Below are positions 1 through 64,000 of a DNA stretch of 64,000 nt, piece by piece. Below the pieces are notes generated by a model that saw nothing but the letters and a program-made list of their open reading frames with translations, did no database searches and was not told the origin of the DNA. How positions within the stretch are numbered: position 1 is the stretch's first letter; each line of letters begins with the position of its first letter. This stretch comes from Pediococcus ethanolidurans (lineage in GTDB: Bacteria > Bacillota > Bacilli > Lactobacillales > Lactobacillaceae): the NCBI RefSeq assembly GCF_001437405.1, contig NZ_JQBY01000001.1:62001-126000 (forward strand), given 5' to 3'. The position numbers and the translations under genes are program-made.

Positions 1-412
1 GAATTAACTTCAAATGAAATGCCTGTAACCTATTACGAATGTCCATCAAATCATTATTTATAACTGGATCACTCACATAATATGGACTAAACAACGATTC
101 ACTTGATATCAGTTTTGGTGCATGAAATAAAATTTTTAACAAAATTTCATTTCTTCGTTCTACTGGTGAATAATCACTAACCCATTTTGTATCATTTTCA
201 TTTTCCAAATAAGTTTCATATCTTAAAAGATAACCTTTACCTCTTTTTGATATAATGACTGGTCGACCACTACTTTCATTAATATCTTTGACATACCTGA
301 TAACAGTTCGTGCAGAAATTTTTAGTTCACTTGCTATGTCATTGGAGGTCATATAAGTGTTTCTTCTTGCAAGCAGGGATAAAATTCTATTTTCATTTTC
401 TCCAAGTGACAT
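1..412 (-). CDS. HTH-domain transcriptional regulator, N-terminal part (cut by window edge)
   Basis: Only the first 137 codons lie in the window; the gene runs off the left edge. The start is the ATG at 412, preceded by AGGTG six bases upstream. The product opens with a winged-helix HTH_11-type segment (residues about 4-50, with SNDIASELKISARTVIRYVK as the recognition region) of the kind heading DeoR, BirA and PRD regulators. A basic stretch SKRGKGYLL follows, typical of the wing. Whether PRD or EII domains follow cannot be seen. It lies downstream of, and parallel to, the SIS/PTS operon at 602-4194, so it may regulate that or a gene outside the window. A cre-like site lies just upstream. Confidence 0.75.
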   Translation of the reverse strand, partial: MSLGENENRILSLLARRNTYMTSNDIASELKISARTVIRYVKDINESSGRPVIISKRGKGYLLRYETYLENENDTKWVSDYSPVERRNEILLKILFHAPKLISSESLFSPYYVSDPVINNDLMDIRNRLQAFHLKLI

Positions 413-454
413 TTGATCACCTACTTTCTTTATGAATTAAGTATATGTCCTAAA

Positions 455-470
455 ATTGGCAGCGCTTTAT
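455..470 (-). promoter_or_regulatory. cre-like site upstream of the HTH regulator
   Basis: On the minus strand the sequence reads ATAAAGCGCTGCCAAT, close to the CcpA operator consensus WTGNAANCGNWNNCW with one clear departure (A for G at the second core position). It lies about 45 bases upstream of the start at 412, in the position expected for catabolite control. Confidence 0.4.
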
Positions 471-601
471 TGAAGAGTGTCACTTGATCTTGTCATTAAA
501 CAAACTCTTGAGCAGGAGTTTACTAACAACAAAAAAATGCAGAAAGAAATTCTTCTCTCCACACATTTATTTGATGTTTTACAGTTCATATTCATCTTAA
601 T

Positions 602-1660
602 TTAGTGATTGTATCGCTTACTACCTAATTCCATATGAAATTTAGGATCTTTGGGTTTACTTGGATCAACTCCACGTAATTCTGGCAAGGTTGATGCCAT
701 AATTTGAAATAGTAACGGAAATATAAATGTTTGCATATCTTTTGGTACCTTCACATCATATCCAATGCTATGCGAATCACCAGTTCCAGAAAAATTAACT
801 ATATATAGTTTGTCTGACCATTGACCAAGAATCTCCAACATCTTGGTTAATCTGGGTTCGGTACCATCGTCCATAAAGAAAACTGTCGATTTCTCATCAA
901 TAGCATTATAAACACCATGAATAAATTCATTGAATTCATACCCCGTTACTGGAACACGACAAGTTTCTAAAATTTTCAAAGCACTTTCAAGAACATCACC
1001 ATAAGATGAGCTAGGGCCAACAACCCGAACATTATCTAGTTTAGCCAAATTGCTCTTATTTTTCTCAACCCACTCTTTTGCTCTTTCGTATGCTTGTGGG
1101 AATACACTCAAAGTTTGTTTAATTTCTTGCAAATCTTGATTAAATATTTCGTTATTTAACGTTCCATTATGAAGCCCAATTTGTTCTGCCAATAAAAGCA
1201 GATTTAATTTTGTGGCATAAAATCCTTTAGTTTTTGCTCCGGCTTTTTCTTCTCCAATATCTACCGTTAACACTTCATCCGCCAATTCATCAATATAGGC
1301 ATTTTTTTCACCTGCCATTGTGGCAATAATGCATCCTTTTTCTTTTGCAATTTTCATAGCATCATATGTTGTAAAGCTGCTCCCGCCTTGTGAAATGCCA
1401 ATAAAGAGTGTTCTTTGATTATTACCACGCAAAAACTCAGGTGTAATAAAAAAAGGATAGTAAGCATCAACTTCAACTCCACTTTTAATTCGCATAATTT
1501 GTTGCATTTGTACCCCTGAATGATAACTGGTTCCAGAACCTGTAATAATAATTCGGTCAATATTTCTATTTATCACATTTGAAAACAAACTTGAATTTTC
1601 CTTAATAATTTTATTTAACTGATTTGGTGTTTCTTTTATATACTTTTGAATTAAATTCAT
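602..1660 (-). CDS. SIS-domain sugar-phosphate isomerase/deglycase (GlmS/FrlB-like)
   Basis: A 352-residue protein of two SIS domains resembling the isomerase half of GlmS and the fructosamine-6-phosphate deglycases FrlB and GfrE/F. Visible motifs are GSGTSYHSG (about 42-50), the phosphate loop ISQGGSS (about 110-116), and AKTKGFYAT after a GEE segment. It has no glutaminase domain, so it should not be a glucosamine-6-phosphate synthase; it more likely deaminates, isomerises or deglycates a PTS-delivered sugar phosphate. GAGGAG lies nine bases before the ATG. It is the last gene of the LevR-controlled IIA-IIB-IIC-IID operon, 21 bases after IID. This order resembles the Salmonella gfr (glucoselysine/fructoselysine) operon, so an Amadori product or amino sugar is a reasonable guess. 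A paralogue is at 44438-45514. Confidence 0.82.
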   Translation of the reverse strand: MNLIQKYIKETPNQLNKIIKENSSLFSNVINRNIDRIIITGSGTSYHSGVQMQQIMRIKSGVEVDAYYPFFITPEFLRGNNQRTLFIGISQGGSSFTTYDAMKIAKEKGCIIATMAGEKNAYIDELADEVLTVDIGEEKAGAKTKGFYATKLNLLLLAEQIGLHNGTLNNEIFNQDLQEIKQTLSVFPQAYERAKEWVEKNKSNLAKLDNVRVVGPSSSYGDVLESALKILETCRVPVTGYEFNEFIHGVYNAIDEKSTVFFMDDGTEPRLTKMLEILGQWSDKLYIVNFSGTGDSHSIGYDVKVPKDMQTFIFPLLFQIMASTLPELRGVDPSKPKDPKFHMELGSKRYNH

Positions 1661-1681
1661 TTTTAGATCTCCTCTTAAACT

Positions 1682-2488
1682 TTATAAAATTCCAACAACA
1701 TGTGCTAAAATCCCGATAATCAATATACCAACAGTTAACTTTGAAATACTTACTTTTTTTCGAATTAAGTAAAAAACAAACAAAGTAATTAAAAGCGGCA
1801 GTAAATTAGGAATAATTTGATCAATAATGCTTTGAATCTTGACAGTTGCACCGGCCATACTAAACTTGATTGTTGTTTGCACAACAAGCATTGTGGCCAC
1901 CATTCCTCCAACTACCATCATTCCAATTATTCCAACAATTGACATAATTCGATCCATCAATCCATTTTTTTGCAGTTTTTCTAAAGAACTGACACCCACT
2001 TTATAGCCATATTTCAATCCCCAAATCCTTGCAGCAAAATTCGGAATATTATAAAGAACTAAGAATAAAATAGGTCCAAGTATGCTGCCCTTCTGAGCTA
2101 AGGAAATTCCAATTCCTGCTGCAATTACTCTGAATGTTCCAAAAAACAGTGAATCTCCTATACCCGCTAATGGCGCCATCAAAGCAGCCTTAACAGCATT
2201 TATAGAACTAGCATCAAAAGTACCAGAATGGTTCGCATTTTGTTCCTCCATTGCTGTGCTAATTCCCATAATTGCGGGAGTTACTGCAGGAGTTGAGTTA
2301 AACAATGCAAGATGCCTCTTTAAAGCTTCAGCCTGATCATTTTCCTTATCATAAAGTTTTTTTATAACAGGTGTCATTGCATAAGCATAACCAATATTTT
2401 GCATTTTCTCGTAGTTGAACGCGCCTTGAAGCGCAAAAGAACGCCAAAACACTGAGTGTAATGTTTTTTTATCGATAGTTTTATTCAA
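1682..2488 (-). CDS. PTS mannose-family IID component
   Basis: A 268-residue integral membrane subunit of the mannose-type (LevG/ManZ) transporter. The N-terminal signature SVFWRSFALQGAFNYEKMQ is typical of IID, followed by GIGDSLFFGTFRVIAAGIG and several hydrophobic segments; the C-terminus is a membrane anchor. With IIC it forms the sugar channel. The start is a TTG at 2488, supported by AAGGAG about nine bases upstream. It overlaps the end of IIC by eight bases, implying translational coupling. The sugar is not evident from the sequence; the partner SIS enzyme points to an amino or glycated sugar. Confidence 0.93.
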   Translation of the reverse strand: MNKTIDKKTLHSVFWRSFALQGAFNYEKMQNIGYAYAMTPVIKKLYDKENDQAEALKRHLALFNSTPAVTPAIMGISTAMEEQNANHSGTFDASSINAVKAALMAPLAGIGDSLFFGTFRVIAAGIGISLAQKGSILGPILFLVLYNIPNFAARIWGLKYGYKVGVSSLEKLQKNGLMDRIMSIVGIIGMMVVGGMVATMLVVQTTIKFSMAGATVKIQSIIDQIIPNLLPLLITLFVFYLIRKKVSISKLTVGILIIGILAHVVGIL

Positions 2489-3287
2489 TGTTGATATCTC
2501 CTTTCGTTAACTTACTGTTAGCATTATCTTCTTGTGTTTCATTGATCAAATCTTTATCACTATTATTTTGATTCATATATAAATTTATGATGATAGCTAC
2601 ACAGGTTCCTAATAATGCAATTGCTGTAATATCTAGTTTTAAATACGAGGCAAGTAAAAATCCCAGAAAGAAGAATACCATCATTTTCTTTGAGAAAAGC
2701 ATGTCTAACAGCAGTGCAAACCCTACTGCAGGTAATAAATTACCTGCAACAGTTAATCCATTTAGAATCACTTTTGGAATTGCATTAACAATGTCATTAA
2801 TTCTTGATGCTCCTAAAATCATAGCTAAAAACGTTGGTATAAAAGTACTGAAGAAAAATAATGTTGTTGGTACCCAAAGCATTAATGCTACTCCCTTAAA
2901 ATCTGCTTTTTGAGCATATTTATCTGCCTTATGTGAAAAGTAAAGATTAACAACTCTCACCAAAACACCTAATGACTGAGCCAAAACAGCCACTGGTACG
3001 GCAATTGCCAAGGCAATTCCAATTCCTTTTCCTGACATTATGGCTAATGCTGTTCCAATTACTCCTCCAGTAACATAATCTGGTGGAGTTGAAGCCCCAA
3101 TTCCCGCAATTCCCATCCAAACTAATTCAAGCTGTGCACCAATAATGATTCCCTGTTTTAAATCTCCCAACACCAATCCAACAAAAACACTTAAGAATAG
3201 TGGCCTTCCAAATAATGTAGATCCCAATACTCGTTCATCAAGAATTCCAACACCCGCTATAAGTCCAATTAACAAGGCATTAATCAT
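2481..3287 (-). CDS. PTS mannose-family IIC component
   Basis: A 268-residue membrane protein of the ManY/LevF type. It opens with ALLIGLIAGVGILDERVLG, then the conserved GVVLGD-like and IIIGAQLELVWMGI segments and GASTPPDYVTGGVIGTA, the IIC hallmark. It has about six to eight hydrophobic stretches and a charged cytoplasmic tail (NNSDKDLINETQEDNANS). The ATG has AAAGGA about nine bases upstream. It lies between IIB (six-base gap) and IID (eight-base overlap). It carries the substrate across the membrane for phosphorylation by IIB. Confidence 0.93.
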   Translation of the reverse strand: MINALLIGLIAGVGILDERVLGSTLFGRPLFLSVFVGLVLGDLKQGIIIGAQLELVWMGIAGIGASTPPDYVTGGVIGTALAIMSGKGIGIALAIAVPVAVLAQSLGVLVRVVNLYFSHKADKYAQKADFKGVALMLWVPTTLFFFSTFIPTFLAMILGASRINDIVNAIPKVILNGLTVAGNLLPAVGFALLLDMLFSKKMMVFFFLGFLLASYLKLDITAIALLGTCVAIIINLYMNQNNSDKDLINETQEDNANSKLTKGDINIE

Positions 3288-3293
3288 CAGATA

Positions 3294-3779
3294 TCATCCT
3301 TTCTTTAATAACTCAGATAATGTGGTTTTTTTATCTCTTGGTAACATTCTAAAATCTAATTCAACACCCAGATTTTCTATTTCTTCCAAATCTTTTAGAT
3401 CTTCAGCAGATACCGAAATAAAGTCATTTAATTTTCTTTTCCCTTCTTCAAACCGTAATCCACCAACGTTAATAACTTTGATAGCATTCCCCGAAGTCTT
3501 AACTAACTCAAGTGCGTCTTTGACAGTTCGAACAAGTACTAATACCTGAGCTTTTTTTGCATTTGCAAATTTCTCTACGATTGGCCCCGATTCAGAAACA
3601 CCACGAATATATAATTTCACACCATTTGGTTTTGCCAAATCCAAGGCCATTGCCTTTACTCGATCATTTTGAGCTTGATCATTTACAACAAAAATCGTGT
3701 TTGCCTCTGCAGAAGACGTCCACCCCACAGCAACTTGACCATGAATCAATCGATCATCAATACGTACTAACTTTAACAA
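3294..3779 (-). CDS. PTS mannose-family IIB component
   Basis: The cytoplasmic phosphocarrier of the mannose-type PTS, about 161 residues. The phosphorylation site is the His in RIDDRLIHGQVAVGW near the N-terminus. The usual IIB fold follows, with the motifs VVNDQAQ and VLVLVRTV. I place the start at the TTG at 3779 because GGGAG lies eight bases upstream; the in-frame GTG at 3788 directly abuts that site and overlaps the end of IIA. The gene starts one base after the IIA stop codon. It passes phosphate from IIA to the sugar. Confidence 0.92.
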   Translation of the reverse strand: MLKLVRIDDRLIHGQVAVGWTSSAEANTIFVVNDQAQNDRVKAMALDLAKPNGVKLYIRGVSESGPIVEKFANAKKAQVLVLVRTVKDALELVKTSGNAIKVINVGGLRFEEGKRKLNDFISVSAEDLKDLEEIENLGVELDFRMLPRDKKTTLSELLKKG

Positions 3780-3780
3780 T

Positions 3781-4194
3781 TTAATCACTCCCTTTTAATA
3801 AAATATTATTTACATTTAATACACCTTCAGATCCGGCCTTTAAGGATTCTTCAATCAAATTATTTGTTGAAATTTCATCATTATCCATTGTGAGTATTGT
3901 AAGTAACATGGGTAAATTTAAACCCGCTAAAAGTCTAAAATGATGTCCTCTCATTAATAACTCGGCACAAATATTAGCTGCACTTCCACCAAATAAATCT
4001 GTTAAAACGATCAATCTATCCTCATTACTGTCCTGAATAAGTTTTTCTAATTCCTCCTTTGCTGAATCTTCGGATTTTTCCTTAGTCATACAAAAGCATC
4101 GAATATTGGTTGTAGCTCCAACAATCAATTCCACAGTTCTTTTAAATTCCTCACTCAAACGACCATGTGTTGCAAGAATTATTTCTTTCATCAT
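3781..4194 (-). CDS. PTS mannose-family IIA component
   Basis: A 137-residue EIIA-Man domain. The active His is in ILATHGRLSEEF near residue 10, and LTDLFGGSAANI in the middle is diagnostic. It is the first gene of the operon and follows the -24/-12 promoter at 4228-4243. Two consecutive ATG codons (4194 and 4191) sit five and eight bases after AGGAGG, so either may be used. It takes phosphate from HPr and also offers the phosphorylated state that LevR-type activators sense. A cre-like site overlaps the leader just before the ribosome site. Confidence 0.93.
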   Translation of the reverse strand: MMKEIILATHGRLSEEFKRTVELIVGATTNIRCFCMTKEKSEDSAKEELEKLIQDSNEDRLIVLTDLFGGSAANICAELLMRGHHFRLLAGLNLPMLLTILTMDNDEISTNNLIEESLKAGSEGVLNVNNILLKGSD

Positions 4195-4204
4195 TCACAC
4201 CTCC

Positions 4205-4219
4205 TAAAGCGTTTACATA
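4205..4219 (-). promoter_or_regulatory. cre-like site in the leader of the first mannose-family operon
   Basis: The minus strand reads TATGTAAACGCTTTA. This fits the CcpA consensus core TGNAANCGNW with one mismatch near the end. It lies between the sigma-54 promoter and the AGGAGG of the IIA gene, where bound CcpA could block elongation. Assigned by pattern only. Confidence 0.4.
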
Positions 4220-4227
4220 TTAATATA

Positions 4228-4243
4228 AGCAAAAAGTGTGCCA
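4228..4243 (-). promoter_or_regulatory. Sigma-54 (-24/-12) promoter of the first mannose-family PTS operon
   Basis: The minus strand reads TGGCAC, five bases, then TTGCT, an exact match to the RpoN consensus TGGCAC-N5-TTGCW. It lies about 35 bases upstream of the IIA start and immediately downstream of the gene for a LevR-type sigma-54 activator. The -24 half lies in the descending arm of the hairpin at 4232-4268. Confidence 0.88.
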
Positions 4244-4268
4244 ACCTTAAAAAGGTCAACACGCTTTT
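4232..4268 (-). terminator. Terminator-like hairpin after levR-like gene, overlapping the sigma-54 promoter
   Basis: Two 17-base arms (4252-4268 and 4232-4248) separated by three bases pair along their whole length with one mismatch and three G-U pairs in minus-strand RNA. The run of T is mostly within the stem end, so strength is uncertain. It starts five bases after the stop of the activator gene. The descending arm contains the TGGCAC element. Confidence 0.6.
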
Positions 4269-4272
4269 ATTT

Positions 4273-6972
4273 TTAATTAATAATAATCTCCCTAATATAA
4301 GCCATTTCGGGGTCACTAACTTGAATCATGAAAGGTTCCTCGATCACACTAATATGTCTATTCAGCACACTAAACACCTTGTCACGACTAATTAATTTGT
4401 TATTCCCTTTATACTTTGCAATACCTTCGCTACGAATCAATCGCTCAATCATACTTCCAAGATGAACATATAATGCAATTTGTTTTTTATTTGACAATGG
4501 CAGATCTAAATCTTTCATAATACTTGTTATGAATTTTTCCAATACAGGCATAACTTTTTCTGGTGAAATAATTGTTAAAGAATCCATAACACGATTTAAT
4601 GAAAAGTTTTTTATTAATTGCTGCTCTGCAATTTGAACATCTTCTTCCGAACTAATTGGTAAAAGCATCCTTTTCAGTTCTTGCATTTTATTTCCGGAAA
4701 TTATATCTTCCAGACCTAGATAAGGCACATTTGGCACATGAGGATCATCAACTCCAATTATTCCTAGAATGTTATAGTGTTCTTTCTCATATTCGGTTAA
4801 ACCGTTTGACAAGCCTTCAAATTCACTAGTGATAATCTCAACCTTTATTACACCTTCAAAACTTTTTACAAGTAGTTTTTGAATTTGTTCAGCCGTACCA
4901 ACGCCTGTCATACAAGTTGAAATAATAACATTATGTCGACTAGATTCAGAATTTATATAAGTGCAATCAATTTGAATTTTTTTAATGTTTTTTTTAATAT
5001 CAATCAAGTCTTTACCTTGTTGTAATTGATTTCCAATTTCGATAGCAATCGGTGTACTAACTTTGTCAACTAAAAGCAATGGGTACGAATAAAACTTCAT
5101 AACATGTTTAGTAATTGTAGACAATGAACCCATGTCAATCATGACTATAATTCCATCACGTGGTCTAATATGCTGAATTGTTTGACGTAGTGAACTTACC
5201 ATGTCTTCCACCGTTGCAGTGGGTAACATATCTATTCCATGAAATACAGGGTAATGTAATATCTCATTCCCAGTTTCGGCGATACTAGAAGCCGTAGCAT
5301 AACCGTGTGCCATTATTATCGCTGGGATAGGTAAAATAGGTAGTTCTTCGCTTGACATCATCATTGAAATCCATAACATATCATTATCTGAAAAATTAAT
5401 CTCAAACTCTTTTTCAAGTAAACTTTGCATTTGTCGTATAAAAACATATTGTTTAGAAAAAAGTTGAATAAGTTCTTTTGATACTTCAACCTGATTTGCT
5501 TTTTTAATATCAGCATTTAAAACATAATAAACATAGACTGAAATACCATAAACAAAATTATTATTATCATAAAAATCTTCACCATATTGCATTATTTTTA
5601 AGATGTCTCGTACTTCTGTAATTGTATGTCTAAAAATTACATCATCAGACTGAACAACGGAAAAATACAAATGGTTCATTAAATTTTTTACTATAAAAAC
5701 ATACTTACTGCGACTTCGAATTTTTGACCTATCCATTTTTTCAATATATTTCCATGCCTGTTGTATTTTTTTTACAATTGGATTGGACATTTCTTCAACT
5801 AATTGACCCTCTTTGTACCCATAAAAAGATGTGTTGTTTCCACCTGAAGATAATATTTTATTAGTAATTGTTCCTTCAGCATCTTCATAAAAAATTGTTG
5901 GTAAATTACGAATTGAAATTCTAATATTCTTTTCATTTAACTGATTAGCATAGACGGTCGCTACAATAGATTTAATTGTATTTTTTGCTTCACCAACGTT
6001 TGCTATATAATTATGGCGATATAAAACATTGAGCGCCTTATTGCTTATTTCAATTGTTTTTCGGATGCGTTTGCTTTCCGTAATGAAAAAACTATTTATC
6101 AACTGTTTTTTCTCAAAAAAGCTTCGTTTTTCAAGCGATGGCATATTAATTCTAATCGGAACTCTTCTAAGAAATGTTTCTAAAAACTCGCTTTTTGTTA
6201 CTGTAGTTGCAAACATTAATCTTGCTGAACTACGAATTTTTCGAGCATCATCACCTAAAGGTGAAAAAGTTCCTGAATCCATAAATGTAAATAATTTTTC
6301 CTGTCCTTCTGCACTGAGTCTATGCACTTCATCAAGAAAAAAGATTCCTCCGTTTGCTTTAGAAAGAGAACCGGTCACTTCTTTATCTGCCCCTGTAAAA
6401 GCCCCTTTTACATACCCAAATAGTATGCTTGAAAGTAATTCTGGATTATTTGCATATTGTGCACAATTTATCGTAACAAAAGGAGCCTTATTTTTTAAAA
6501 TACCGCTGGCAATTGCATAATCATGCGCACATTTTACAAAATAACTTTTTCCGGTTCCAGATTCCCCAAAAATCATTACCGGTAATCCATTATCCGGGTA
6601 CATCAAACTTGCTTTAATTTGTTCAACTTGTTTACGTAAACTGCGATTCCACCCAATGATTTTATGCAAATTAAATTCAGTTCTTTTTTCTTTAAGATCT
6701 CGTAAAAATTCAGTTAAACTAGCATACTCAGATAATAAATATTTATGTGCTCTTTCATCAGGTAGCAGAAAACATACTGGTCTTGAATTTATTTTGATAA
6801 TTTGATTTTCTCTATAAAGTTGGTTCAGTTTTCTACTTGCTACCGTCCGCGATAATTTTAATGTGTTAGCAACATTCTCTGTTGTAGGTATCATATTCAA
6901 CTGTAAGTCTTTTAAATACTTATCTGTTTGTTTCTTGACAATTGAAAGTACCTCTCTATCCCTATCATCCAT
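4273..6972 (-). CDS. levR: LevR-family sigma-54-dependent activator with PRD and EIIA-Man domains
   Basis: An 899-residue enhancer-binding regulator. The order is an N-terminal HTH (residues about 25-60), an AAA+ domain with Walker A GESGTGKS (136-143), the sigma-54 contact loop GAFTGA (190-195) and Walker B GGIFFLDEVHRL, then a PRD, an EIIA-Man-like domain with the His motif MAHGYATAS, a segment with CMTGVGTAEQ of EIIB-Gat type, and a C-terminal PRD with LHLGSMIERL. It should activate the promoter at 4228-4243 when its PTS partner is dephosphorylated. I use the ATG at 6972 because GGAGG lies eight bases upstream; an in-frame start 33 bases earlier has no such site. A cre-like site lies 18 bases upstream. 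By context it parallels Salmonella GfrR as well as Bacillus LevR. A paralogue is at 41490-44030. Confidence 0.93.
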   Translation of the reverse strand: MDDRDREVLSIVKKQTDKYLKDLQLNMIPTTENVANTLKLSRTVASRKLNQLYRENQIIKINSRPVCFLLPDERAHKYLLSEYASLTEFLRDLKEKRTEFNLHKIIGWNRSLRKQVEQIKASLMYPDNGLPVMIFGESGTGKSYFVKCAHDYAIASGILKNKAPFVTINCAQYANNPELLSSILFGYVKGAFTGADKEVTGSLSKANGGIFFLDEVHRLSAEGQEKLFTFMDSGTFSPLGDDARKIRSSARLMFATTVTKSEFLETFLRRVPIRINMPSLEKRSFFEKKQLINSFFITESKRIRKTIEISNKALNVLYRHNYIANVGEAKNTIKSIVATVYANQLNEKNIRISIRNLPTIFYEDAEGTITNKILSSGGNNTSFYGYKEGQLVEEMSNPIVKKIQQAWKYIEKMDRSKIRSRSKYVFIVKNLMNHLYFSVVQSDDVIFRHTITEVRDILKIMQYGEDFYDNNNFVYGISVYVYYVLNADIKKANQVEVSKELIQLFSKQYVFIRQMQSLLEKEFEINFSDNDMLWISMMMSSEELPILPIPAIIMAHGYATASSIAETGNEILHYPVFHGIDMLPTATVEDMVSSLRQTIQHIRPRDGIIVMIDMGSLSTITKHVMKFYSYPLLLVDKVSTPIAIEIGNQLQQGKDLIDIKKNIKKIQIDCTYINSESSRHNVIISTCMTGVGTAEQIQKLLVKSFEGVIKVEIITSEFEGLSNGLTEYEKEHYNILGIIGVDDPHVPNVPYLGLEDIISGNKMQELKRMLLPISSEEDVQIAEQQLIKNFSLNRVMDSLTIISPEKVMPVLEKFITSIMKDLDLPLSNKKQIALYVHLGSMIERLIRSEGIAKYKGNNKLISRDKVFSVLNRHISVIEEPFMIQVSDPEMAYIREIIIN

Positions 6973-6990
6973 TTTATTACCTCCATATTT

Positions 6991-7005
6991 ATTAAGCGCT
7001 TTCAA
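6991..7005 (-). promoter_or_regulatory. cre-like site upstream of the first levR-like gene
   Basis: The minus strand reads TTGAAAGCGCTTAAT, one mismatch from WTGNAANCGNWNNCW. It lies directly upstream of the ribosome site of the activator, suggesting that CcpA limits synthesis of the activator itself. Confidence 0.5.
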
Positions 7006-7074
7006 AATACAGCTTCATTGTATCATGCACACTATGCTTTTAAAATGACACAGTGTTTAATGGAATAATTGTTT

Positions 7075-7114
7075 ACAAAAAACGAAGCATTCCAAATAAC
7101 TGAATGTTTCGTTT
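7075..7114 (-). terminator. Rho-independent terminator after the UPF0309 gene
   Basis: Arms of 13 bases (7102-7114 and 7080-7092; AAACGAAACATTC with GAATGCTTCGTTT, one mismatch) enclose a nine-base loop and are followed on the minus strand by a run of T. It closes the 9889-to-7152 operon. Confidence 0.75.
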
Positions 7115-7151
7115 AATATCTTAATTTGTAATTTTATTTATTTTCAAAATT

Positions 7152-7889
7152 TTAAAATTCATAATGGATCATATCTCGATATTCATTAAATAGTTTCTTG
7201 TTCTTTTCATCTCCACCGTCAAGGTTAGCTGAGTAAAATACTGGTGCATCCCCTTTACCACGATCAGCCAACTGTTGACTTGCTTCCACAATAATTGTGT
7301 TTAGAATAGACGCTCCTATTACTGTTGATGTGGGTCCCACTTTCTGTGGGGCACCCTTTAATTGACAAGCTGCATCACCGATATCACCATGATTATCAAT
7401 CACAACATCGGCAACTTCAAAAAGATGTTTTCCAGAAGAATGACGACTAGCAATTGATTTAGAATATTTCACGTTGGTTAAACCAATTATTTTGACACCT
7501 TGTTTTTTTGCTGCTAATGCAAGATCAATGATAACCGGATTTCGACCCGAAACAGAATGAAGAATCAAAATATCATTTTTCTGAAAATGCACTGTACTTG
7601 CTAATGCTGTTCCATATCCCTCTAGACGTTCCATCTTGCTCGTAAACGTAATAGGTTTACGATCCAACATTACTTCACGTCCAAAAATAGCATTAATTGT
7701 AATCATTCCACCTGCCCGGTAATACATTTCTTCAGAAAGAATTCCTGCATGACTAGCACCAAAAGAATAAATAGAATTTTTTTCAACATTAGCATTCACA
7801 ATCAACTTGATTGCCGCATTAATATTATCTTTTTCGGTTGTCTCTACGATATTCAACAGTTCTCTTACTTTATCAATATATTGATACAA
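7152..7889 (-). CDS. SIS-domain protein of the UPF0309 family
   Basis: About 245 residues with one SIS domain. Motifs include YSFGASHAGILSEEMYYRAGG near the N-terminus, the phosphate loop LHSVSGRNPVIIDLA, and VIGASILNTIIVEA. UPF0309 members bind sugar phosphates and are presumed isomerases; none is assigned a reaction here. GGAGG lies eight bases before the TTG at 7889, which I prefer; an in-frame TTG at 7904 contains that site. The chosen start is one base after the stop of the ascorbate-family IIC gene, so the two are co-translated. The pairing suggests that the PTS product is a phosphosugar isomerised or deglycated by this protein. Confidence 0.8.
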   Translation of the reverse strand: MYQYIDKVRELLNIVETTEKDNINAAIKLIVNANVEKNSIYSFGASHAGILSEEMYYRAGGMITINAIFGREVMLDRKPITFTSKMERLEGYGTALASTVHFQKNDILILHSVSGRNPVIIDLALAAKKQGVKIIGLTNVKYSKSIASRHSSGKHLFEVADVVIDNHGDIGDAACQLKGAPQKVGPTSTVIGASILNTIIVEASQQLADRGKGDAPVFYSANLDGGDEKNKKLFNEYRDMIHYEF

Positions 7890-7890
7890 T

Positions 7891-9162
7891 TTAAAATCCT
7901 CCAATCAATGAAGCGATAAACTTACTAATAATTGCCCATAGAGATAAGTCATTACCACCAAAAATGAGCATCCAATTTTTAATTGTATCGCCCATCATTG
8001 CTGACGAAATTCCTACAAGCGCAATCATAGCAAATGATGCAACTGCAGTACCAATTACTGCGCCACGAATGCCGCCTTGACCCTCACCAACAATTGCAGC
8101 ACCACCACATTCAAAGAAACTAGTAATAACCATTGGCACAATTAAAACACCAAAAATGTTTGTCGTATTAGCTATTAACACTAAAATAGTCGAAGTAACA
8201 AAGGCAGAAATAAATCCGATGATAACTGCATTTGGTTTATAATTAAACAAAATTGGGACATCAAATGCTGGCTTTGCTCCAGGAACCAATTTTTCAGAAA
8301 TACCCTGGAAGGCTGGAATAATTTGATTTACAAGCAAACGTACACCATATAATAAGATGAGCAGGCCACCACCAAAAGTTAAACCGGCATTTAACGCAAC
8401 CATAAATAAATTACCGCCCTTTGGTACCAAAGCTGGAGCAATAAATCCAACAATAATATCAACCAAGAACATTACCATACCACCACTAATAGAGATTTCT
8501 CTAAAAAATGAAAGTCCCTGTGGTACCTTAATATCCTCTGTTGAATGAGCTTTATTACCAACACGTTTAGCTACAAAACCTGAAATCAATGATAAAATTG
8601 TCGTTGGATGTCCGATTAAGAAGGAATCATCCCCAGTTGCTGCCCAGACATACTTTCTCATAACCCAAGGTGCAATTGAAAAGTATAAGGCAGATAAAAT
8701 AGCACTAATAACAATTAATACTGGCCCACGTAATCCACCTTCAACTCCACCAGCTACAATAACAAATGGTACCCACCAAAGCATATGTCCAGTTAGAAAA
8801 ATGGTTTTAATTGGCGTAAAGCGTGCAATTAATAAGTGAATTACTAAGGCCAGAAACATTGCCATTCCCACAGCACCACCATAATCAGCCGTGAAAGTTA
8901 CATCTGACAGGCCTTTAGCAACCCCCACACCCATCTTTACTTGAACAGATGTATTAATTGCAGAAACTACACCAGTCAACATATTGACTCCTTCAGTCAA
9001 TATCACCATCCCAAAGGCTGCCGAAACACTGCCTTTAATTATTTCAGCAATTGGTTTTTTCTGAACAATTAAACCAATCATTGCAATTAGCCCTAGAAGT
9101 ACTGGTGGATCTTGCAAAACGTTATTTAAAATAAAATCCATTATACCTTTTAAAATATCCAT
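7891..9162 (-). CDS. PTS ascorbate-family (UlaA/SgaT) IIC component
   Basis: A 423-residue polytopic membrane protein with ten or so hydrophobic segments. Landmarks are GLIAMIGLIVQKKP and TEGVNMLTGV near the N-terminus, the middle TFTADYGGAVGMAMF, TGHMLWWVPF, and FFECGGAAIVGEGQGGIRG near the C-terminus, all characteristic of the SgaT/UlaA group. Its ATG overlaps the IIB stop by one base (TAATG), with GGAGG upstream. The family is named for ascorbate, but no UlaG lactonase or UlaD/E/F genes are present, so another substrate is likely. Confidence 0.9.
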   Translation of the reverse strand: MDILKGIMDFILNNVLQDPPVLLGLIAMIGLIVQKKPIAEIIKGSVSAAFGMVILTEGVNMLTGVVSAINTSVQVKMGVGVAKGLSDVTFTADYGGAVGMAMFLALVIHLLIARFTPIKTIFLTGHMLWWVPFVIVAGGVEGGLRGPVLIVISAILSALYFSIAPWVMRKYVWAATGDDSFLIGHPTTILSLISGFVAKRVGNKAHSTEDIKVPQGLSFFREISISGGMVMFLVDIIVGFIAPALVPKGGNLFMVALNAGLTFGGGLLILLYGVRLLVNQIIPAFQGISEKLVPGAKPAFDVPILFNYKPNAVIIGFISAFVTSTILVLIANTTNIFGVLIVPMVITSFFECGGAAIVGEGQGGIRGAVIGTAVASFAMIALVGISSAMMGDTIKNWMLIFGGNDLSLWAIISKFIASLIGGF

Positions 9163-9449
9163 TATTTTTCCTCCTGTTCAGCTAAATATTCCTTCAATTT
9201 TTCACCGACTTCATTTTTATCCATATATCTCTTAATTGTATAAACGGGTTTACTAGTTGATTCTTTCAAATCAGGAGCTAATTCAGCACTCGTAAAGTAA
9301 ACATCAGCATCTGTTGCCTTGGCTGATGCAATATCTGTATTCTCCACGGATGCACCAGTAACTCCCAAATCCTTGATCACTTTATCTAAAGTCATTTTAA
9401 GAACCATGGAACTTCCCACACCAAACCCACAAACTGCTAAAATTTTCAT
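9162..9449 (-). CDS. PTS ascorbate-family IIB component
   Basis: A 95-residue cytoplasmic IIB. The phosphocysteine is in ILAVCGFGVGSSMVLK (Cys7), the P-loop of the lactose/ascorbate IIB fold. GGAGG stands seven bases before the ATG. It lies between IIA (two-base gap) and IIC (one-base overlap). It transfers phosphate from IIA to the incoming sugar. Confidence 0.9.
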   Translation of the reverse strand: MKILAVCGFGVGSSMVLKMTLDKVIKDLGVTGASVENTDIASAKATDADVYFTSAELAPDLKESTSKPVYTIKRYMDKNEVGEKLKEYLAEQEEK

Positions 9450-9451
9450 AT

Positions 9452-9889
9452 TTATTCCTCCATTTTGGCGAATAGATTTACTATCTGCTTTTTGTTTCCG
9501 TCTAAGACTGTTTTATAAGATTGATCATCCATAAAAATAGTCATAATTTTTTGAAGACTTTCTAAATGACTGTTATTGTCCACAGCTGCCATAATGAAAA
9601 AGATTTTAACTGGTTTTCCAGCAAGATCAATTGGTTGCTTCGACACAAGTAAACTCATTCCTACCTGATTGACGCCATCCCCTGGACGAGCATGCATTAA
9701 GGCGAAGTAATCTGAAAGTACCATGTACGGACCATTTTCCTTAACACTAGTAATCATGCTTTGAACATAACGATCCGTAATTTTCTTCGATTTTATTAGT
9801 GGCTCACTTGCTTTTTTTACTGCCATTTGCCAATCTGACGCATTGTCTATAACTTGTATATTTTGTTCTGTTAAAAGTTTATTAGCCAC
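9452..9889 (-). CDS. PTS EIIA component, fructose/mannitol fold (UlaC-like)
   Basis: A 145-residue PTS_EIIA_2 domain. The active His is in YFALMHARPGDGVN (about residue 68). The start is a GTG at 9889, ten bases after GGAGG; the ribosome site lies in the end of the regulator gene upstream. It is the first structural gene of the ascorbate-family operon and probably phosphorylates both IIB and the PRDs of the adjacent regulator. Confidence 0.88.
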   Translation of the reverse strand: MANKLLTEQNIQVIDNASDWQMAVKKASEPLIKSKKITDRYVQSMITSVKENGPYMVLSDYFALMHARPGDGVNQVGMSLLVSKQPIDLAGKPVKIFFIMAAVDNNSHLESLQKIMTIFMDDQSYKTVLDGNKKQIVNLFAKMEE

Positions 9890-9891
9890 CG

Positions 9892-11544
9892 TTACCTGAC
9901 CTCCATCATTTTAGAAATAAACCACTCTTTGTTATTTATGCCTTCCATAATTAAATTCATAAAAGGCTCTACAGTTTTCTTGTCTTTATCACGTACCATT
10001 AACAACGAGATAACATCTACCTTGTTGTTTCCCCACTCAATTGGTTTATCCAGAATCAGTACCGAAATAGAACTATTCTTTAACATCTTTGGATCACCAT
10101 GTGGTATCGCAAATCCATTTCCAAGAAATGTCGATTGTAAATTTTCTCGTTGATAAACCGTTTTGCGATATTCGTTTAATGTTTTTTTTGATTCCCACTT
10201 TCTAGTTCTAAGCAAGTAATCAATCGCTTTTTCACGATTTTGCATATTTTCGAAAAAAACATGTCTTTTTAACATTTGAAAAACTTGTTTAATATCAGTG
10301 TGGATAGCTACATTTTTCGGAACATTATTCATCGTTAAATCAATATACTGATTCATAATCGTTTTCATATCTTCTAATGTCATCATTGGTGAGATTTTTG
10401 CAATTGGAACCGAAACATTTTGAAGAGGAACAGTTGTTATAATAAGATCCACATTTGTCAAATCTTGTTTAGCTAACTCCGCTCTAGAAACGACTTCAAT
10501 CATTGAAACGTTAGGTAAAATCTGATGCATTTTTGCAGAAATTAAAGAACTGGTTCCGATTCCATTTGGACAAACAAATAGAATTCTTTTAACATCCTTT
10601 GATCGTTCAATTGCTGCTTGAAAATGAATCGTAACAAAGGCAACTTCATCATCCGAAATTGTTAAATCGTTCACACTACCGAACTCTCTCAATGAGTACC
10701 AAACAACTCCGAATAAATTGGGATAATTTGTTTTGATTTCATTCAATAACGGATTAATAACGGTCATATCAGACTGTAAGCGTAAAATCATTTGATATAA
10801 GTGCAATAACAAATCTGTATTTAACCGTGTATCTTGAGTTAGATCAATACCAATGTCGTATCCGACATTAGCTATAAAGGATTTTACTTTTTTCTTAAAC
10901 AAATCTGGTATAGAAACATTTTGCATAAAAAACTTAAATCCATTACCTAAAACAACATATGAAAGATAGCGTAATTCACTTTGAGAAAACTGATAGATTT
11001 TTTCTTCTTCCACAGCTTTCAATAATTCGTATACTAAAGGATATTTTTCAAACTGAAAAAATAACTTTCCCAGTTGATTTCTCTTCATTTGTTGAATATG
11101 ATGTCCAGAATTCCCGCGTTGAACAAGAACAGCGGTGGTCACAACAATATCTTTCAAATAGTTCTCCGGTACTTCTAACGACCACTGACGAGCCTTTTTC
11201 TTAAGTGTGTGTCGAATTTTTTTCAGTAGTTCTGGATCAATAAACAGTTTCAAAAGAGATTTGTCTGCTTGATCCGTGCTCATCAAATTCGTAACAACCC
11301 GTTTTAAAACCTTCTGCTTATTTCCTTCGCCTCCTCCAATGTACGTTCCAGAATTATCAAAAACTAAAGGAACATTGTCCTTTGCAAGTAACTGCTTGAT
11401 AAATACAATGTCATTAGCAATGCTACTTCTAGATACAAAGTAATCATCAGCTAATCTTTGGTAGCTCAAATGTTCATTATTCAGTAATCTAACTAAAACG
11501 AAATATTTGCGTTTTTTACTTGTCGGAATTTCTTTTGCATTCAA
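9892..11544 (-). CDS. PRD-containing PTS regulator (BglG/MtlR-type) with EIIB and EIIA domains
   Basis: A 550-residue regulator. An N-terminal HTH (residues about 12-50, YQRLADDYFVSRSSIANDI) is followed by PRD-like helical segments, an EIIB-Gat-like domain with Cys in FVCPNGIGTSSLISAK, and a C-terminal EIIA domain with His in FAIPHGDPKML. It should be a DNA-binding activator whose activity is set by PTS phosphorylation, controlling the downstream IIA-IIB-IIC-UPF0309 genes, which start two bases after its stop. AAGGTGA lies upstream of the ATG. A cre-like site and a T-tailed hairpin lie in its leader. It is shorter than the 644-residue relative at 35993-37927, mainly in the PRD region. Confidence 0.85.
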   Translation of the reverse strand: MNAKEIPTSKKRKYFVLVRLLNNEHLSYQRLADDYFVSRSSIANDIVFIKQLLAKDNVPLVFDNSGTYIGGGEGNKQKVLKRVVTNLMSTDQADKSLLKLFIDPELLKKIRHTLKKKARQWSLEVPENYLKDIVVTTAVLVQRGNSGHHIQQMKRNQLGKLFFQFEKYPLVYELLKAVEEEKIYQFSQSELRYLSYVVLGNGFKFFMQNVSIPDLFKKKVKSFIANVGYDIGIDLTQDTRLNTDLLLHLYQMILRLQSDMTVINPLLNEIKTNYPNLFGVVWYSLREFGSVNDLTISDDEVAFVTIHFQAAIERSKDVKRILFVCPNGIGTSSLISAKMHQILPNVSMIEVVSRAELAKQDLTNVDLIITTVPLQNVSVPIAKISPMMTLEDMKTIMNQYIDLTMNNVPKNVAIHTDIKQVFQMLKRHVFFENMQNREKAIDYLLRTRKWESKKTLNEYRKTVYQRENLQSTFLGNGFAIPHGDPKMLKNSSISVLILDKPIEWGNNKVDVISLLMVRDKDKKTVEPFMNLIMEGINNKEWFISKMMEVR

Positions 11545-11568
11545 GTTATCACCTTCATTTTCATTCTA

Positions 11569-11583
11569 AGCAAGCGCATACAT
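11569..11583 (-). promoter_or_regulatory. cre-like site upstream of the PRD regulator
   Basis: The minus strand reads ATGTATGCGCTTGCT, one mismatch from the CcpA consensus (T for A at position six). It is 25 bases upstream of the ATG at 11544. Confidence 0.45.
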
Positions 11584-11597
11584 TTTAAGAAGACCAA

Positions 11598-11631
11598 AAA
11601 AATTGTTCAGTTTTAAAGAAATAACTGAACA
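11598..11631 (-). terminator. T-tailed hairpin in the leader of the PRD regulator
   Basis: Nine-base perfect arms (TGTTCAGTT at 11604-11612 and AACTGAACA at 11623-11631) with a ten-base loop are followed on the minus strand by a T-rich run. It is either a second terminator behind the tauE-like operon or an attenuator for the regulator. The sequence alone does not decide. Confidence 0.45.
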
Positions 11632-11729
11632 CAGTGTTATTAATATCTTTGATTAAGATTTAATCTAATGTTTAACTAGAAATCAAATTAATGCAATCAC
11701 CATCATGTGTGTATTTGAATTTTTTAGAC

Positions 11730-11756
11730 AAAAAAATACAGGTAAAAGTACCTGTA
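11730..11756 (-). terminator. Rho-independent terminator after the tauE-like gene
   Basis: On the minus strand TACAGGTA, a four-base loop and TACCTGTA are followed by seven T. It lies 20 bases after the stop codon of the last gene of the sulfatase operon. Confidence 0.8.
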
Positions 11757-11775
11757 CCGTATTATTGTTATTCTA

Positions 11776-12564
11776 CTAACTAATCCCCATAACCACTTGA
11801 TAACTATTAAATAAATTAATCGAAATAACTAACAAAATTGCCATGCGATATACTAACTCAACTTTTTGAGCATCAACTACATGGCTATATTTGGCACCTA
11901 TTATGCCACCAATAGCTGCTGCTGGAACAATAAATAATAATGTTTTTAAGTCGAAGCTCCAAATCATTCCTGAGAAAATAACAGCCAATATTTTTGAAAA
12001 TTGCGAAAATAGAATGGTAATAATGGAATAAACCGTTGCTTCTTTAATTGGAAAACTACAACAAAGCATTAATAATGCCACATTGATCGGTCCACCACCA
12101 ATTCCAAGTAACGTTGAAATCCATCCTAAGAACATACCAATTAACATTAATAACAACAAATTGGTAATTCTAAAATGCCAATACGGGGCAATGGAATAAC
12201 CCAAAGCAAATAAAAGTGTCAAAATTGTTAGTATTACTTGTATTTGATTAATTATATGGTCGTTTGCTATAACTTGCTCCAACCAATTAAACGTCGTATT
12301 TCCCAACAAGCCACCAATAATTGCTCCAAATGAAATTATAAAAACAAACTTCTTTTTAAGATGAATTCCTAAATTTATTTGTTTATATGTTGATGTGATC
12401 GCCATTGTAAAGACTGCTACACTACTAAAAAAGTTTATTTGTATTAATGGATGGGCCCCGATGACATCTAGAATTGGTTTGATGATGACACCTCCGCCCA
12501 TCCCCGCAATAGCACCAATTACATTGGCAAAGAAGATGACTAATGCATACGTGATATAGATCAT
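11776..12564 (-). CDS. TauE/SafE-family membrane permease (putative sulfite/sulfate exporter)
   Basis: A 262-residue protein with about eight hydrophobic segments. It has the family's paired glycine-rich motifs: GAIAGMGGGVIIKPIL near the N-terminus and STLLGIGGGPINVALL in the second half. TauE/SafE proteins are linked to export of sulfite, sulfoacetate or other small acids. As the last gene of an operon with a sulfatase and its maturase, a role in removing released sulfate is a natural inference, not shown. The ATG at 12564 follows AAGGAGG by six bases; the GTG just before it is less well spaced. It starts 17 bases after the EIIA gene. Confidence 0.85.
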   Translation of the reverse strand: MIYITYALVIFFANVIGAIAGMGGGVIIKPILDVIGAHPLIQINFFSSVAVFTMAITSTYKQINLGIHLKKKFVFIISFGAIIGGLLGNTTFNWLEQVIANDHIINQIQVILTILTLLFALGYSIAPYWHFRITNLLLLMLIGMFLGWISTLLGIGGGPINVALLMLCCSFPIKEATVYSIITILFSQFSKILAVIFSGMIWSFDLKTLLFIVPAAAIGGIIGAKYSHVVDAQKVELVYRMAILLVISINLFNSYQVVMGIS

Positions 12565-12581
12565 CACAAACCTCCTTTGAA

Positions 12582-13058
12582 TTAACTTAATGTGGCTACT
12601 TTATTTCCGGCCTTAATTAATCCAGTCTGAAGATCAAGTTTTTTCCCTAAATCTGTGAAATTAGTAATGGCAATAATAATTACTGGATTCAGATCAGCTT
12701 TCTTAACTGCATTAAGATCAATGCTTACTAATGGCGTCCCTGCTTGTACTTTTTCGTTCAAATTGACTTTTACATCAAATGGCTCACCTTTTAAATTTAC
12801 CGTATCAATTCCCATATGAATGATTAATTCCACACCAGTATCACTGGTTAATCCAATTCCATGTTTAGTGTCTGCAATGAACGTCACTTTACCTGTTACT
12901 GGAGCAACAATTTCACCATTAGTTGGATTAACAGCAAATCCATCGCCCATCATCTTACCGGCAAATACTTCGTCTGGTACTTGCGTAATCGGAATTACAT
13001 CTCCCTCAACTGGTGACACAATTTCAATCGTTTCTTTTTTCTTTGAAAACCAACCCAT
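12582..13058 (-). CDS. PTS glucose-family EIIA (Crr-like), single-domain
   Basis: A 158-residue EIIA-Glc domain. The active His is in GVELIIHMGIDTV (His81) and the supporting His in TKHGIGL (His66); the N-terminal SPVEGDVIPITQVPD is typical. It stands alone as a cytoplasmic protein and supplies the IIA function missing from the IIBC protein at 15514-16947. AGAGG lies before the ATG. It is the fourth gene of the sulfatase operon, 15 bases after the FGE gene. Confidence 0.92.
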   Translation of the reverse strand: MGWFSKKKETIEIVSPVEGDVIPITQVPDEVFAGKMMGDGFAVNPTNGEIVAPVTGKVTFIADTKHGIGLTSDTGVELIIHMGIDTVNLKGEPFDVKVNLNEKVQAGTPLVSIDLNAVKKADLNPVIIIAITNFTDLGKKLDLQTGLIKAGNKVATLS

Positions 13059-13073
13059 TTTATTACCTCTCTT

Positions 13074-13961
13074 TTAGATATCCTTAACTACTCTAAATCC
13101 AAGATTAGAACTAGCTGAATCACTGACTTCACCATTTCTTGCACCAACTCGATATCTATTACAAAAACTACAATGACATAAGAATGACCCCCCACGAATT
13201 GCCATTTGATGTGGTTCATGAACTTTTAAGGTTTCCTGCCAAAACTCCTGACTTTGATGATCAGTAAAACTTGATAAAGGTATACCGCGCGAATTACTGC
13301 ACCATTCCCAGACGTTACCAATCATTTGATACAGACCGAAGTCGTTAGGTTGAAAACTTTTTACAGGAGCTGTTCCTAAATAACCATCTTCTAACGAATT
13401 CTCACTTGGAAAATTACCCTGCCAGGTATTAGCATGAAATTCGTGATTCTTAGTCAGATTATTACCCCATGGATATTTAAGACCAACTTTGCCACCGCGT
13501 GCGGCCTTTTCCCATTCAGCTTCGGTTGGTAAGCGATATCCTGCCCATACACAATAAGCAATTGCATCATTTAACGATACCTGGGTTACTGGATAATCTA
13601 ATCGGTTTGAAACACTACTTTGTGGACCTTCTGGATGATTCCAACAAGCTCCTTTAACAGCACGCCACCATGGCATATCTTTTGTAGCTTTAGTTTTTTC
13701 TAGCTCTTCTTGATCAAGAAGTTTGAAAAAAACATATGACCAGCCAAGCTTTTCGGCCTGTGTTTCATACCCAGTTTCATCTACAAACTCTTTAAATTCA
13801 CGAATTGTAACGGTTGTCGTACTAATTTGATAAGTAGCTAATTCAACGCTAGTAATCGGTCCTTCCCTATCTACCGGAAAACCTATTTGATCGTTAGTTC
13901 CCATATCGAACCTTCCACCAGATATCATCTTAAATTCTGTTTTATCCTTTACTTTCAACAT
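13074..13961 (-). CDS. Formylglycine-generating enzyme (sulfatase-modifying factor, SUMF1 family)
   Basis: A 295-residue FGE-sulfatase domain protein with no signal peptide. It follows the family from [20 protein letters not shown] through [15 protein letters not shown] (143-157), [14 protein letters not shown] (215-223) and [20 protein letters not shown] to NLGFRVV. The two copper-binding active-site cysteines of known FGEs correspond to Cys262 and Cys267 (CHCSFC); an extra Cys264 lies between them. The enzyme oxidises the sulfatase Cys to formylglycine using oxygen. It lies 34 bases downstream of a Cys-type sulfatase, its obvious client, and both proteins are cytosolic. FGE genes are unusual in lactic acid bacteria as far as I know. 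Confidence 0.9.
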
Positions 13962-13995
13962 AATTCTGTCTCAATTCCTTCCTTGCACCATAAAG

Positions 13996-15486
13996 TCACT
14001 TAAGTCCCAGTCTGATAAATTCTTCTTTTGGTGCTTCAATTTTTTTTAATAATTTGGTCAGTTTTTCAACCATAATTTCTTCAATTGCTTCATCATGCAA
14101 AGGATGTTCTTGATTCGGATCCTTAACAATATCAAACAAATAGTTTCCTAAAGCGTAAGAGTCCATATGATTACGTAAAGATAATTTACCCACAGTCATT
14201 CCTTGAGTAAATCGATTACCTTTTACTAATTCAAGGCTCTTCATATCTTCCGGACTGTAAAATCCACGCATCTTTGTAAAAGCCAATGTATAATTCACTA
14301 ATGGCTCATTATCTGGATTTTGTGAAGCGCGCATATAAACATATTTGCCATCATAGACACAGGCAAAACTACCATTTACACCAAATAGAATGTCACGTTC
14401 CTTAACATGTTTTTCATTACTCTTAGCTGCTTCATCAAGGACTTTTAAAATTGATTGCCCATCACGAACGGTATCATCGTGAATATTAAAGTAATCTAGC
14501 AATGTTTCTGGTAAATCAATTGTCTGGGCAATTTGGCCACAAATACTTCCGTCCCGTTCCGGATGCGATGGATCATGAATAAAGAATGGCAAATGAACTA
14601 ATTCGTCATAAACAGGAGAAATATTTTTTCCAATCCAATTGTGTTCACCTAGTAAAAAGCCATGATCAGTGTTCACGATTACCAAGGTATCTTTCCACAT
14701 ATCATTTTGATCTAGAACATCTAGAATTTTTCCTAGATAGTGATCGCACATAGTTATCAGAGCTGCGTACTCTTTTTTAAGGTCCTCAATGTCATCTTTA
14801 AATCGATCATCCACTAATTTTTGATAAGTTGGCCAATATGGAATATCTTCTGACTTAATACAGTCGTATATCTGACGGTACTTATCCGGTACATAAAATG
14901 GTTCATGGGGGTCAAATGACTCAATTTGAAGAAACCAATCTTTTTTGTCCCGATTTTTTTCTAGAAAATCAATTCCTGCGTTAATAGTTTGAACACTGGA
15001 AATATCCTTTTCATCATTAATTCTTGTAATATTCGCCATATGTTGTTCAACCGAAACGCCTTTTTTATTTAAGGCATTCTGGTTCTGATTAACTTCACCT
15101 TCCATTCGAGGAATCCATCGATCTCCTTCTTGTCCGCGGAAGCCTTCCCAACTAGAATAACGTGGCAAATACGTTGCTCCACCATCTTCCCAGTAGTGAG
15201 AATGATCAGTTACGATATGTGCATAGACACCGTTGTTCTTTAATTTTTCAATTGCTGATTGATCAAAAACCTCTAGTGGTCCCCACGATCTAAATGGGAA
15301 ATTATACATTCCCGTGTGCAATTCTCGTCTGGCTGGGATACAAGGTAAACTCCCACCATAAAAATTATCGAACGTAATCATTTTTTTCTGAAGACGTTGA
15401 AAATTTGGAGTTTTTATCCATTCATTACCAAAATTGGACAGAAACCTTTTTGATAAAGTATCAAACATAATCATAATGGCTCGCAT
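13996..15486 (-). CDS. Cytosolic Cys-type sulfatase (formylglycine-dependent)
   Basis: A 496-residue alkaline-phosphatase-fold sulfatase. The signature C-x-P-x-R is at CIPARRELHTG (Cys49), so Cys49 is the residue for formylglycine conversion. Metal ligands are visible as Asp9 near the N-terminus (MIMFDT) and NTDHGFLLGEHNWIGK in the middle; DHSHYWEDGGATY is a further substrate-side motif. There is no signal peptide or lipobox, so the enzyme acts in the cytoplasm, after transport. GAGGGAG precedes the ATG. It sits between the PTS IIBC (27-base gap) and the FGE gene. The likely substrate is a sulfated sugar or glycoside brought in, and phosphorylated, by that PTS. Family placement is firm; the substrate is unknown. 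Confidence 0.92.
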   Translation of the reverse strand: MRAIMIMFDTLSKRFLSNFGNEWIKTPNFQRLQKKMITFDNFYGGSLPCIPARRELHTGMYNFPFRSWGPLEVFDQSAIEKLKNNGVYAHIVTDHSHYWEDGGATYLPRYSSWEGFRGQEGDRWIPRMEGEVNQNQNALNKKGVSVEQHMANITRINDEKDISSVQTINAGIDFLEKNRDKKDWFLQIESFDPHEPFYVPDKYRQIYDCIKSEDIPYWPTYQKLVDDRFKDDIEDLKKEYAALITMCDHYLGKILDVLDQNDMWKDTLVIVNTDHGFLLGEHNWIGKNISPVYDELVHLPFFIHDPSHPERDGSICGQIAQTIDLPETLLDYFNIHDDTVRDGQSILKVLDEAAKSNEKHVKERDILFGVNGSFACVYDGKYVYMRASQNPDNEPLVNYTLAFTKMRGFYSPEDMKSLELVKGNRFTQGMTVGKLSLRNHMDSYALGNYLFDIVKDPNQEHPLHDEAIEEIMVEKLTKLLKKIEAPKEEFIRLGLK

Positions 15487-15513
15487 ACTAACTCTCCCTC
15501 TCTTTAAAACTTG

Positions 15514-16947
15514 TTATGCATAATGACGCATCTTGCCAACGACATACGTCAAAATAAAACCAGCAGCACATGCTACAGCATAAGCGATTAAATACTGAAT
15601 ATATTTACCATCTGCAATTAATGGAATAGCCGACATACCGGCAGCACCGAGAGCGGAACACTTAACACCCAGCAAACTAACCATCATGCCACCGAAACCA
15701 GCTCCAATTGATGCGGTAATAAAACCAAAACCTGAAGGGATAACTAATCCAAATAATGTAGGTTCACCAACTGCTAAAAATGTCGCAGGCAACGCAGCTT
15801 TAGCCACATTTCTAACTTGTTGATTTTTGGACATAATCCAAAGTGCAAGTCCCGCACCAACTAAACCAGCATTACTCATAATTTGAAATGCATTAATTTG
15901 TGTTGATCCATGTTGAGCAATAAGTTGTAAATTAATTGGTGTTAATCCTTGATGCAAACCAGTTGAAATGAGTGCGGGTGCTAATGCTGACAATACAAAA
16001 CCACCGACAACACCGGATTCATTAATTAGGAATAAAATGCCTTTAATTAATCCATCTGACAAAATACCCATTATTGGCATTACTGTTAGAAAATACACAA
16101 TTGCCGTCAGAAGTAAGGAAAAGGTTGGTGTTAAAACAACATCTAAAATATCAGGAATAATTTTATGAAATAATTTCATAAATTCTGCTAAAATCCAAAC
16201 ACCCAAAATAACTCCAAACAGTCCACCTTCTCCAGCCTTAAGCCCTAGGACTGGTAAAGCTGTTGATAACGTAATGGCACCAATTGCTCCACCCAGTAAT
16301 TTATCAGTTTTGAATTGAATGGCTGAAGTTACTCCAACATAAATGGCTAAAAAGCTAAAAACAGCTGTGCCGATGATGCCGAAAACCGTACTAACTTGAA
16401 GTAAGTGCCAACTTTGAAGTACTACTTGTGTGTTGGTTAGTTGACCAGAAGCTTTCACACCTTCTCTAATAGCTGTGTTTGTAGCATTACTAGTCATAAT
16501 GTTATTAATACCTTGCACAAAACCAGAAGCAATAATTGCTGGAATAACTGGAACAAAGATATTGGATAAGGTGGTTAAAAAGACCTTCATCCTGCCACTG
16601 GTATGACTTCTTGCTTTCGTTTTTGTTTCCTGAATCGTTTGATCCATTGACTGATTTTGATCCTGCGAGTTTGTTTCTTCTTGTGCACCTGCATCATATT
16701 CACAACCCAAAATTTCAATAATAGCTTCATGAATTTTGGTGCTTTTCCCTGGTCCAACGACAATTTGAAATGTATCAGCATCATTGATTCCGAGAACTCC
16801 AGGTACCCTTTTTAATTCTTCAATTTGAATAAGATCTTTATTTTTAAACTTAATTCTTAGACGTGTCATACAATTTTCAACACTAATAAAATTATCTTTA
16901 CCTCCACAAAGGTCAATAATTTTATTTGCCACTTCTGCATTATTCAT
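15514..16947 (-). CDS. PTS glucose-superfamily IIBC transporter (MurP/sucrose-like)
   Basis: A 477-residue protein: an N-terminal EIIB domain with phosphocysteine in SVENCMTRLRIKF (Cys26), a charged Gln/Thr-rich linker (about 90-130), and an EIIC domain of about ten membrane segments with the late motif PTLFGLVIPSGFGF. No IIA domain is attached; the EIIA at 12582-13058 fits that role. The architecture, with an RpiR regulator opposite, recalls the N-acetylmuramate transporter MurP, but there is no murQ here. The ATG at 16947 has GGGAGG nine bases upstream. It is the first gene of the sulfatase operon, so its substrate should be the sulfated compound. It is preceded by a TATACT -10 element and a cre-like site. 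Confidence 0.9.
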   Translation of the reverse strand: MNNAEVANKIIDLCGGKDNFISVENCMTRLRIKFKNKDLIQIEELKRVPGVLGINDADTFQIVVGPGKSTKIHEAIIEILGCEYDAGAQEETNSQDQNQSMDQTIQETKTKARSHTSGRMKVFLTTLSNIFVPVIPAIIASGFVQGINNIMTSNATNTAIREGVKASGQLTNTQVVLQSWHLLQVSTVFGIIGTAVFSFLAIYVGVTSAIQFKTDKLLGGAIGAITLSTALPVLGLKAGEGGLFGVILGVWILAEFMKLFHKIIPDILDVVLTPTFSLLLTAIVYFLTVMPIMGILSDGLIKGILFLINESGVVGGFVLSALAPALISTGLHQGLTPINLQLIAQHGSTQINAFQIMSNAGLVGAGLALWIMSKNQQVRNVAKAALPATFLAVGEPTLFGLVIPSGFGFITASIGAGFGGMMVSLLGVKCSALGAAGMSAIPLIADGKYIQYLIAYAVACAAGFILTYVVGKMRHYA

Positions 16948-16981
16948 AATGTTGCCTCCCAAATATGTTAGTGGTCGGTTC

Positions 16982-17016
16982 TAAAAGCGCTTTCAGAAAT
17001 CCACATTCATAGTATA
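16982..17016 (-). promoter_or_regulatory. Promoter -10 and cre-like site of the sulfatase operon
   Basis: A TATACT -10 hexamer lies at 17011-17016; no good -35 is seen at the usual distance, which fits an activator or a weak promoter. Downstream the minus strand reads TGAAAGCGCTTTTA (16982-16995), one mismatch from the cre consensus, placed to act as a roadblock. Confidence 0.5.
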
Positions 17017-17064
17017 CGGTATTTATTCGCACTTTTATTACAATTATTTCTGTTTGGGAATTTT

Positions 17065-17089
17065 ACCATTTCTTTGGCAATGAAATGGT
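17065..17089. promoter_or_regulatory. Inverted repeat overlapping the rpiR promoter (candidate operator)
   Basis: Perfect eight-base arms ACCATTTC and GAAATGGT are separated by nine bases. The spacer contains TTGGCA (17074-17079), which with AATACA at 17097-17102 (17-base spacing) forms a plausible promoter for the RpiR gene. A dimeric RpiR protein could bind here. Position and symmetry only. Confidence 0.45.
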
Positions 17090-17105
17090 TTCCAACAATA
17101 CAAAA

Positions 17106-17132
17106 AACGTTTATGCTGAGAACATAAACGTT
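17106..17132. promoter_or_regulatory. Perfect inverted repeat upstream of rpiR-type gene (candidate operator)
   Basis: Ten-base perfect arms AACGTTTATG and CATAAACGTT are separated by seven bases, 27 bases before the regulator start. There is no T-run after it, so it reads as a protein-binding site more than a terminator. It lies just downstream of the candidate rpiR promoter, as an autoregulatory operator would. Confidence 0.5.
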
Positions 17133-17158
17133 ACTTGTGTATATAAGAGGTGAATTTA

Positions 17159-17929
17159 ATGAATAAAACAATCGAAGAATTAATCAAGAAAAACGAAACC
17201 AATTTTTCTAATGTTGACAAACAGATTGCTAAATATGTGTTGGTTAATCAAGAAAAAGTGTGTGCTATGAGTATTAACAACCTTGCAGAGGCAGCATTTG
17301 TATCAACTTCTTCAGTATTGAGATTTGCACAAAAGTTAGGGTTTCACGGATTTTCCGACTTTAAGTATTTTTTATCTTGGAATGAAAATACTAAAAAAGT
17401 TCAAGAAAACTTGAATTCAAAAATGATTGGAAATGGCGTAACTCAGATGATCGCAACGCTAAGTGAACCAACAGTTACAACGACTGTTCAATACTTTAAA
17501 AGTGCGCGACGAATCTTTATCTTAGCAACCGGACTAAATCAACAGTATCAGGCTAGAGATCTTCAACAACGGTTTCTTCAGTTAGGAATTAGCATGGTTT
17601 TATTGCCTTCAAACAGTGGTAGTATCTTGAACAAACAAATTGCAGAAAGTGTAACTTCAGATGATTTACTAATTATATTCTCATCGTCAGGTGAGAATTC
17701 AGTCGTCAAGGACTTTCTTAAGTTGCCAACGCTTATTCAAACTCCAATTATTTCATTTACAAATAGTTTAGATAGTTGGCTATCTACTCATTCTAATTGT
17801 GTTTACTCACTATCTCATTTACAAAACAGTTCACAGTTGGAACCTTATTTTTCCGGATTTTTTCATCTACTGATTGATTTCCTAGCAGTACGATTCAAAT
17901 CGGAAAATTCTGAACGCGTTGACAAATAG
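17159..17929 (+). CDS. RpiR/MurR-family transcriptional regulator of the sulfatase-PTS locus
   Basis: A 256-residue regulator. The N-terminal HTH_6 domain (residues about 1-75, MSINNLAEAAFVSTSSVLRFAQKLGFHGFSDFK in pieces) is followed by a SIS domain (about 110-230) with IFILATGLNQQ and the ligand loop IIFSSSGENSVVKDF. SIS domains of this family bind sugar phosphates, so the inducer may be the phosphorylated transport product. The ATG at 17159 follows AGAGGTG; a GTG nine bases earlier sits on that site. It is divergent from the IIBC-sulfatase operon, the standard arrangement for a local regulator. Confidence 0.9.
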   Translation: MNKTIEELIKKNETNFSNVDKQIAKYVLVNQEKVCAMSINNLAEAAFVSTSSVLRFAQKLGFHGFSDFKYFLSWNENTKKVQENLNSKMIGNGVTQMIATLSEPTVTTTVQYFKSARRIFILATGLNQQYQARDLQQRFLQLGISMVLLPSNSGSILNKQIAESVTSDDLLIIFSSSGENSVVKDFLKLPTLIQTPIISFTNSLDSWLSTHSNCVYSLSHLQNSSQLEPYFSGFFHLLIDFLAVRFKSENSERVDK

Positions 17930-18122
17930 TTGTTCATTTATGTACATTTCTTACGACATACGTTTTCGAACTATTTATAAAGAACACCTTTCGAGTAAAA
18001 TAATATAGTTGATGGTTAATTAGAATTCGACTCTATCATAAACTTCTAATTTAAAACGCAAATATTGTAATTTCTCCAACTAATCATTAAATACTTCGCA
18101 CTTTCAATATAAAACTTCGGGG

Positions 18123-18189
18123 TTCACAAAAAACATAAATCTGTTATACTCATAAGAACGTTATAAATTGTTGTAAATAGTTATGAATT
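18123..18189 (+). promoter_or_regulatory. Promoter and three 10-bp direct repeats before the ComK-like gene
   Basis: TTCACA (18123-18128) and TATACT (18145-18150) are spaced 16 bases apart. From 18160 to 18189 three consecutive 10-mers follow, GTTATAAATT, GTTGTAAATA and GTTATGAATT, in exact 10-base register. Helical phasing suggests a protein that binds one DNA face; no known box was recognised. Confidence 0.5.
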
Positions 18190-18208
18190 ATATAAGGAGA
18201 GTGTTTGA

Positions 18209-19000
18209 GTGGATACGATACATTTGGAGAAACTAAACGAATTGCAGGAAGTTATCGAAAGAAGAACCATTAGCCGATTTGAGCAAATCGCAGATATGGC
18301 CCAAACAATCGATAAGACAGACATTTGCGAAGAGACAACCTTTTATATCCATGACACTTCGCATTGGAGTACAGAGTACAATAGTATTGTTTTTGATGCC
18401 CATCGAGGTATTCATAAAACCAAGAAAACAACGAAGGCTCTAATCAATAGATACGCGCGATCAAAAGAGGCAAACTTTTTATTAATGCAAGCCATGGGAA
18501 GACAACTTTCAGTTAACAATAGCTGGCCTTATGTGTTAGGCAACACACAGTTTGCACCAACTAGTGGACCAAGCAAGGAGTACACAAACTGGATTGCAGT
18601 TCACCATTTAAAAGATATTTACCCAGATCCAAAAGATGAAAATCGTTTATTTTTAATTTTCAATGGTGGTTATCGACTCAATGTTCGAATTGACTTTAAG
18701 GATTTTTATCGCAAACTTGTGACCGTGCGTAAATATTATGATTTTCAACAAGATTTCGCTAGATACCTTGCTGGTCAGTTCAATTCTGAAGTCAGAATTG
18801 TGCCAAGTGATAATTATCTTGATACACGCATTCCACGGTCACCTGATTCACCAAGATCAGAGTATCAAAATTGTCGTGAAATTCTTATTCGCATTGCTCA
18901 TCAGGTCTTTCGTACAATGAATCCAGAAGATCATCACTTTGACATTCTTGACATGGAAGATGTTTATAATGACACACTGAAGGACAAAGCTTTGTTGTAA
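18209..19000 (+). CDS. ComK-like protein (putative competence transcription factor family)
   Basis: A 263-residue soluble protein without signal peptide. The central part (about 110-190) resembles ComK: WPYVLGNTQFAPTSGPSKEYTNWIAVHHLKDI aligns by eye with the ComK segment in which a phase of conserved Pro/Ser residues precedes GWISHVHVKEF, followed by FNGGYRLNV and a Tyr-rich helix. It is longer than Bacillus ComK (192 residues), with extra N-terminal helix and C-terminal tail. The start is a GTG at 18209, nine bases after AAGGAG. It is a single-gene unit with its own promoter and terminator. A DNA-binding role is inferred; the target is unknown, and the family call is moderate. Confidence 0.55.
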   Translation: MDTIHLEKLNELQEVIERRTISRFEQIADMAQTIDKTDICEETTFYIHDTSHWSTEYNSIVFDAHRGIHKTKKTTKALINRYARSKEANFLLMQAMGRQLSVNNSWPYVLGNTQFAPTSGPSKEYTNWIAVHHLKDIYPDPKDENRLFLIFNGGYRLNVRIDFKDFYRKLVTVRKYYDFQQDFARYLAGQFNSEVRIVPSDNYLDTRIPRSPDSPRSEYQNCREILIRIAHQVFRTMNPEDHHFDILDMEDVYNDTLKDKALL

Positions 19001-19004
19001 AATT

Positions 19005-19050
19005 AATAGCCTATCAAAGTTTATGAGAAAACTTTGATAGGCTATTTTTA
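19005..19050. terminator. Strong terminator between the ComK-like and mrr genes
   Basis: Perfect 17-base arms (19005-19021 and 19030-19046) with an eight-base loop are followed by five T on the plus strand. The stem opens with A residues, so it can also serve the convergent mrr gene. Confidence 0.9.
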
Positions 19051-19077
19051 ATTTAATAAATTTTAACTACGCAAATT

Positions 19078-19983
19078 TTAATTATCACTAGCATAGAAAT
19101 TATCCAGAACAAATGTGGTAACCGGTTTTGCATGTATTCCAAGCTTAGAAACCAAGTCTGCTATCTTATCACCATTAATCAATGTAATGACACGCGTACC
19201 AACTCTAGATGCGCGAATAGCATCCTTTGTATAATCTGAAGTCGTAATAAAAATACCATATTCAGCATTATATTTATCCATTGCGCCTCGAAACTTATCA
19301 ATTTCTGGAGAAGATACTGCACCATTCCATCGTTTGGCTTGAATTGCAACCCTGGCCGTTCGAAAATCACCTGTCGTCAAATAACCAAACCCATCAATTC
19401 CGCCATCACCCGTTAGCTTTGTTCCTAAGGTTTCATCCAGATCCACACCCATTTTTTTAACCAACAATCTGGCAAACAACTCAAATTTTGCAGGTGTAAA
19501 TGCTTCAAGGGATTTTGCTAATTCGTCTTTCCAATCTGATTCTGGTTCATCTTCAATTTCAACATCAGTATTTTCCACATCGTCAGCTGAGACTTTTATA
19601 TGATTTTTCTTTTGCTGTTTTCGTTCTTCCCATTTAGGGTTTGATAACTTTCGAATATCTTCTTCAACATCAAGATGATCAAAATTAAATGTACGGCCCT
19701 TTTCGGTTAGCTCTATAACTCCACGTTCAGGATGAAACAAAAAATCAGCAAACGCTAAACTGGCTATTGAAAAATTTAATACATAGTCAAATGGACGGTA
19801 TAAGTTATTCCCCCGACTCATTTTTTCAAATGTAATAAATTCCCCTAAATCATCTGAATAAAGTGCTATTTCTTTTTTTAAATCACTAATATTGGATTGC
19901 CCACCCAATTTTTTTAAAGCTTTCAAAATAATAGGAAACAACATACTTTCTCGTTCTTTTTGTGAGGCTTCTTTGAATTTCAT
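19078..19983 (-). CDS. mrr: Mrr-family restriction endonuclease
   Basis: A 301-residue protein. An N-terminal winged-helix Mrr_N region (about 1-100, FPIILKALKKLGGQSNISDL in part) leads through an acidic linker (about 120-150) to a PD-(D/E)xK-type Mrr catalytic domain. The catalytic residues are visible in GDGGIDGFGY (Asp) and VAIQAKRW (Gln-x-Lys). Mrr nucleases cut DNA carrying foreign methylation; this may seem at odds with the neighbouring type I methylase, but Mrr enzymes have narrow specificities. AAGGAG precedes the ATG. Single-gene unit at the left end of the defence island. Confidence 0.9.
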   Translation of the reverse strand: MKFKEASQKERESMLFPIILKALKKLGGQSNISDLKKEIALYSDDLGEFITFEKMSRGNNLYRPFDYVLNFSIASLAFADFLFHPERGVIELTEKGRTFNFDHLDVEEDIRKLSNPKWEERKQQKKNHIKVSADDVENTDVEIEDEPESDWKDELAKSLEAFTPAKFELFARLLVKKMGVDLDETLGTKLTGDGGIDGFGYLTTGDFRTARVAIQAKRWNGAVSSPEIDKFRGAMDKYNAEYGIFITTSDYTKDAIRASRVGTRVITLINGDKIADLVSKLGIHAKPVTTFVLDNFYASDN

Positions 19984-20156
19984 GATTTCTCCTTTATTTT
20001 CTACTCAACTATTAATTTTACTATAGTTTTTGTATATTTTTGCTATTTATAAAAATTCATTAAAAGTACTTAGGCTTTCGATAACACTTATATGATAGTA
20101 CATAAGTTATGGCTAATGAATCATGAGGTGTCCCAATTACTGGTGAATCGATCAGA

Positions 20157-20194
20157 TTTTTGCTGTCGTTGATTGGCAGCGATAAGGCTATCTA
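20157..20194. repeat. hsdS recombination repeat, C-terminal type (copy 1)
   Basis: A 38-base perfect inverted match with 21695-21732. The inner 25 bases (20168-20192) also match 22894-22918 in the expressed hsdS, in direct orientation, and a shorter part matches 21109-21131. It encodes DSLIAANQ. A further imperfect match outside the repeat (20113-20128 with 21751-21767) shows the symmetry extends to the flanks. Confidence 0.9.
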
Positions 20195-20633
20195 GTTTAG
20201 TTAAAAGTTCTCCAACTTTACGTTGCTCTTGAATAACTGGTAAGCAAATAGGCGTTTTTAATATATCTTTATTATATAATCGCTTAATTGTGCTTCCTTC
20301 TAAACCCGGCCACTTTACTACTTTGTAGAATTGTCTTAAGAAAGAATTTTCCACCTCATCGGAATGTTTTAGCCATACAATATTTGAATCTTGAAAATAT
20401 GCTTCTTCTCCTTTATATTCGACAGTTCTACCTATACTTCCTGATGCAGATATCAAAGTATCCCCAATCTCTGGATAAGAAAATTTTTTTCTGTATTCAT
20501 TAAATAACTTTCTGGGGATATATGAATCTGCTTTTTTTCCAAAAGTCCCAATTTTATAAAAAGGTATATCCCCACTGGAAGCCGTTTGATCTTTAAAGAT
20601 TCGCTTATTCATTGATACTGCTCCTATATCTCC

Positions 20634-20653
20634 TAACTTACGCTGTTCCCAAG
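20634..20653. repeat. hsdS recombination repeat, N-terminal type (copy 1)
   Basis: A 20-base stretch identical to 23954-23973 in the expressed hsdS, and an 18-base perfect inverted match to 20703-20720. It encodes WEQRKL. A related copy lies at 21221-21239 and a diverged one near 23375-23395. Confidence 0.9.
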
Positions 20654-20702
20654 TGTACTTTGACAAAAGTTCAATATTTTATCCTTGATTCTCAGGTAAC
20701 GT

Positions 20703-21759
20703 TTGGGAACAGCGTAAGTTCAAAACAGTTGTAAAAGTTAATTCAGGTAAAGATTATAAGAGCTTAAATCATGGTACTGTTCCTGTTTATGGCACAGGAG
20801 GATATATGCTAAGTGTCGATAAGTGGTTATCCGATCAAAATGGAGTGGGAATTGGCAGAAAGGGTACTATTGATTCGCCACAATTACTAGAAGCTCCATT
20901 TTGGACCGTTGATACTTTATTTTATTTAATCCCTGATCCTGGTTTCGCATTACTTTTTATTTATTCATTTTGTCAATTGGTTAACTGGAAGAAACTTGAT
21001 GAATCCACTGGAGTGCCAAGTCTATCAAAAAAAACAATTGAGGCCTTAAAAATTAACATACCCTGTAAGACGGAACAGCAGAAGATTGGAGCAATTTTTG
21101 CCAAACTTGATAGCCTTATCGCTGCCAATCAGAGTAAGTTAGAAGAACTAAAAACAGTGAAAAAGCTTGCTATGCAAAAGGTTTTTGACCAAGAATGGCG
21201 ATTCCGGGGGTTCACTGACCCTTGGGAACAGCGTAAATTGGGAGATGTTGTTGATTGGTCCAGAGGTGAAGGCCTTTCTAAGAAATATTTGAATACAAAG
21301 AAGAACGGAATTCCAGCTATTCATTATGCTGACTTATATAAATTTGGACCAATCATGCGTCAGACGTTACATTTCACTAACTCACATACTGGCAAGGTTT
21401 TAAAAGAAGGTGATCTGCTTTTTCCAATGTCAGATGTTACGCCTAAGGGCTTGGCAAGAGTTGTGTCAGTGATAACTAATGGAATTCTTGCTGGTGGAGA
21501 TATTTTAATTGCTTCTCCTCAAAAAGACTTTGGCTCATTTTTGTCTTATGAAATAAATAAAAATAAAGGGCAAATACTAAGATATGTAACAGGAACAACA
21601 ATTCGTCATATTAACGCCAACTCATTATCGAAGTTGATAGTCCATGGTACCAAGAAAGCAGAAGAATTAGAAATTTCTAAATTGTTAATTTCCATAGATA
21701 GCCTTATCGCTGCCAATCAACGACAGCAAAAAAAGCCATGGATTCGTGGTCCTCCATGA
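20703..21759 (+). pseudogene. hsdS: Silent inverted hsdS cassette (two target-recognition domains)
   Basis: Reading in frame from WEQRKF at about 20704, this holds a first recognition domain (GTGGYMLSVDKWLSDQNG), the central conserved region (KLDSLIAANQSKLEELKTVKK, then FTDPWEQRKLGDVV) and a second domain ending at DSLIAANQRQQK. The N-terminal segment found in the expressed hsdS (MSEKIQPKVRFSGFTDA) is missing, so there is no proper start; the first ATG at 20806 is inside the domain. It lies opposite to the expressed gene, the arrangement needed for swapping by inversion. It ends 15 bases before the recombinase stop codon. Confidence 0.88.
21695..21732. repeat. hsdS recombination repeat, C-terminal type (copy 2, inverted)
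   Basis: The perfect 38-base inverted partner of 20157-20194. Relative to the expressed hsdS copy (22894-22918) it is inverted over 25 bases. An inversion between these two would flip 21.7-22.9 kb, including the recombinase gene. Confidence 0.9.
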
Positions 21760-21774
21760 CTCATTAGTATTATC

Positions 21775-22692
21775 TTATATCAAGCTTGCCAAATGCTTCA
21801 TCACTTTATCATTATCTTGGTTTTCTAGTTCTTGAATAATATGCAAGTATGTTTGTTGTGTTGTTGTCATATTTGAATGGCCTAATCGTCTTGCCACCGA
21901 CGCAATACTAACACCTGCATACAACAATAATGACGCATGTGTATGCCGCAATCCATGTATTGATATGACTGGAATTTTAGCTTTTTTACACAGTCTTTCG
22001 AGATAATGATTTACCGTGTCGTTATAGACTTTTGATTGTACAAAAATAGGTTTGTCTTCTGGCAGATTTTTCGTTAATTGTGAAAACTGTATAACCGTTT
22101 GCCAGTCTAATTGTACTTTACGAACTGATGATTTGTTCTTTGTTGGTGCAAAACCAGACTTTACAGACTTGTAATCCCAGGTTTTATTTATATTTAGATA
22201 TTGATGTGCAAAGTCAAAATCCTTTGGTGTGACTGCCAATGCTTCCGCAAAACGCAAACCAGTCTTCGTAATTAATAGAATGAAATAATCCCAGTTAACA
22301 CCTTCGTCTAACACCAAAATATTTAATAAATCTTGAACTTCATGCTGGCTCAAAAATTTTATTTTGTGTTTTCGGTGTTGAACACCTTTAATAATGGCTT
22401 TACGTGTTGGATCACGATCAATTAAACCTTCTTCGAGTGCATCTATCAGTGCACTTTTGATGTGTCGATGAAAATCCATAACTGTTTGACGTTCATGTGT
22501 TTCAGCATAGTCGTTTAACAGTTGTTGGTAGGTTAAACGTGACAAGTCAGACATAATTAGATCTGGTACAAGTCCAATTAGCTGTCTATGTGTCATCTCA
22601 TATTTTCGGTAAGTTACCGGTCGTACCGCATCTAGCTTATATAATTTCATCCATTGGTGAAAATATTTGTGCAATTTTAGTTCTTGTGTCAT
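21775..22692 (-). CDS. Tyrosine recombinase of the hsdS inversion system
   Basis: A 305-residue XerC/D-like integrase. An N-terminal SAM-like core-binding domain (about 1-100) precedes the catalytic domain, with the first Arg in TKTGLRFAEALAV, HGLRHTHASLLLYAG (His-x-x-Arg), RRLGHSNMTTTQQTYLH (His and nucleophile Tyr). GGAGGTG lies seven bases before the ATG. It is located between silent and expressed hsdS alleles, the usual position of the PsrA/CreX-type recombinases that shuffle type I specificity genes. No phage genes or att sites accompany it, so a prophage integrase is less likely. Confidence 0.9.
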   Translation of the reverse strand: MTQELKLHKYFHQWMKLYKLDAVRPVTYRKYEMTHRQLIGLVPDLIMSDLSRLTYQQLLNDYAETHERQTVMDFHRHIKSALIDALEEGLIDRDPTRKAIIKGVQHRKHKIKFLSQHEVQDLLNILVLDEGVNWDYFILLITKTGLRFAEALAVTPKDFDFAHQYLNINKTWDYKSVKSGFAPTKNKSSVRKVQLDWQTVIQFSQLTKNLPEDKPIFVQSKVYNDTVNHYLERLCKKAKIPVISIHGLRHTHASLLLYAGVSIASVARRLGHSNMTTTQQTYLHIIQELENQDNDKVMKHLASLI

Positions 22693-22834
22693 AACGACAC
22701 CTCCATATGAATATTTAGGAAAATAATCCCCTATCTATTCATACAGATTTATGCACATATTTACTAGGTTTAATGCAAAAATATTTTTTCTGCTTTCGCT
22801 CATCCGCTGCGTAATCACGGATATATTGATAATT

Positions 22835-24022
22835 TTAGACAAACAAATTTTGCATACACCACTTTTTGACTTTTTTAAGTTGATTATACTTTTGTTGATT
22901 GGCAGCGATAAGGCTATCAAGATCTTTGAGAAGAGTAGCGATTTGAGTTTGTTCCGTCTTACTACTCGAAATTTGAATTTTGTATCCTAAAAGGTCAGAT
23001 GGGGTAACTCTTTTTTGACTATTTGAAGTACCGGATGAAATGGACTCTAAATCACGAGTTGTCCGATCCGAAAGTAATAGCTGTTCCAGAAAGCTAAGCA
23101 CTACCTTATCGGAAATAAAAGGCATAAATTCACCTGATGCTACAGCATTATGATTTGCATTCTCAACTAACCAAATTCTTCGTTGGCGCACATTTAATTT
23201 GTTAATCAAAAGTACTTCACCGGAAATTTTTAGTCGTCCGCTTTGCATCATGATACCAGACACGGCCTTTGGTCTTTTTCTATCATCAAACGCGGGCATG
23301 CTGTATTCAACAAATTCATCATTTGAAAATTTTTGTGGAAAAATGCTATTACGTATAAAACTTCCTAATTTGCCTAACTTACACTGTTCCCAAGCGTCAG
23401 CAAACCCTGCAAATCTTAATTGTGGGAACTTGCTACCATTTTGGGGAAACAATTTCTGTAAATAGCCCTGTTTAAGTTCCTTAAGCTTAGCTAACTTACG
23501 CTGATGAAGAGCGATGGTGTTATCGAGTTGTTTGAATAATGAACCTATTTTTTTCTGCTCTTCAAGGGAACTGGGAATTTGAAATTCAGTTGATGAAACT
23601 TTTTTCCAATCTGATCTAGGCATTTTTGTACCCGAAGTATCATTAGCAACTTTTTGATAATGATTAGATTGAATTAAACTATAAACAAATTTAGGATCAG
23701 AATTTATTGATTTAAACACCCAAAAATCGCCTAGCGCTATTCCTTTAAAATCAGCTAATAACCAGTTTTTCAAATAAGGACGCAATTTTCCATATAAAAT
23801 ATTTTGTGAGGAAAATAAAATACCTTTTCTATCATCAAATTTATGAGATACATCTTTATTAAGGCGACCTTCTCCAGAAACAATATCTTCAAATTCCACC
23901 CTAGGCAATTCACTATTGTTTGATGATTTACTTAGTCTCGATACTATATCAGATAACTTACGCTGTTCCCAAGCATCAGTAAAACCAGAAAAACGGACTT
24001 TGGGTTGTATTTTTTCACTCAT
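22835..24022 (-). CDS. hsdS: Type I restriction-modification specificity subunit (expressed allele)
   Basis: A 395-residue HsdS with two target-recognition domains, each opened by a WEQ(R/C)KL element (residues about 18 and 212) and closed by a helical spacer (LDNTIALHQRKLAKLKELKQG; DLDSLIAANQQKYNQLKKVKK). It sets the DNA sequence recognised by HsdM and HsdR. The ATG overlaps the hsdM stop (ATGA), so it is translationally coupled and is the live copy. The repeats inside it (23954-23973, 22894-22918) match those of the silent cassettes downstream, so its recognition domains can be exchanged. The second WEQ element is diverged (Cys for Arg), which may make that junction less active. Confidence 0.93.
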   Translation of the reverse strand: MSEKIQPKVRFSGFTDAWEQRKLSDIVSRLSKSSNNSELPRVEFEDIVSGEGRLNKDVSHKFDDRKGILFSSQNILYGKLRPYLKNWLLADFKGIALGDFWVFKSINSDPKFVYSLIQSNHYQKVANDTSGTKMPRSDWKKVSSTEFQIPSSLEEQKKIGSLFKQLDNTIALHQRKLAKLKELKQGYLQKLFPQNGSKFPQLRFAGFADAWEQCKLGKLGSFIRNSIFPQKFSNDEFVEYSMPAFDDRKRPKAVSGIMMQSGRLKISGEVLLINKLNVRQRRIWLVENANHNAVASGEFMPFISDKVVLSFLEQLLLSDRTTRDLESISSGTSNSQKRVTPSDLLGYKIQISSSKTEQTQIATLLKDLDSLIAANQQKYNQLKKVKKWCMQNLFV

Positions 24023-25605
24023 TTTTTGAACAGCTCCTTAATTTTCGTAAGCTGCTGTTGAGCGTCAGCATTTTGGCCAACTAAATCGTCCAACATCCCG
24101 CTAATATCAGTTTCTAGCTTAGAAATTTGAGTATCTGTTTCTTGCATTTCTGCACTTAATTTGTCTACATCGACCGGTGGCTCTTCTTCAAAAGTATCCA
24201 CATAACGTGGAATATTGAGATTATATTCATTTTCTTTTATCTCATCTATATTCGCAACATGTGCATATTTATCCACGTTTTTTCGTGCTTTGTAGGTATC
24301 CACAATTTTATTAATATTGTCTTCAGTAAGTACGTTTTGATTTTTCTCTTTCGAAAATTCATTAGAGGCATCAATAAACAATACATCTTTATTTTCTCGG
24401 TTTTTCTTCAAAATCATAATCAAAGTTGGAATCGAAGTTGAATAGAAAATGTTTGCAGGTAAGCCAATCACCGCATCAATCATATTTTTATCAATTAATT
24501 GTTGGCGAATCTTACCCTCCTTAGCTCCTCGGAAAAGCACACCATGAGGTAAGACAATTCCCATTGTTCCAGTAGGCTTTAAATGATATAAGCCATGCAA
24601 CAGGAAGGCATAATCCGCCTTCGACTTAGGAGCTAGGGCCCCATAATCACGGAAGCGCGGATCGCTCAATCTTTTTTCATTATTGTCCCAATGCGCTGAA
24701 TATGGTGGATTCATAACCACTGCATCGAATTGGTAAGGTTCAGTAGTTGGCCAATCAGCATCGAGCGTATCACCGTTACGAACATAAATATCTTCATAAT
24801 GAACACCATGTAACATCAGATTCATACGTGCCAAGTTAAAGGTAGTGGTATTTAATTCTTGTCCATGATAACTAATATGAAGATCACCCGTAACTTGACT
24901 TGCAACGGTCAATAACAGAGAACCTGAACCTAAAGCAGGATCATACACGCTTCGAATTTGTTCTTTACCAGCTTTATGCCCAATAGTCACAATTTTAGAA
25001 ATAATTTCACTAACTGTTCTAGGAGTATAGAACTCACCGGCCTTTTTACCAGCACTCATCGCAAATTCACTAATTAAATATTCGTACGCATCTCCTAAAA
25101 CATCGCGTCCTTCATTAAAATTAATATCTTTAAGCGCCATAATTGTATCATTCATAACTTGACTAGGATTCTTACCCAAACGTGTTGAGTCCAGATCAAT
25201 ATCTGAGAATAGTCCATCAAAATCTTCTTCTGATTCATGACCTTTAACTGATTGTTCCAAATTAAACAGCGCATTCTTTAGATCTGATACTTGAAACTGA
25301 TGATTTTGAATTCGAGTAACCATGCTATCAAATAATTCATCTGGCTTAATAATAAATCCTAGTGAATCATATAGGACTTCAACAATATCTTCATGCTGAT
25401 CTGTCCAGTAACGTTTATACACTGTTAATGGATCACCATCTTCTTCAGTTTCAGCAATAACTGTTTGTAATGTTCGCTCACTTAAGAATCGATAAAAGAT
25501 TAATCCAAGCAGATAGTTTTTATACTCATTGGCATCCATTTTTCCACGTAACACATTAGCCGCATTCCACAGTGATTGCTCTAATGTTTGACTGCTGTCC
25601 TTCAT
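24019..25605 (-). CDS. hsdM: Type I restriction-modification DNA methyltransferase subunit
   Basis: A 528-residue N6-adenine methyltransferase. An N-terminal helical HsdM_N region (about 5-135) is followed by the catalytic domain with the SAM-binding motif VYDPALGSGSLLLT and the catalytic NPPY in MNPPYSAHWDN; a coiled tail (SKLETDISGMLDDLVG) contacts HsdS. AAGGAAG precedes the ATG. It is followed by hsdS with a four-base overlap and preceded by hsdR with a 15-base gap. All three form one operon. Confidence 0.95.
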   Translation of the reverse strand: MKDSSQTLEQSLWNAANVLRGKMDANEYKNYLLGLIFYRFLSERTLQTVIAETEEDGDPLTVYKRYWTDQHEDIVEVLYDSLGFIIKPDELFDSMVTRIQNHQFQVSDLKNALFNLEQSVKGHESEEDFDGLFSDIDLDSTRLGKNPSQVMNDTIMALKDINFNEGRDVLGDAYEYLISEFAMSAGKKAGEFYTPRTVSEIISKIVTIGHKAGKEQIRSVYDPALGSGSLLLTVASQVTGDLHISYHGQELNTTTFNLARMNLMLHGVHYEDIYVRNGDTLDADWPTTEPYQFDAVVMNPPYSAHWDNNEKRLSDPRFRDYGALAPKSKADYAFLLHGLYHLKPTGTMGIVLPHGVLFRGAKEGKIRQQLIDKNMIDAVIGLPANIFYSTSIPTLIMILKKNRENKDVLFIDASNEFSKEKNQNVLTEDNINKIVDTYKARKNVDKYAHVANIDEIKENEYNLNIPRYVDTFEEEPPVDVDKLSAEMQETDTQISKLETDISGMLDDLVGQNADAQQQLTKIKELFKK

Positions 25606-25620
25606 AGTAAACTTCCTTTT

Positions 25621-28600
25621 CTACAAGTATTTAGTTAAATCTTCTTTAATAAACGTTTCCCACGCATTTGACGCTGCCGCCTTATATTGCAAGACATTTT
25701 TAAAAACATGACCGTTTGCAGCTGCCGTTTGTCGATCTGCTGTTTGTCGTAGATCACGTTCATGGTCAAACTTACCGCTTGCAACATATTCCGTGTTTAA
25801 ACGTGTCAACTGATTAGGATCAAGTCCCCATTCATCACAAAAATCAAGAATAGCACGCTGTTTAGCTCGACTTTGTCTACTTGCAAAGGCGCTAATCGCA
25901 TCAAAATCTTTGTCTCCTTGCATTATATCAGTTTCACTAATAAAAGATTTTATTTGCTCAGCAGTTGCTGAATGTCCCGATTTAGCGTATTTATTTAAGG
26001 CAGTTTCTAATTCTTTTTGTGTATCTTCTGTCAGTTGTCGATCTCTTTCAGTTTGGGACTTCATAAACTCATGCTGTGCTCGTATGGCCTTCGTTGCTAA
26101 AGTAAGGACATACTCCTTATCGATGACTAACTCATGGATGACCACGTCATCAAAGTCAAAGTTTAGCAACTCTTGTTGTTTAGGATCTTCAATTTCATCT
26201 TCTTGAGCTGCTGTCACAACTATTTTAATGTTTTCAAAAGCTCCCTGATAATAGCCATATTCTTCTTGTGTTATGCCATAATCATTAGCTTGTTCATTCC
26301 AATTAAATTCAGAGTAAGAAGCAATATACTGTAACTTTTTAGCAAGACTTCTAAACCGATTCAAAAACTCTATTTGATCATCCTGAGTTTCATCTTGTAA
26401 ATCGTTAGCATCCTCTGGTTGTGGCACGTAACGTCTTAAATCCGACACTTCTTCACGAAATTCATTTTGCATTTGATCAAAATCGGGACGGAATACTTTT
26501 TTAAAAGAACCTTCACCAGCATATTTTTCAAATGCATCTTTAGTTCTTTCTTCCATCAGTTTTGGTCTTCGAAAAATAACAATGTTTCCTTGAGATTTGT
26601 TTTTATCAAAAATTCGGTTAGTTCGAGCATATGCTTGAATCAATCCTTGATATTCCAACAATTTATCTAAATAGAGCGTATTTAGTCGCTGAGCATCAAA
26701 CCCAGTGAGAAGCCGTGCAACAACGATTGTTAAATCAATTGATTGTTCTGGCTTCAGATGACGGTATTGGCCTTCCATACGCGCAGCTCTTTTAGCCACA
26801 TCTTCAATATAAGCATTAATATTATCCAAATTAAATGTCGAGTTATTGTCTGTATATCGCTGAGAGTAGTCTTTCATGGCTTCTACCAAGCCGTTACGTT
26901 GACTTTGATTGTTATCGCCATTTTCATTTAACGAATAAGTAATTGCTACTTTAAGTTTGGATTCACCATTTTCATATTTCTTTTTGAAAATATCGTAAAA
27001 ACGTTGAGCTTGTTGAATTGAGCTCGTTGCAAGAATTGCATTAAAGCTACCATGCTCTGATTTTTTCTGCCAATTTTTGATAATCCATTTAACTACCTTA
27101 TTTCTGTACTGATCTGATTCTTCTGAATCTCCGTCATAAAATGAGTCAGGTAAATCAGGTTCCTGAATGTCATCACCATTTTGATCCGTAACCTGTGCCA
27201 AATTTACATACTCAGAATTAAATTTAAGAATTGCACCATCATTTAAAGCATTTCCAATATTGTAACGATGTAACTCTGGCCCAAATTGAGTTTCAGTTGT
27301 CTGATCCTCAGAAGTTTTATTAAATTCAAAAATTGGCGTCCCAGTGAAACCATACCAATTTTGCTTTGGAAAAGCTTGTTTGATTGTGCGTTGCATTTCA
27401 CCAAATTGCGAACGATGCGCCTCATCAACAATGAACACCATTCTTCGTTGCATCACTTTATCAAGAAAACCTTTTTTACCTGCTGCAATCTGTGCATTAT
27501 GACGGTCAACTGCAATTTTCATTTTGTTAATCGTAGTCACAATAACACCTGTTTTATTTGATTTAAGATGTCGAATCAAATCATTGGTATTATTGATTTC
27601 GAAAACATTATCGTCACTACCACTAGAAAACATTGCAAAATTCTTGCCGGATTGCGAATCTAACTCTTTTCGATCAGATAAAAAAATCACCTGATTGGCA
27701 GGATCACGTTGTAATAAAGTTGCAGTTTTGTATGCCGTCATCGTTTTTCCTGAACCGGTTGCATGCCAAACGTAACCGTCTTTATGTTGTGCAAAGGCCT
27801 CACGAATGGCTTTAACTGCATGAATCTGATATGGCCGTAACACAACTAAGTTTTCACTATTCACAAGAGTGAAATTGCTAACAATGTTATGTGCCATCGG
27901 AATCATTAAAAATTCTTCTGTAAATTGCTTCCAATTACGAACAGCCTTGTTAGAGGCATCTAACCATTCAAAGAAGAATTTATCGTTAAAACTATCAGCT
28001 GATTTTTGATTAGCAAAATAACGACTAGCATCTTCTTTAAGAGCAACAAAGATTTGAACTAAAGTATATAATCCGTCGTATTTATGTTCTGATTTATATT
28101 TAGCAATCTGATTAGTGGCAGTTTTAAGACTAACGTCTACCTTCTTCTCCTCAACTTGAATCAGTGGCATCCCATTAAATAACAAGGTAACGTCAAAGCG
28201 GCGGTTAGGATCATCTGGCTTATTTTCCATTCCCGGACGAATTGCCTGTTTGATTACCTCATAGCGCATTTGACCTCCAGCGACATCATCACGCCAAAAA
28301 GCACGCAATTGAATTCTGCCTAAGTCAGGATTCTCACGTGTTAAATTGATTTCAGCTACATAGCCCTTAGTTAAGAACCGATTAACATCAATTGGTGTCA
28401 TTCCTTCAATAAAACGCATAATATCTTGCATTTCTCTGTCTGTAATATCCACACCAGAAAGCACTTCACGATTATTTTGATTAAGAATTTCTCTAAAATG
28501 GTTTTCCAATTGCTGCGGAGTAGCTTCATCTAATTCTTGAAGATACGTCCATCCATTGTGACATAGTGTTTCAATAAATTCATTTTCGAAAGGGATTTCT

Positions 28601-28623
28601 CCCTTGGTTTTATAAAGTGACAT
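25621..28623 (-). CDS. hsdR: Type I restriction-modification endonuclease/translocase subunit
   Basis: A 1000-residue HsdR. The N-terminal nuclease has RRFDVTLLFNG and QVEEKKVD (Asp...Glu-x-Lys, about 150-170). The SF2 motor follows with HATGSGKTMTAY (Walker A), FIVDEAHRSQFG (DEAH-type motif II) and GFTGTPIF (motif III), then LTIVVARLLTGFDA and QAYARTNRIF (motifs V-VI). The C-terminal helical region joins the HsdM-HsdS core. The ATG at 28623 is chosen over an in-frame TTG 18 bases upstream that overlaps the GGAG ribosome site. It is the first gene of the hsdR-hsdM-hsdS operon. Confidence 0.95.
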   Translation of the reverse strand: MSLYKTKGEIPFENEFIETLCHNGWTYLQELDEATPQQLENHFREILNQNNREVLSGVDITDREMQDIMRFIEGMTPIDVNRFLTKGYVAEINLTRENPDLGRIQLRAFWRDDVAGGQMRYEVIKQAIRPGMENKPDDPNRRFDVTLLFNGMPLIQVEEKKVDVSLKTATNQIAKYKSEHKYDGLYTLVQIFVALKEDASRYFANQKSADSFNDKFFFEWLDASNKAVRNWKQFTEEFLMIPMAHNIVSNFTLVNSENLVVLRPYQIHAVKAIREAFAQHKDGYVWHATGSGKTMTAYKTATLLQRDPANQVIFLSDRKELDSQSGKNFAMFSSGSDDNVFEINNTNDLIRHLKSNKTGVIVTTINKMKIAVDRHNAQIAAGKKGFLDKVMQRRMVFIVDEAHRSQFGEMQRTIKQAFPKQNWYGFTGTPIFEFNKTSEDQTTETQFGPELHRYNIGNALNDGAILKFNSEYVNLAQVTDQNGDDIQEPDLPDSFYDGDSEESDQYRNKVVKWIIKNWQKKSEHGSFNAILATSSIQQAQRFYDIFKKKYENGESKLKVAITYSLNENGDNNQSQRNGLVEAMKDYSQRYTDNNSTFNLDNINAYIEDVAKRAARMEGQYRHLKPEQSIDLTIVVARLLTGFDAQRLNTLYLDKLLEYQGLIQAYARTNRIFDKNKSQGNIVIFRRPKLMEERTKDAFEKYAGEGSFKKVFRPDFDQMQNEFREEVSDLRRYVPQPEDANDLQDETQDDQIEFLNRFRSLAKKLQYIASYSEFNWNEQANDYGITQEEYGYYQGAFENIKIVVTAAQEDEIEDPKQQELLNFDFDDVVIHELVIDKEYVLTLATKAIRAQHEFMKSQTERDRQLTEDTQKELETALNKYAKSGHSATAEQIKSFISETDIMQGDKDFDAISAFASRQSRAKQRAILDFCDEWGLDPNQLTRLNTEYVASGKFDHERDLRQTADRQTAAANGHVFKNVLQYKAAASNAWETFIKEDLTKYL

Positions 28624-28742
28624 TTTTATCACACTCTCCAAAGTTTTTAAGATGATTTTTTATAGTTCATAGACCTACTCAAATACGATAATTACCATAG
28701 TATCAATTTTACATTATAAAGTGAGGTTTGTGACGATTTAGA

Positions 28743-28780
28743 AAGAAAAAGATACCAAAGCTTTTCACTTGGTATCTTTT
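28743..28780 (-). terminator. Rho-independent terminator upstream of hsdR
   Basis: Twelve-base perfect arms (28747-28758 and 28769-28780; AAAAGATACCAA and its complement) with a ten-base loop are followed by T residues on the minus strand. It separates the hsd operon from upstream transcription. Confidence 0.75.
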
Positions 28781-28847
28781 GAGCGTTTTGTAATATCTCT
28801 CTTATAGTTGTCAGATAAAGTAATATAATTCATTTGATTATCATTCT

Positions 28848-29092
28848 ATGCCTAGATCTAAGTACACAGAAAATGAAAGCTAGAGATATTAGGGAAATTC
28901 AAGCAGTCAAACTTATCATTAAAAAAGTTTGCCAAACATCATCTGGTTTCAAACCCTATCACAAGAGATTGGCAAGTTAGGTATCATTTTAATGTAATCA
29001 TAAAACTCTTCTAAGTTCACCGTAACAAACACTATTCTAAAGAATCAAAATGGAAAACTGTCAGTGGTTTATTAATCAAGAATTCTATTTGA
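28848..29092 (+). pseudogene. Decayed IS3-family transposase OrfA fragment
   Basis: The ATG at 28848 opens MPRSKYTENE; a one-base loss in a run of A then shifts frame, after which KLEILGKFKQSNLSLKKFAK and WQVRYHFN continue, and after a second shift HRNKHYSKESKWKTVSGL. These resemble the N-terminal helix-turn-helix part of IS3-group OrfA proteins by memory of the family. No OrfB and no terminal repeats were seen. It is a dead remnant within the 607-base gap between abiH and hsdR; nothing else was recognised in that gap besides the terminator. Confidence 0.6.
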
Positions 29093-29248
29093 TAATGCCT
29101 TAATGGAATGAAGCCGTTTAGAAAAGATTCAACTTTTGTATTATTTCATCTGTCAGCTTGATCGAGACTAGTACATACAATCAATCTTGAATTATAAAAT
29201 TAATGAAAACTTTAAATTTGCGATGACTTATTTTTTTAAAACAAATCG

Positions 29249-30460
29249 TTATAAATCATTAATATCAATTTCTCTCATAATCAGTCTTTCCTCAAGTAAC
29301 AATTTATGTAAAAGGTTCTTACCATGAGCAACATTTGTTAATGTGTCTGCATACTTTTGTATTAGGTCAATAATACCTTGGTAAACTTGGCCCTTAATTT
29401 GACTCTTTAAATCTAAATTATAAATTGAGTAATCAAATTCGATGACTACTTCCGAACTATAAAGATCGTATCTATCAAAAATTGCTTGAAAATAAGAATA
29501 ATCCTGTTCATCCAAGGAGTGTCCAAAAATATTAATTCTTTTAACTGTATTGGGAAGTAGTCGATTTTTTGTACGATTAATATGCAATGAAAGTTCTCGA
29601 TAAGTTTTTGTAAACTTATATTTTTCGTCATCAACACTAATATTTGAGCTATCAATTCCCAAAATCAAATTATTATCCTTAAGATCTCCATGAACATGAT
29701 CCACGCGTGCAATTTTTGTCATTACTCCGCCAATCTGAGTTGGATTGTCAAAAACTGCTGGCATCGTATAATTAAAATCCACAATGTTTTCAACTTCATT
29801 ATTAACAGCAGAAAAATCATCTTGAACTATTAAGTCAAATAACTTTCCGGATTTTAAATTATATTCTGTAGCCTTCGCTTTTACCACTTCATTAAGATAT
29901 AAACGAAAATTCGACTCAAAATCTTTCAGTTGACACATCAAATATCGATATGGGCTCTTCATAAATTGATCTATTTTTTGATTTTCTTTCAACAAAATTA
30001 ATGCACATATTTCTAAAAAATTTAGAGAACTCTCACTCGAGTATCCAATAGTAAAGTTTTGATTATTTTCTTTTTGTTCTTTTGTGATATAAAAAATCAG
30101 TTTTTGTATATTTATTTCTGAATTATTTAACAAAAAATCTCTTATTACTGCTTCAATATCACACCAATTAGGTATTGCATGAATTTGCATGTTAAGTAAC
30201 AAAAGAATCATCCAGAAATTTTCCGTTCCATTTAATTTTAAAAAACGTTCCTCAAACTCTTTAATCATATTTTCTTCAGTATTTGAATGTATTCGGCTGT
30301 TTTTAGAAAAATTTAGAAAGTCAATATACGCTGTTTTAAATTCATTTTTAAGTTCATTGTATTTTGAAGAAATAAAATTACTAAAAGATGTTTCAATATT
30401 ACATGCCAAATCAAATCCATTTCCAATAATAACCAAATTAGTAACTTGTTCACGTGCCAT
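29249..30460 (-). CDS. abiH: AbiH-family abortive phage infection protein
   Basis: A 403-residue protein with the AbiH hallmarks: an N-terminal NLVIIGNGFDLACNIETSFSNF, a central DFNYTMP, HVHGDLKDNNLILGID, and INIFGHSLDEQDYSYF near the C-terminus. No membrane segments are evident. AbiH proteins abort phage growth by an unknown mechanism; the fold suggests nucleotide binding at the GNGFD motif. GGAGG lies seven bases before the ATG. Strongly AT-rich. It stands between the hsd operon and a broken sugar transporter gene, completing the defence island. Confidence 0.85.
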   Translation of the reverse strand: MAREQVTNLVIIGNGFDLACNIETSFSNFISSKYNELKNEFKTAYIDFLNFSKNSRIHSNTEENMIKEFEERFLKLNGTENFWMILLLLNMQIHAIPNWCDIEAVIRDFLLNNSEINIQKLIFYITKEQKENNQNFTIGYSSESSLNFLEICALILLKENQKIDQFMKSPYRYLMCQLKDFESNFRLYLNEVVKAKATEYNLKSGKLFDLIVQDDFSAVNNEVENIVDFNYTMPAVFDNPTQIGGVMTKIARVDHVHGDLKDNNLILGIDSSNISVDDEKYKFTKTYRELSLHINRTKNRLLPNTVKRINIFGHSLDEQDYSYFQAIFDRYDLYSSEVVIEFDYSIYNLDLKSQIKGQVYQGIIDLIQKYADTLTNVAHGKNLLHKLLLEERLIMREIDINDL

Positions 30461-30520
30461 TATCTTCCTCCAAAAGTTTTATTTTAGTATAAGCTATTTA
30501 AAACAAGTTGCAAATATTGA

Positions 30521-31379
30521 TCAATTTGTCATAACAATCACCACAACACTCCCAACAAAAATAAACACCAATCCCATAAAAACACGCAGCATCCCCACTA
30601 CCGGCTTTTCTTTAAGCCAAACAATTCCCAGTATAGTGGCAAATTTGAGACAGTAAAAAAGCATTAACCAACCCATTCAACGACATTGACCAAAGATAAG
30701 TCCCTGCAGCAACACCAAACAATGTTCCTACTAGTGTATTCAATCGCACTCTATTGAAATGTAAGTTGGTATTTCGATTAAACATTACCGCAAGGACGCT
30801 TGCCATTAATGTCATCCCAACTGCTTGAGGTAACAGCTCTGCAACTGCATTGCCATTTTGAATTAATTTGGGAAAAGCTGAATAACTCCAATAACCAACG
30901 GTTGTGAGAATTAAAATTAAATAGTCGATCTTATGGGAACTGCCGTCTGTTTCCAATTTATTAGATCGCGTCATATTACCAATAATCAATCCTACAACAA
31001 TAGTAGTTATACCGATAACGCCGAATACAAATTGCTCACTACCTTGCCATTCGCCAAACACCAAACCGCCAATTAAAGTATTCCCAATAATCTGTAATCC
31101 TGCCGAAATAGGAAAGGTTCTACTCACACCGATCCGTTGATAAGCCCAATACTGACCATACTGACCAATGCTCCATCCTATTCCAGAAACTAAGCTGAAC
31201 ATCCCTGTCGTCAAATTTATTTGTGGTTTAAAGTAAATAAACACTAAAATCGATACGATCAACGTTCCAAATGTAGTTCCAAGTAACTGTTCGATTGCAC
31301 TACCCTTGACATAATATAAAATTGTTGGCATTATTCCCCAAATAATAGCTGGAATTAATCCAATAAGTATTGTCATCAT
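30521..31379 (-). pseudogene. GRP-family sugar uptake protein (GlcU/RbsU-like), frameshifted
   Basis: The reading frame starts at ATG 31379 and encodes about eight hydrophobic segments of a glucose/ribose porter (MMTILIGLIPAIIWGIMP, GWSIGQYGQYWAYQRIGVS). After GLVNAFLLSQ the frame breaks and stops at 30612, but another frame at once resumes the family sequence ATILGIVWLKEKPVVGM and continues to a TGA at 30521. About eleven bases seem to be missing at the break (near 30640). It lies downstream of the mannosidase operon's terminator. It may be a true pseudogene or, less likely, an assembly error. Confidence 0.82.
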
Positions 31380-31389
31380 AAAAACCTCA

Positions 31390-31432
31390 CAAAAAAAGAT
31401 ATCGTTGCGTCAAAATAACTCAACGATATCTT
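31390..31432 (-). terminator. Rho-independent terminator after the GH38 gene
   Basis: Twelve-base perfect arms (31397-31408 and 31421-31432; AAGATATCGTTG with CAACGATATCTT) enclose a twelve-base loop and are followed by a T-run on the minus strand. Confidence 0.85.
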
Positions 31433-31448
31433 GATAAAATTTATGCTT

Positions 31449-34064
31449 CTATTCCATATTCATCAACTTATTTGTACTAGCATATTTCAAAGTTAAAATA
31501 TCATATGGGTCTACTTTTCCTTCAAATTTTTTTGGTTCATCAACCGCATCAACGACTTTTACTCCTCTAGGTAAATTAAAAGATACCGTACCTTTAGTTG
31601 GATTGGTTACTCGCACAATTACTGCATCCTCATCGAAATAATCAGGATAACAAGCACTTATCACTAAGTCGTTTGGAATTTTTAACAAGCTAAGTTTTAC
31701 AGGTAATTTTTTATCTGGAACTAAACTGTCTTGTAATTTATTATCTAATCGATTTTCAAAAAGGTTTAATTCTTGAACTTGATAACTCAACACGCTACTT
31801 AAAAACTGAACTGACTTTTTAGCAGTCGCTAGTTCATCAAAATGATCGGTCAAACAAATATGAAAATTAAATTGAAATTTTTGGAACAGTTCCGCTTTTG
31901 GCGTTGCAATTAACGGATGTCCCAATTTAGTTGTATCACCCGATGCGCGACCAGGCCGATTAACTAAATTTGGTTTTCCTAGTTGATCAGTTGTGGCTAA
32001 CAATGTAAACAATAATTTTTCATTCTGTTGTCGGTATTCTTTCACATCATCCGTAAAAATCGATATGTTTTGGTTTGATCCATCAGTTACCGAAACATTA
32101 TTATCTAGTGGCCAGTAATTTATAGGACGCTCTGCATATTTCTTTTGCCAACTTACATTTTTCTCAGAATTACGCGTCAAATATCCAAATGGTACAGAGG
32201 CTCTAGCATTTTCCTTCGCACCTGTGTTAATTCCTAACGTAAGTTGATGATCTTCGATTGTATTATCAAAATTAATTTGAACATCAATTTGCCCTAGTTC
32301 AAGCAACGTTAACTTAACCGTGTAACTAAATTGTTTATTGTATTTGTGTAAACGACGATCTTCTAACGAGAAAGGTAACAATGTACTCCCCTTTAGAATC
32401 AACTGTTGAAAATGCTTATTTTTAACCACTTTTCCTGATTCAAAATGTAAAGTGATTTTTTTATCTTCAGGTAAAGGCGAAAAATCATAGGTATCACCCG
32501 CATTACCTCGATCTTCTAAGAACAGGAAGTTTTCAATTTTTTCTCCGTGCGATCGACTGAAAACTAGATTTTGATTTCTAAATGAAATTTCAACTTTCGA
32601 ATCACTAATCTTTAATTCATCCTGAATTTCGGGTTTTAATTCATTTTCTACACTATGAAAGCTAATAATCTTATATCCCATTGATGGCAGTTCCGTTTTA
32701 ATTAAATAATCCGTCACGTAATAGCCAGCTTCTGTAACTTCTTCTGTACCTCCTGGAACTTCTTTTAGCACATTTTTGCGCTCTTTTACATAGCTTTGTT
32801 TCAATTGATAACACTCTTGAACGTCATCAAACTCTATATATTTTTGAGAAGCAATTACGTGTATTTTTTGAAAGTCCACTCTTTTTTCGGGCAAAGGATT
32901 TAGTAATAAAACTTGGTTAGTGGTTAATTTTAATTGACGACTAATCATTCGCTGCACTGTATTAATAATACTGTCAGCAAGCTCCTCGCCTTCTTTTAAA
33001 CGGTGCATAATGTCATCAGCAACTGAATCAACCACACTACCTGCTAAACTATCATGTGCTTGACTTTTTAATAGTTTTTCCCAAGCTGCTACTAAAACAC
33101 CATTACTCAAATCAATACCGCAAGCTTTGCCAATCACCATAACTGGTTCCACTTCATGAATGAGTTTAGTTTCTAAATGACTTACGGCTAATTTAATATT
33201 CATGCGACTTGATCCACAACTACGGTGAATACGTGCAAAAATTGGATCTAGAAATTCACCAACATAGTTTGAAAGATCTTTACGCTGAATTTTTTTGACA
33301 AATCCGGCATAGTCATCAATTTTATATTTATACTTACCGATTTCATTGATTTGGGCTACTTTAGACTCAAAATCATGAATAATATCCATTTGATCGTTGC
33401 CAGTTGGAATTAAGACATCTTTTTCAAAATTAGCTGAATGTTTTTCAATAAAATTGACTGCCGGGTCTAATCGATAATCCACATAATGATGACTAGGTTC
33501 TAACAACATCCCCGTTCCGTATCCCTGTGGCATATTAATTGCGGTCACATTTTTCGAACCACTCAGACTTTGCCAATTAAAATAGAAGCCATCGGTTTTA
33601 TTTGGATCGATTCCCCGCCAAAAAACGAAATTATCAATCCCCAACTCGTTCAAAATCACCGGTAACTGACTATTAAATCCAAATGTATCAGGTAAGTAGC
33701 CTACTTTCATTCGCGAACCATATTTTTGAGTTTTTAATTGACCAATAATACCGTTTCGAAGTAAGGATTCTCCTTTTACATGCAGTGCATCGGATTGCGT
33801 ATACCAAGGCCCAATTTGTAACTGATCATCCGCAACTAATTGTTTGATTTTGGACAGCAGCTCTGGTCGTACATTCAGATAGTCATCAAGAATAGAAATT
33901 TGACCATCGAGTACAAACTTCATCTTGGGATGTGCCTCTAATTCTTTAATCGCACTGGTAAAAAGTAGATCACTTAAAATTATCGAATCTTGACCAGAAA
34001 AATACCATTCGCGATCCCAATGAGTATGATTAACAAGGTAAACTGTTGATATATTCTTAGACAT
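31449..34064 (-). CDS. GH38 alpha-mannosidase (MngB-like)
   Basis: An 871-residue cytosolic glycoside hydrolase. The catalytic N-terminus shows the zinc ligand motif VNHTHWDREWYF (about 8-19), the nucleophile Asp in VGYLPDTFGFNSQLP, and a later zinc His in SQAHDSLAGSVVD; the C-terminal beta domains follow. MngB in E. coli cleaves mannosylglycerate-6-phosphate imported by a fructose-family PTS, the same pairing as here. Bacterial relatives also act on N-glycan mannosides, so the sugar is open. The ATG at 34064 lies six bases after the IIC stop, with GGGAGA upstream; an in-frame GTG at 34082 overlaps IIC. Confidence 0.92.
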   Translation of the reverse strand: MSKNISTVYLVNHTHWDREWYFSGQDSIILSDLLFTSAIKELEAHPKMKFVLDGQISILDDYLNVRPELLSKIKQLVADDQLQIGPWYTQSDALHVKGESLLRNGIIGQLKTQKYGSRMKVGYLPDTFGFNSQLPVILNELGIDNFVFWRGIDPNKTDGFYFNWQSLSGSKNVTAINMPQGYGTGMLLEPSHHYVDYRLDPAVNFIEKHSANFEKDVLIPTGNDQMDIIHDFESKVAQINEIGKYKYKIDDYAGFVKKIQRKDLSNYVGEFLDPIFARIHRSCGSSRMNIKLAVSHLETKLIHEVEPVMVIGKACGIDLSNGVLVAAWEKLLKSQAHDSLAGSVVDSVADDIMHRLKEGEELADSIINTVQRMISRQLKLTTNQVLLLNPLPEKRVDFQKIHVIASQKYIEFDDVQECYQLKQSYVKERKNVLKEVPGGTEEVTEAGYYVTDYLIKTELPSMGYKIISFHSVENELKPEIQDELKISDSKVEISFRNQNLVFSRSHGEKIENFLFLEDRGNAGDTYDFSPLPEDKKITLHFESGKVVKNKHFQQLILKGSTLLPFSLEDRRLHKYNKQFSYTVKLTLLELGQIDVQINFDNTIEDHQLTLGINTGAKENARASVPFGYLTRNSEKNVSWQKKYAERPINYWPLDNNVSVTDGSNQNISIFTDDVKEYRQQNEKLLFTLLATTDQLGKPNLVNRPGRASGDTTKLGHPLIATPKAELFQKFQFNFHICLTDHFDELATAKKSVQFLSSVLSYQVQELNLFENRLDNKLQDSLVPDKKLPVKLSLLKIPNDLVISACYPDYFDEDAVIVRVTNPTKGTVSFNLPRGVKVVDAVDEPKKFEGKVDPYDILTLKYASTNKLMNME

Positions 34065-34069
34065 TTTAA

Positions 34070-35197
34070 CTAATTCTCCCACTGATCTTCAGAAAAGTAC
34101 TCACTATCGTTATCATCACTTTTTTCTTCAGTTTCTTCTGGTTGTTCTTCCTTAATATCCTTACGGAATAAGAGTGTTAACCCTGTAACAATTAAGGTTC
34201 CAACTAAAATTGCAAAGATATAAACCCACCATTTTTCAACAGCAAACCAACCATAAAATCCTGAAATTGGTGCTCGGTTAACAGCTCCCAGTCCAAGCGC
34301 AATCGCACTACCTACTGCTGAACCAATCACATTTGCTGGAATAACCTTCAATGGTGATTCAACGGCAAAAGGAATTGCACCTTCACTAACACCAATCAGT
34401 CCCATAACTAGTGAAGCATTTCCGGCTTCTTTTAATTCGTTATTGAATTTACGTTTGCCTAAAACTGTTGCTAGTCCTAAACCTAGTGGCGGAATAATAA
34501 TAGCAACTTGAGCAGCTTTATTAGGATCATAAACACCACTTGTTAAAAGTGCCATTGCAGTTGTAACAGCGGCTTTATTAACAGGTCCACCTAAATCAAA
34601 TCCAACCATGCCACCAACGATTGCGGCTAACAAAATTCTATTTGTACCCGTCATTCCTTTCAACCAGGCAGCTAATCCTGTATTCAAACTGGCAAATGGA
34701 ATACCAATTACATACTGAATTAGAAATAACGTCACAAACGCCCCGACCACTGGAACAATAAATACAGGTAGCACTGACTTTGCAGCTTCTGGAAGATGAA
34801 TATGATCAATTAAGAACTTAACTGTATATCCGGCAATAAGACCAGAAGCTAATGCACCTAAGAATCCGGCATTCATATTGGCTACCAAGAGACCTCCAAT
34901 AATACCTGGTGCAATACCACCTTTATCTGCGATTGAATAGGCAATATACGCCGAAATGATTGGGAACATCAGTCCTAAGGCAATACCACCCCAACCATCA
35001 TCTACATTTAAAAACCTAATGATCATGTTGGCACTTTTTGCCCACTTCGGATCCCAAATATCTGAAATACCAAAGAAAGATGCCCCAACACGACTAATTG
35101 CCATTAATACCGCACCAGAGATTACAACCGGAATCATATAAGAAATACCAGTCATAATATGTGTTTCTAACTGCTTACCAAATTTCTTCCACGTCAT
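34070..35197 (-). CDS. PTS fructose-family IIC component
   Basis: A 375-residue membrane protein with eight to ten hydrophobic segments. Landmarks are GISYMIPVVISGAVLMAI, GGIAPGIIGG, GFLGALASGLIAGY, VGFDLGGPVNKAA and ITEGAIPF-like SEGAIPFAVESP, diagnostic of fructose-type IIC. The charged tail (EEQPEETEEKSDDNDSEYF) is cytoplasmic. IIB and IIA are separate genes upstream (14 and 11-base gaps). It serves the GH38 enzyme encoded next. Confidence 0.92.
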   Translation of the reverse strand: MTWKKFGKQLETHIMTGISYMIPVVISGAVLMAISRVGASFFGISDIWDPKWAKSANMIIRFLNVDDGWGGIALGLMFPIISAYIAYSIADKGGIAPGIIGGLLVANMNAGFLGALASGLIAGYTVKFLIDHIHLPEAAKSVLPVFIVPVVGAFVTLFLIQYVIGIPFASLNTGLAAWLKGMTGTNRILLAAIVGGMVGFDLGGPVNKAAVTTAMALLTSGVYDPNKAAQVAIIIPPLGLGLATVLGKRKFNNELKEAGNASLVMGLIGVSEGAIPFAVESPLKVIPANVIGSAVGSAIALGLGAVNRAPISGFYGWFAVEKWWVYIFAILVGTLIVTGLTLLFRKDIKEEQPEETEEKSDDNDSEYFSEDQWEN

Positions 35198-35210
35198 TTT
35201 ACTCAGCTCC

Positions 35211-35531
35211 TCACTTTTTATCTGCCAACGCTAAAGCATCATTAATTACCTTTTCTGCGTCTTTTATGGGATCGCTTACATTGATCTGCATAACTTTTTT
35301 ATTTTCAAATCGTTCTGCATCTCTCACTTTGGTGTCTGTTGCAAAAATAACAGCTTCTCCAATTTGAACATCCTTAGCTGTTAATTTATGTCCAATCCCG
35401 GTCGCTCCCTGTGTTTCTACTTTGATTAAAACACCCATTTTTTTAGCTGCTTTGATTAAAGCTTTTTCTGCCATATACGTATGAGCAACACCTGTTGCAC
35501 AAGCCGTAACTGCTAATAATTTTCTTGCCAT
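35211..35531 (-). CDS. PTS fructose-family IIB component
   Basis: A 106-residue cytoplasmic IIB with phosphocysteine in AVTACATGVAHTYMAEKAL (Cys11), the invariant fructose-IIB motif, and GATGIGHKLTA further on. It receives phosphate from the EIIA at 35542-35988. Compact gene with short gaps on both sides. Confidence 0.92.
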   Translation of the reverse strand: MARKLLAVTACATGVAHTYMAEKALIKAAKKMGVLIKVETQGATGIGHKLTAKDVQIGEAVIFATDTKVRDAERFENKKVMQINVSDPIKDAEKVINDALALADKK

Positions 35532-35541
35532 AATAATTCCC

Positions 35542-35988
35542 TCATTTCATAAATATTTTTTCTAAATCTTCTTTTGAATCCGCTAACTCTAATTTCTCAC
35601 GTACATCATCATCCATTAAAGTTCCAGCTAATTCCGATAAAAGTTGCAAGTGTTCATTATCACCATCATCCGGAATGGCCAATAGAAAAACATATTCTAC
35701 CGGTTTATCGTCTAAGGCCTGCCATTCAACTGGCTTAGCTAGTTTCGCGATGGCAACTGCAGAGGATTTAACCACTTCAGATTTTCCATGTGGAATGGCA
35801 ATTCCTCCACCAATACCAGTAGTTCCTTCTGTTTCACGCTCGTTAACAGCTTCAATGTACCGTTCTTTATCTGTAATCACTCCGTTTTTTAAATATAAAT
35901 CAGCCAACTGATCTATAACTGCATCTCGATCACTGGCAATCAAATTAAATTTTACCAATTTCGGTTGAATAATCTTTGTAAGTGCCAT
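35542..35988 (-). CDS. PTS fructose-family EIIA component
   Basis: A 148-residue PTS_EIIA_2 domain with the active His in GIAIPHGKSEVVKSS (about residue 68) and the segment FLLAIPDDGDNEHLQLLS. The ATG at 35988 is chosen because AAGGAG lies ten bases upstream and the alternative upstream start overlaps the regulator. It lies four bases after the regulator stop, so all five genes from 37927 to 31449 form one operon. Confidence 0.9.
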   Translation of the reverse strand: MALTKIIQPKLVKFNLIASDRDAVIDQLADLYLKNGVITDKERYIEAVNERETEGTTGIGGGIAIPHGKSEVVKSSAVAIAKLAKPVEWQALDDKPVEYVFLLAIPDDGDNEHLQLLSELAGTLMDDDVREKLELADSKEDLEKIFMK

Positions 35989-35992
35989 TGCC

Positions 35993-37927
35993 TCAATTCT
36001 CCTTCTCAATTAATTTATTAAATAGTTCTGTATTTGTTGAACTATCAACTAACTTTTCTAGTGATCGACTATTACTAACCAGATCATAAAAATCATCAAA
36101 TACACTATCAATTTGTGGTTGCGTTAACTTTTTAGTCATTGCAATGAAAAAAACTATTGAAGTATTCTGGTTACCCCATTTTATTGGATGCGCCAATGAA
36201 CAAATTGCAATGACTGGTTTTTGAACAAAACTTGGATTAGCATGTGGTACTGCATAACTACCAAAGCTAGTGAAGGATAGTTGCTCTCGTTGAATCGCAC
36301 TTTCTGTGACGCCTTTTAGAGCAAAACCATGTTTTATCAATTTTTCACCAATAAATTGAATAACTTCTTGCCAACTGTTTAACTGTTTATTAGCAAAAGT
36401 CAATTCTGGATAAATTAGCTTCTTAAATTCTGAGTTTTTAGTTTTTTGTGCATGTTTGGATTGCTGAATCATATTTTTAATTGATTGAAGTTCTCCACTT
36501 TCTAATAGTGGTGAAACCACAACCGTTGGAATCCCACTTAACTGAATTTGAATTGTACTAATAACTAGATCAACATCTTGTAACGATTTTGTTTGTAGTT
36601 CTTGAATTGATAACACACCAACAATCTGCAACTCAGGAAATTCTTTTCTAACCTTTGCCGCCAGCAACTGCGCGGATCCTAGACCAGTACTGCAAACAAT
36701 AATCACTCGTAACCGGCTATGATTTGTTCGTTGCCTTTCCAAAAATGCCTCTAAGTAAAGTGCCAGATACGCAACTTCATCATCATTCATCTGAACCTGT
36801 TCATTTTTCTCGTAGTCTTTGGCAATTTTTAACGCTTCATCAAATGCCTGTGTATAATTGCGTTTAATAATACTTGTGTAAGGATTACTTATACTAGCAC
36901 CCACTTGTAATCGATTTAATGCCGATTCCAAATGTAACGTCAGCCCTGCCAACAATTCCTCATCCATTCCAAATTCTTTAAGTAAAAGTCTTAATCTATC
37001 CTTAACTGGCGATTGAGAACTTTTGAGTGTCAGATTAGTAACACCCGTAGTTGCCGAAATCAAATGTAACTGAATATAACCAAGTTCTTCTTTAGGTAAC
37101 GTAATATTTAACTGTTTCTGAATCATATTTGCCAAAATTATGGCTTTATCTCGTTCTTGGTTACCTAATTTTTTAAAGAACTGAAAACTTTTAGGAATTG
37201 CATTTCCATCCGTAACACGTTGAACTGCGATAGCTAAATGAATTACTAATGACTGAAAAGCATAATCTGACATTTTGACATTTTGTTGTTCAACAAATTG
37301 TGTGACAATTTTGACTAACTTACCGGTCATTTCACTGGATATCAATGAATCTTTTGTAATTTGTTGATAGCTCATAAAGTTCTCTGAGGGATTGTGATTT
37401 GCTACCCAATGATTATCCCAGAATGAATTTAAAGTTTTAAAAAGTATCTTACGTTTCTGTGGCTCACTACCAACTAAACGCACACCTTTTTTTTGATGTC
37501 TCTCAAGTTGAACACCTTGTGACTTAATTTGAGATTCTAATTGCTTTAAATTTCGCTCAATGGTTTTAGGACTTATAAATAATTCATCCGACAGTTGTTC
37601 AACTGTAAGAAAACTATTTGCTTTAAGTAATTGAGTTAGTATATACGTCACCCGTTCCTTATCATTGTCCGGCACCGAACGTTTTCTGGAAATCTTGTTT
37701 AACAACTCTTGAGGATTAGTTACATTTCCTTGTACTGTGATACCAATTCGCGGTTGTCGCTCAACCATGACATCATATTCCTGTAAAAATGGTTCAATAA
37801 CTTCTAGATCGTTGTACACGGTTTTCTCCGAAACACCTACCTTTTTGGCCAACTCACCTGCCGTAGTTCGACGAACATTCAATAAAATTTTAACGAGTGT
37901 TAATTGACGAGCATTTAAGTTAACCAT
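35993..37927 (-). CDS. PRD-containing transcriptional regulator (ManR/MtlR-like)
   Basis: A 644-residue activator. Two N-terminal HTH regions (about 5-60 and 85-140, EQLSDELFISPKTIERNLKQ), two PRDs (about 180-400, with SLVIHLAIAVQRV and LGYIQLHLIS), an EIIB-Gat-like domain with Cys in VIVCSTGLGSAQLLAA, and a C-terminal EIIA with His in YAVPHANPSF. Phosphorylation by PTS proteins should set its activity, with the downstream EIIA/EIIB as sensors. GGAGGTG lies before the ATG and a cre-like site lies 46 bases upstream. Confidence 0.9.
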   Translation of the reverse strand: MVNLNARQLTLVKILLNVRRTTAGELAKKVGVSEKTVYNDLEVIEPFLQEYDVMVERQPRIGITVQGNVTNPQELLNKISRKRSVPDNDKERVTYILTQLLKANSFLTVEQLSDELFISPKTIERNLKQLESQIKSQGVQLERHQKKGVRLVGSEPQKRKILFKTLNSFWDNHWVANHNPSENFMSYQQITKDSLISSEMTGKLVKIVTQFVEQQNVKMSDYAFQSLVIHLAIAVQRVTDGNAIPKSFQFFKKLGNQERDKAIILANMIQKQLNITLPKEELGYIQLHLISATTGVTNLTLKSSQSPVKDRLRLLLKEFGMDEELLAGLTLHLESALNRLQVGASISNPYTSIIKRNYTQAFDEALKIAKDYEKNEQVQMNDDEVAYLALYLEAFLERQRTNHSRLRVIIVCSTGLGSAQLLAAKVRKEFPELQIVGVLSIQELQTKSLQDVDLVISTIQIQLSGIPTVVVSPLLESGELQSIKNMIQQSKHAQKTKNSEFKKLIYPELTFANKQLNSWQEVIQFIGEKLIKHGFALKGVTESAIQREQLSFTSFGSYAVPHANPSFVQKPVIAICSLAHPIKWGNQNTSIVFFIAMTKKLTQPQIDSVFDDFYDLVSNSRSLEKLVDSSTNTELFNKLIEKEN

Positions 37928-37972
37928 TACTTCACCTCCATTTCATCCCTACAATTTTAGTATAAAGGATTA

Positions 37973-37987
37973 TTAAGCGCTTACAAC
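37973..37987 (-). promoter_or_regulatory. cre-like site of the mannosidase operon
   Basis: The minus strand reads TTGTAAGCGCTTAAT, one mismatch from the CcpA consensus, with a TAAGCGCTTA palindromic core, upstream of the regulator start at 37927. Confidence 0.55.
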
Positions 37988-38021
37988 GAATCGTATTACC
38001 AGATTAATGTGGAAATAGATA

Positions 38022-38061
38022 AAAAAACTGTCAAATAAGAATTACTTCCTTATTTGACGGC
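38022..38061 (-). terminator. Rho-independent terminator after the mgtC-family gene
   Basis: Twelve-base arms with one mismatch (38029-38040 and 38050-38061; CTGTCAAATAAG and its complement) and a nine-base loop are followed by seven T on the minus strand. Confidence 0.85.
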
Positions 38062-38069
38062 TTAATTTT

Positions 38070-38777
38070 CTATACACTGATTGTTTGAATCATTAATATA
38101 TTTTTATTCATTGAAATATCTTCAATAATTTCAGCATAACTTACTTTCTTCGGTAATTCGATCGTGTAAATATTCTTATATATAACAGAATCGTATTCTG
38201 ATTTAGAAGCACTAAAATTAACATCAGTTATTTTTATAGCTTTTTTTTCAAAATATTCTTGTATGAATTCTTTTGTTTCCTCTTTGTGTTGATATTTTAT
38301 CTCAATTTTCTTAAACGAATTAACACGTATAATTCGACTAATCAATGTTAATACTAAAATTACAGAGACAGCACTTATAAGTGCAATTTTATAATATCCC
38401 ATACCCACCGCTATTCCTAAACCAGCGGTTGCCCATAATGAAGCTGCCGTTGTCAGCCCTCTAATGCTATGATGAGTCACAATAATTGTTCCTGCTCCAA
38501 GAAAGCCGACACCACTAACAACTTGTGCTATAAGTCTTGCCTCATCAGCACGAATAACTCCTGAAAACTTCGGATACTGTTGTGCAGCAACGATTGCTTG
38601 AAATCCAATTTCTCGTTGAATCATTGCTATTATACATGCGCCCACACAAACAAGTATATGAGTCTTAATACCTGCTGGTCTATTTTTATGTTCTCTATCA
38701 TATCCAATCATTCCCGAAACAATTATACTCACTGCTAAACGAGCTATTATATCCACGTATCCAACAGTTGTCGTCAT
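38070..38777 (-). CDS. MgtC/SapB-family inner-membrane protein
   Basis: A 235-residue protein. The N-terminal membrane domain (about 1-145) has the MgtC signature GYDREHKNRPAGIKTHILVC, then VVSGVGFLGAGTIIV and GLTTAASLWATAGLGIAVG, including the conserved acidic and Arg residues. A soluble C-terminal domain of about 90 residues follows, ACT-like in size. MgtC proteins are tied to magnesium stress and ATP-synthase control in pathogens, but this group is broad. The ATG at 38777 begins one base after the IID stop, with GGAG nine bases upstream, so it is translated as part of the sigma-54 PTS operon. No riboswitch leader is seen. The reason for this partnership is unknown. Confidence 0.85.
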   Translation of the reverse strand: MTTTVGYVDIIARLAVSIIVSGMIGYDREHKNRPAGIKTHILVCVGACIIAMIQREIGFQAIVAAQQYPKFSGVIRADEARLIAQVVSGVGFLGAGTIIVTHHSIRGLTTAASLWATAGLGIAVGMGYYKIALISAVSVILVLTLISRIIRVNSFKKIEIKYQHKEETKEFIQEYFEKKAIKITDVNFSASKSEYDSVIYKNIYTIELPKKVSYAEIIEDISMNKNILMIQTISV

Positions 38778-38778
38778 T

Positions 38779-39603
38779 TTAAACAACTCCAAGAAGTCCT
38801 AAAGTAATTGCTAATACTAGTACGCCTAATAACACCCAGTTAACGTTAACTTTTTTGCTCAATAACCAATAGCATCCAAGTGTTACTAAAAGTGGAATTA
38901 ACCCTTTAAACAGCTGATCCATATATGTCTGAATTAAGATTGGTTTACCATCTGAAATAGGAATGGAAAGTTTTGATTTAAAAATAACCATACTTGCCGT
39001 CATACTACCAATCATTAACAAACCAAGTGTGCTAGCTGCCTTAGTCAAGAGTTTCATACTGCCGCTCTCGTAAATATTTTCAATAAATGTTGATCCTAAC
39101 GTAAAACCCATATACGTCAAATAATATCTAGTTAAGATTGAAGGAACATTGTAAATTATCAAAAATAGAATAGGGCCAAGAATTGATCCCTGTGCAGCTA
39201 AGCTGATACCGACACCCGCTGCAATTACACGTAGAACACCCCAAAAAATTGAATCTCCAATCCCTGATAATGGTCCCATTAAAGAAGTTTTTAAAGCAAC
39301 AATTGAATCAGGATCGAAATCTTTTTCTTCACTATTCTTTTTTTCCATTGATGCAACAAGTCCCATAACAAATGTACCCACATTTTGCGTTATGTTATAC
39401 CATGTCGTATGTCGAGACAATGCTTCAGCCTGATCTTCTGGATTTTTATAATACCTTCTAATTGCAGGCATTATCGAATAAATAAAACCAGGAGCATGTG
39501 CCATTGAAGCACCCGCACGACTTCCAAAAACTGTAAATGAACGCCAAAATATAGAGTTTAACATTTTTTTATCTTCTTTTGATACATCTTTAGTTAATTT
39601 CAT
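38779..39603 (-). CDS. PTS mannose-family IID component (second LevR system)
   Basis: A 274-residue IID with the N-terminal signature SIFWRSFTVFGSRAGASMAH, GIGDSIFWGVLRVIAAGVG in the middle and a C-terminal membrane anchor. The usual QGAFNYE is replaced by FGSRAGA, marking it as a different subfamily from the IIDs at 1682 and 45518. The ATG overlaps the IIC stop (ATGA). Confidence 0.92.
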   Translation of the reverse strand: MKLTKDVSKEDKKMLNSIFWRSFTVFGSRAGASMAHAPGFIYSIMPAIRRYYKNPEDQAEALSRHTTWYNITQNVGTFVMGLVASMEKKNSEEKDFDPDSIVALKTSLMGPLSGIGDSIFWGVLRVIAAGVGISLAAQGSILGPILFLIIYNVPSILTRYYLTYMGFTLGSTFIENIYESGSMKLLTKAASTLGLLMIGSMTASMVIFKSKLSIPISDGKPILIQTYMDQLFKGLIPLLVTLGCYWLLSKKVNVNWVLLGVLVLAITLGLLGVV

Positions 39604-40427
39604 TCGAAGAAATCCTCCTCTTCTTTATCTTCTGAGTTAGCTAACGAATCTTCTGTATTAACTACGCTTACTTTCTTCTGATTATTTTCAATTTGCAAAA
39701 GCTGTCTATCTCTATAGGCATTCAATATCACAATAATTACGCCAATAACCGCTACAGCTATTGAAGGGAGGTTCAAATATGCCACCATAACAAATCCCAA
39801 AAAATAATATGGAGATAATTCTTTACTCCACAACATTCTCATAAGAATAGCAAATCCAACTGCTGGTAGAAGTCCACCGGTTGCAGATAATCCGGCCATT
39901 AAATTATCAGGTATTTCTTTAATTAATGCTTGTACTGGTTGCGCTCCTTCAAGTACGCCAAAGAAGGTTACTAGAGAAAATATAAAATAATTTAAGAACC
40001 ACATAAAGAAATGTGTGAAAGTTAATCCTTTTTGATTATTTTCTCTGGCCTGTTTATTGATAATAGGAACAAAGATATTCATCACAACATTCTTTAAAAA
40101 CATGGAAATAAACGCTGCAAACACACCAATTGGAACCGCCAACGCTAGAGCTGCCTTTTGATTAACATTCATAATTATCGAAAAAGTTGTTGCAAGAACC
40201 GTTGCGGTAACAGGTTCTGCAGAAAGTGCACCTCCAATATCGACAGCGCCCATAAAGATTGCTTCAAGAGAGGCACCCATAATAATACCAGTATGTAGAT
40301 CGCCCATTATGAAACCAGTAACCATACCCACAACTAATGGTCGCTCAATCATCGTTTGACCAAAAAGCCAATTGCCACCATAACAAATAAATACTGTTAA
40401 TGCAGCTAGCAATGCCACTTTTAACAT
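39600..40427 (-). CDS. PTS mannose-family IIC component (second LevR system)
   Basis: A 275-residue membrane protein: FGQTMIERPLVVGMVTGFIMGDLHTGIIMGASLEAIFMG in successive conserved blocks, then GGALSAEPVTATVLAT in place of the more common GASTPPD motif. The charged tail (NKEEEDF-like SEDKEEEDFFE) is cytoplasmic. GGAGG lies before the ATG. It forms the channel with IID. Confidence 0.92.
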   Translation of the reverse strand: MLKVALLAALTVFICYGGNWLFGQTMIERPLVVGMVTGFIMGDLHTGIIMGASLEAIFMGAVDIGGALSAEPVTATVLATTFSIIMNVNQKAALALAVPIGVFAAFISMFLKNVVMNIFVPIINKQARENNQKGLTFTHFFMWFLNYFIFSLVTFFGVLEGAQPVQALIKEIPDNLMAGLSATGGLLPAVGFAILMRMLWSKELSPYYFLGFVMVAYLNLPSIAVAVIGVIIVILNAYRDRQLLQIENNQKKVSVVNTEDSLANSEDKEEEDFFE

Positions 40428-40450
40428 TTCTATTCCTCCAATCTAATTAA

Positions 40451-40939
40451 CTACTTGAGTAAACTGCTAATAGATACTTTATTGTTACTTGGAATGACCT
40501 GCGTAAACGTAGGTTTCCCAACTTTTACTAATTCCTCTAAAGCCTTTTTTTCAGATGGTGAAACCATAATTGTATTAGTAAGTTTCTCTGGTTCTCCTTC
40601 TGACTTATCTGCAAATCGACCTACGTTTGCAACATTAATGCCTAAAATATTGTCTACATTCTGTGCAATTTTCAAGGCATCCTTTATATTATTTGTTAGA
40701 GCAAACATTCTCATATCCTTTCCTTTAGGATTGTTAAAGACTTTAATTGATTCATCAACTGATCGAATTAGTAATTTTTTGCCTGTTGGTGTAGCCATTT
40801 TTAACGTCATTTGCACCGGTGCACTTGTTGAGGCATTATCATTCGCAACAACTATTCCTGGTGTATTTAATTCTTTCGTCCAAACAAGTGCTACTTGTCC
40901 GTGAATTAGACGATCATCGACTCTTAACTGTACAATCAT
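40451..40939 (-). CDS. PTS mannose-family IIB component (second LevR system)
   Basis: A 162-residue IIB with the active His in LRVDDRLIHGQVALVW (His15) and the usual VVANDNAS segment. It lies 12 bases after IIA and 23 before IIC. No metabolic enzyme is encoded in this operon, so the imported sugar phosphate may enter glycolysis directly (as glucose or mannose would) or be processed elsewhere. Confidence 0.92.
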   Translation of the reverse strand: MIVQLRVDDRLIHGQVALVWTKELNTPGIVVANDNASTSAPVQMTLKMATPTGKKLLIRSVDESIKVFNNPKGKDMRMFALTNNIKDALKIAQNVDNILGINVANVGRFADKSEGEPEKLTNTIMVSPSEKKALEELVKVGKPTFTQVIPSNNKVSISSLLK

Positions 40940-40951
40940 TTTTATCTCTCC

Positions 40952-41383
40952 TTAATTAAAAAAATCACTATTTGATTCTTCACTTTTATCTGTATTATCT
41001 GGAATTTGCCAATCAATTACTTCAAGTTTGCTTTCTGCAACAATTTTGTCTACTAGGTTGCGATCTACAGGATCTTTATTAAGAACAAAAGACATGACTA
41101 ATGGCAAATTTACTCCCGTAATCACAAATACATTTTTATTTTCTTGTCCTAATAATCTCTGCACAACTCGCTGATTTACACTTCCTCCTTTTATATCAGT
41201 TAAGATAACTCCTGGTTCGTGTTTCAATTGTTTGATAAAATAATCTATTTGATCCGTATAATCAGTATCATCAATATACGCATCGATTACTGATAATTTT
41301 TCTCCCAAACCAGACAGCAATTCAATCGAGCTTTTCAATCCACTTGCCAACTTTCCATGTGATGCTACAAGTATTCTATTCAT
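40952..41383 (-). CDS. PTS mannose-family IIA component (second LevR system)
   Basis: A 143-residue EIIA-Man with the active His in ILVASHGKLASGLKSS (about residue 9) and the motif TDIKGGSVNQRVV, where the common DLFGGSAAN is altered. It is the first gene behind the sigma-54 promoter at 41413-41428. Confidence 0.9.
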   Translation of the reverse strand: MNRILVASHGKLASGLKSSIELLSGLGEKLSVIDAYIDDTDYTDQIDYFIKQLKHEPGVILTDIKGGSVNQRVVQRLLGQENKNVFVITGVNLPLVMSFVLNKDPVDRNLVDKIVAESKLEVIDWQIPDNTDKSEESNSDFFN

Positions 41384-41412
41384 CCTTAACTCATCCCTTC
41401 TGTCTTTTATAA

Positions 41413-41428
41413 AGCAAATTCCGTGCCA
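41413..41428 (-). promoter_or_regulatory. Sigma-54 (-24/-12) promoter of the second mannose-family PTS operon
   Basis: The minus strand reads TGGCAC, five bases, TTGCT, an exact consensus match, about 30 bases upstream of the IIA start. It directly follows the terminator of the levR-like gene. Confidence 0.88.
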
Positions 41429-41431
41429 AAT

Positions 41432-41458
41432 AAAAAAAGCCCATGAATTTAGGCTTTT
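41432..41458 (-). terminator. Rho-independent terminator after the second levR-like gene
   Basis: AAAAGCC and GGCTTTT arms (41452-41458 and 41435-41441) around an eleven-base loop, with the T-run continuing on the minus strand to 41431. It ends three bases before the -24 element. Confidence 0.75.
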
Positions 41459-41489
41459 GAATACTAATGTTTAATTATTTAATTTGTGT

Positions 41490-44030
41490 TCAATCTTTTT
41501 TAATATAGAGTTTAAAGATCTCAAATAATAGAGATATTTCGTAATCATCAATAACGACATTATACTTAAGAGCTATCGGCTTAAAAATATCTTTTGTAAC
41601 TTTATAAAATTCCTTTGCCTCTGCAGAAAGTGGAACATTGTCTATAGATAATCGTGTTCTATTTGACATTAATCGTTCGATCATTAATGCAATATGCATA
41701 TAAAGATTCAGTTTGATTTTTCCATCCAAATTAAATTCATAATAATTTTCATACTTAAAAATAATTGTTTCAACATCATTCATAATGATGTTAGGATTCA
41801 GAAACATTAGTCTCTCGGCAATTCCCTCTAACGAAAAGAATCTTAATAATTCTTCATCAAGACTATAAAGTTGTTTCTTTGACAAGTATTTATTCATAAC
41901 TCTGTGAATAAAGTCCTTACCACTTTGATCCAAAATGTCATAAACATTGAGATTAGGAATTGCAAATTTCTTAGGCAATGAAGAAGTTGTTAATATAAAA
42001 ATAGTATTAGCAAAATAATTTTCCTCATTTCCTGCAATCAGTTCTTTCAAGTCTTTATACTCTAAAACATTTAATTCAATTTTTTCAGGCATAAATGGTT
42101 CCATGATATCTTTTATTTTTTCTGAAATACCCAATCCTGACATACAAGATATAATAATATTTTTCTTCTGTGAAAAGCCACTGTAGTATTGACTTTCAAT
42201 AGTATAGTTTTCTTTTGCATATTTTGATATTTCTTTAAAGTCTTGATGGCTTTGTACTTTAAGTGCAACATCTAATGCCGTTGCGGTCGTCAAATTATTA
42301 ATAACCAACAAATCACTATCTAATTCTCCAGAAATCATATTATACAGCTGACTTAACGAGCCCATGTCAATCATTAAAATGAAACCTGTCATACGTTGAA
42401 ATTCCGTAATTAACTTAAGCGTGCTCTCTACTATTTTATTAATAGATATATCAATAGGCATATCTATTGCATCAACTAAATAATTACCTCCTAGTTGATT
42501 TACCACCGCCTGAATACTACTGGCTGTTTGACTACCATGTGAAATCAGTAAAATTTGAAGTCCGATATTCTCATCTGTTTGATCAGAGATCATTATTGCC
42601 AAAATGATAGTCAAACTTAATTGTGCGGCTTGATTATCAGGTTGCAGACTTTTAGTCGCATATTTTGCAATGTGCATTGTTCGTGGACACTTTGTTCTTA
42701 AAATCTCTTGCCATTTCTTCAAAGTTTCGGTATCTAAAATCACATTTTTTAAAGTCATGAAAGCAAGAAGAACGCTGAAATATTTTTGAATTTTTATGCC
42801 AAATTTTTGATGTAAATTTTTCTCTAGAATTGCTTTTGTTTCCGCATAAATTATTGGATCTAGTAGATCACACGTAATGTTTTTTTGAACACATTCCATT
42901 AAATTATTACGTGCAGTATCAATCTCATCACTTTTCTTTATAGCTTTATCAACTAAAAAGGAAAAAGAATTTAGCAGTTCAATATTATTCAGAAAATTAG
43001 CGTTAACATCAATTTGAATGGTATGTGTTTTTTGTGGCCCAATTTCTATTTTTTTAATGTTCTGTGCAATTTGACTATAAGAAATCGCACACATCATTCT
43101 AATTTCATTTTTTATTTTTCCAACGTTTCCCTCGAAATCCTTGTTCAAAAACCATTTCCAGGTTGCCTCATCAATACTTATTGACTTATTTAATCGCCTA
43201 GCTTCAGCTAAGAATAAGTATTCTAATAATTCATTTCTTTCAATTAAAGGTCGCTCCGAATATTTTAACAGCCTTACATGTACTGGCACTCTTCTCATAA
43301 AAGTTGTCAGTAACGTATTATCGGTATTTTCTGTAGTTGCAAAAATTAAACGAACCTCAGAATGTTCTAAAACTGTGTTCTCACCTACAGGATAAAAATT
43401 ACCGGTATCCAAAAATTGAAATAACTTTTCCTGATTTTCTCCAGAAAGTCTATGCACCTCATCTAGAAATAAAATGCCGCCATTAGCATTCTTTAAAAAG
43501 CCATCATAATCAGACACTGCTCCGGTAAACGCACCTTTTTTATAGCCAAAAAGAACCGACGATAGTAATTCAGGATTATTTGCATAGTCAGCACAATTCA
43601 AAGTTAAAAATTTAGCAGAATCACTAATAATATGCGTATTTTTAGTGTATTCATAGATATTCTCTGCTAAATAGCTTTTCCCCGTTCCACTTGGTCCAGT
43701 TATTAAAATATTCAAACCTTTTGGTGGATACTTCACAGCTGCTATACAGTTTGCAAGTATATCTTTTTGACTGCCGTATTTGCCAATGTAATTATCAAAA
43801 TAATCAATATTATTATCTGACTCACCAGTAACTTCAGAAAAATACCATTCAACCGGTCTGTTCTTTGTCTTTTGTACCAATTCAGCTTTAAATAATTTAT
43901 TTAGATAATTACTACACACAGATCTCGAAAGACCTGTTGCCTCAGCGAAATCAGAGGTTGTTATTCTTTCCTTGTTCTGCTTTTCTAAAGTTTCATGTAG
44001 CTTTGAAATAATTCTTTTTTCTATATTCAT
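41490..44030 (-). CDS. levR: LevR-family sigma-54-dependent activator (second copy)
   Basis: An 846-residue paralogue of the regulator at 4273-6972. N-terminal HTH (about 25-50), AAA+ domain with Walker A GPSGTGKS (112-119), GAFTGA (166-171) and GGILFLDEVHRL, an internal PRD, an EIIA-Man-like His motif ISHGSQTASS, a segment with SCMSGLGISEKI, and a C-terminal PRD with LYMHIALMIERL. It should drive the promoter at 41413-41428. The ATG at 44030 has GGGGAG eight bases upstream; an in-frame start 39 bases earlier does not. Confidence 0.92.
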   Translation of the reverse strand: MNIEKRIISKLHETLEKQNKERITTSDFAEATGLSRSVCSNYLNKLFKAELVQKTKNRPVEWYFSEVTGESDNNIDYFDNYIGKYGSQKDILANCIAAVKYPPKGLNILITGPSGTGKSYLAENIYEYTKNTHIISDSAKFLTLNCADYANNPELLSSVLFGYKKGAFTGAVSDYDGFLKNANGGILFLDEVHRLSGENQEKLFQFLDTGNFYPVGENTVLEHSEVRLIFATTENTDNTLLTTFMRRVPVHVRLLKYSERPLIERNELLEYLFLAEARRLNKSISIDEATWKWFLNKDFEGNVGKIKNEIRMMCAISYSQIAQNIKKIEIGPQKTHTIQIDVNANFLNNIELLNSFSFLVDKAIKKSDEIDTARNNLMECVQKNITCDLLDPIIYAETKAILEKNLHQKFGIKIQKYFSVLLAFMTLKNVILDTETLKKWQEILRTKCPRTMHIAKYATKSLQPDNQAAQLSLTIILAIMISDQTDENIGLQILLISHGSQTASSIQAVVNQLGGNYLVDAIDMPIDISINKIVESTLKLITEFQRMTGFILMIDMGSLSQLYNMISGELDSDLLVINNLTTATALDVALKVQSHQDFKEISKYAKENYTIESQYYSGFSQKKNIIISCMSGLGISEKIKDIMEPFMPEKIELNVLEYKDLKELIAGNEENYFANTIFILTTSSLPKKFAIPNLNVYDILDQSGKDFIHRVMNKYLSKKQLYSLDEELLRFFSLEGIAERLMFLNPNIIMNDVETIIFKYENYYEFNLDGKIKLNLYMHIALMIERLMSNRTRLSIDNVPLSAEAKEFYKVTKDIFKPIALKYNVVIDDYEISLLFEIFKLYIKKD

Positions 44031-44226
44031 TTTGCTCCCCCTGTTTATTAAGCCATTTTGAATCAGCATTCCTTAAATACTTATTAAAGCATAACAAAAT
44101 TGTTTTAAACACTCAATTCCAAATTTAAACACAAGAAGAACATGTGAGAATAACGATTATTTACGTTCTTATTTTTCGAAGAATTCAAAAACATAAACTA
44201 TAATACGGTATTCGATCAAAATGTTG

Positions 44227-44280
44227 ATAAATAGCCAACCTTCACCCAAAAATGCAGTGAAAGTTGACTATTTATTTTTA
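44227..44280 (+). terminator. Strong hairpin with T-tail in the gap between levR-like and SIS genes
   Basis: Nineteen-base arms (44227-44245 and 44257-44275) pair fully on the plus strand with two G-U pairs around an eleven-base loop, then ATTTTTA. No plus-strand gene lies upstream, so it may act from the minus side behind the SIS operon, or belong to a small RNA. The rest of the 44031-44437 gap is AT-rich and shows nothing recognisable. Confidence 0.55.
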
Positions 44281-44437
44281 CTATCAAATTTAGCGCTGTA
44301 CGATTCAACACTTACGTTAATTTTTTACACTTTGTAAAAATTTTTACATTAATAAATTTATAATCCAGTTCTAAATTAACTAATTCATTTTAAAGATCTT
44401 TTCAGTTTCAGGATAATTCAGAAGCTTTTCAATTCTA

Positions 44438-45514
44438 TTATTTCTTTAAATTTTTACTACCCATTTTCATATGAAACTCAGGATCACTCGCAATATCAGG
44501 ATTAATTCCCTTTTCGGTGGAAATATAATAGGCTAAACACTGAAATGGAATAATATATTCTAATGCAGAAAAGTACAAATCATTAATAAACGGTAAAACT
44601 AAACTACGTACATTTTGGTTTTTATCGGAACTAACAGAATACTGATAGTCTGTTTTGGTAGCCAAATAATTCACTAATTTTAGTTGTCGTTTATAATATT
44701 GATCCTGCGTATTCTCGATTATTAACAAGACACTTGACTTATCAATAGCATTATATCCTCCATGCATAAACTCCTCAAGTTCGTAACCACTTACTCCTAC
44801 TCTGACCGTTTCTAAAAGTTTTAGGGTGCCCTCCATGACGGTACCCATACAATTTTGGTCTCCAATCACTCTAAAGCTTTTTTTATCTAACAGCTCCACT
44901 GCAGTGTCTTTAGCCCACAGAATACTTTCGTCAATAACCGATTGTAAATTAATAATCATACGTCTGATATTTCTGATATAGTTGTGATACACATCAATAC
45001 TAAAATATTCGTTTTGAAAACCGTAACTTAATCCCAAAAGAAAGAGAGTCAGAACAGTTGCTTCGTATCCTTTAGTTTTTGCAGAGGATGTTTCTATACC
45101 ACAATCCATAAATACATTTACGTCTCCAACTTCTTCAACATCTGTATTTTTTTCTCCAACAACTGTTATACACATATCGCCTCTCGCCTTTGCTTCTTTC
45201 AACGCATTAATAGTAGACACACTTGCTCCACTTTGCGAGATCCCAATAAATAAGGTTTGTGGACCATCCTCAGTTATTTCATTAATAAACTCATTTGGAA
45301 ATAAAGGTGTAACTTGAACTTTTAGTATATGCTCCAGGAATTTTTTCGCAGAAATTCCGGCATGGCAACTAGTCCCGGAACCAACAATATAAATTCGTTG
45401 AATCGTAGTTTTGTGTAGGTACTGATTTACTACAGACAACATTCTTTCATTATTCTCAAGAATGCTAATCAGAATGTCAGGTGTTTCTTTAACATATTTA
45501 ATCATTTTTATCAT
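44438..45514 (-). CDS. SIS-domain sugar-phosphate isomerase/deaminase (GlmS/FrlB-like)
   Basis: A 358-residue protein of two SIS domains, paralogous to 602-1660. Motifs: IVGSGTSCHAGISAKK (about 44-59), FIGISQSGASVSTINAL, SSAKTKGYEAT, and YELEEFMHGGYNAID in the second domain, where His sits as in GlmS-type enzymes. There is no glutaminase domain. As the last gene of an operon with NagA, it could convert the deacetylated amino-sugar phosphate to a ketose phosphate with loss of ammonia, as AgaS or NagB do; no nagB is present in the window. The ATG lies three bases after the IIC-IID stop. Confidence 0.82.
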   Translation of the reverse strand: MIKMIKYVKETPDILISILENNERMLSVVNQYLHKTTIQRIYIVGSGTSCHAGISAKKFLEHILKVQVTPLFPNEFINEITEDGPQTLFIGISQSGASVSTINALKEAKARGDMCITVVGEKNTDVEEVGDVNVFMDCGIETSSAKTKGYEATVLTLFLLGLSYGFQNEYFSIDVYHNYIRNIRRMIINLQSVIDESILWAKDTAVELLDKKSFRVIGDQNCMGTVMEGTLKLLETVRVGVSGYELEEFMHGGYNAIDKSSVLLIIENTQDQYYKRQLKLVNYLATKTDYQYSVSSDKNQNVRSLVLPFINDLYFSALEYIIPFQCLAYYISTEKGINPDIASDPEFHMKMGSKNLKK

Positions 45515-45517
45515 CTT

Positions 45518-47092
45518 TTATAACACCCCTACTAGTACACCCACTACACCGAATACCATTAGACCAAGCATAATATAATCTACCTTGATTCCTCTTTTGA
45601 CTAACCAATATACCAAAAAAGTTAGTCCTAATGGTAGCATTGCTGGTAAAACATTGTTGAAAGTATCTTGTAATACTGTTTTTGCACCGTTTGAAGTGAA
45701 AACAAGAGGTGTAGATATCTGAACCATTGTTGCAATCATTGCTCCAACTACAAACGTACCTAATAACTTGGCTGAGGCAGTCAATTTTTCAAATAGTCCA
45801 GTTGCGTATGCTTTTTGAATAAATTGCATTCCTCCTGTGTACCCTAGTTTCAAGCCACCAAACCGTAAAATATAATGTGGAATATTGTAGATTAATATAA
45901 ATAGTATTGCACCTAAAATATTTCCTTTCAAAGCAAGTCCCACACCTATACCTGCTCCAATTATTCTTATTGTTCCCCAGAAAAATGAATCTCCAATTCC
46001 TGCTAATGGTCCCATTAAAGCAGCTTTGATTGCTCCAATAGCCGAAGGATCAAAATCTTCCTTTGCCGCGTTCTCTTCCTCCATAGCAACAACGATTCCG
46101 ACAATAAAAGTAACAAATTGTGGTGATGTGTTAAAAAAAACAACATGTCGTTTTAGTGCTTCTGCTAAATCTTTTTTATCAGGATATATTTTCCTTAACG
46201 CTGGCAATACTGTGAAACAAAAACCTATACCCTGCATTCGCTCATAATTAAATGCGCCTTGTAAGGCAAGAGAGCGAAAAATAGTTTTATAAAAAGTCCT
46301 TCTGTCCAAAACTCGTAATGGTTTCTCACTGCTACTTTCGCTGTTCGACGAAAATGAAATTTTATTTTCTCTAGCAGCATTTCGATAGGTGACGTACGCA
46401 ACGGATGCACCAATAATGGATACAGAAACCATGCTCATTTTTAAAACTGCAGCTAGAATAAAACCAATAAATAAATACGGAGCACTATCCTTATCGTAAA
46501 TAAATCTCATCAAAACGGCAATTCCTAAAGCAGGTAATATGCCAGCTGACATCTGAAGACCAGTTAAAATATTTTGTGGGATTGCTTTAACTACTTCTCG
46601 AACCAAATCTGCTCCGAAGAATATACCTAAAAAAACCGGAATAAATGATAATATGAAAAACACAGCCGCTCCAAACCAAAGCAAATGTTCGATACCCTTA
46701 TCATTTCCATTTTTGGCATATGTGTCGGCTTTACTATTTAAAGTAGTATTAATGACACGTGCAATGATACCAAGGCTTTGAGCTAAAATTGCAATTGGTA
46801 AAGCTACGGCAATTGCCGTTTTTGTATCTAATCCCGAAAGAATTGCATACGCCGTCCCTAAGATACCTCCGGTAACCATATCAGGTGGTGTAGCACCACC
46901 GATATTTACAAGACCCATCCAAACTAATTCAAGCGAGCCACCCATAATAATTCCCGTCTGAAAGTCTCCTAAAATTAATCCAACAATTGGGCCCACAACT
47001 AAGGGCCTGTCTAACATATTCTGACCAAACATGCGAGAATCCCATTGAGCAAGGCCAGCAAGTATCCCCAACGCTAAAGCTTGAAAAAACAT
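45518..47092 (-). CDS. Fused PTS mannose-family IIC-IID protein
   Basis: One 524-residue protein holds both membrane subunits. Residues about 1-255 are IIC (FGQNMLDRPLVVGPIVG, GGATPPDMVTGGILGTAYA). A polar linker (about 250-268, with SSNSESSSEKP) leads into IID (about 268-524: KTIFRSLALQGAFNYERMQ, GIGDSFFWGTIRIIGAGIG). In most mannose-type systems, including both others here, these are separate proteins. No stop codon or slippery run marks the junction. The ATG at 47092 has GGGGG eight bases upstream; the ATG at 47110 overlaps that site. Confidence 0.93.
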   Translation of the reverse strand: MFFQALALGILAGLAQWDSRMFGQNMLDRPLVVGPIVGLILGDFQTGIIMGGSLELVWMGLVNIGGATPPDMVTGGILGTAYAILSGLDTKTAIAVALPIAILAQSLGIIARVINTTLNSKADTYAKNGNDKGIEHLLWFGAAVFFILSFIPVFLGIFFGADLVREVVKAIPQNILTGLQMSAGILPALGIAVLMRFIYDKDSAPYLFIGFILAAVLKMSMVSVSIIGASVAYVTYRNAARENKISFSSNSESSSEKPLRVLDRRTFYKTIFRSLALQGAFNYERMQGIGFCFTVLPALRKIYPDKKDLAEALKRHVVFFNTSPQFVTFIVGIVVAMEEENAAKEDFDPSAIGAIKAALMGPLAGIGDSFFWGTIRIIGAGIGVGLALKGNILGAILFILIYNIPHYILRFGGLKLGYTGGMQFIQKAYATGLFEKLTASAKLLGTFVVGAMIATMVQISTPLVFTSNGAKTVLQDTFNNVLPAMLPLGLTFLVYWLVKRGIKVDYIMLGLMVFGVVGVLVGVL

Positions 47093-47118
47093 TACGTTAT
47101 CCCCCTTCAATCAAGATA

Positions 47119-47610
47119 TTATTGTTTTTGTGCATAAATTTTTTTAGCCTCAGTAATTGAGAATTCCTTTTCCGAAGGAATTACCTGAACACTAACGTGC
47201 TTTCCCAAACTAATCATTGAGTCGCAATTACTAAGATCATTCTGAGAAAGAAACACTTGTCTATCAATTCGATATCTATTTTCTGCTTTACGAATACCAC
47301 CAAGAATCACTTTTTTTATATCGGGAATACTTTTTGTCAATACTAGCGCATCATCTGTACTTTCAACCACCAAAAACATTTTTCTTTGTTTATTTGAAGT
47401 ATCATTACAAAATTTAATTGTGTCTTCAGTAGTCAGAATTTCTAAATCTACACTTGGTGGTTTCGCTAAAGTCAAGGCCATTTGTAAAAAGGGATCTTTA
47501 GCATTCCTATCATTTGAAACTACTATGGTATCTGCACTGAGATATGACGTCCAAGTCACAGCAACTTGACCATGTATTAATCTATCATCCACACGCAATA
47601 GTGAAATCAT
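47119..47610 (-). CDS. PTS mannose-family IIB component (NagA operon)
   Basis: A 163-residue IIB with the active His in LRVDDRLIHGQVAVTW (His15), followed by TIVVSNDRNAKDP. It lies 13 bases after IIA. It phosphorylates the sugar carried by the fused IIC-IID. Confidence 0.92.
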   Translation of the reverse strand: MISLLRVDDRLIHGQVAVTWTSYLSADTIVVSNDRNAKDPFLQMALTLAKPPSVDLEILTTEDTIKFCNDTSNKQRKMFLVVESTDDALVLTKSIPDIKKVILGGIRKAENRYRIDRQVFLSQNDLSNCDSMISLGKHVSVQVIPSEKEFSITEAKKIYAQKQ

Positions 47611-47623
47611 AATTTTTCTCCTT

Positions 47624-48022
47624 TTATTTATCTTTTACTAAATCATTTAAATATGTGAGAGAGGCCTTTGCATTATCTATAGCCGTGTGCAACAGTTTAT
47701 CAGTATTTTCTTCATTACTTAGAACTATCTCAAGCAAAAGGGCCAAATTAAGTTCCGAAACTACATACAAATTTTGATAATTCTTTAAATACGGAAAAGC
47801 AAATTGTGTTGAACTTCCACCTGGTATATCCGTTAGAATTATCATTTCTCCAGAATTTTTGTTATTTTCTAGAAATAATTCTATTTGTTCTTTTATAGTT
47901 TTAGGAGTGTCATCTTCTGAGATTGTTAATGTATTTAGACTTGAGACACCAGTAATTAATTTAAGTGAATCCTTTATACCATTTGCAAATTCTCCATGTG
48001 TAAGTACAAGTATATTTCTCAT
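47624..48022 (-). CDS. PTS mannose-family IIA component (NagA operon)
   Basis: A 132-residue EIIA-Man with the active His in ILVLTHGEFANGIKDS (about residue 9) and LTDIPGGSSTQFAFP. Its ATG overlaps the nagA stop (ATGA), so it is coupled to NagA. Confidence 0.9.
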   Translation of the reverse strand: MRNILVLTHGEFANGIKDSLKLITGVSSLNTLTISEDDTPKTIKEQIELFLENNKNSGEMIILTDIPGGSSTQFAFPYLKNYQNLYVVSELNLALLLEIVLSNEENTDKLLHTAIDNAKASLTYLNDLVKDK

Positions 48023-49167
48023 TTATTCTGTTCCATCCTTTTACCATGTATAAACGTTTCAGTCACTTCATAATTAGAATCCAAAATGGTAATATCCGCA
48101 TCATAACCTTGATCAAGTCTTCCTTTTGAATTTGATATATTTAGCAGCTGTGCCGGGTATAAAGAGGCCATTTTGAATGCCTCAACTTGTTCAATAGACG
48201 AATTTTGAATCACGTTTTTAACTGCATGATTCATTTTTAAAATGCTACCGGCCAAGGTCCCGGCTTTTTTGAGACGAACACTACCATCAACATTTAATTG
48301 CACTTGTCGACCATGTAGTTCATATTCGCCTAATGGAAGTCCTTTCGTACGATTTGAATCAGTGATTAAAATCAATTTTTTGGAAGTTTTAATCTTATTT
48401 AATAAATTAACAGTGTTGAAATTTATATGAATTCCGTCAGCAATAAACTCACAAACTAAGCTATCACTTAACAATGCATATCCTGACAACGCAAGTTCTC
48501 TGTGATGAATCTGTGGCATTCCATTAAACATATGTGTAACTAGTTTTGCACCGGCTGTCTCTCCATTTTTGGCATCCTGAAAACTCGCACCTGAATGTCC
48601 CATGCTCACTAAAATTTTATGATCATGAAGATATCGAATAAGGAGTAGATTACTATCTTTTTCGGGAGCAATTGTCACACGTTTAATTGTGTTACTACTT
48701 GCATCATTGAACGATTTAAAGTCTTCAATAGTTGGCGTAATTATACTCTCTCTATTTTGCGCACCAGCATATTGAGGGTTAATGAATGGGCCCTCCAAAT
48801 GAATTCCGAGACAGTTGGATCCAGAATCAATATTTTGATCTCTAATTTTATGCCCTAATGTTTTTAATCGCTTAATTAATTCATCTTTTTTTAACGTAGT
48901 CGAGGTAGCCAAAAAAGATGTTGTTCCTTCTGACAATAAATGTTGTCTAACTCTTTCAAATGAATTTGCGTTATCGTCAAGTACATCTGCATCATATCCA
49001 CCATGAATATGCAGATCAATGAATCCTGGGACTATAAATGAATCACCATAATCAATATCGCATTTGTATTTTGAATTGTGCACAAATTTCACTTTTCTAT
49101 TTTCTATTTCTAGTACAGCAGGTTGAAGTTTATCTTTTATTAAAACTTTGCTACTTTTAATCAACAT
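48019..49167 (-). CDS. nagA: N-acetylglucosamine-6-phosphate deacetylase
   Basis: A 382-residue amidohydrolase, near the usual NagA length. Metal and substrate residues are visible in FIDLHIHGGYDADV, LHLEGPFINPQYAGAQ, SMGHSGASF, THMFNGMPQIHHRE and the catalytic Asp in LITDSNRTKG. It removes acetate from an N-acetylhexosamine 6-phosphate; in this operon the sugar is presumably delivered by the mannose-family PTS, and could be GlcNAc, GalNAc or ManNAc. AAGGGA precedes the ATG. It lies 16 bases after the DUF1275 gene and overlaps the IIA gene by four bases. Confidence 0.93.
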   Translation of the reverse strand: MLIKSSKVLIKDKLQPAVLEIENRKVKFVHNSKYKCDIDYGDSFIVPGFIDLHIHGGYDADVLDDNANSFERVRQHLLSEGTTSFLATSTTLKKDELIKRLKTLGHKIRDQNIDSGSNCLGIHLEGPFINPQYAGAQNRESIITPTIEDFKSFNDASSNTIKRVTIAPEKDSNLLLIRYLHDHKILVSMGHSGASFQDAKNGETAGAKLVTHMFNGMPQIHHRELALSGYALLSDSLVCEFIADGIHINFNTVNLLNKIKTSKKLILITDSNRTKGLPLGEYELHGRQVQLNVDGSVRLKKAGTLAGSILKMNHAVKNVIQNSSIEQVEAFKMASLYPAQLLNISNSKGRLDQGYDADITILDSNYEVTETFIHGKRMEQNK

Positions 49168-49183
49168 ATAATATTGTCCCTTT

Positions 49184-49837
49184 CTATCTTCGAATGATTC
49201 CTTGCTGTATTTTCAAAGCGAAAGGAATCACACATAAAATTGATGTTAAGGTCAAAATGGCCAATTTACCAAAACTACAAACAAATCCGCCTATCACACC
49301 TCCTGAAAAAAAGGTGAAAACAATTACGAAAATATCTTTCAAAGTACCTTTGCTTTGCTTTTCTCTTTTTTTAAAACTCAACGTAGCGTTAACATACATA
49401 TTTTTTAGATTTCCAGTCATAATCCCATTATTCAGATTACTTTCACCAAAATTTCTAAATAAGGTCAACGCAAGACCAGAAATGAAACTAAAAGAAAGAA
49501 TACTTAAGTTGATATCTATACTGTTTTGAAATAACGTATTCACCCAAATAATCAAAGAAAACACACTCCAACCATACAAATAATTTTGTGCATTTTTCTT
49601 AATCATCAAAGAAGCAAAAATACACCCCATAGCAAAGCCAATTAATAAATCAAAATTTGAATATGCCAATTTCAAATCTCCTCGCGAAAGTTTTATACCC
49701 AAATTTATTAAATTACCTGTCTGAGCACTAATTAAAGTGGACTGATTAAAAACTACAGAGTACGCATTTAATATTCCAATAATTAAAGTTGAGAGAAAAG
49801 TTAATACACCTCCGGTATTTTCAGAATTCTTTTGCAT
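49184..49837 (-). CDS. DUF1275 (YoaK-family) membrane protein
   Basis: A 217-residue protein of about six membrane segments. It fits the DUF1275/YoaK family: FNQSTLISAQTGNLINLGIKL near the N-terminus and NFGESNLNNGIMTGNLKNMY in the second half, each with the Thr-Gly-Asn motif. Function unknown; some members sit near sugar or sulfur genes. GGAAGTG precedes the ATG. It is the first gene of the NagA operon, opposite rpiR, so it is probably a transport or stress partner of that pathway. Confidence 0.8.
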   Translation of the reverse strand: MQKNSENTGGVLTFLSTLIIGILNAYSVVFNQSTLISAQTGNLINLGIKLSRGDLKLAYSNFDLLIGFAMGCIFASLMIKKNAQNYLYGWSVFSLIIWVNTLFQNSIDINLSILSFSFISGLALTLFRNFGESNLNNGIMTGNLKNMYVNATLSFKKREKQSKGTLKDIFVIVFTFFSGGVIGGFVCSFGKLAILTLTSILCVIPFALKIQQGIIRR

Positions 49838-49883
49838 TATTTCACTTCCGATTTTTGGTTAAATCTGGTACACTACTTTTGAA

Positions 49884-49895
49884 TTAAGCGCTTAC
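49884..49895 (-). promoter_or_regulatory. cre-like site of the NagA operon
   Basis: A TAAGCGCTTA palindrome with CcpA-like flanks (GTAAGCGCTTAA on the minus strand) lies about 50 bases upstream of the first gene. Confidence 0.5.
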
Positions 49896-49963
49896 TTCAA
49901 CTGCAATTATATATAGCTTAACTAAAAAGTCTATACGATATTAGTTATTGAATATATAATCAC

Positions 49964-50000
49964 ACACTTTGTAATATATTTCGTAATTGAAACAGAGTGT
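49964..50000. promoter_or_regulatory. Imperfect inverted repeat before rpiR (candidate operator)
   Basis: ACACTTTG and CAGAGTGT (seven of eight bases complementary) are spaced 21 bases apart, just upstream of the regulator's ribosome site. Low-confidence operator candidate. Confidence 0.3.
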
Positions 50001-50022
50001 TCACAAAAATAAAGGAGATATT

Positions 50023-50772
50023 ATGCTGTTTTTAGATTATTCGCCAAAATTAAATACTACAGAAATCGATATATTTCACTATATCTCTAAGAATTCAAGT
50101 AAAGTTTGTTTTATGACAATAAGGGAATTATCCGAAGAAATGCATATTGGACAAACAAGTATATGGAGATTTTGTAAGAAGTTTGAATGTGAGGGTTATT
50201 CTGATTTTAGATTTAAGTTGAGACAATATGTCAAAGAAAAGAAAAAACGTGCTATAAGTGAAGCAATTGACGAAACTGCTTTAATAAGTTTTTTGCATCA
50301 AACAACTGAAGAATTTATTGGAAATAGAATTCAGGAGGCAAGTAAAGAACTTATTGATAAAGAAATCATTATTTTTCTGGGATGGGGAGCTTCAAAAATT
50401 ATCGCCGACTACGGTGCATATTATTTCTCAAGTATATTTAATTTTTCCCTTAGTGTAGCCAATCCACTTGCTAATCCCATCAGTAATATTTCTGGAGAAA
50501 CAGCAAAAAAAGTTGGAATAATTGCCATGTCAATGTCTGGAGAATCACCAAAAGTAATTAGAAACTTAGAATATTTTACAGACCTAGGAACAACCATAGT
50601 ATCTATCACTAATAGTGATAAAAACTCGATTTCCAACATTTCCGATGTAAACATTCCAATTTATGTATCTATCGAAATGAACTTAACAGCCGATATTACT
50701 AGTCATGTACCCGCAATTTTTTTAATCGAAAAATTGGCAAAAAATATTGCGATTTTACAAAAAAGTTCATAA
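50023..50772 (+). CDS. RpiR-family regulator of the NagA/mannose-family PTS operon
   Basis: A 249-residue regulator with N-terminal HTH_6 (ELSEEMHIGQTSIWRFCKKF, about 25-50) and a SIS domain (about 105-230; IIFLGWGASKIIADY and the ligand loop IAMSMSGESPKVI). The ATG at 50023 has AAAGGAG seven bases upstream; an in-frame start 36 bases earlier lacks a site. It is divergent from the operon beginning at 49837, which it most likely controls through a phosphosugar ligand. A short hairpin with T-rich tail (50787-50812) follows it. Confidence 0.9.
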   Translation: MLFLDYSPKLNTTEIDIFHYISKNSSKVCFMTIRELSEEMHIGQTSIWRFCKKFECEGYSDFRFKLRQYVKEKKKRAISEAIDETALISFLHQTTEEFIGNRIQEASKELIDKEIIIFLGWGASKIIADYGAYYFSSIFNFSLSVANPLANPISNISGETAKKVGIIAMSMSGESPKVIRNLEYFTDLGTTIVSITNSDKNSISNISDVNIPIYVSIEMNLTADITSHVPAIFLIEKLAKNIAILQKSS

Positions 50773-50786
50773 TAAAAATTCGTAAA

Positions 50787-50812
50787 CTAAAAAGGTTTAC
50801 TTTATTTAGTAT
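50787..50812 (+). terminator. Weak terminator after rpiR
   Basis: GTAAAC and GTTTAC arms around a seven-base loop, followed by TTTATTT. The following stretch 50813-51130 is AT-rich and shows no gene or signal I recognise. Confidence 0.5.
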
Positions 50813-51131
50813 AAATAAGCCTGAAGTATTCATGGTAAAGGACCCAACGTCAATTGTTATCTAATATCGGTTACTTTTTAATTTTGAACTATTTCAATGT
50901 ACGAAATTTATATGATTTTCAAAATATCTACTTACACATCTTTAAACTTGTCTGAATCAATAGTGTTACTTTTGCATACTTATTTGTACTTGCGTCAATA
51001 GTCATCACGATTGAGTAATAGACTTTTTTCTTAAGTGCTGTAGTGTCAAAAATACCTAAAGTTTATTTCCAGAGTGTATTTTTTCAATTAAATAGTTCGC
51101 ACATGTTCCTAATCAAATTATAATCAAGTGC

Positions 51132-51160
51132 TTGACACACACATTATTCCGTATAATAAT
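51132..51160 (+). promoter_or_regulatory. Promoter of the T-box leader
   Basis: TTGACA (51132-51137), a 17-base spacer and AATAAT (51155-51160) form a good sigma-A promoter. Confidence 0.75.
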
Positions 51161-51167
51161 ATGCTGT

Positions 51168-51475
51168 ATTAAGTTAATAAATAAGCAAACAAATAGATGA
51201 GTAGATTATTATGACTTCACAGAGAACTGTCATTTTGGTGTAAGACAGTAGGAACTAATAATTGAAGATGGTCTAAATTAATGTTTTTTGTCACTGAGCT
51301 AATCAGTTAGGTGACAGCGGACACGCCCGATAGCACGCTAGAGTATTCAAAATTAAGTAGTACTCGAAAAGAAATAACTTGTGAAAGTTATTTAAAATAA
51401 GGTGGTACCGCGAAAAGCAATTTCGTCCTTAATCTATTGAAAGATTAAGAGTGAAATTGCTTTTTATTTTTGAAT
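51168..51475 (+). promoter_or_regulatory. T-box leader (tRNA-sensing riboswitch) with terminator
   Basis: The T-box core AAGGTGGTACCGCG is at 51399-51412. Upstream, Stem I has AGTA in the specifier loop, an ATTATTA/TAATAAT helix, and the AGAGA-ACTGTC...GGTG...GACAGT apical part. The terminator, a long stem with AAGCAATTTC and GAAATTGCTT arms, is at 51415-51470 with a T-run. The 3' side of the specifier loop reads TGAAGATGG, so the codon is probably GAU (Asp) or AUG (Met); I cannot decide. The next gene is not an amino-acid gene, which is unusual: the following 51476-51611 stretch contains a ribosome-site-like AGAGGTG and a 17-codon open stretch starting ACG, perhaps what remains of the original target. 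Confidence 0.88.
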
Positions 51476-51611
51476 TACAAAATAGAGGTGAAACTACGAA
51501 TCATAAAGCTCAGTGTTACCAATTTAACTGCCATATAGTGCTGAAATAAATTCTGTTAAAAAATATTATCACTAGATGAATATCTCAAATTAGAGAAAAA
51601 GAGGAAAAAAT

Positions 51612-52382
51612 ATGAGTAAATTAGCTATTATTACAGGTTCCGGTCAAGGTATTGGTGAAGGCATCGCGCATCGTTTAGCCAAAGATGGTTATGCGATCGC
51701 TGTTGCCGATATCAATCAAACCACCGCAAAAAAAGTGGCGCAAAGTTTACAGGACGCGGGTTATTCTGCTAAAGCCTACTTAGTAGACGTCGCAAATCGC
51801 AAACAAGTTTTCCAATTAGTTGCTGATGCAGTTGCTGACTTAGGTGAACTTGCCGTATATGTGAACAACGCCGGTATTGCATTTATTGATTCATTTATCG
51901 ACTCCGATCCCAAAGATGTCGAACGGTTATTAGACGTCAATCTCAAGGGAACTTATTGGGGAATTCAAGCTGCCGCCACACAATTTAAAAGGCAGGGACA
52001 TGGCGGCCGCATTATCAATGCCGCATCCCTTGCTGGCTATGAAGCTTCTGCCTTACAAAGTGCTTATTCTGCTTCAAAATTTGGAATCCGTGGCTTAACA
52101 CAGTCGGCCGCTAAAGAACTGGCCGAAGATAAAATTACGGTTAATGCTTATAATCCCGGCATTGTGCGTACCAAGATGCGCGATGCAATTGATAAAAAAA
52201 CTGCTAGTATCAAACATGAGACCGTTGCTCAACAACAGGCTAATTGTTTAAGTGAAATCGCTATTGGTCGGGAAGCAACACCTGCTGATATAGCTGAAGT
52301 TGTTGCCTGGTTTGCCTCTGACGCTGCTGGCTATGTAACAGGACAATCTCTACAAGTTGATGGTGGCATGCGATTCCATTAA
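51612..52382 (+). CDS. butA: Short-chain dehydrogenase, diacetyl/acetoin reductase-like
   Basis: A 256-residue classical SDR. NAD(P)-binding TGSGQGIGEGIA is at about 8-19, NNAG in the middle, and the active-site Ser and YSASK in AASLAGYEASALQSAYSASKF. The tail GYVTGQSLQVDGGMRFH is typical of acetoin/diacetyl reductases (butanediol dehydrogenases). It would reduce diacetyl to acetoin or acetoin to butanediol. The codons are richer in G and C than in the neighbouring genes, suggesting separate acquisition. AAAGAGG lies before the ATG. It follows the T-box leader by about 140 bases and has its own terminator. Confidence 0.85.
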   Translation: MSKLAIITGSGQGIGEGIAHRLAKDGYAIAVADINQTTAKKVAQSLQDAGYSAKAYLVDVANRKQVFQLVADAVADLGELAVYVNNAGIAFIDSFIDSDPKDVERLLDVNLKGTYWGIQAAATQFKRQGHGGRIINAASLAGYEASALQSAYSASKFGIRGLTQSAAKELAEDKITVNAYNPGIVRTKMRDAIDKKTASIKHETVAQQQANCLSEIAIGREATPADIAEVVAWFASDAAGYVTGQSLQVDGGMRFH

Positions 52383-52395
52383 AAAATAAAATTAC

Positions 52396-52439
52396 AAGAG
52401 TACGTTTCTAGGCTTGTAAAAAGAAACGTACTCTTTTTT
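52396..52439 (+). terminator. Rho-independent terminator after the SDR gene
   Basis: Perfect thirteen-base arms (52396-52408 and 52423-52435; AAGAGTACGTTTC and its complement) with a 14-base loop are followed by six T. The remaining 52440-52790 stretch holds only a short open fragment on the minus strand (stop at 52494) that I cannot assign, and the surface protein leader. Confidence 0.85.
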
Positions 52440-52790
52440 GTGCCACAAAATTGATCGTTAGCAAAATAATGTTATCCATCCCCAATTTTACAATCAAGTC
52501 AGTCGTCTTGTATAAATGGTTAAGCCGGAAATCACCATCTGATATTTATCATCATCAGGCGTTGCACTTTGACCATCAACCATAAAATTCCATAAAGTCT
52601 TTTCACACCTATCTTTCTACTTAACCATGTTATAATCCAGTTGATATGTCACCAAAAGTTGGTAATTATTCCTACATCTATATTAAATTTTGTTTGCTTG
52701 CACGCCAATAAGCTTTTTTAATAGTTGATTATTCAATCATGTTTTTATATTCGCGGATTATAAGACATGTGTCATATGGAGGAGATAACT

Positions 52791-55700
52791 ATGGAAAGTC
52801 GAAAGAAAGTAGCGGTATATCAAGATAGTGTGGAAAGAAAATTACATTACAAAGCCTATAAAGCGGGAAAATTTTGGTTTACAGCCGGAATCACCCTATT
52901 ATCTGGCGGTATTTTGTTTGTTTCGGGCCCTCCCGTTTCTGCTGACACTACAAGTGCCGCAGAAAGTTCAGTTGTTCAAACCATCAATTCTTCAGCGGCA
53001 GCATCCGGTAGTACAGCCACAGATACTCCCCAATTCCAATCAGCTTCTAGTAGTTTAAATGAAACAGATGATCAAGCAACACAATCATCATCTAGTAATA
53101 TCCCCAGTTCGGCCGCAAATACAGCCAGTCAAAGCGATTTTTTAAAACAGCAAAATGAAAGCGCTAACTCATCTAGTGCTAGCTCGTCTAACAATGATGA
53201 CTCACTGTCAAGTGCCTCAAGTACTTCAGTATCAAATACCAGTTCTCAAAGCAATACTAATTCGAGCTCGGTCACCAGTGCTGCCAGCAGTCAAAGTGCA
53301 TCAACCGCAAGTGTTTCGCAAAATTCAACGACACAAACCGACTCAGCAAAGAAAGCTGTGCCTACTAAAGTTTCGGTTAAAGCCACTTCACAAAACATGG
53401 CACGAACCGCTTTAGCAGACGAAACAATTGATAGTTGGATGCCTGATAAATCCCTGCAGCAACAAACGCTCACTCAACTAAAGCAACGAGGACTTTTAGG
53501 CGCCAACGCAACAGCTAATGACATCACCAAACAGCTTGTGGTCAAAATCAATTTATTTACTATTGGTGGCATGACCCAATTAAAATCACCAACGGGTCAA
53601 AATGTGGCTGTTGAAGTTCAAAATCCGGCATTAGCTGTCAGTGATCTCTCTGGTCTTCAGTACTTTACAGGACTTCAAAAATTAGTAATTTGGTTTAATA
53701 ACATCACTTCAATTGGAGACGAGATTGGTAGCTTAACTAATCTTGTGGAACTAAAAATTCAACGAAATGATCAATTAACCAGTATTTCGAATGCAATTGG
53801 TAATTTGAAAGATTTGCATAATCTAAGGATTGAACAAAATGCTAAATTAACCTCATTACCAGCCACTATTAATCAGTTAACCAAACTAGGAACAGATGGT
53901 GATGGTTCTGATGCTTATGGCAAAACCGTAATTCTACAACCGGGCGCTAGTGGATCAGGAACGCGCGACGGTCTTTATTTAGATGGAAATGGCTTAACCT
54001 CACTTCCCTACATTGGCAATTTAACTGGACTACGTTACCTAAATCTCAATAGTAATCGGTTGACTGATCTATCAACTGCTGGTATTGGCAACTTAACGAA
54101 TCTTTGGGCGTTATATGTAGGCTCGCTTTATGACGTTAGTAGTGTTCCCAACGAAAATTTCACTGGCGATGGTGGCAGGCAAGTCGGTTCAAGTGGGATT
54201 GAAGGTGATATTAGCAAAGGCACCGTAGATCTCATTCCTGGTGATTATTCTAATGTGCATTTAAACTATTCCTATGATCCGGCCAAACCTTATGCGACAA
54301 CGGCCTACACAGCGTCGGACTTGGAACATTACAACCATCTTTCAACCATTCCATTAGATTGGGGTAATTTAACAAACTTACAAATTCTCGAATTAAATGG
54401 CAACGACTTAACGGATTTACCAGATAATTTGAGCAATCTTACGCAATTAAAATGGCTAGTACTTGGCAATAATAAATTCACTAAAATTCCTACTGTCATT
54501 CAAAAATTGCCGACTACCACCCACGTAAATTTTTCAAACTGGATTGAAGATTGGCCTTCTTTGGGTGCCTATCGCAACTTTAACGCGATCCCACAAGCTG
54601 ATTTCATTGCTGCAAACAAGGCTGGCTGGTGGCAACCTGGCCCAGCCTCGCAAATGACATCCTTAGACACTACTGGTGATGTGGCTTCCAATCAGGTATT
54701 TACAAATACCTATTACGTTCCAGTCAGCAACGCTAGTGATCCCAATCAGGCTTATCCGTTATTTAACCAAGTGATTCAATACAGCATTGTTAATGGCGAG
54801 CTTTCATTTAGTATCGTCAATGATTATGCCCTGCTTCAAACCCTTTATGCGCAATATCAAAGTGGTGGCACTATGGTGGGATTCGGTAATAAAGAAAATA
54901 GTCCTTACACAACCTACGTTTATGTAGGCAACTATCCCGCTGGTTACGCTGCATTAGGCTTAGATCCCACTGGCAAACAACTGATCGCCACTGTCTTAGC
55001 ACCAAATTACACGACTCCTGACAAAGACGTCGGAACGAGCTATTTGCTAATCTATGTGGTGGGCGGAAAACTAAACTATAGCGGCGGTTCCACCAACGGT
55101 TATGGCAGCACATCCTATGCGATGTTCTACGATCAATATGGGTTTTCAGCACTCAATGCCTTTACCGTAAAGTTCGTTAAAAATGCTGCAGCAATTACCG
55201 GTCAACCTGTAACAATTCACCAAAGTGATACTTGGACACCTAATATGAGTTTTAAAGCGGCAACCGATACTAACGGTGATCAAACGATTAATTATGATGG
55301 CATCGCAGATCAAACAACGTTTACAATTACCGAGTTTGACACTGACGGCTCCATAATCAAAACGTACACAGATGCTGCAGCGTTTAACGCAGCTAAAGTC
55401 GTCGGCGGTTTGTACTGGATTTCATTTACAAATAGTGGCAGGGTCTCCACTCCCGTTCAAATCACAGTGGTGGCAGACCAAAGCATCGCTAACATTTATT
55501 ACCAAACTGACGATGGCCAGCTGCTAGATTTTTCGAGCTCTGAAGTTACCATTGGTCAGAACTATCAAGTCACAGCACCAAAGACGATTACCAAAAACGG
55601 TGTTATCTACGACTTAGTATCCTCAGATCCAGCAATGGATGCTGAAAATACGGTGACAATTATTCCCGTGAGTGATGTCAGTCAAAATAAAATTATTTTT

Positions 55701-57659
55701 TACTATCAAGCGGAAGTTGGACAACTCACTGTCGTTTACGTCGATACAGATGGCAATCAAATTAAGCCAAGCACTGTAACAAACAACACAATGGGTCAAC
55801 CATACGAAATCACACCCGAAACCGTGCTAACCACAACTAATGGTATCTATGATTTTAAAACGGTCTCTGCTAATTCGGCGCCATTAACCGGAAAGTATAC
55901 TGGTGATGAACTGACAATCACCTTAATTTATAAACTGCAACGTTCAACAGCTAACGTTTACTACCAAACCACGGACGGCAAATTGTTAGCATTCACTAAT
56001 CCGGGCACATTAAAAGTAGGGTCAAAATATCAAGTCACCGCACCAAAAACCATAACTAAAGATGGCATCACCTATCAATTAATTGCCGCTGATCCAGGCA
56101 TGGATGCTAATCAAACTGTCTCCATCACAATCGCAAAAGAAGTTAGTCAAAACAAAATTGTGTTTACGTATCAGATTGAAACTGGTGAAATCCTAGTACA
56201 CTACGTAGATGGCGATGGTAATTCATTACAAGCAAGCACTAGTTTGACGGGTAACATGGGCGGCCCTTATCAAGTGACGATCCCAGAAACACTCATAGTG
56301 AATAACAAGGTTTATGCCTATAGAAATACCACCAGCAATTCGGCTCCAATAACCGGAACATTCACTGGTGATACAAGAAATGTGACCCTAGTTTATCAGC
56401 TGGAACAAGCCGCAACTACAATCGTTAATAAGACGACTGATGGCACCATTTTAAGTAGCCAAACAATTCCGGATTTAGACGTGGGCAGTGTCTACACCGC
56501 GACCGGTGCAAAGCAAATCACAAAGGATGGTATCATCTATAACCTCGTGTCATCATCCCCAGCAATGGATGAAAACAATCAAGTTTCGATTGTGATTGAC
56601 AAAGATGATACGCAAAACAACATCACATTCATTTATGAAATTGCGCATGGATCGATTACTGTCAACTATGTGGACGAAACCGGACATACGCTTCAACCAA
56701 ATAAGTCGATTACTGGTGATATGGGTGAAAGCTATGCTGTCTCACCTGCCGATTTAACTCACTTAGGTTATGTATACGTTGAATTAGGTCAAAACTCTGC
56801 TCCAGAAAATGGAATCTTGACGAATCAAAACCAAACAGTCATCTTCGTTTATCGATTTAGTGCAACTGTCCCAACACCCGAAAAGGCTGGGACTTTAACA
56901 ATACGGTATGTGGATGAAGCAGGTCGCACAATTTCACCTGAACTCACACGGGAAGGCTTTGTGGGCAACGGTTACAATGTCTCACCCGCCGATTTAAGTA
57001 ACCAGGGATATCACTATGTTGGTTTGGCGGAAGGATCCGCGCCAAGTAACGGCAGTTTAACCGCACAATCACAAACTGTGACCTTTGTTTATCATTTAAA
57101 CAGTGAGGAAACTATCCCCGAAAACTCGTTGTTAACTGTTAAATTTGTGGATAAAAATGGTAAAGAAATTCACAGTTCCTTTGTCAAAGCAGGCTATCAA
57201 GGCAACGGCTATGAAATTACACCACTCACAATTGAAGGCTATCATTATATTGGTTTAGCTTCTGGATCAGCACCATTGAGTGGCAGTTTAGATGCTTCAG
57301 TCGTCACAGTCATCCTAGTTTATGCCAAAACTGATGACCAAACACCTGGAAAACCGACTCTACCAAACAAACCGGATGTACCAGACAAACCCAATAAACC
57401 GATTGGCGAAAAGCCAGTCATTCAAGTGCCTGATATCAAGGAACCAATCGAAAATGTTGAACCAAGCAAGTCTACATTGAACGCAACGGTTAGTGCGGCA
57501 CCACAAGCTCTGCAAGATGTAAACAAAACTGAGAAGAAAACTAATCAATTACCACAAACTGATGAGCATAAAAGCTTAATTGCACAACTGCTTGGCATAA
57601 CGGGTCTAATGACTCTGTTAGGCTGGTTGGGTATCAGACGAAAGAAATCTAATCATTAA
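52791..57659 (+). CDS. LPQTxE-anchored surface protein with LRR and MucBP-type repeats
   Basis: A 1622-residue secreted, cell-wall-linked protein. The signal has KAYKAGKFW (residues 21-29) and a hydrophobic core with cleavage near VSA-D (about 51). A Ser/Thr-rich stretch (about 52-200) is followed by a leucine-rich-repeat region (about 250-600, units like LTNLQILELNGNDLTDLPDNL), an all-beta middle part, and from about 870 a series of about eight MucBP-like repeats (for example VNYVDETGHTL, IRYVDEAGRTI) in which two types alternate. A Pro-rich spacer precedes the sorting signal LPQTDEHKS, a hydrophobic helix and RRKK. GGAGGAG lies seven bases before the ATG. Such proteins bind mucin or other glycans; the ligand here is unknown. 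Confidence 0.93.
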   Translation: MESRKKVAVYQDSVERKLHYKAYKAGKFWFTAGITLLSGGILFVSGPPVSADTTSAAESSVVQTINSSAAASGSTATDTPQFQSASSSLNETDDQATQSSSSNIPSSAANTASQSDFLKQQNESANSSSASSSNNDDSLSSASSTSVSNTSSQSNTNSSSVTSAASSQSASTASVSQNSTTQTDSAKKAVPTKVSVKATSQNMARTALADETIDSWMPDKSLQQQTLTQLKQRGLLGANATANDITKQLVVKINLFTIGGMTQLKSPTGQNVAVEVQNPALAVSDLSGLQYFTGLQKLVIWFNNITSIGDEIGSLTNLVELKIQRNDQLTSISNAIGNLKDLHNLRIEQNAKLTSLPATINQLTKLGTDGDGSDAYGKTVILQPGASGSGTRDGLYLDGNGLTSLPYIGNLTGLRYLNLNSNRLTDLSTAGIGNLTNLWALYVGSLYDVSSVPNENFTGDGGRQVGSSGIEGDISKGTVDLIPGDYSNVHLNYSYDPAKPYATTAYTASDLEHYNHLSTIPLDWGNLTNLQILELNGNDLTDLPDNLSNLTQLKWLVLGNNKFTKIPTVIQKLPTTTHVNFSNWIEDWPSLGAYRNFNAIPQADFIAANKAGWWQPGPASQMTSLDTTGDVASNQVFTNTYYVPVSNASDPNQAYPLFNQVIQYSIVNGELSFSIVNDYALLQTLYAQYQSGGTMVGFGNKENSPYTTYVYVGNYPAGYAALGLDPTGKQLIATVLAPNYTTPDKDVGTSYLLIYVVGGKLNYSGGSTNGYGSTSYAMFYDQYGFSALNAFTVKFVKNAAAITGQPVTIHQSDTWTPNMSFKAATDTNGDQTINYDGIADQTTFTITEFDTDGSIIKTYTDAAAFNAAKVVGGLYWISFTNSGRVSTPVQITVVADQSIANIYYQTDDGQLLDFSSSEVTIGQNYQVTAPKTITKNGVIYDLVSSDPAMDAENTVTIIPVSDVSQNKIIFYYQAEVGQLTVVYVDTDGNQIKPSTVTNNTMGQPYEITPETVLTTTNGIYDFKTVSANSAPLTGKYTGDELTITLIYKLQRSTANVYYQTTDGKLLAFTNPGTLKVGSKYQVTAPKTITKDGITYQLIAADPGMDANQTVSITIAKEVSQNKIVFTYQIETGEILVHYVDGDGNSLQASTSLTGNMGGPYQVTIPETLIVNNKVYAYRNTTSNSAPITGTFTGDTRNVTLVYQLEQAATTIVNKTTDGTILSSQTIPDLDVGSVYTATGAKQITKDGIIYNLVSSSPAMDENNQVSIVIDKDDTQNNITFIYEIAHGSITVNYVDETGHTLQPNKSITGDMGESYAVSPADLTHLGYVYVELGQNSAPENGILTNQNQTVIFVYRFSATVPTPEKAGTLTIRYVDEAGRTISPELTREGFVGNGYNVSPADLSNQGYHYVGLAEGSAPSNGSLTAQSQTVTFVYHLNSEETIPENSLLTVKFVDKNGKEIHSSFVKAGYQGNGYEITPLTIEGYHYIGLASGSAPLSGSLDASVVTVILVYAKTDDQTPGKPTLPNKPDVPDKPNKPIGEKPVIQVPDIKEPIENVEPSKSTLNATVSAAPQALQDVNKTEKKTNQLPQTDEHKSLIAQLLGITGLMTLLGWLGIRRKKSNH

Positions 57660-57685
57660 GTAAGGGTTCGAAACACTCCGTATAA

Positions 57686-57736
57686 AATAAACCTCCATGA
57701 TTGAACTTAGTGTTCATCTCTTGGAGGTTTATTTTT
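57686..57736. terminator. Bidirectional terminator between the surface protein and GH1 genes
   Basis: AATAAACCTCCA and TGGAGGTTTATT arms (57686-57697 and 57722-57733) with T-runs on both strands serve the convergent genes. Confidence 0.8.
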
Positions 57737-57830
57737 ATACTGCTTTCTGGTTTAAATTGAAATCTCTTGGTATTTTTGATTCGATTCTTTGTATCAAATT
57801 TGCATAAGCAACAAGGACAATTAATCAGTA

Positions 57831-59345
<1,515 letters not shown>

Positions 59346-59355
59346 TTATTAATAG

Positions 59356-60798
59356 TTATTCAGCAACTGGTTCAACATTTACAGATTCTGTTACCGATTT
59401 TTCAACCTTCTGCGAGGCAGTTGCGGGCGATTCCTTGTACAAAATCATCGTTGCAATAAATGTAATCACCATACCAATTGCCATACCAACAAGTGCCCAC
59501 ACAAAAGTCATAATTGTTTTGCCAATGAAAACTGGTGTTCCAAGCAGACCAGCACTTCCGGCCATTGCGTATGCTTTTACACCCATGAATCCTGCAAAAC
59601 CACCACCAAAGAAGCTTCCAATCATGGCACCGTACATTGGCGTCTTCAATTTTAGATTAACTCCAAACATGGCCGGTTCAGTAACACCAGCTAAAATAGC
59701 GGTTACTGCACAAGAAAGTGCCGTAGAACGAAGTTTTTCATTATGATGTGTTTTCAAACCAACCGCTAAACTAGCTGCGCCTTGATCCAGATTACTAATA
59801 AAATTAGCAATAAACACAATTGGTTCTGTTCCCGTTGTTGCCAAAGTTTGAACAGCATATGGCGTAAATGCCGTATGCATACCAGTCATAACAATCCATG
59901 GAAGAGCTGCAGCTAAAATCGCTACTCCTAAGAAACCGGCTGTTCCATAAATCCATAAAATAAATTTAGTTAAGTAGGTTCCTAAGAATGCGCCGGCTGG
60001 GGCAAGCAACCAAAAAGTTAAGGGTGCCATAATTAATAATGTGAAAAATGGCACAATCAAAGACTTCAAGGAATCTGGTGTCCAACGAGTGAAGAACTTT
60101 TCAACATATGAAGTTATGAATACTGCTAAAATACTTGGAAAAACCATATTACCGTACGTTGTAGCATAAACCGAAATGCCAAAAAGCGATAATGCATGTC
60201 CGCTACTGACAGCGGTTACAAAATTAGGATCAAGTAACATCGCACCTAATAACATTCCGATTCCTTGATTAACACCAAATTTTTTGGCTGCCGTGGCTCC
60301 TACAAATACTGGTAAGAAATAAAATGCGGCATCTCCAATTGCGTTTAGCATCACATAACTTGGACTCTTTGTAGTAAGAACACCCAACATTGTCAATACT
60401 AACAATAAGACCTTGAACATCCCACCACCAATTAATAGTGGAATTAACGGTGTAATACTACCAGCAATTGCATCCAAAACAGAATTAAAACTAAATTTTT
60501 TCTTTGGTGTATCATCTGCAGGAACTTCTCCATCACCTGACAAATCATTATGTGCCAAAACCTCTTTATAGGCTGTCCCAACATCTTGTCCCACAATAAT
60601 TTGGAATTGCTCACCAGACCACTGTGCACCAATAACTTTGTCTAATTTTTCAATTTCATCTTGGTTAACTCTAGTCTTATCTTTTACGTTAAACCGTAAT
60701 CGCGTTACACAATGTGTAAAAAACACAATGTTATCTTTCCCACCTAACAATTCAACAACATGAGTTGAAATGTCTTCATATTTTTCTTTTTTTGCCAT
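59356..60798 (-). CDS. PTS beta-glucoside-family IIBC transporter
   Basis: A 480-residue protein: an N-terminal EIIB with phosphocysteine in FFTHCVTRLRFNV (Cys30), and an EIIC of about ten membrane segments with GVTEPAMFGVNLKLKTPM. The EIIA domain found at the C-terminus of BglP is absent; the separate EIIA at 61759-62241 should replace it. An antiterminator-controlled terminator precedes it. Confidence 0.93.
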   Translation of the reverse strand: MAKKEKYEDISTHVVELLGGKDNIVFFTHCVTRLRFNVKDKTRVNQDEIEKLDKVIGAQWSGEQFQIIVGQDVGTAYKEVLAHNDLSGDGEVPADDTPKKKFSFNSVLDAIAGSITPLIPLLIGGGMFKVLLLVLTMLGVLTTKSPSYVMLNAIGDAAFYFLPVFVGATAAKKFGVNQGIGMLLGAMLLDPNFVTAVSSGHALSLFGISVYATTYGNMVFPSILAVFITSYVEKFFTRWTPDSLKSLIVPFFTLLIMAPLTFWLLAPAGAFLGTYLTKFILWIYGTAGFLGVAILAAALPWIVMTGMHTAFTPYAVQTLATTGTEPIVFIANFISNLDQGAASLAVGLKTHHNEKLRSTALSCAVTAILAGVTEPAMFGVNLKLKTPMYGAMIGSFFGGGFAGFMGVKAYAMAGSAGLLGTPVFIGKTIMTFVWALVGMAIGMVITFIATMILYKESPATASQKVEKSVTESVNVEPVAE

Positions 60799-60830
60799 TT
60801 TATTTTCCTTCTTTCACATTCTTTACAATA

Positions 60831-60915
60831 TAAAACCCTCCAACGATAAAAATTAACAGAAAAAGTTCTGATTAGTTTCTATTGCTGGAGGGTGGTGCCC
60901 GTTAGGTTACAGTCC
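60831..60915 (-). promoter_or_regulatory. RAT-like antiterminator site and terminator between licT and IIBC genes
   Basis: On the minus strand a RAT-like sequence (60891-60915, GGACTGTAACC...GGGCACCACC) resembles the LicT target GGATTGTTACNG...GGCAAAACC. It includes the licT stop codon. A terminator stem follows with CCCTCCA (60886-60892) and TGGAGGG (60836-60842) arms and a TTTTATAT tail. The RAT and the ascending arm overlap, the mutual-exclusion layout of BglG/LicT control. Confidence 0.65.
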
Positions 60916-61737
60916 CTCGCGTGAGCAAAGTCTATTTACATGTAAAATTAAATATAGTTTTTCTTCTTTTTCTAGTTCAAAACCCATACGTTCCTGCAAG
61001 AATGTAGCAATTTTTTCAACACACTCATTTGTTTTAGGAAATTGCTGCACTAAATTCTCATACAACATTTTATTCTCCGATTTAATGAACACTCCTTGAT
61101 CTTGCCGCTTTAAAAGATACTGGAGATGTGTCACAAATCTTGAATAATTAAAACTATGTTTATCAATATAAATTTCAAAGTATCCTGAAATAATGTCCGT
61201 GATGTCAGAAATTAAATCGCCATTTGCTTCGTTTTTAATTTCCTTCGCCGTCATTGCCTTAGCATTGATAAAATGAAGTGCTAAATTAGTTGCTTCTTCT
61301 GAAGGTAATCGTACCTTCAAATTTTCGTTTACAGTTTGTAATGCCTTCAAACCTAGCTGATACTCATTGGTATATAATTGCTGAATATCATATTGCATTG
61401 GTGCTGTGATCACCATGCCCTTATTTCGCCGTTCAATCGCAAATTTAATGTGATCGGCAAGGGTAAACACTAAATTTGAGTTAATCGGTGCATCAACTTT
61501 TAACCGCACCATATCTACTATTTGGGCTGCGGTTTCTAGAATATCATCTGGAATCTCACTAGCCAGATCGATATACATAGAATCGACATTGTAGAATGTG
61601 CGCTGTATCGCACCTAAATCACTGATTTCATACGGCATTTCATGAAATCCAATTCCACGTCCAATCGCAATTAACTCATGGTTTTGGCTGTCTAAACAAA
61701 CAGCAGTATTGTTATTTATTTTTTTGATTGCTTTCAT
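60907..61737 (-). CDS. licT: LicT/BglG-family transcriptional antiterminator
   Basis: A 276-residue RNA-binding antiterminator. The N-terminal CAT domain (about 1-55, IKKINNNTAVCLDSQNHELIAIGRGIGF) binds RAT RNA; PRD1 (about 65-170, with LADHIKFAIER and LALHFINAK) and PRD2 (about 175-276, with FVTHLQYLLKRQ and LILHVNRLC) carry the phosphorylated His residues. The ATG at 61737 is preceded by GGAGG at six bases; a GTG three bases earlier is too close. It lies between EIIA and the second terminator, whose antiterminator it should bind, as well as that at 62271-62361. Confidence 0.92.
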   Translation of the reverse strand: MKAIKKINNNTAVCLDSQNHELIAIGRGIGFHEMPYEISDLGAIQRTFYNVDSMYIDLASEIPDDILETAAQIVDMVRLKVDAPINSNLVFTLADHIKFAIERRNKGMVITAPMQYDIQQLYTNEYQLGLKALQTVNENLKVRLPSEEATNLALHFINAKAMTAKEIKNEANGDLISDITDIISGYFEIYIDKHSFNYSRFVTHLQYLLKRQDQGVFIKSENKMLYENLVQQFPKTNECVEKIATFLQERMGFELEKEEKLYLILHVNRLCSREGL

Positions 61738-61758
61738 CACAATCCTCCAAAGCCAAGC

Positions 61759-62241
61759 CTACTTTTCTACGGTCACAACCTCTGATTGCCCCGCTTCTAC
61801 CTTATCTACCTTTTTAATCTCAACTGTATAATCATCACTGTTTGTCACTAACAACATGGTGACTAAGTTATACCCCTTTGCTAAAATGGCCTCATGGTCT
61901 ACTTTAATAATGGGTTTGCCGGCCTTCACGTGACTACCAACCTCAACTAACTTAGTAAATCCCTCGCCTTTTAAATTCACAGTATCCAAGCCAATGTGAA
62001 TCAAAATCTCAGCGCCATTATCGGCCGTAATTCCAAATGCATGTAGTGAATCTGGAATCATAGTAATTTTACCATCACAAGGTGCAGCAATTTCATTTGA
62101 ATCAAAATTAAAGGCAATTCCTTTTCCCATCATTCCTGATGCAAAAACTTTATCTGGTACTTTGCTCAGTTCTACGGTTTCTCCACTTACAGGAGCAACC
62201 AGGCTCACTTTTTTCACTTTCTTTTTAAATATGTTTAGCAT
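61759..62241 (-). CDS. PTS glucose-family EIIA, single-domain
   Basis: A 160-residue EIIA-Glc domain with the active His in GAEILIHIGLDTVNL (His82) and the supporting His in SLHAFGIT (His67). It is a separate protein and the first gene of the beta-glucoside operon, supplying the IIA function for IIBC. GGAGG precedes the ATG. It is a close relative of the EIIA in the sulfatase operon (12582-13058). Confidence 0.92.
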   Translation of the reverse strand: MLNIFKKKVKKVSLVAPVSGETVELSKVPDKVFASGMMGKGIAFNFDSNEIAAPCDGKITMIPDSLHAFGITADNGAEILIHIGLDTVNLKGEGFTKLVEVGSHVKAGKPIIKVDHEAILAKGYNLVTMLLVTNSDDYTVEIKKVDKVEAGQSEVVTVEK

Positions 62242-62270
62242 GATTTTCCTCCTGTAGCCAAAATAAGAAA

Positions 62271-62361
62271 ATAAAAATCCTCGAAAGTGTATCCACCTCT
62301 AAAAAAAGTAATGATTCTACACTTTCTTTAGAAGGTGACACCTCCCGAGGAGTAATGATCC
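62271..62361 (-). promoter_or_regulatory. RAT antiterminator site and terminator in the beta-glucoside operon leader
   Basis: On the minus strand GGATCATTACTCC...GGAGGTGTCACC (62334-62361) fits a LicT-type RAT hairpin. Downstream the GAAAGTGTA and TACACTTTC arms (62319-62327 and 62281-62290 region) form the terminator with a TTTTTATTTT tail. It starts within ten bases of the predicted transcription start, so initiation is followed at once by the antitermination decision. Confidence 0.65.
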
Positions 62362-62375
62362 TTCTGTTGGTTTCT

Positions 62376-62404
62376 ATATTAATGCAAACGTATACATAAT
62401 GCAA
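62376..62404 (-). promoter_or_regulatory. Promoter of the beta-glucoside operon with a cre-like site in its spacer
   Basis: The -35 TTGCAT (62399-62404) and -10 TAATAT (62376-62381) are 17 bases apart. The spacer holds ATGTATACGTTTGCA (62383-62397), one mismatch from the cre consensus, so CcpA would compete directly with RNA polymerase. Confidence 0.75.
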
Positions 62405-62412
62405 GCTGCTTT

Positions 62413-63285
62413 TTATTTTTCAAGTTCAAACTGATAAACTGCACCAATCATATTGGACTCTGCTAAGTATTTACATGACACAATTTGCGTATTTAAACCA
62501 TCAGCATGTTTGTCCACCACAAGGGTTTTAAAACGTTTTTGCAATTCAGTAATTAAATCAGGTCTTCTAGAAATTCCACCACCAATTAAAATCTTATCAG
62601 GATCAAAACTAACCGCTAGATTAAATATACCTATGCTTAAGGCATTGTATAATGTTTCCACACTTTTAATTGCCTGCTCATTCTGTGCTTGTGCTAATGC
62701 AAATACATCTGTTCCTTCATAATTTTTTTGATCGTTTTGTTTTTTCGTGAACTGCTGTGCCATTGTTACCGGACTGCCCATTTCACTGAGTGTATGGCCA
62801 TTTCTTTGATCAATAACCATGTATCCAAATTCACCGCCAAACAAATGACTTCCTGGAACAAGTTTTTTATTTATAACTATTGCGCCACCAATTCCTGAAC
62901 CAATGATTAAAAATGCGCTATTAGCAACATCCGCCGCGTTACCTTTCCATACTTCAGCCAACGCCGCACAATTTGCATCATTTTGAATTGTTACCTTCAA
63001 GCCAAATAGTTCATTTAACTCCTTTTTAATTGGAAAACGATGTATATAGGGAATAGCACTTGTTCCATAAATGACGCCTTCATTGACGTTAACAGCACCA
63101 GGAATACTAATGGCAACTCCCTGCAATTCGTCATCTAACTCATTTTTAACGTCTAAAAAGACAGCTTTCATCTCTTCCCAAGTGGCTGGCGTCTTTCTAC
63201 TCTTAAGTTCTGATAATTGTTCATCTTTCCATACCCCACATTTTATTGAACTTCCGCCAACATCAAATACTAATATACTTTTCAT
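62413..63285 (-). CDS. ROK-family sugar kinase (possible beta-glucoside kinase)
   Basis: A 290-residue ROK protein. The ATP loop VFDVGGSSIKCGVW is at about 5-18, and the substrate motif QNDANCAALAEVWKGN in the middle, with GIGGAIVINKKLVPGSH and GGEFGYMV following. The zinc-binding CxCGxxGCxE motif of glucokinases is absent, which favours BglK-like or other non-zinc ROK kinases over glucokinase. It is followed by the LicT operon's promoter and lies downstream of a partial GH1 gene with a 28-base gap, forming a second beta-glucoside unit that could phosphorylate glucosides entering without PTS. Confidence 0.85.
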   Translation of the reverse strand: MKSILVFDVGGSSIKCGVWKDEQLSELKSRKTPATWEEMKAVFLDVKNELDDELQGVAISIPGAVNVNEGVIYGTSAIPYIHRFPIKKELNELFGLKVTIQNDANCAALAEVWKGNAADVANSAFLIIGSGIGGAIVINKKLVPGSHLFGGEFGYMVIDQRNGHTLSEMGSPVTMAQQFTKKQNDQKNYEGTDVFALAQAQNEQAIKSVETLYNALSIGIFNLAVSFDPDKILIGGGISRRPDLITELQKRFKTLVVDKHADGLNTQIVSCKYLAESNMIGAVYQFELEK

Positions 63286-63313
63286 TTATATTCACCACTG
63301 TCTCTATTTGAAA

Positions 63314-64000
63314 TTATAAATCTTTACCGTTACTACCAATAGCAGATTTCAGCCAATAGAAACTCTTCTTAGGAATTCGTTTCATATCTTTCAAATCATG
63401 ATTTGTTCGATTTACATAAACAACACCATAACGCTTGCGCATATCTCCAGCAGAACTTGGAATATCAATTAGTCCCCAGCCTAAATATCCCAAGACATCC
63501 ACTCCGTCCTTCTCAACAGCATCCTTTAAGGCTTGAATATGAGCACGCATATAGTTAATTCGATAATCGTCCTGAATTTCTTTACCATAATATTTTTCTT
63601 GGACTCCAATGCCATTCTCAATGGGAAAAACTGGTATTTGATATTGATGATAAATTTTGTTTAAGATATCACGAAATCCAAGTGAGTCAATCTCCCAACC
63701 GTAATTAGGAGTCTTTTTAACATAAGGATTAGCTTCCCCACCATATTTAAGATAATCATCTACTGAACAATTTTCAGGAATCTTTTCAGAATTCACAACG
63801 GTACTTCGATAGTAGCTAAAGCACATGTAATCACTATGACATTGACTTAAAATGTTAAAATCTCCATTTTTAATTCCAGCATTGATTTGATAATTTTCAA
63901 TATGTTTTAAAACAGCCTTTGAATAATGACCTTGTGCAAAAACATCCAAAAGATTATTATTTGAAAATTCTTGAATTTCTCGCGCAACTTGAATGTCTCG
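63314..64000 (-). CDS. GH1 6-phospho-beta-glucosidase, C-terminal part (cut by window edge)
   Basis: The reading frame is open to the right edge of the window; 229 codons are visible. The nucleophile Glu is in FPIENGIGVQEKY, and DVLGYLGWGLIDIPSSAGDMRKRYG and SFYWLKSAI are standard GH1 C-terminal landmarks. The acid/base region lies outside. It is a second GH1 in the window, next to the ROK kinase, and not identical to 57831-59321. Confidence 0.9.
   Translation of the reverse strand, partial: RDIQVAREIQEFSNNNLLDVFAQGHYSKAVLKHIENYQINAGIKNGDFNILSQCHSDYMCFSYYRSTVVNSEKIPENCSVDDYLKYGGEANPYVKKTPNYGWEIDSLGFRDILNKIYHQYQIPVFPIENGIGVQEKYYGKEIQDDYRINYMRAHIQALKDAVEKDGVDVLGYLGWGLIDIPSSAGDMRKRYGVVYVNRTNHDLKDMKRIPKKSFYWLKSAIGSNGKDL

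Follow-up and report, generated by a model that had tools for sequence, protein, structure and literature searches.

A six-gene cassette of Pediococcus ethanolidurans with a predicted role in phosphotransferase uptake and cytosolic desulfation of a sulfated sugar

The bacterial sulfatases of sulfated glycans that have been studied work for the most part outside the cytosol. An intracellular route is reportedly used by Bifidobacterium breve, whose ats gene clusters are said to desulfate an imported sulfated sugar inside the cell, like the cassette proposed here, and to differ from it in anSME maturation, non-PTS transport and the substrate GlcNAc-6-sulfate. Uptake of sulfated sugars through the phosphotransferase system (PTS) was proposed in 2012 for a Lac-type island of Streptococcus pneumoniae (available passages of PMC3302838), namely SPH1922-SPH1930 (PMC3302838; PMC3283741). 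According to the same partial sources, sulfatase activity from this island was not seen with 4-methylumbelliferyl sulfate as substrate, growth defects did not appear in the media that were tried (PMC3283741), and arrays revealed no phenotype (PMC3302838). For lactobacilli, a model from 2018, as outlined in the accessible part of PMC6045597, has heparin disaccharides imported by a PTS and desulfated in the cytoplasm. The pneumococcal proposal (PMC3302838) and the heparin model (PMC6045597) both precede the present work, and they correct the remark in an earlier note on this DNA that its author knew of no described pathway of this form in lactobacilli. A lactobacillus operon of the make-up reported below did not turn up in our literature search, which is weak evidence, with the subscription literature mostly outside the search; the accessible passages of PMC6109692 mention no such operon.

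The locus lies in the window, the whole 64,000-nucleotide stretch of Pediococcus ethanolidurans DNA that was analysed. According to the ORF list, five co-directional genes on the reverse strand encode a PTS EIIBC of the Glc superfamily (15514..16962), a cytosolic Cys-type S1 sulfatase (13996..15486), a formylglycine-generating enzyme of the aerobic type (FGE; 13074..13961), an EIIA of the Glc (Crr) type (12582..13058) and a TauE/SafE-type permease (11776..12567). Opposite them, on the forward strand, stands the gene of an RpiR/MurR-family regulator with a phosphosugar-sensing SIS domain (17150..17929). The intergenic gaps are 14, 15, 34 and 27 bp, in order from TauE to IIBC, and the divergent spacer between IIBC and RpiR measures 187 bp. 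All six ORFs have Pfam matches exceeding the gathering score: PF01925 for the permease (101.7 bits, cut-off 32.6), PF00358 for EIIA (162.9 bits), PF03781 for FGE (239.2 bits), PF00884 for the sulfatase (107.6 bits), PF02378 and PF00367 for EIIBC, and PF01418 and PF01380 for the regulator. Sulfate (or sulfite) export by the permease is a prediction from this family match; the TauE family transports varied substrates.

Several candidate signals frame these genes. Immediately upstream of IIBC, a motif scan detected a cre-like palindrome with one mismatch (16982..16995), which would suggest carbon catabolite control; it is weak evidence alone, because the whole window holds nine matches at eight places at this stringency, and the corresponding site in the sister cassette described below differs by one base, raising the mismatches to two. 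An inverted repeat with 16-nt arms and a 7-nt spacer (17100..17138) is a candidate RpiR operator, present in the sister cassette too and not found in the spacers of two related loci, L037 and L040. Directly downstream of tauE, a terminator-like hairpin on the reverse strand (11735..11758) is likely to mark the operon end, in a region where the hairpin search gave 7 sites against a mean of 3.9 in shuffles.

The PTS components carry the residues needed to assign them. EIIBC combines EIIC and EIIB domains with the Cys motif NCMTRLR, and EIIA has the phospho-His motif HMGIDTV, in agreement with NCxTRLR and HxGIDTV, which we take to be the phosphorylation-site motifs of Glc-superfamily PTS. The best NCBIfam match of EIIBC, to the sucrose IIBC model (TIGR01996), falls below the cut-off (254.9 versus 559.3 bits), and the protein is also under the cut-offs of the beta-glucoside, trehalose and MurNAc models. 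At E ≤ 1e-100, the EIIBC query matched one of 398 genomes of its own class, the window's own, and the carrier is therefore rare in that draw. Elsewhere in the window, at 57831-60798, a GH1 gene adjoins another PTS.

The sulfatase has the maturation motif C-x-P-x-R, as CIPAR at residue 49, and C49, P51 and R53 are kept in all 78 aligned sulfatases. Positions D9, C49, R53, H95, H194, D274, H275 and K287 are invariant in the sulfatase alignments, and we assume metal or catalytic roles for all of these but C49 from conventional numbering and from structure alignments that covered the N-terminal and C-terminal parts and left out H95. The AlphaFold model built from 60 sequences has a pLDDT of 92.1, compared with 70.6 and poor active-site loops for an earlier model built from 17. 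Its closest structure is the S1_25 sulfatase 6hr5 (Z 32.9, 347 residues, 2.7 Å). Only 8 residues precede the catalytic D9 (8 to 11 across the 28 PTS-linked sequences, the window's among them), which leaves no room for a signal peptide and rules out an exported sulfatase. Similarly, the Pfam match of FGE begins 11 residues after the protein start, and a signal peptide is excluded there by length as well. A second Cys-type sulfatase in the available genome (96.5% complete, 66 contigs) was ruled out, since its three other PF00884 matches, from frames 862, 720 and 722 residues long, lack CxPxR.

FGE aligns with the solved enzyme 5nxl over residues 12-294 (E 5e-80) and also with 6s07 and 1y1e, and its active-site cysteine pair is matched, the counterpart segment in a solved FGE being LCHESYCNRYR. 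Conversion of Cys to formylglycine by FGE needs O2 and copper. No match to the anSME model TIGR03942 was found in the host genome, and the cassette FGE is the only PF03781 match there; within this 96.5% complete assembly, another maturase is thus ruled out, and with no anSME detected, maturation of the sulfatase should need O2. On these points, what the earlier note read from the locus stands: five tight same-strand genes facing RpiR, all recovered with gaps of 14-34 bp; IIBC and EIIA split within one operon layout, with Pfam domains and Cys/His motifs in agreement; a Cys-type CIPAR motif holding C49; FGE adjacent to the sulfatase, 34 bp away and with both cysteines matched; and no signal peptide on either enzyme, their 8 and 11 leading residues being too few. 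Its contrast between FGE here and anSME as the usual maturase holds for the window's genome, where FGE is alone, and is softer in general, with FGE and anSME occurring together at 11 of the 28 PTS-linked loci.

A search for the synteny, as the note had suggested, showed that the block recurs in a sister species, with comparable sets in many related bacteria, among them Mesoplasma photuris, and on an Enterococcus faecium plasmid. Positions 11778-17944 align at 91.2% DNA identity to a 20-kb stretch of the sister genome, the flanks differ, and the remaining five matches are short (47-483 bases). Because the block is shared and the flanks are not, the six genes travel together, and judged from its DNA the cassette is a compact, mobile unit. 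The sulfatase is carried by 2 of 12 genus members and is hence dispensable. In Mesoplasma photuris, sulfatase, FGE, EIIABC and TauE follow in a single run, which is the same core set; the plasmid order is EIIABC-sulfatase-hydrolase-TauE-FGE. No paper combining Mesoplasma and sulfatase was found in our search, again with subscription literature mostly outside it. In viral contigs, no relative was confirmed by a protein scan, and megablast of window positions 1-22000 against plasmids gave no match. Positions 22000-46900 matched 132 records; the 10 that were listed are restriction specificity genes.

We then placed the sulfatase in a tree of 83 rows: 97 loci (L036-L132) minus nine without an ORF labelled sulfatase (L084, L092, L094, L096, L101, L105, L121, L123, L127), minus six others (L046, a fragment; L054 and L055, on the same contigs as L042 and L044; L069, broken up under code 11; L089 and L103, for their length), plus the window. 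In 29 rows, a PTS gene lies no more than 4.5 kb from the sulfatase, and 54 have no PTS link. Neighbours were labelled by phmmer with single reference proteins within that distance, so that distant relatives (TauE above all) and farther PTS genes would be missed in these counts, which are also not independent, since the near-copies L043/L045 and L060/L062 remain in the set. The window's branch (SH-aLRT 99) has 26 members, 24 of them PTS-linked, with Glc- and Lac-type systems; the sulfatases linked to Man-type PTS form a separate branch (97), and an ascorbate-type PTS lies beside L142, bringing the PTS superfamilies that adjoin related sulfatases to four. With the block in the sister species, the 24 of 26 indicate that the pairing exceeds chance. 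Setting aside the window itself and two very long branches (L074, L124), TauE is near 11 of 28 PTS-linked sulfatases versus none of 52 others, and any maturase near 21 of 28 versus 13 of 52. Such partners also occur away from PTS loci: the MFS-linked sulfatase L144, added later, has TauE and anSME adjacent. Among seven Lac-type EIIC proteins checked with NCBIfam (L061 and L062 left out), the lactose/cellobiose family was best in all seven; L063, L066 and L067 passed the TIGR00410 cut-off, and L057, L059, L060 and L064 missed it. In three of five Man-type loci, lacA and lacB adjoin the sulfatase, which points to galactose 6-phosphate as the product there.

Four residues set the window's branch apart. 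R123, K141 and S145 are present in all 24 of its PTS-linked members and H149 in 23, while D149 is found in all 50 non-PTS relatives outside the branch (the comparison leaves out L058, L068, L074 and L124 and holds L131 separate from the 24). All three Glc-type sequences checked later (L135, L141, L069) also hold the signature. It represents four of 14 positions satisfying one criterion; none of the remaining ten is basic, and D342 among them is an acidic gain. The mean net charge of residues 110-155 is higher in the PTS classes, with overlapping ranges. PTS linkage does not always come with the signature, which may reflect branch inheritance, since L131 (with a GH4 gene) and L142 (ascorbate-type PTS) keep D149 and the Man-type enzymes have P123, Y141, L145 and Y149. 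L058 (RKAH) and L068 (RKSN) belong to the branch and have no PTS gene within 4.5 kb. The signature, with H149 in place of D149, would be as expected for an already phosphorylated substrate. A wider proposal, which we hold to be possible rather than probable, is that a class of cytosolic sulfatases is specialised on sulfated, PTS-phosphorylated sugars through a basic pocket (R123, K141, S145, H149) replacing an ancestral Asp for a free hydroxyl, that the family was repeatedly joined with PTS carriers of four superfamilies across Bacillota, even in Mesoplasma, and that hosts with FGE only, this lactobacillus included, use the sugar under an O2 gate.

Taken together, these data make it quite probable that the cassette is a mobile catabolic unit for a sulfated sugar, with PTS uptake and phosphorylation, cytosolic desulfation and sulfate export. 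EIIA and EIIBC would import the sugar with concomitant phosphorylation, most likely of O6, yielding a cytosolic phospho-sulfo-sugar. FGE would turn C49 of the sulfatase into formylglycine, and the matured enzyme would cut the sulfate ester from the phosphorylated sugar to leave an ordinary sugar 6-phosphate, the freed sulfate being expelled by the permease. RpiR would detect a phosphorylated sugar through its SIS domain and control the divergent operon. The earlier note had outlined such a pathway, and it remains the best-supported reading, given the block transfer, the four PTS superfamilies, TauE at 11 of 28 versus 0 of 52 loci and the basic signature; the idea itself is not new. Hexose PTS normally phosphorylates O6, which makes free GlcNAc-6-sulfate an unlikely substrate. 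Because GH1 and GH4 genes are missing from the neighbourhood of most PTS-linked loci, the likeliest substrate would be a monosaccharide whose sulfate is not on O6; galactose or an amino sugar sulfated at O3 or O4 would be examples.

GH1 or GH4 does lie within 4.5 kb of 4 of the 28 PTS-linked sulfatases, with L066 a fifth at 4,569 bases, and this speaks for a sulfated glycoside as substrate, whether a disaccharide (for instance a glycosaminoglycan fragment), a glucosinolate or the sulfate of an aryl beta-glucoside; one of its rings would be phosphorylated by the PTS, the other part desulfated and the product split by a glycosidase encoded elsewhere. The sucrose, beta-glucoside, trehalose and MurNAc carriers nearest to EIIBC are consistent with it, as are the window's GH1 gene beside the other PTS (57831-60798), the PTS import of heparin disaccharides with cytoplasmic desulfation in the lactobacillus model (accessible part of PMC6045597), and the metabolism of glucosinolates by lactobacilli and enterococci, with desulfation suggested, in the passages available from PMC6767122. 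We nevertheless consider a glycoside unlikely: 24 of the 28 loci lack a GH1/GH4 match within 4.5 kb, in a screen confined to these two glycosidase families, and neither family is labelled in the Mesoplasma, L135 and L141 stretches.

The best sequence matches of the enzyme among solved structures, to phosphonate monoester hydrolases and to sulfatases of the same group, speak for its acting in vivo not as a sulfatase but as a phosphonate monoester hydrolase or phosphodiesterase of the sulfatase superfamily. The fold does not decide the matter, because the Z-scores differ by only about 2, with the S1 sulfatase closest (32.9 versus 30.8 for 2w8s); the co-occurrence of TauE and an NF045661 match of 137.5 against a cut-off of 900 make this activity very improbable. 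We give hardly any credence to a chance neighbourhood, in which the sugar taken up by the PTS carries no sulfate and the sulfatase serves housekeeping or scavenging. Transport of a sulfated sugar by EIIBC is a prediction, and 54 of the 83 tree rows have no PTS link, but the six genes were transferred as a block and the linkage extends across four PTS superfamilies.

If the desulfation pathway is correct, Gram-positive fermenters using the PTS route would secure the sugar for themselves, with the sugar trapped by phosphorylation ahead of desulfation. Sulfatases acting on phospho-sulfo-sugars would be defined, TauE beside sulfatases would be explained, and a lactic acid bacterium would offer a simple test of O2 dependence.

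Compared with described systems, as far as the accessible passages of the sources go, the pneumococcal island is similar in that one operon, with a divergent sugar regulator, holds PTS and TauE genes together with those of a sulfatase and a sulfatase-modifying enzyme. By description, its PTS is of the Lac type with two EIIC genes, and it also has a ComA-like enzyme and a regulator of the ROK family, whereas the cassette has Glc-type IIBC and EIIA with RpiR. The heparin cluster of Lactobacillus rhamnosus/casei shares the lactobacillus host, PTS import of a sulfated sugar and cytosolic processing before or after a sulfatase step (legend in PMC6045597); Man-type EIIA-D, heparin lyase, unsaturated glucuronyl hydrolase and a disaccharide substrate are its own, and the available passages name no sulfatase gene in the cluster. 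In the streptococcal hyaluronan PTS locus, a host glycan fragment is likewise imported and phosphorylated by a PTS before cytosolic processing, with an unsaturated glucuronyl hydrolase in place of the sulfatase and a Man-type PTS (parts of PMC9067506 and PMC3302838). The chondroitin operon of Proteus vulgaris, a Gram-negative, also brings putative sulfatase and PTS genes together, alongside chondroitin lyases and a glucuronyl hydrolase (part of PMC9067506). The cassette makes the 2012 pneumococcal proposal testable in organisms that are harmless; it differs in make-up from the proposed pneumococcal and heparin systems and shares their general idea.

All six genes of the cassette were found as open reading frames at the positions that the earlier note had read from the sequence. 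On the minus strand, starting from the RpiR end, the operon runs IIBC, sulfatase, FGE, EIIA, and TauE with gaps of 27, 34, 15, and 14 bp; the divergent rpiR gene lies beyond a 187-bp spacer. Each of the six proteins passes the Pfam gathering score for its named family, and the catalytic motifs of the sulfatase and FGE as well as the phosphorylation motifs of EIIB and EIIA are in place. Solved FGEs align to that of the window over residues 12-294 with both cysteines matched. IIBC sits amid sucrose, beta-glucoside, trehalose, and MurNAc carriers, below the cut-off for every one. A terminator-like hairpin lies 3' of tauE. The spacer contains a cre-like palindrome, present with one base different in the sister cassette of another genome (L036), and an inverted repeat, shared with the sister spacer, which could be the RpiR operator. 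Since the two spacers are 94% alike, the recurrence of both elements says little; the inverted repeat was not found in the spacers of L037 and L040, two other loci around related sulfatases.

The sulfatase is present in 2 of the 12 genomes of the genus searched, including that of the window. Compared with the 20-kb stretch of the other carrier, window positions 11778-17944 align at 91.2% identity, from the tauE end to just beyond the rpiR end. Five further matches of 47-483 bases concern a ComK-like gene (18209-19000) as well as fragments at 16523 and 59260. Since the flanks differ and the edges are sharp at the outer genes, the six genes are handled as a set by transfer or selection; they constitute a single mobile unit. 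ComK-like genes adjoin the cassette on opposite sides in the two genomes (window 18209-19000, L036 4686-6487), and may mark a site of integration or rearrangement. A second PTS operon at 7152-11544, comprising IIC (7891-9162), IIB, IIA, a PRD regulator, and a SIS_2 protein, also adjoins the cassette; we take it as unrelated because no DNA match to it was found beside the sister cassette.

Across the order, 55 of 395 genomes match the sulfatase in some way. Sixteen full-length relatives (36-59% identity) were examined with 14-20 kb of surroundings, and the best 80 of 573 confirmed loci were taken from a scan of named genomes. In a tree of 83 sulfatases, the neighbors within 4.5 kb include a Glc-type PTS in 17 cases, a Lac-type EIIC in eight, and a Man-type PTS in four, and the other 54 have no PTS gene of these types within that distance. 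The branch holding the window's sulfatase has 26 rows (SH-aLRT 99), all PTS-linked except L058 and L068. The Man-type sulfatases form a separate branch (support 97), and the PTS-linked L131 of Amphibacillus sediminis lies outside both. The lactose/cellobiose family scored best for all seven Lac-type EIIC proteins checked, over the cut-off in three, and an ascorbate-type PTS accompanies the sulfatase of L142, in a genome that is probably Streptococcus. Among the matches listed, carriers of the branch include Enterococcus ratti, Listeria aquatica, Paenibacillus massiliensis, and Lachnospira pectinoschiza. In Mesoplasma photuris (genetic code 4), sulfatase, FGE, an EII protein that fuses the A, B, and C domains, and TauE stand in a row, the same core parts as in the window. 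Genes for EIIABC, sulfatase, TauE, and FGE also occur together on a conjugative Enterococcus faecium plasmid, where an alpha/beta hydrolase (L135 10585-11859) stands between sulfatase and TauE, a place held by anSME in several relatives. L046 (8742-10496) is a decaying copy: an in-frame stop interrupts this related sulfatase, and neither a PTS nor a maturase was labelled within 4.5 kb of it.

In counts drawn from related sequences, on which p-values overstate independence, TauE is near 11 of 28 PTS-linked sulfatases versus 0 of 52 others, anSME near 19 versus 4, FGE near 13 versus 9, and at least one maturase near 21 versus 13; both maturases occur together near 11 of the 28. Two MFS-linked sulfatases examined after the counts are adjoined by TauE and anSME (L144, 7127-10875) and by anSME (L145), the former representing the same idea without a PTS. 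The window's genome (96.5% complete, 66 contigs) gave one FGE match and no anSME match. FGE requires oxygen, so desulfation in this host should be oxygen-dependent.

With regard to the substrate, no GH1 or GH4 gene was found within 4.5 kb at 24 of the 28 PTS-linked loci, and a fifth GH1 lies just past that limit at L066. Within a screen of these two families, this rarity favors a monosaccharide. Since lacA and lacB adjoin three of five Man-type loci (L049, L052, and L143), the substrate there is probably a galactose sulfate and its product galactose 6-phosphate. At L049, lacB and lacC score above all NCBIfam cut-offs and lacA above two of three; the labels at L052 and L143 come from phmmer. 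No lacA/lacB-type gene is linked to the window's cassette. Its genome has a LacB-like gene (241 bits, cut-off 312.55), a second weak match (49 bits) 0.4 kb away, and three NagA matches above cut-off, so the host could use either galactose phosphate or amino-sugar phosphate.

Other features of the window include a Man-type PTS (1682-4194) within 602-7005, alongside genes for a SIS-domain protein and for a DagR-like regulator (4273-7005; 463 bits, short of the 1400 cut-off). A 530-aa ORF (45518-47110) fuses Man-family IIC and IID, which looks unusual; it has a SIS-type protein (44438-45514) on one side and NagA (48019-49167) on the other. The KxYKxGKxW signal, leucine-rich repeats, and MucBP repeats of a 1630-aa surface protein (52767-57659) suggest that it adheres to mucin-like surfaces. 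The region 20121-28641 looks like a phase-variable system: besides a type I restriction specificity gene (22835-24022), both strands hold more specificity-like ORFs, and an ORF at 21775-22692 was read by eye as integrase-like.

We aligned 24 PTS-linked members of the window's branch, four Man-type enzymes, and 50 non-PTS sulfatases from outside the branch. Fourteen positions are conserved within the branch and rare outside; four, including the three basic residues, fall in one stretch of the window's sulfatase (R123, K141, S145, and H149). The first three are found in 24/24 members and H149 in 23/24 (Asn in L063), while position 149 is Asp in all 50 non-PTS enzymes and Tyr in the four Man-type enzymes and L143. 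Basic residues gained and an invariant acid lost are what a switch from free hydroxyl to phosphate would look like. Three Glc-type enzymes outside the defining set, L135, L141, and L069 of Mesoplasma, all carry R, K, S, and H. However, L142 and L131 retain Asp at 149 although PTS-linked, whereas L058 and L068 carry most of the signature with no PTS gene nearby. The other ten positions are non-basic, and at one of them (D342) an acidic residue was gained; the signature may also reflect plain inheritance within the branch. The AlphaFold model of the sulfatase is confident (mean pLDDT 92.1) and most similar to S1 sulfatases, phosphonate monoester hydrolases following closely. That there is a class of sulfatases specialised on substrates carrying phosphate is somewhat less likely than not, the positions that do not fit counting slightly against it.

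Taken together, uptake and phosphorylation by the PTS followed by desulfation in the cytosol is the likely pathway. In the passages concerned, a 2012 survey of pneumococcal transporters proposed operon SPH1922-SPH1930 for sulphated-sugar uptake, with sulphite removed and then exported via TauE, and the mutant showed no phenotype in arrays (PMC3302838). As described in part of a parallel study, the pneumococcal island alters fitness in mice, with no sulfatase activity on an artificial substrate and unchanged growth (PMC3283741). The relevant passages of a 2018 lactobacillus model have heparin disaccharides entering by PTS; their cleavage in the cytoplasm either precedes or follows sulfatase desulfation, with no sulfatase gene named there (PMC6045597). 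A review passage cites sulfatase and PTS genes that share an operon in Proteus (PMC9067506). The passages of these four papers mention no Glc-type lactobacillus version, block transfer, recurrence with four PTS superfamilies, Mesoplasma copy, dual maturases, or residue signature. The pathway put forward in the earlier note is supported in outline, but that outline is not original to it (PMC3302838, PMC6045597): judging from these passages, a system of this kind is already known, as a proposal.
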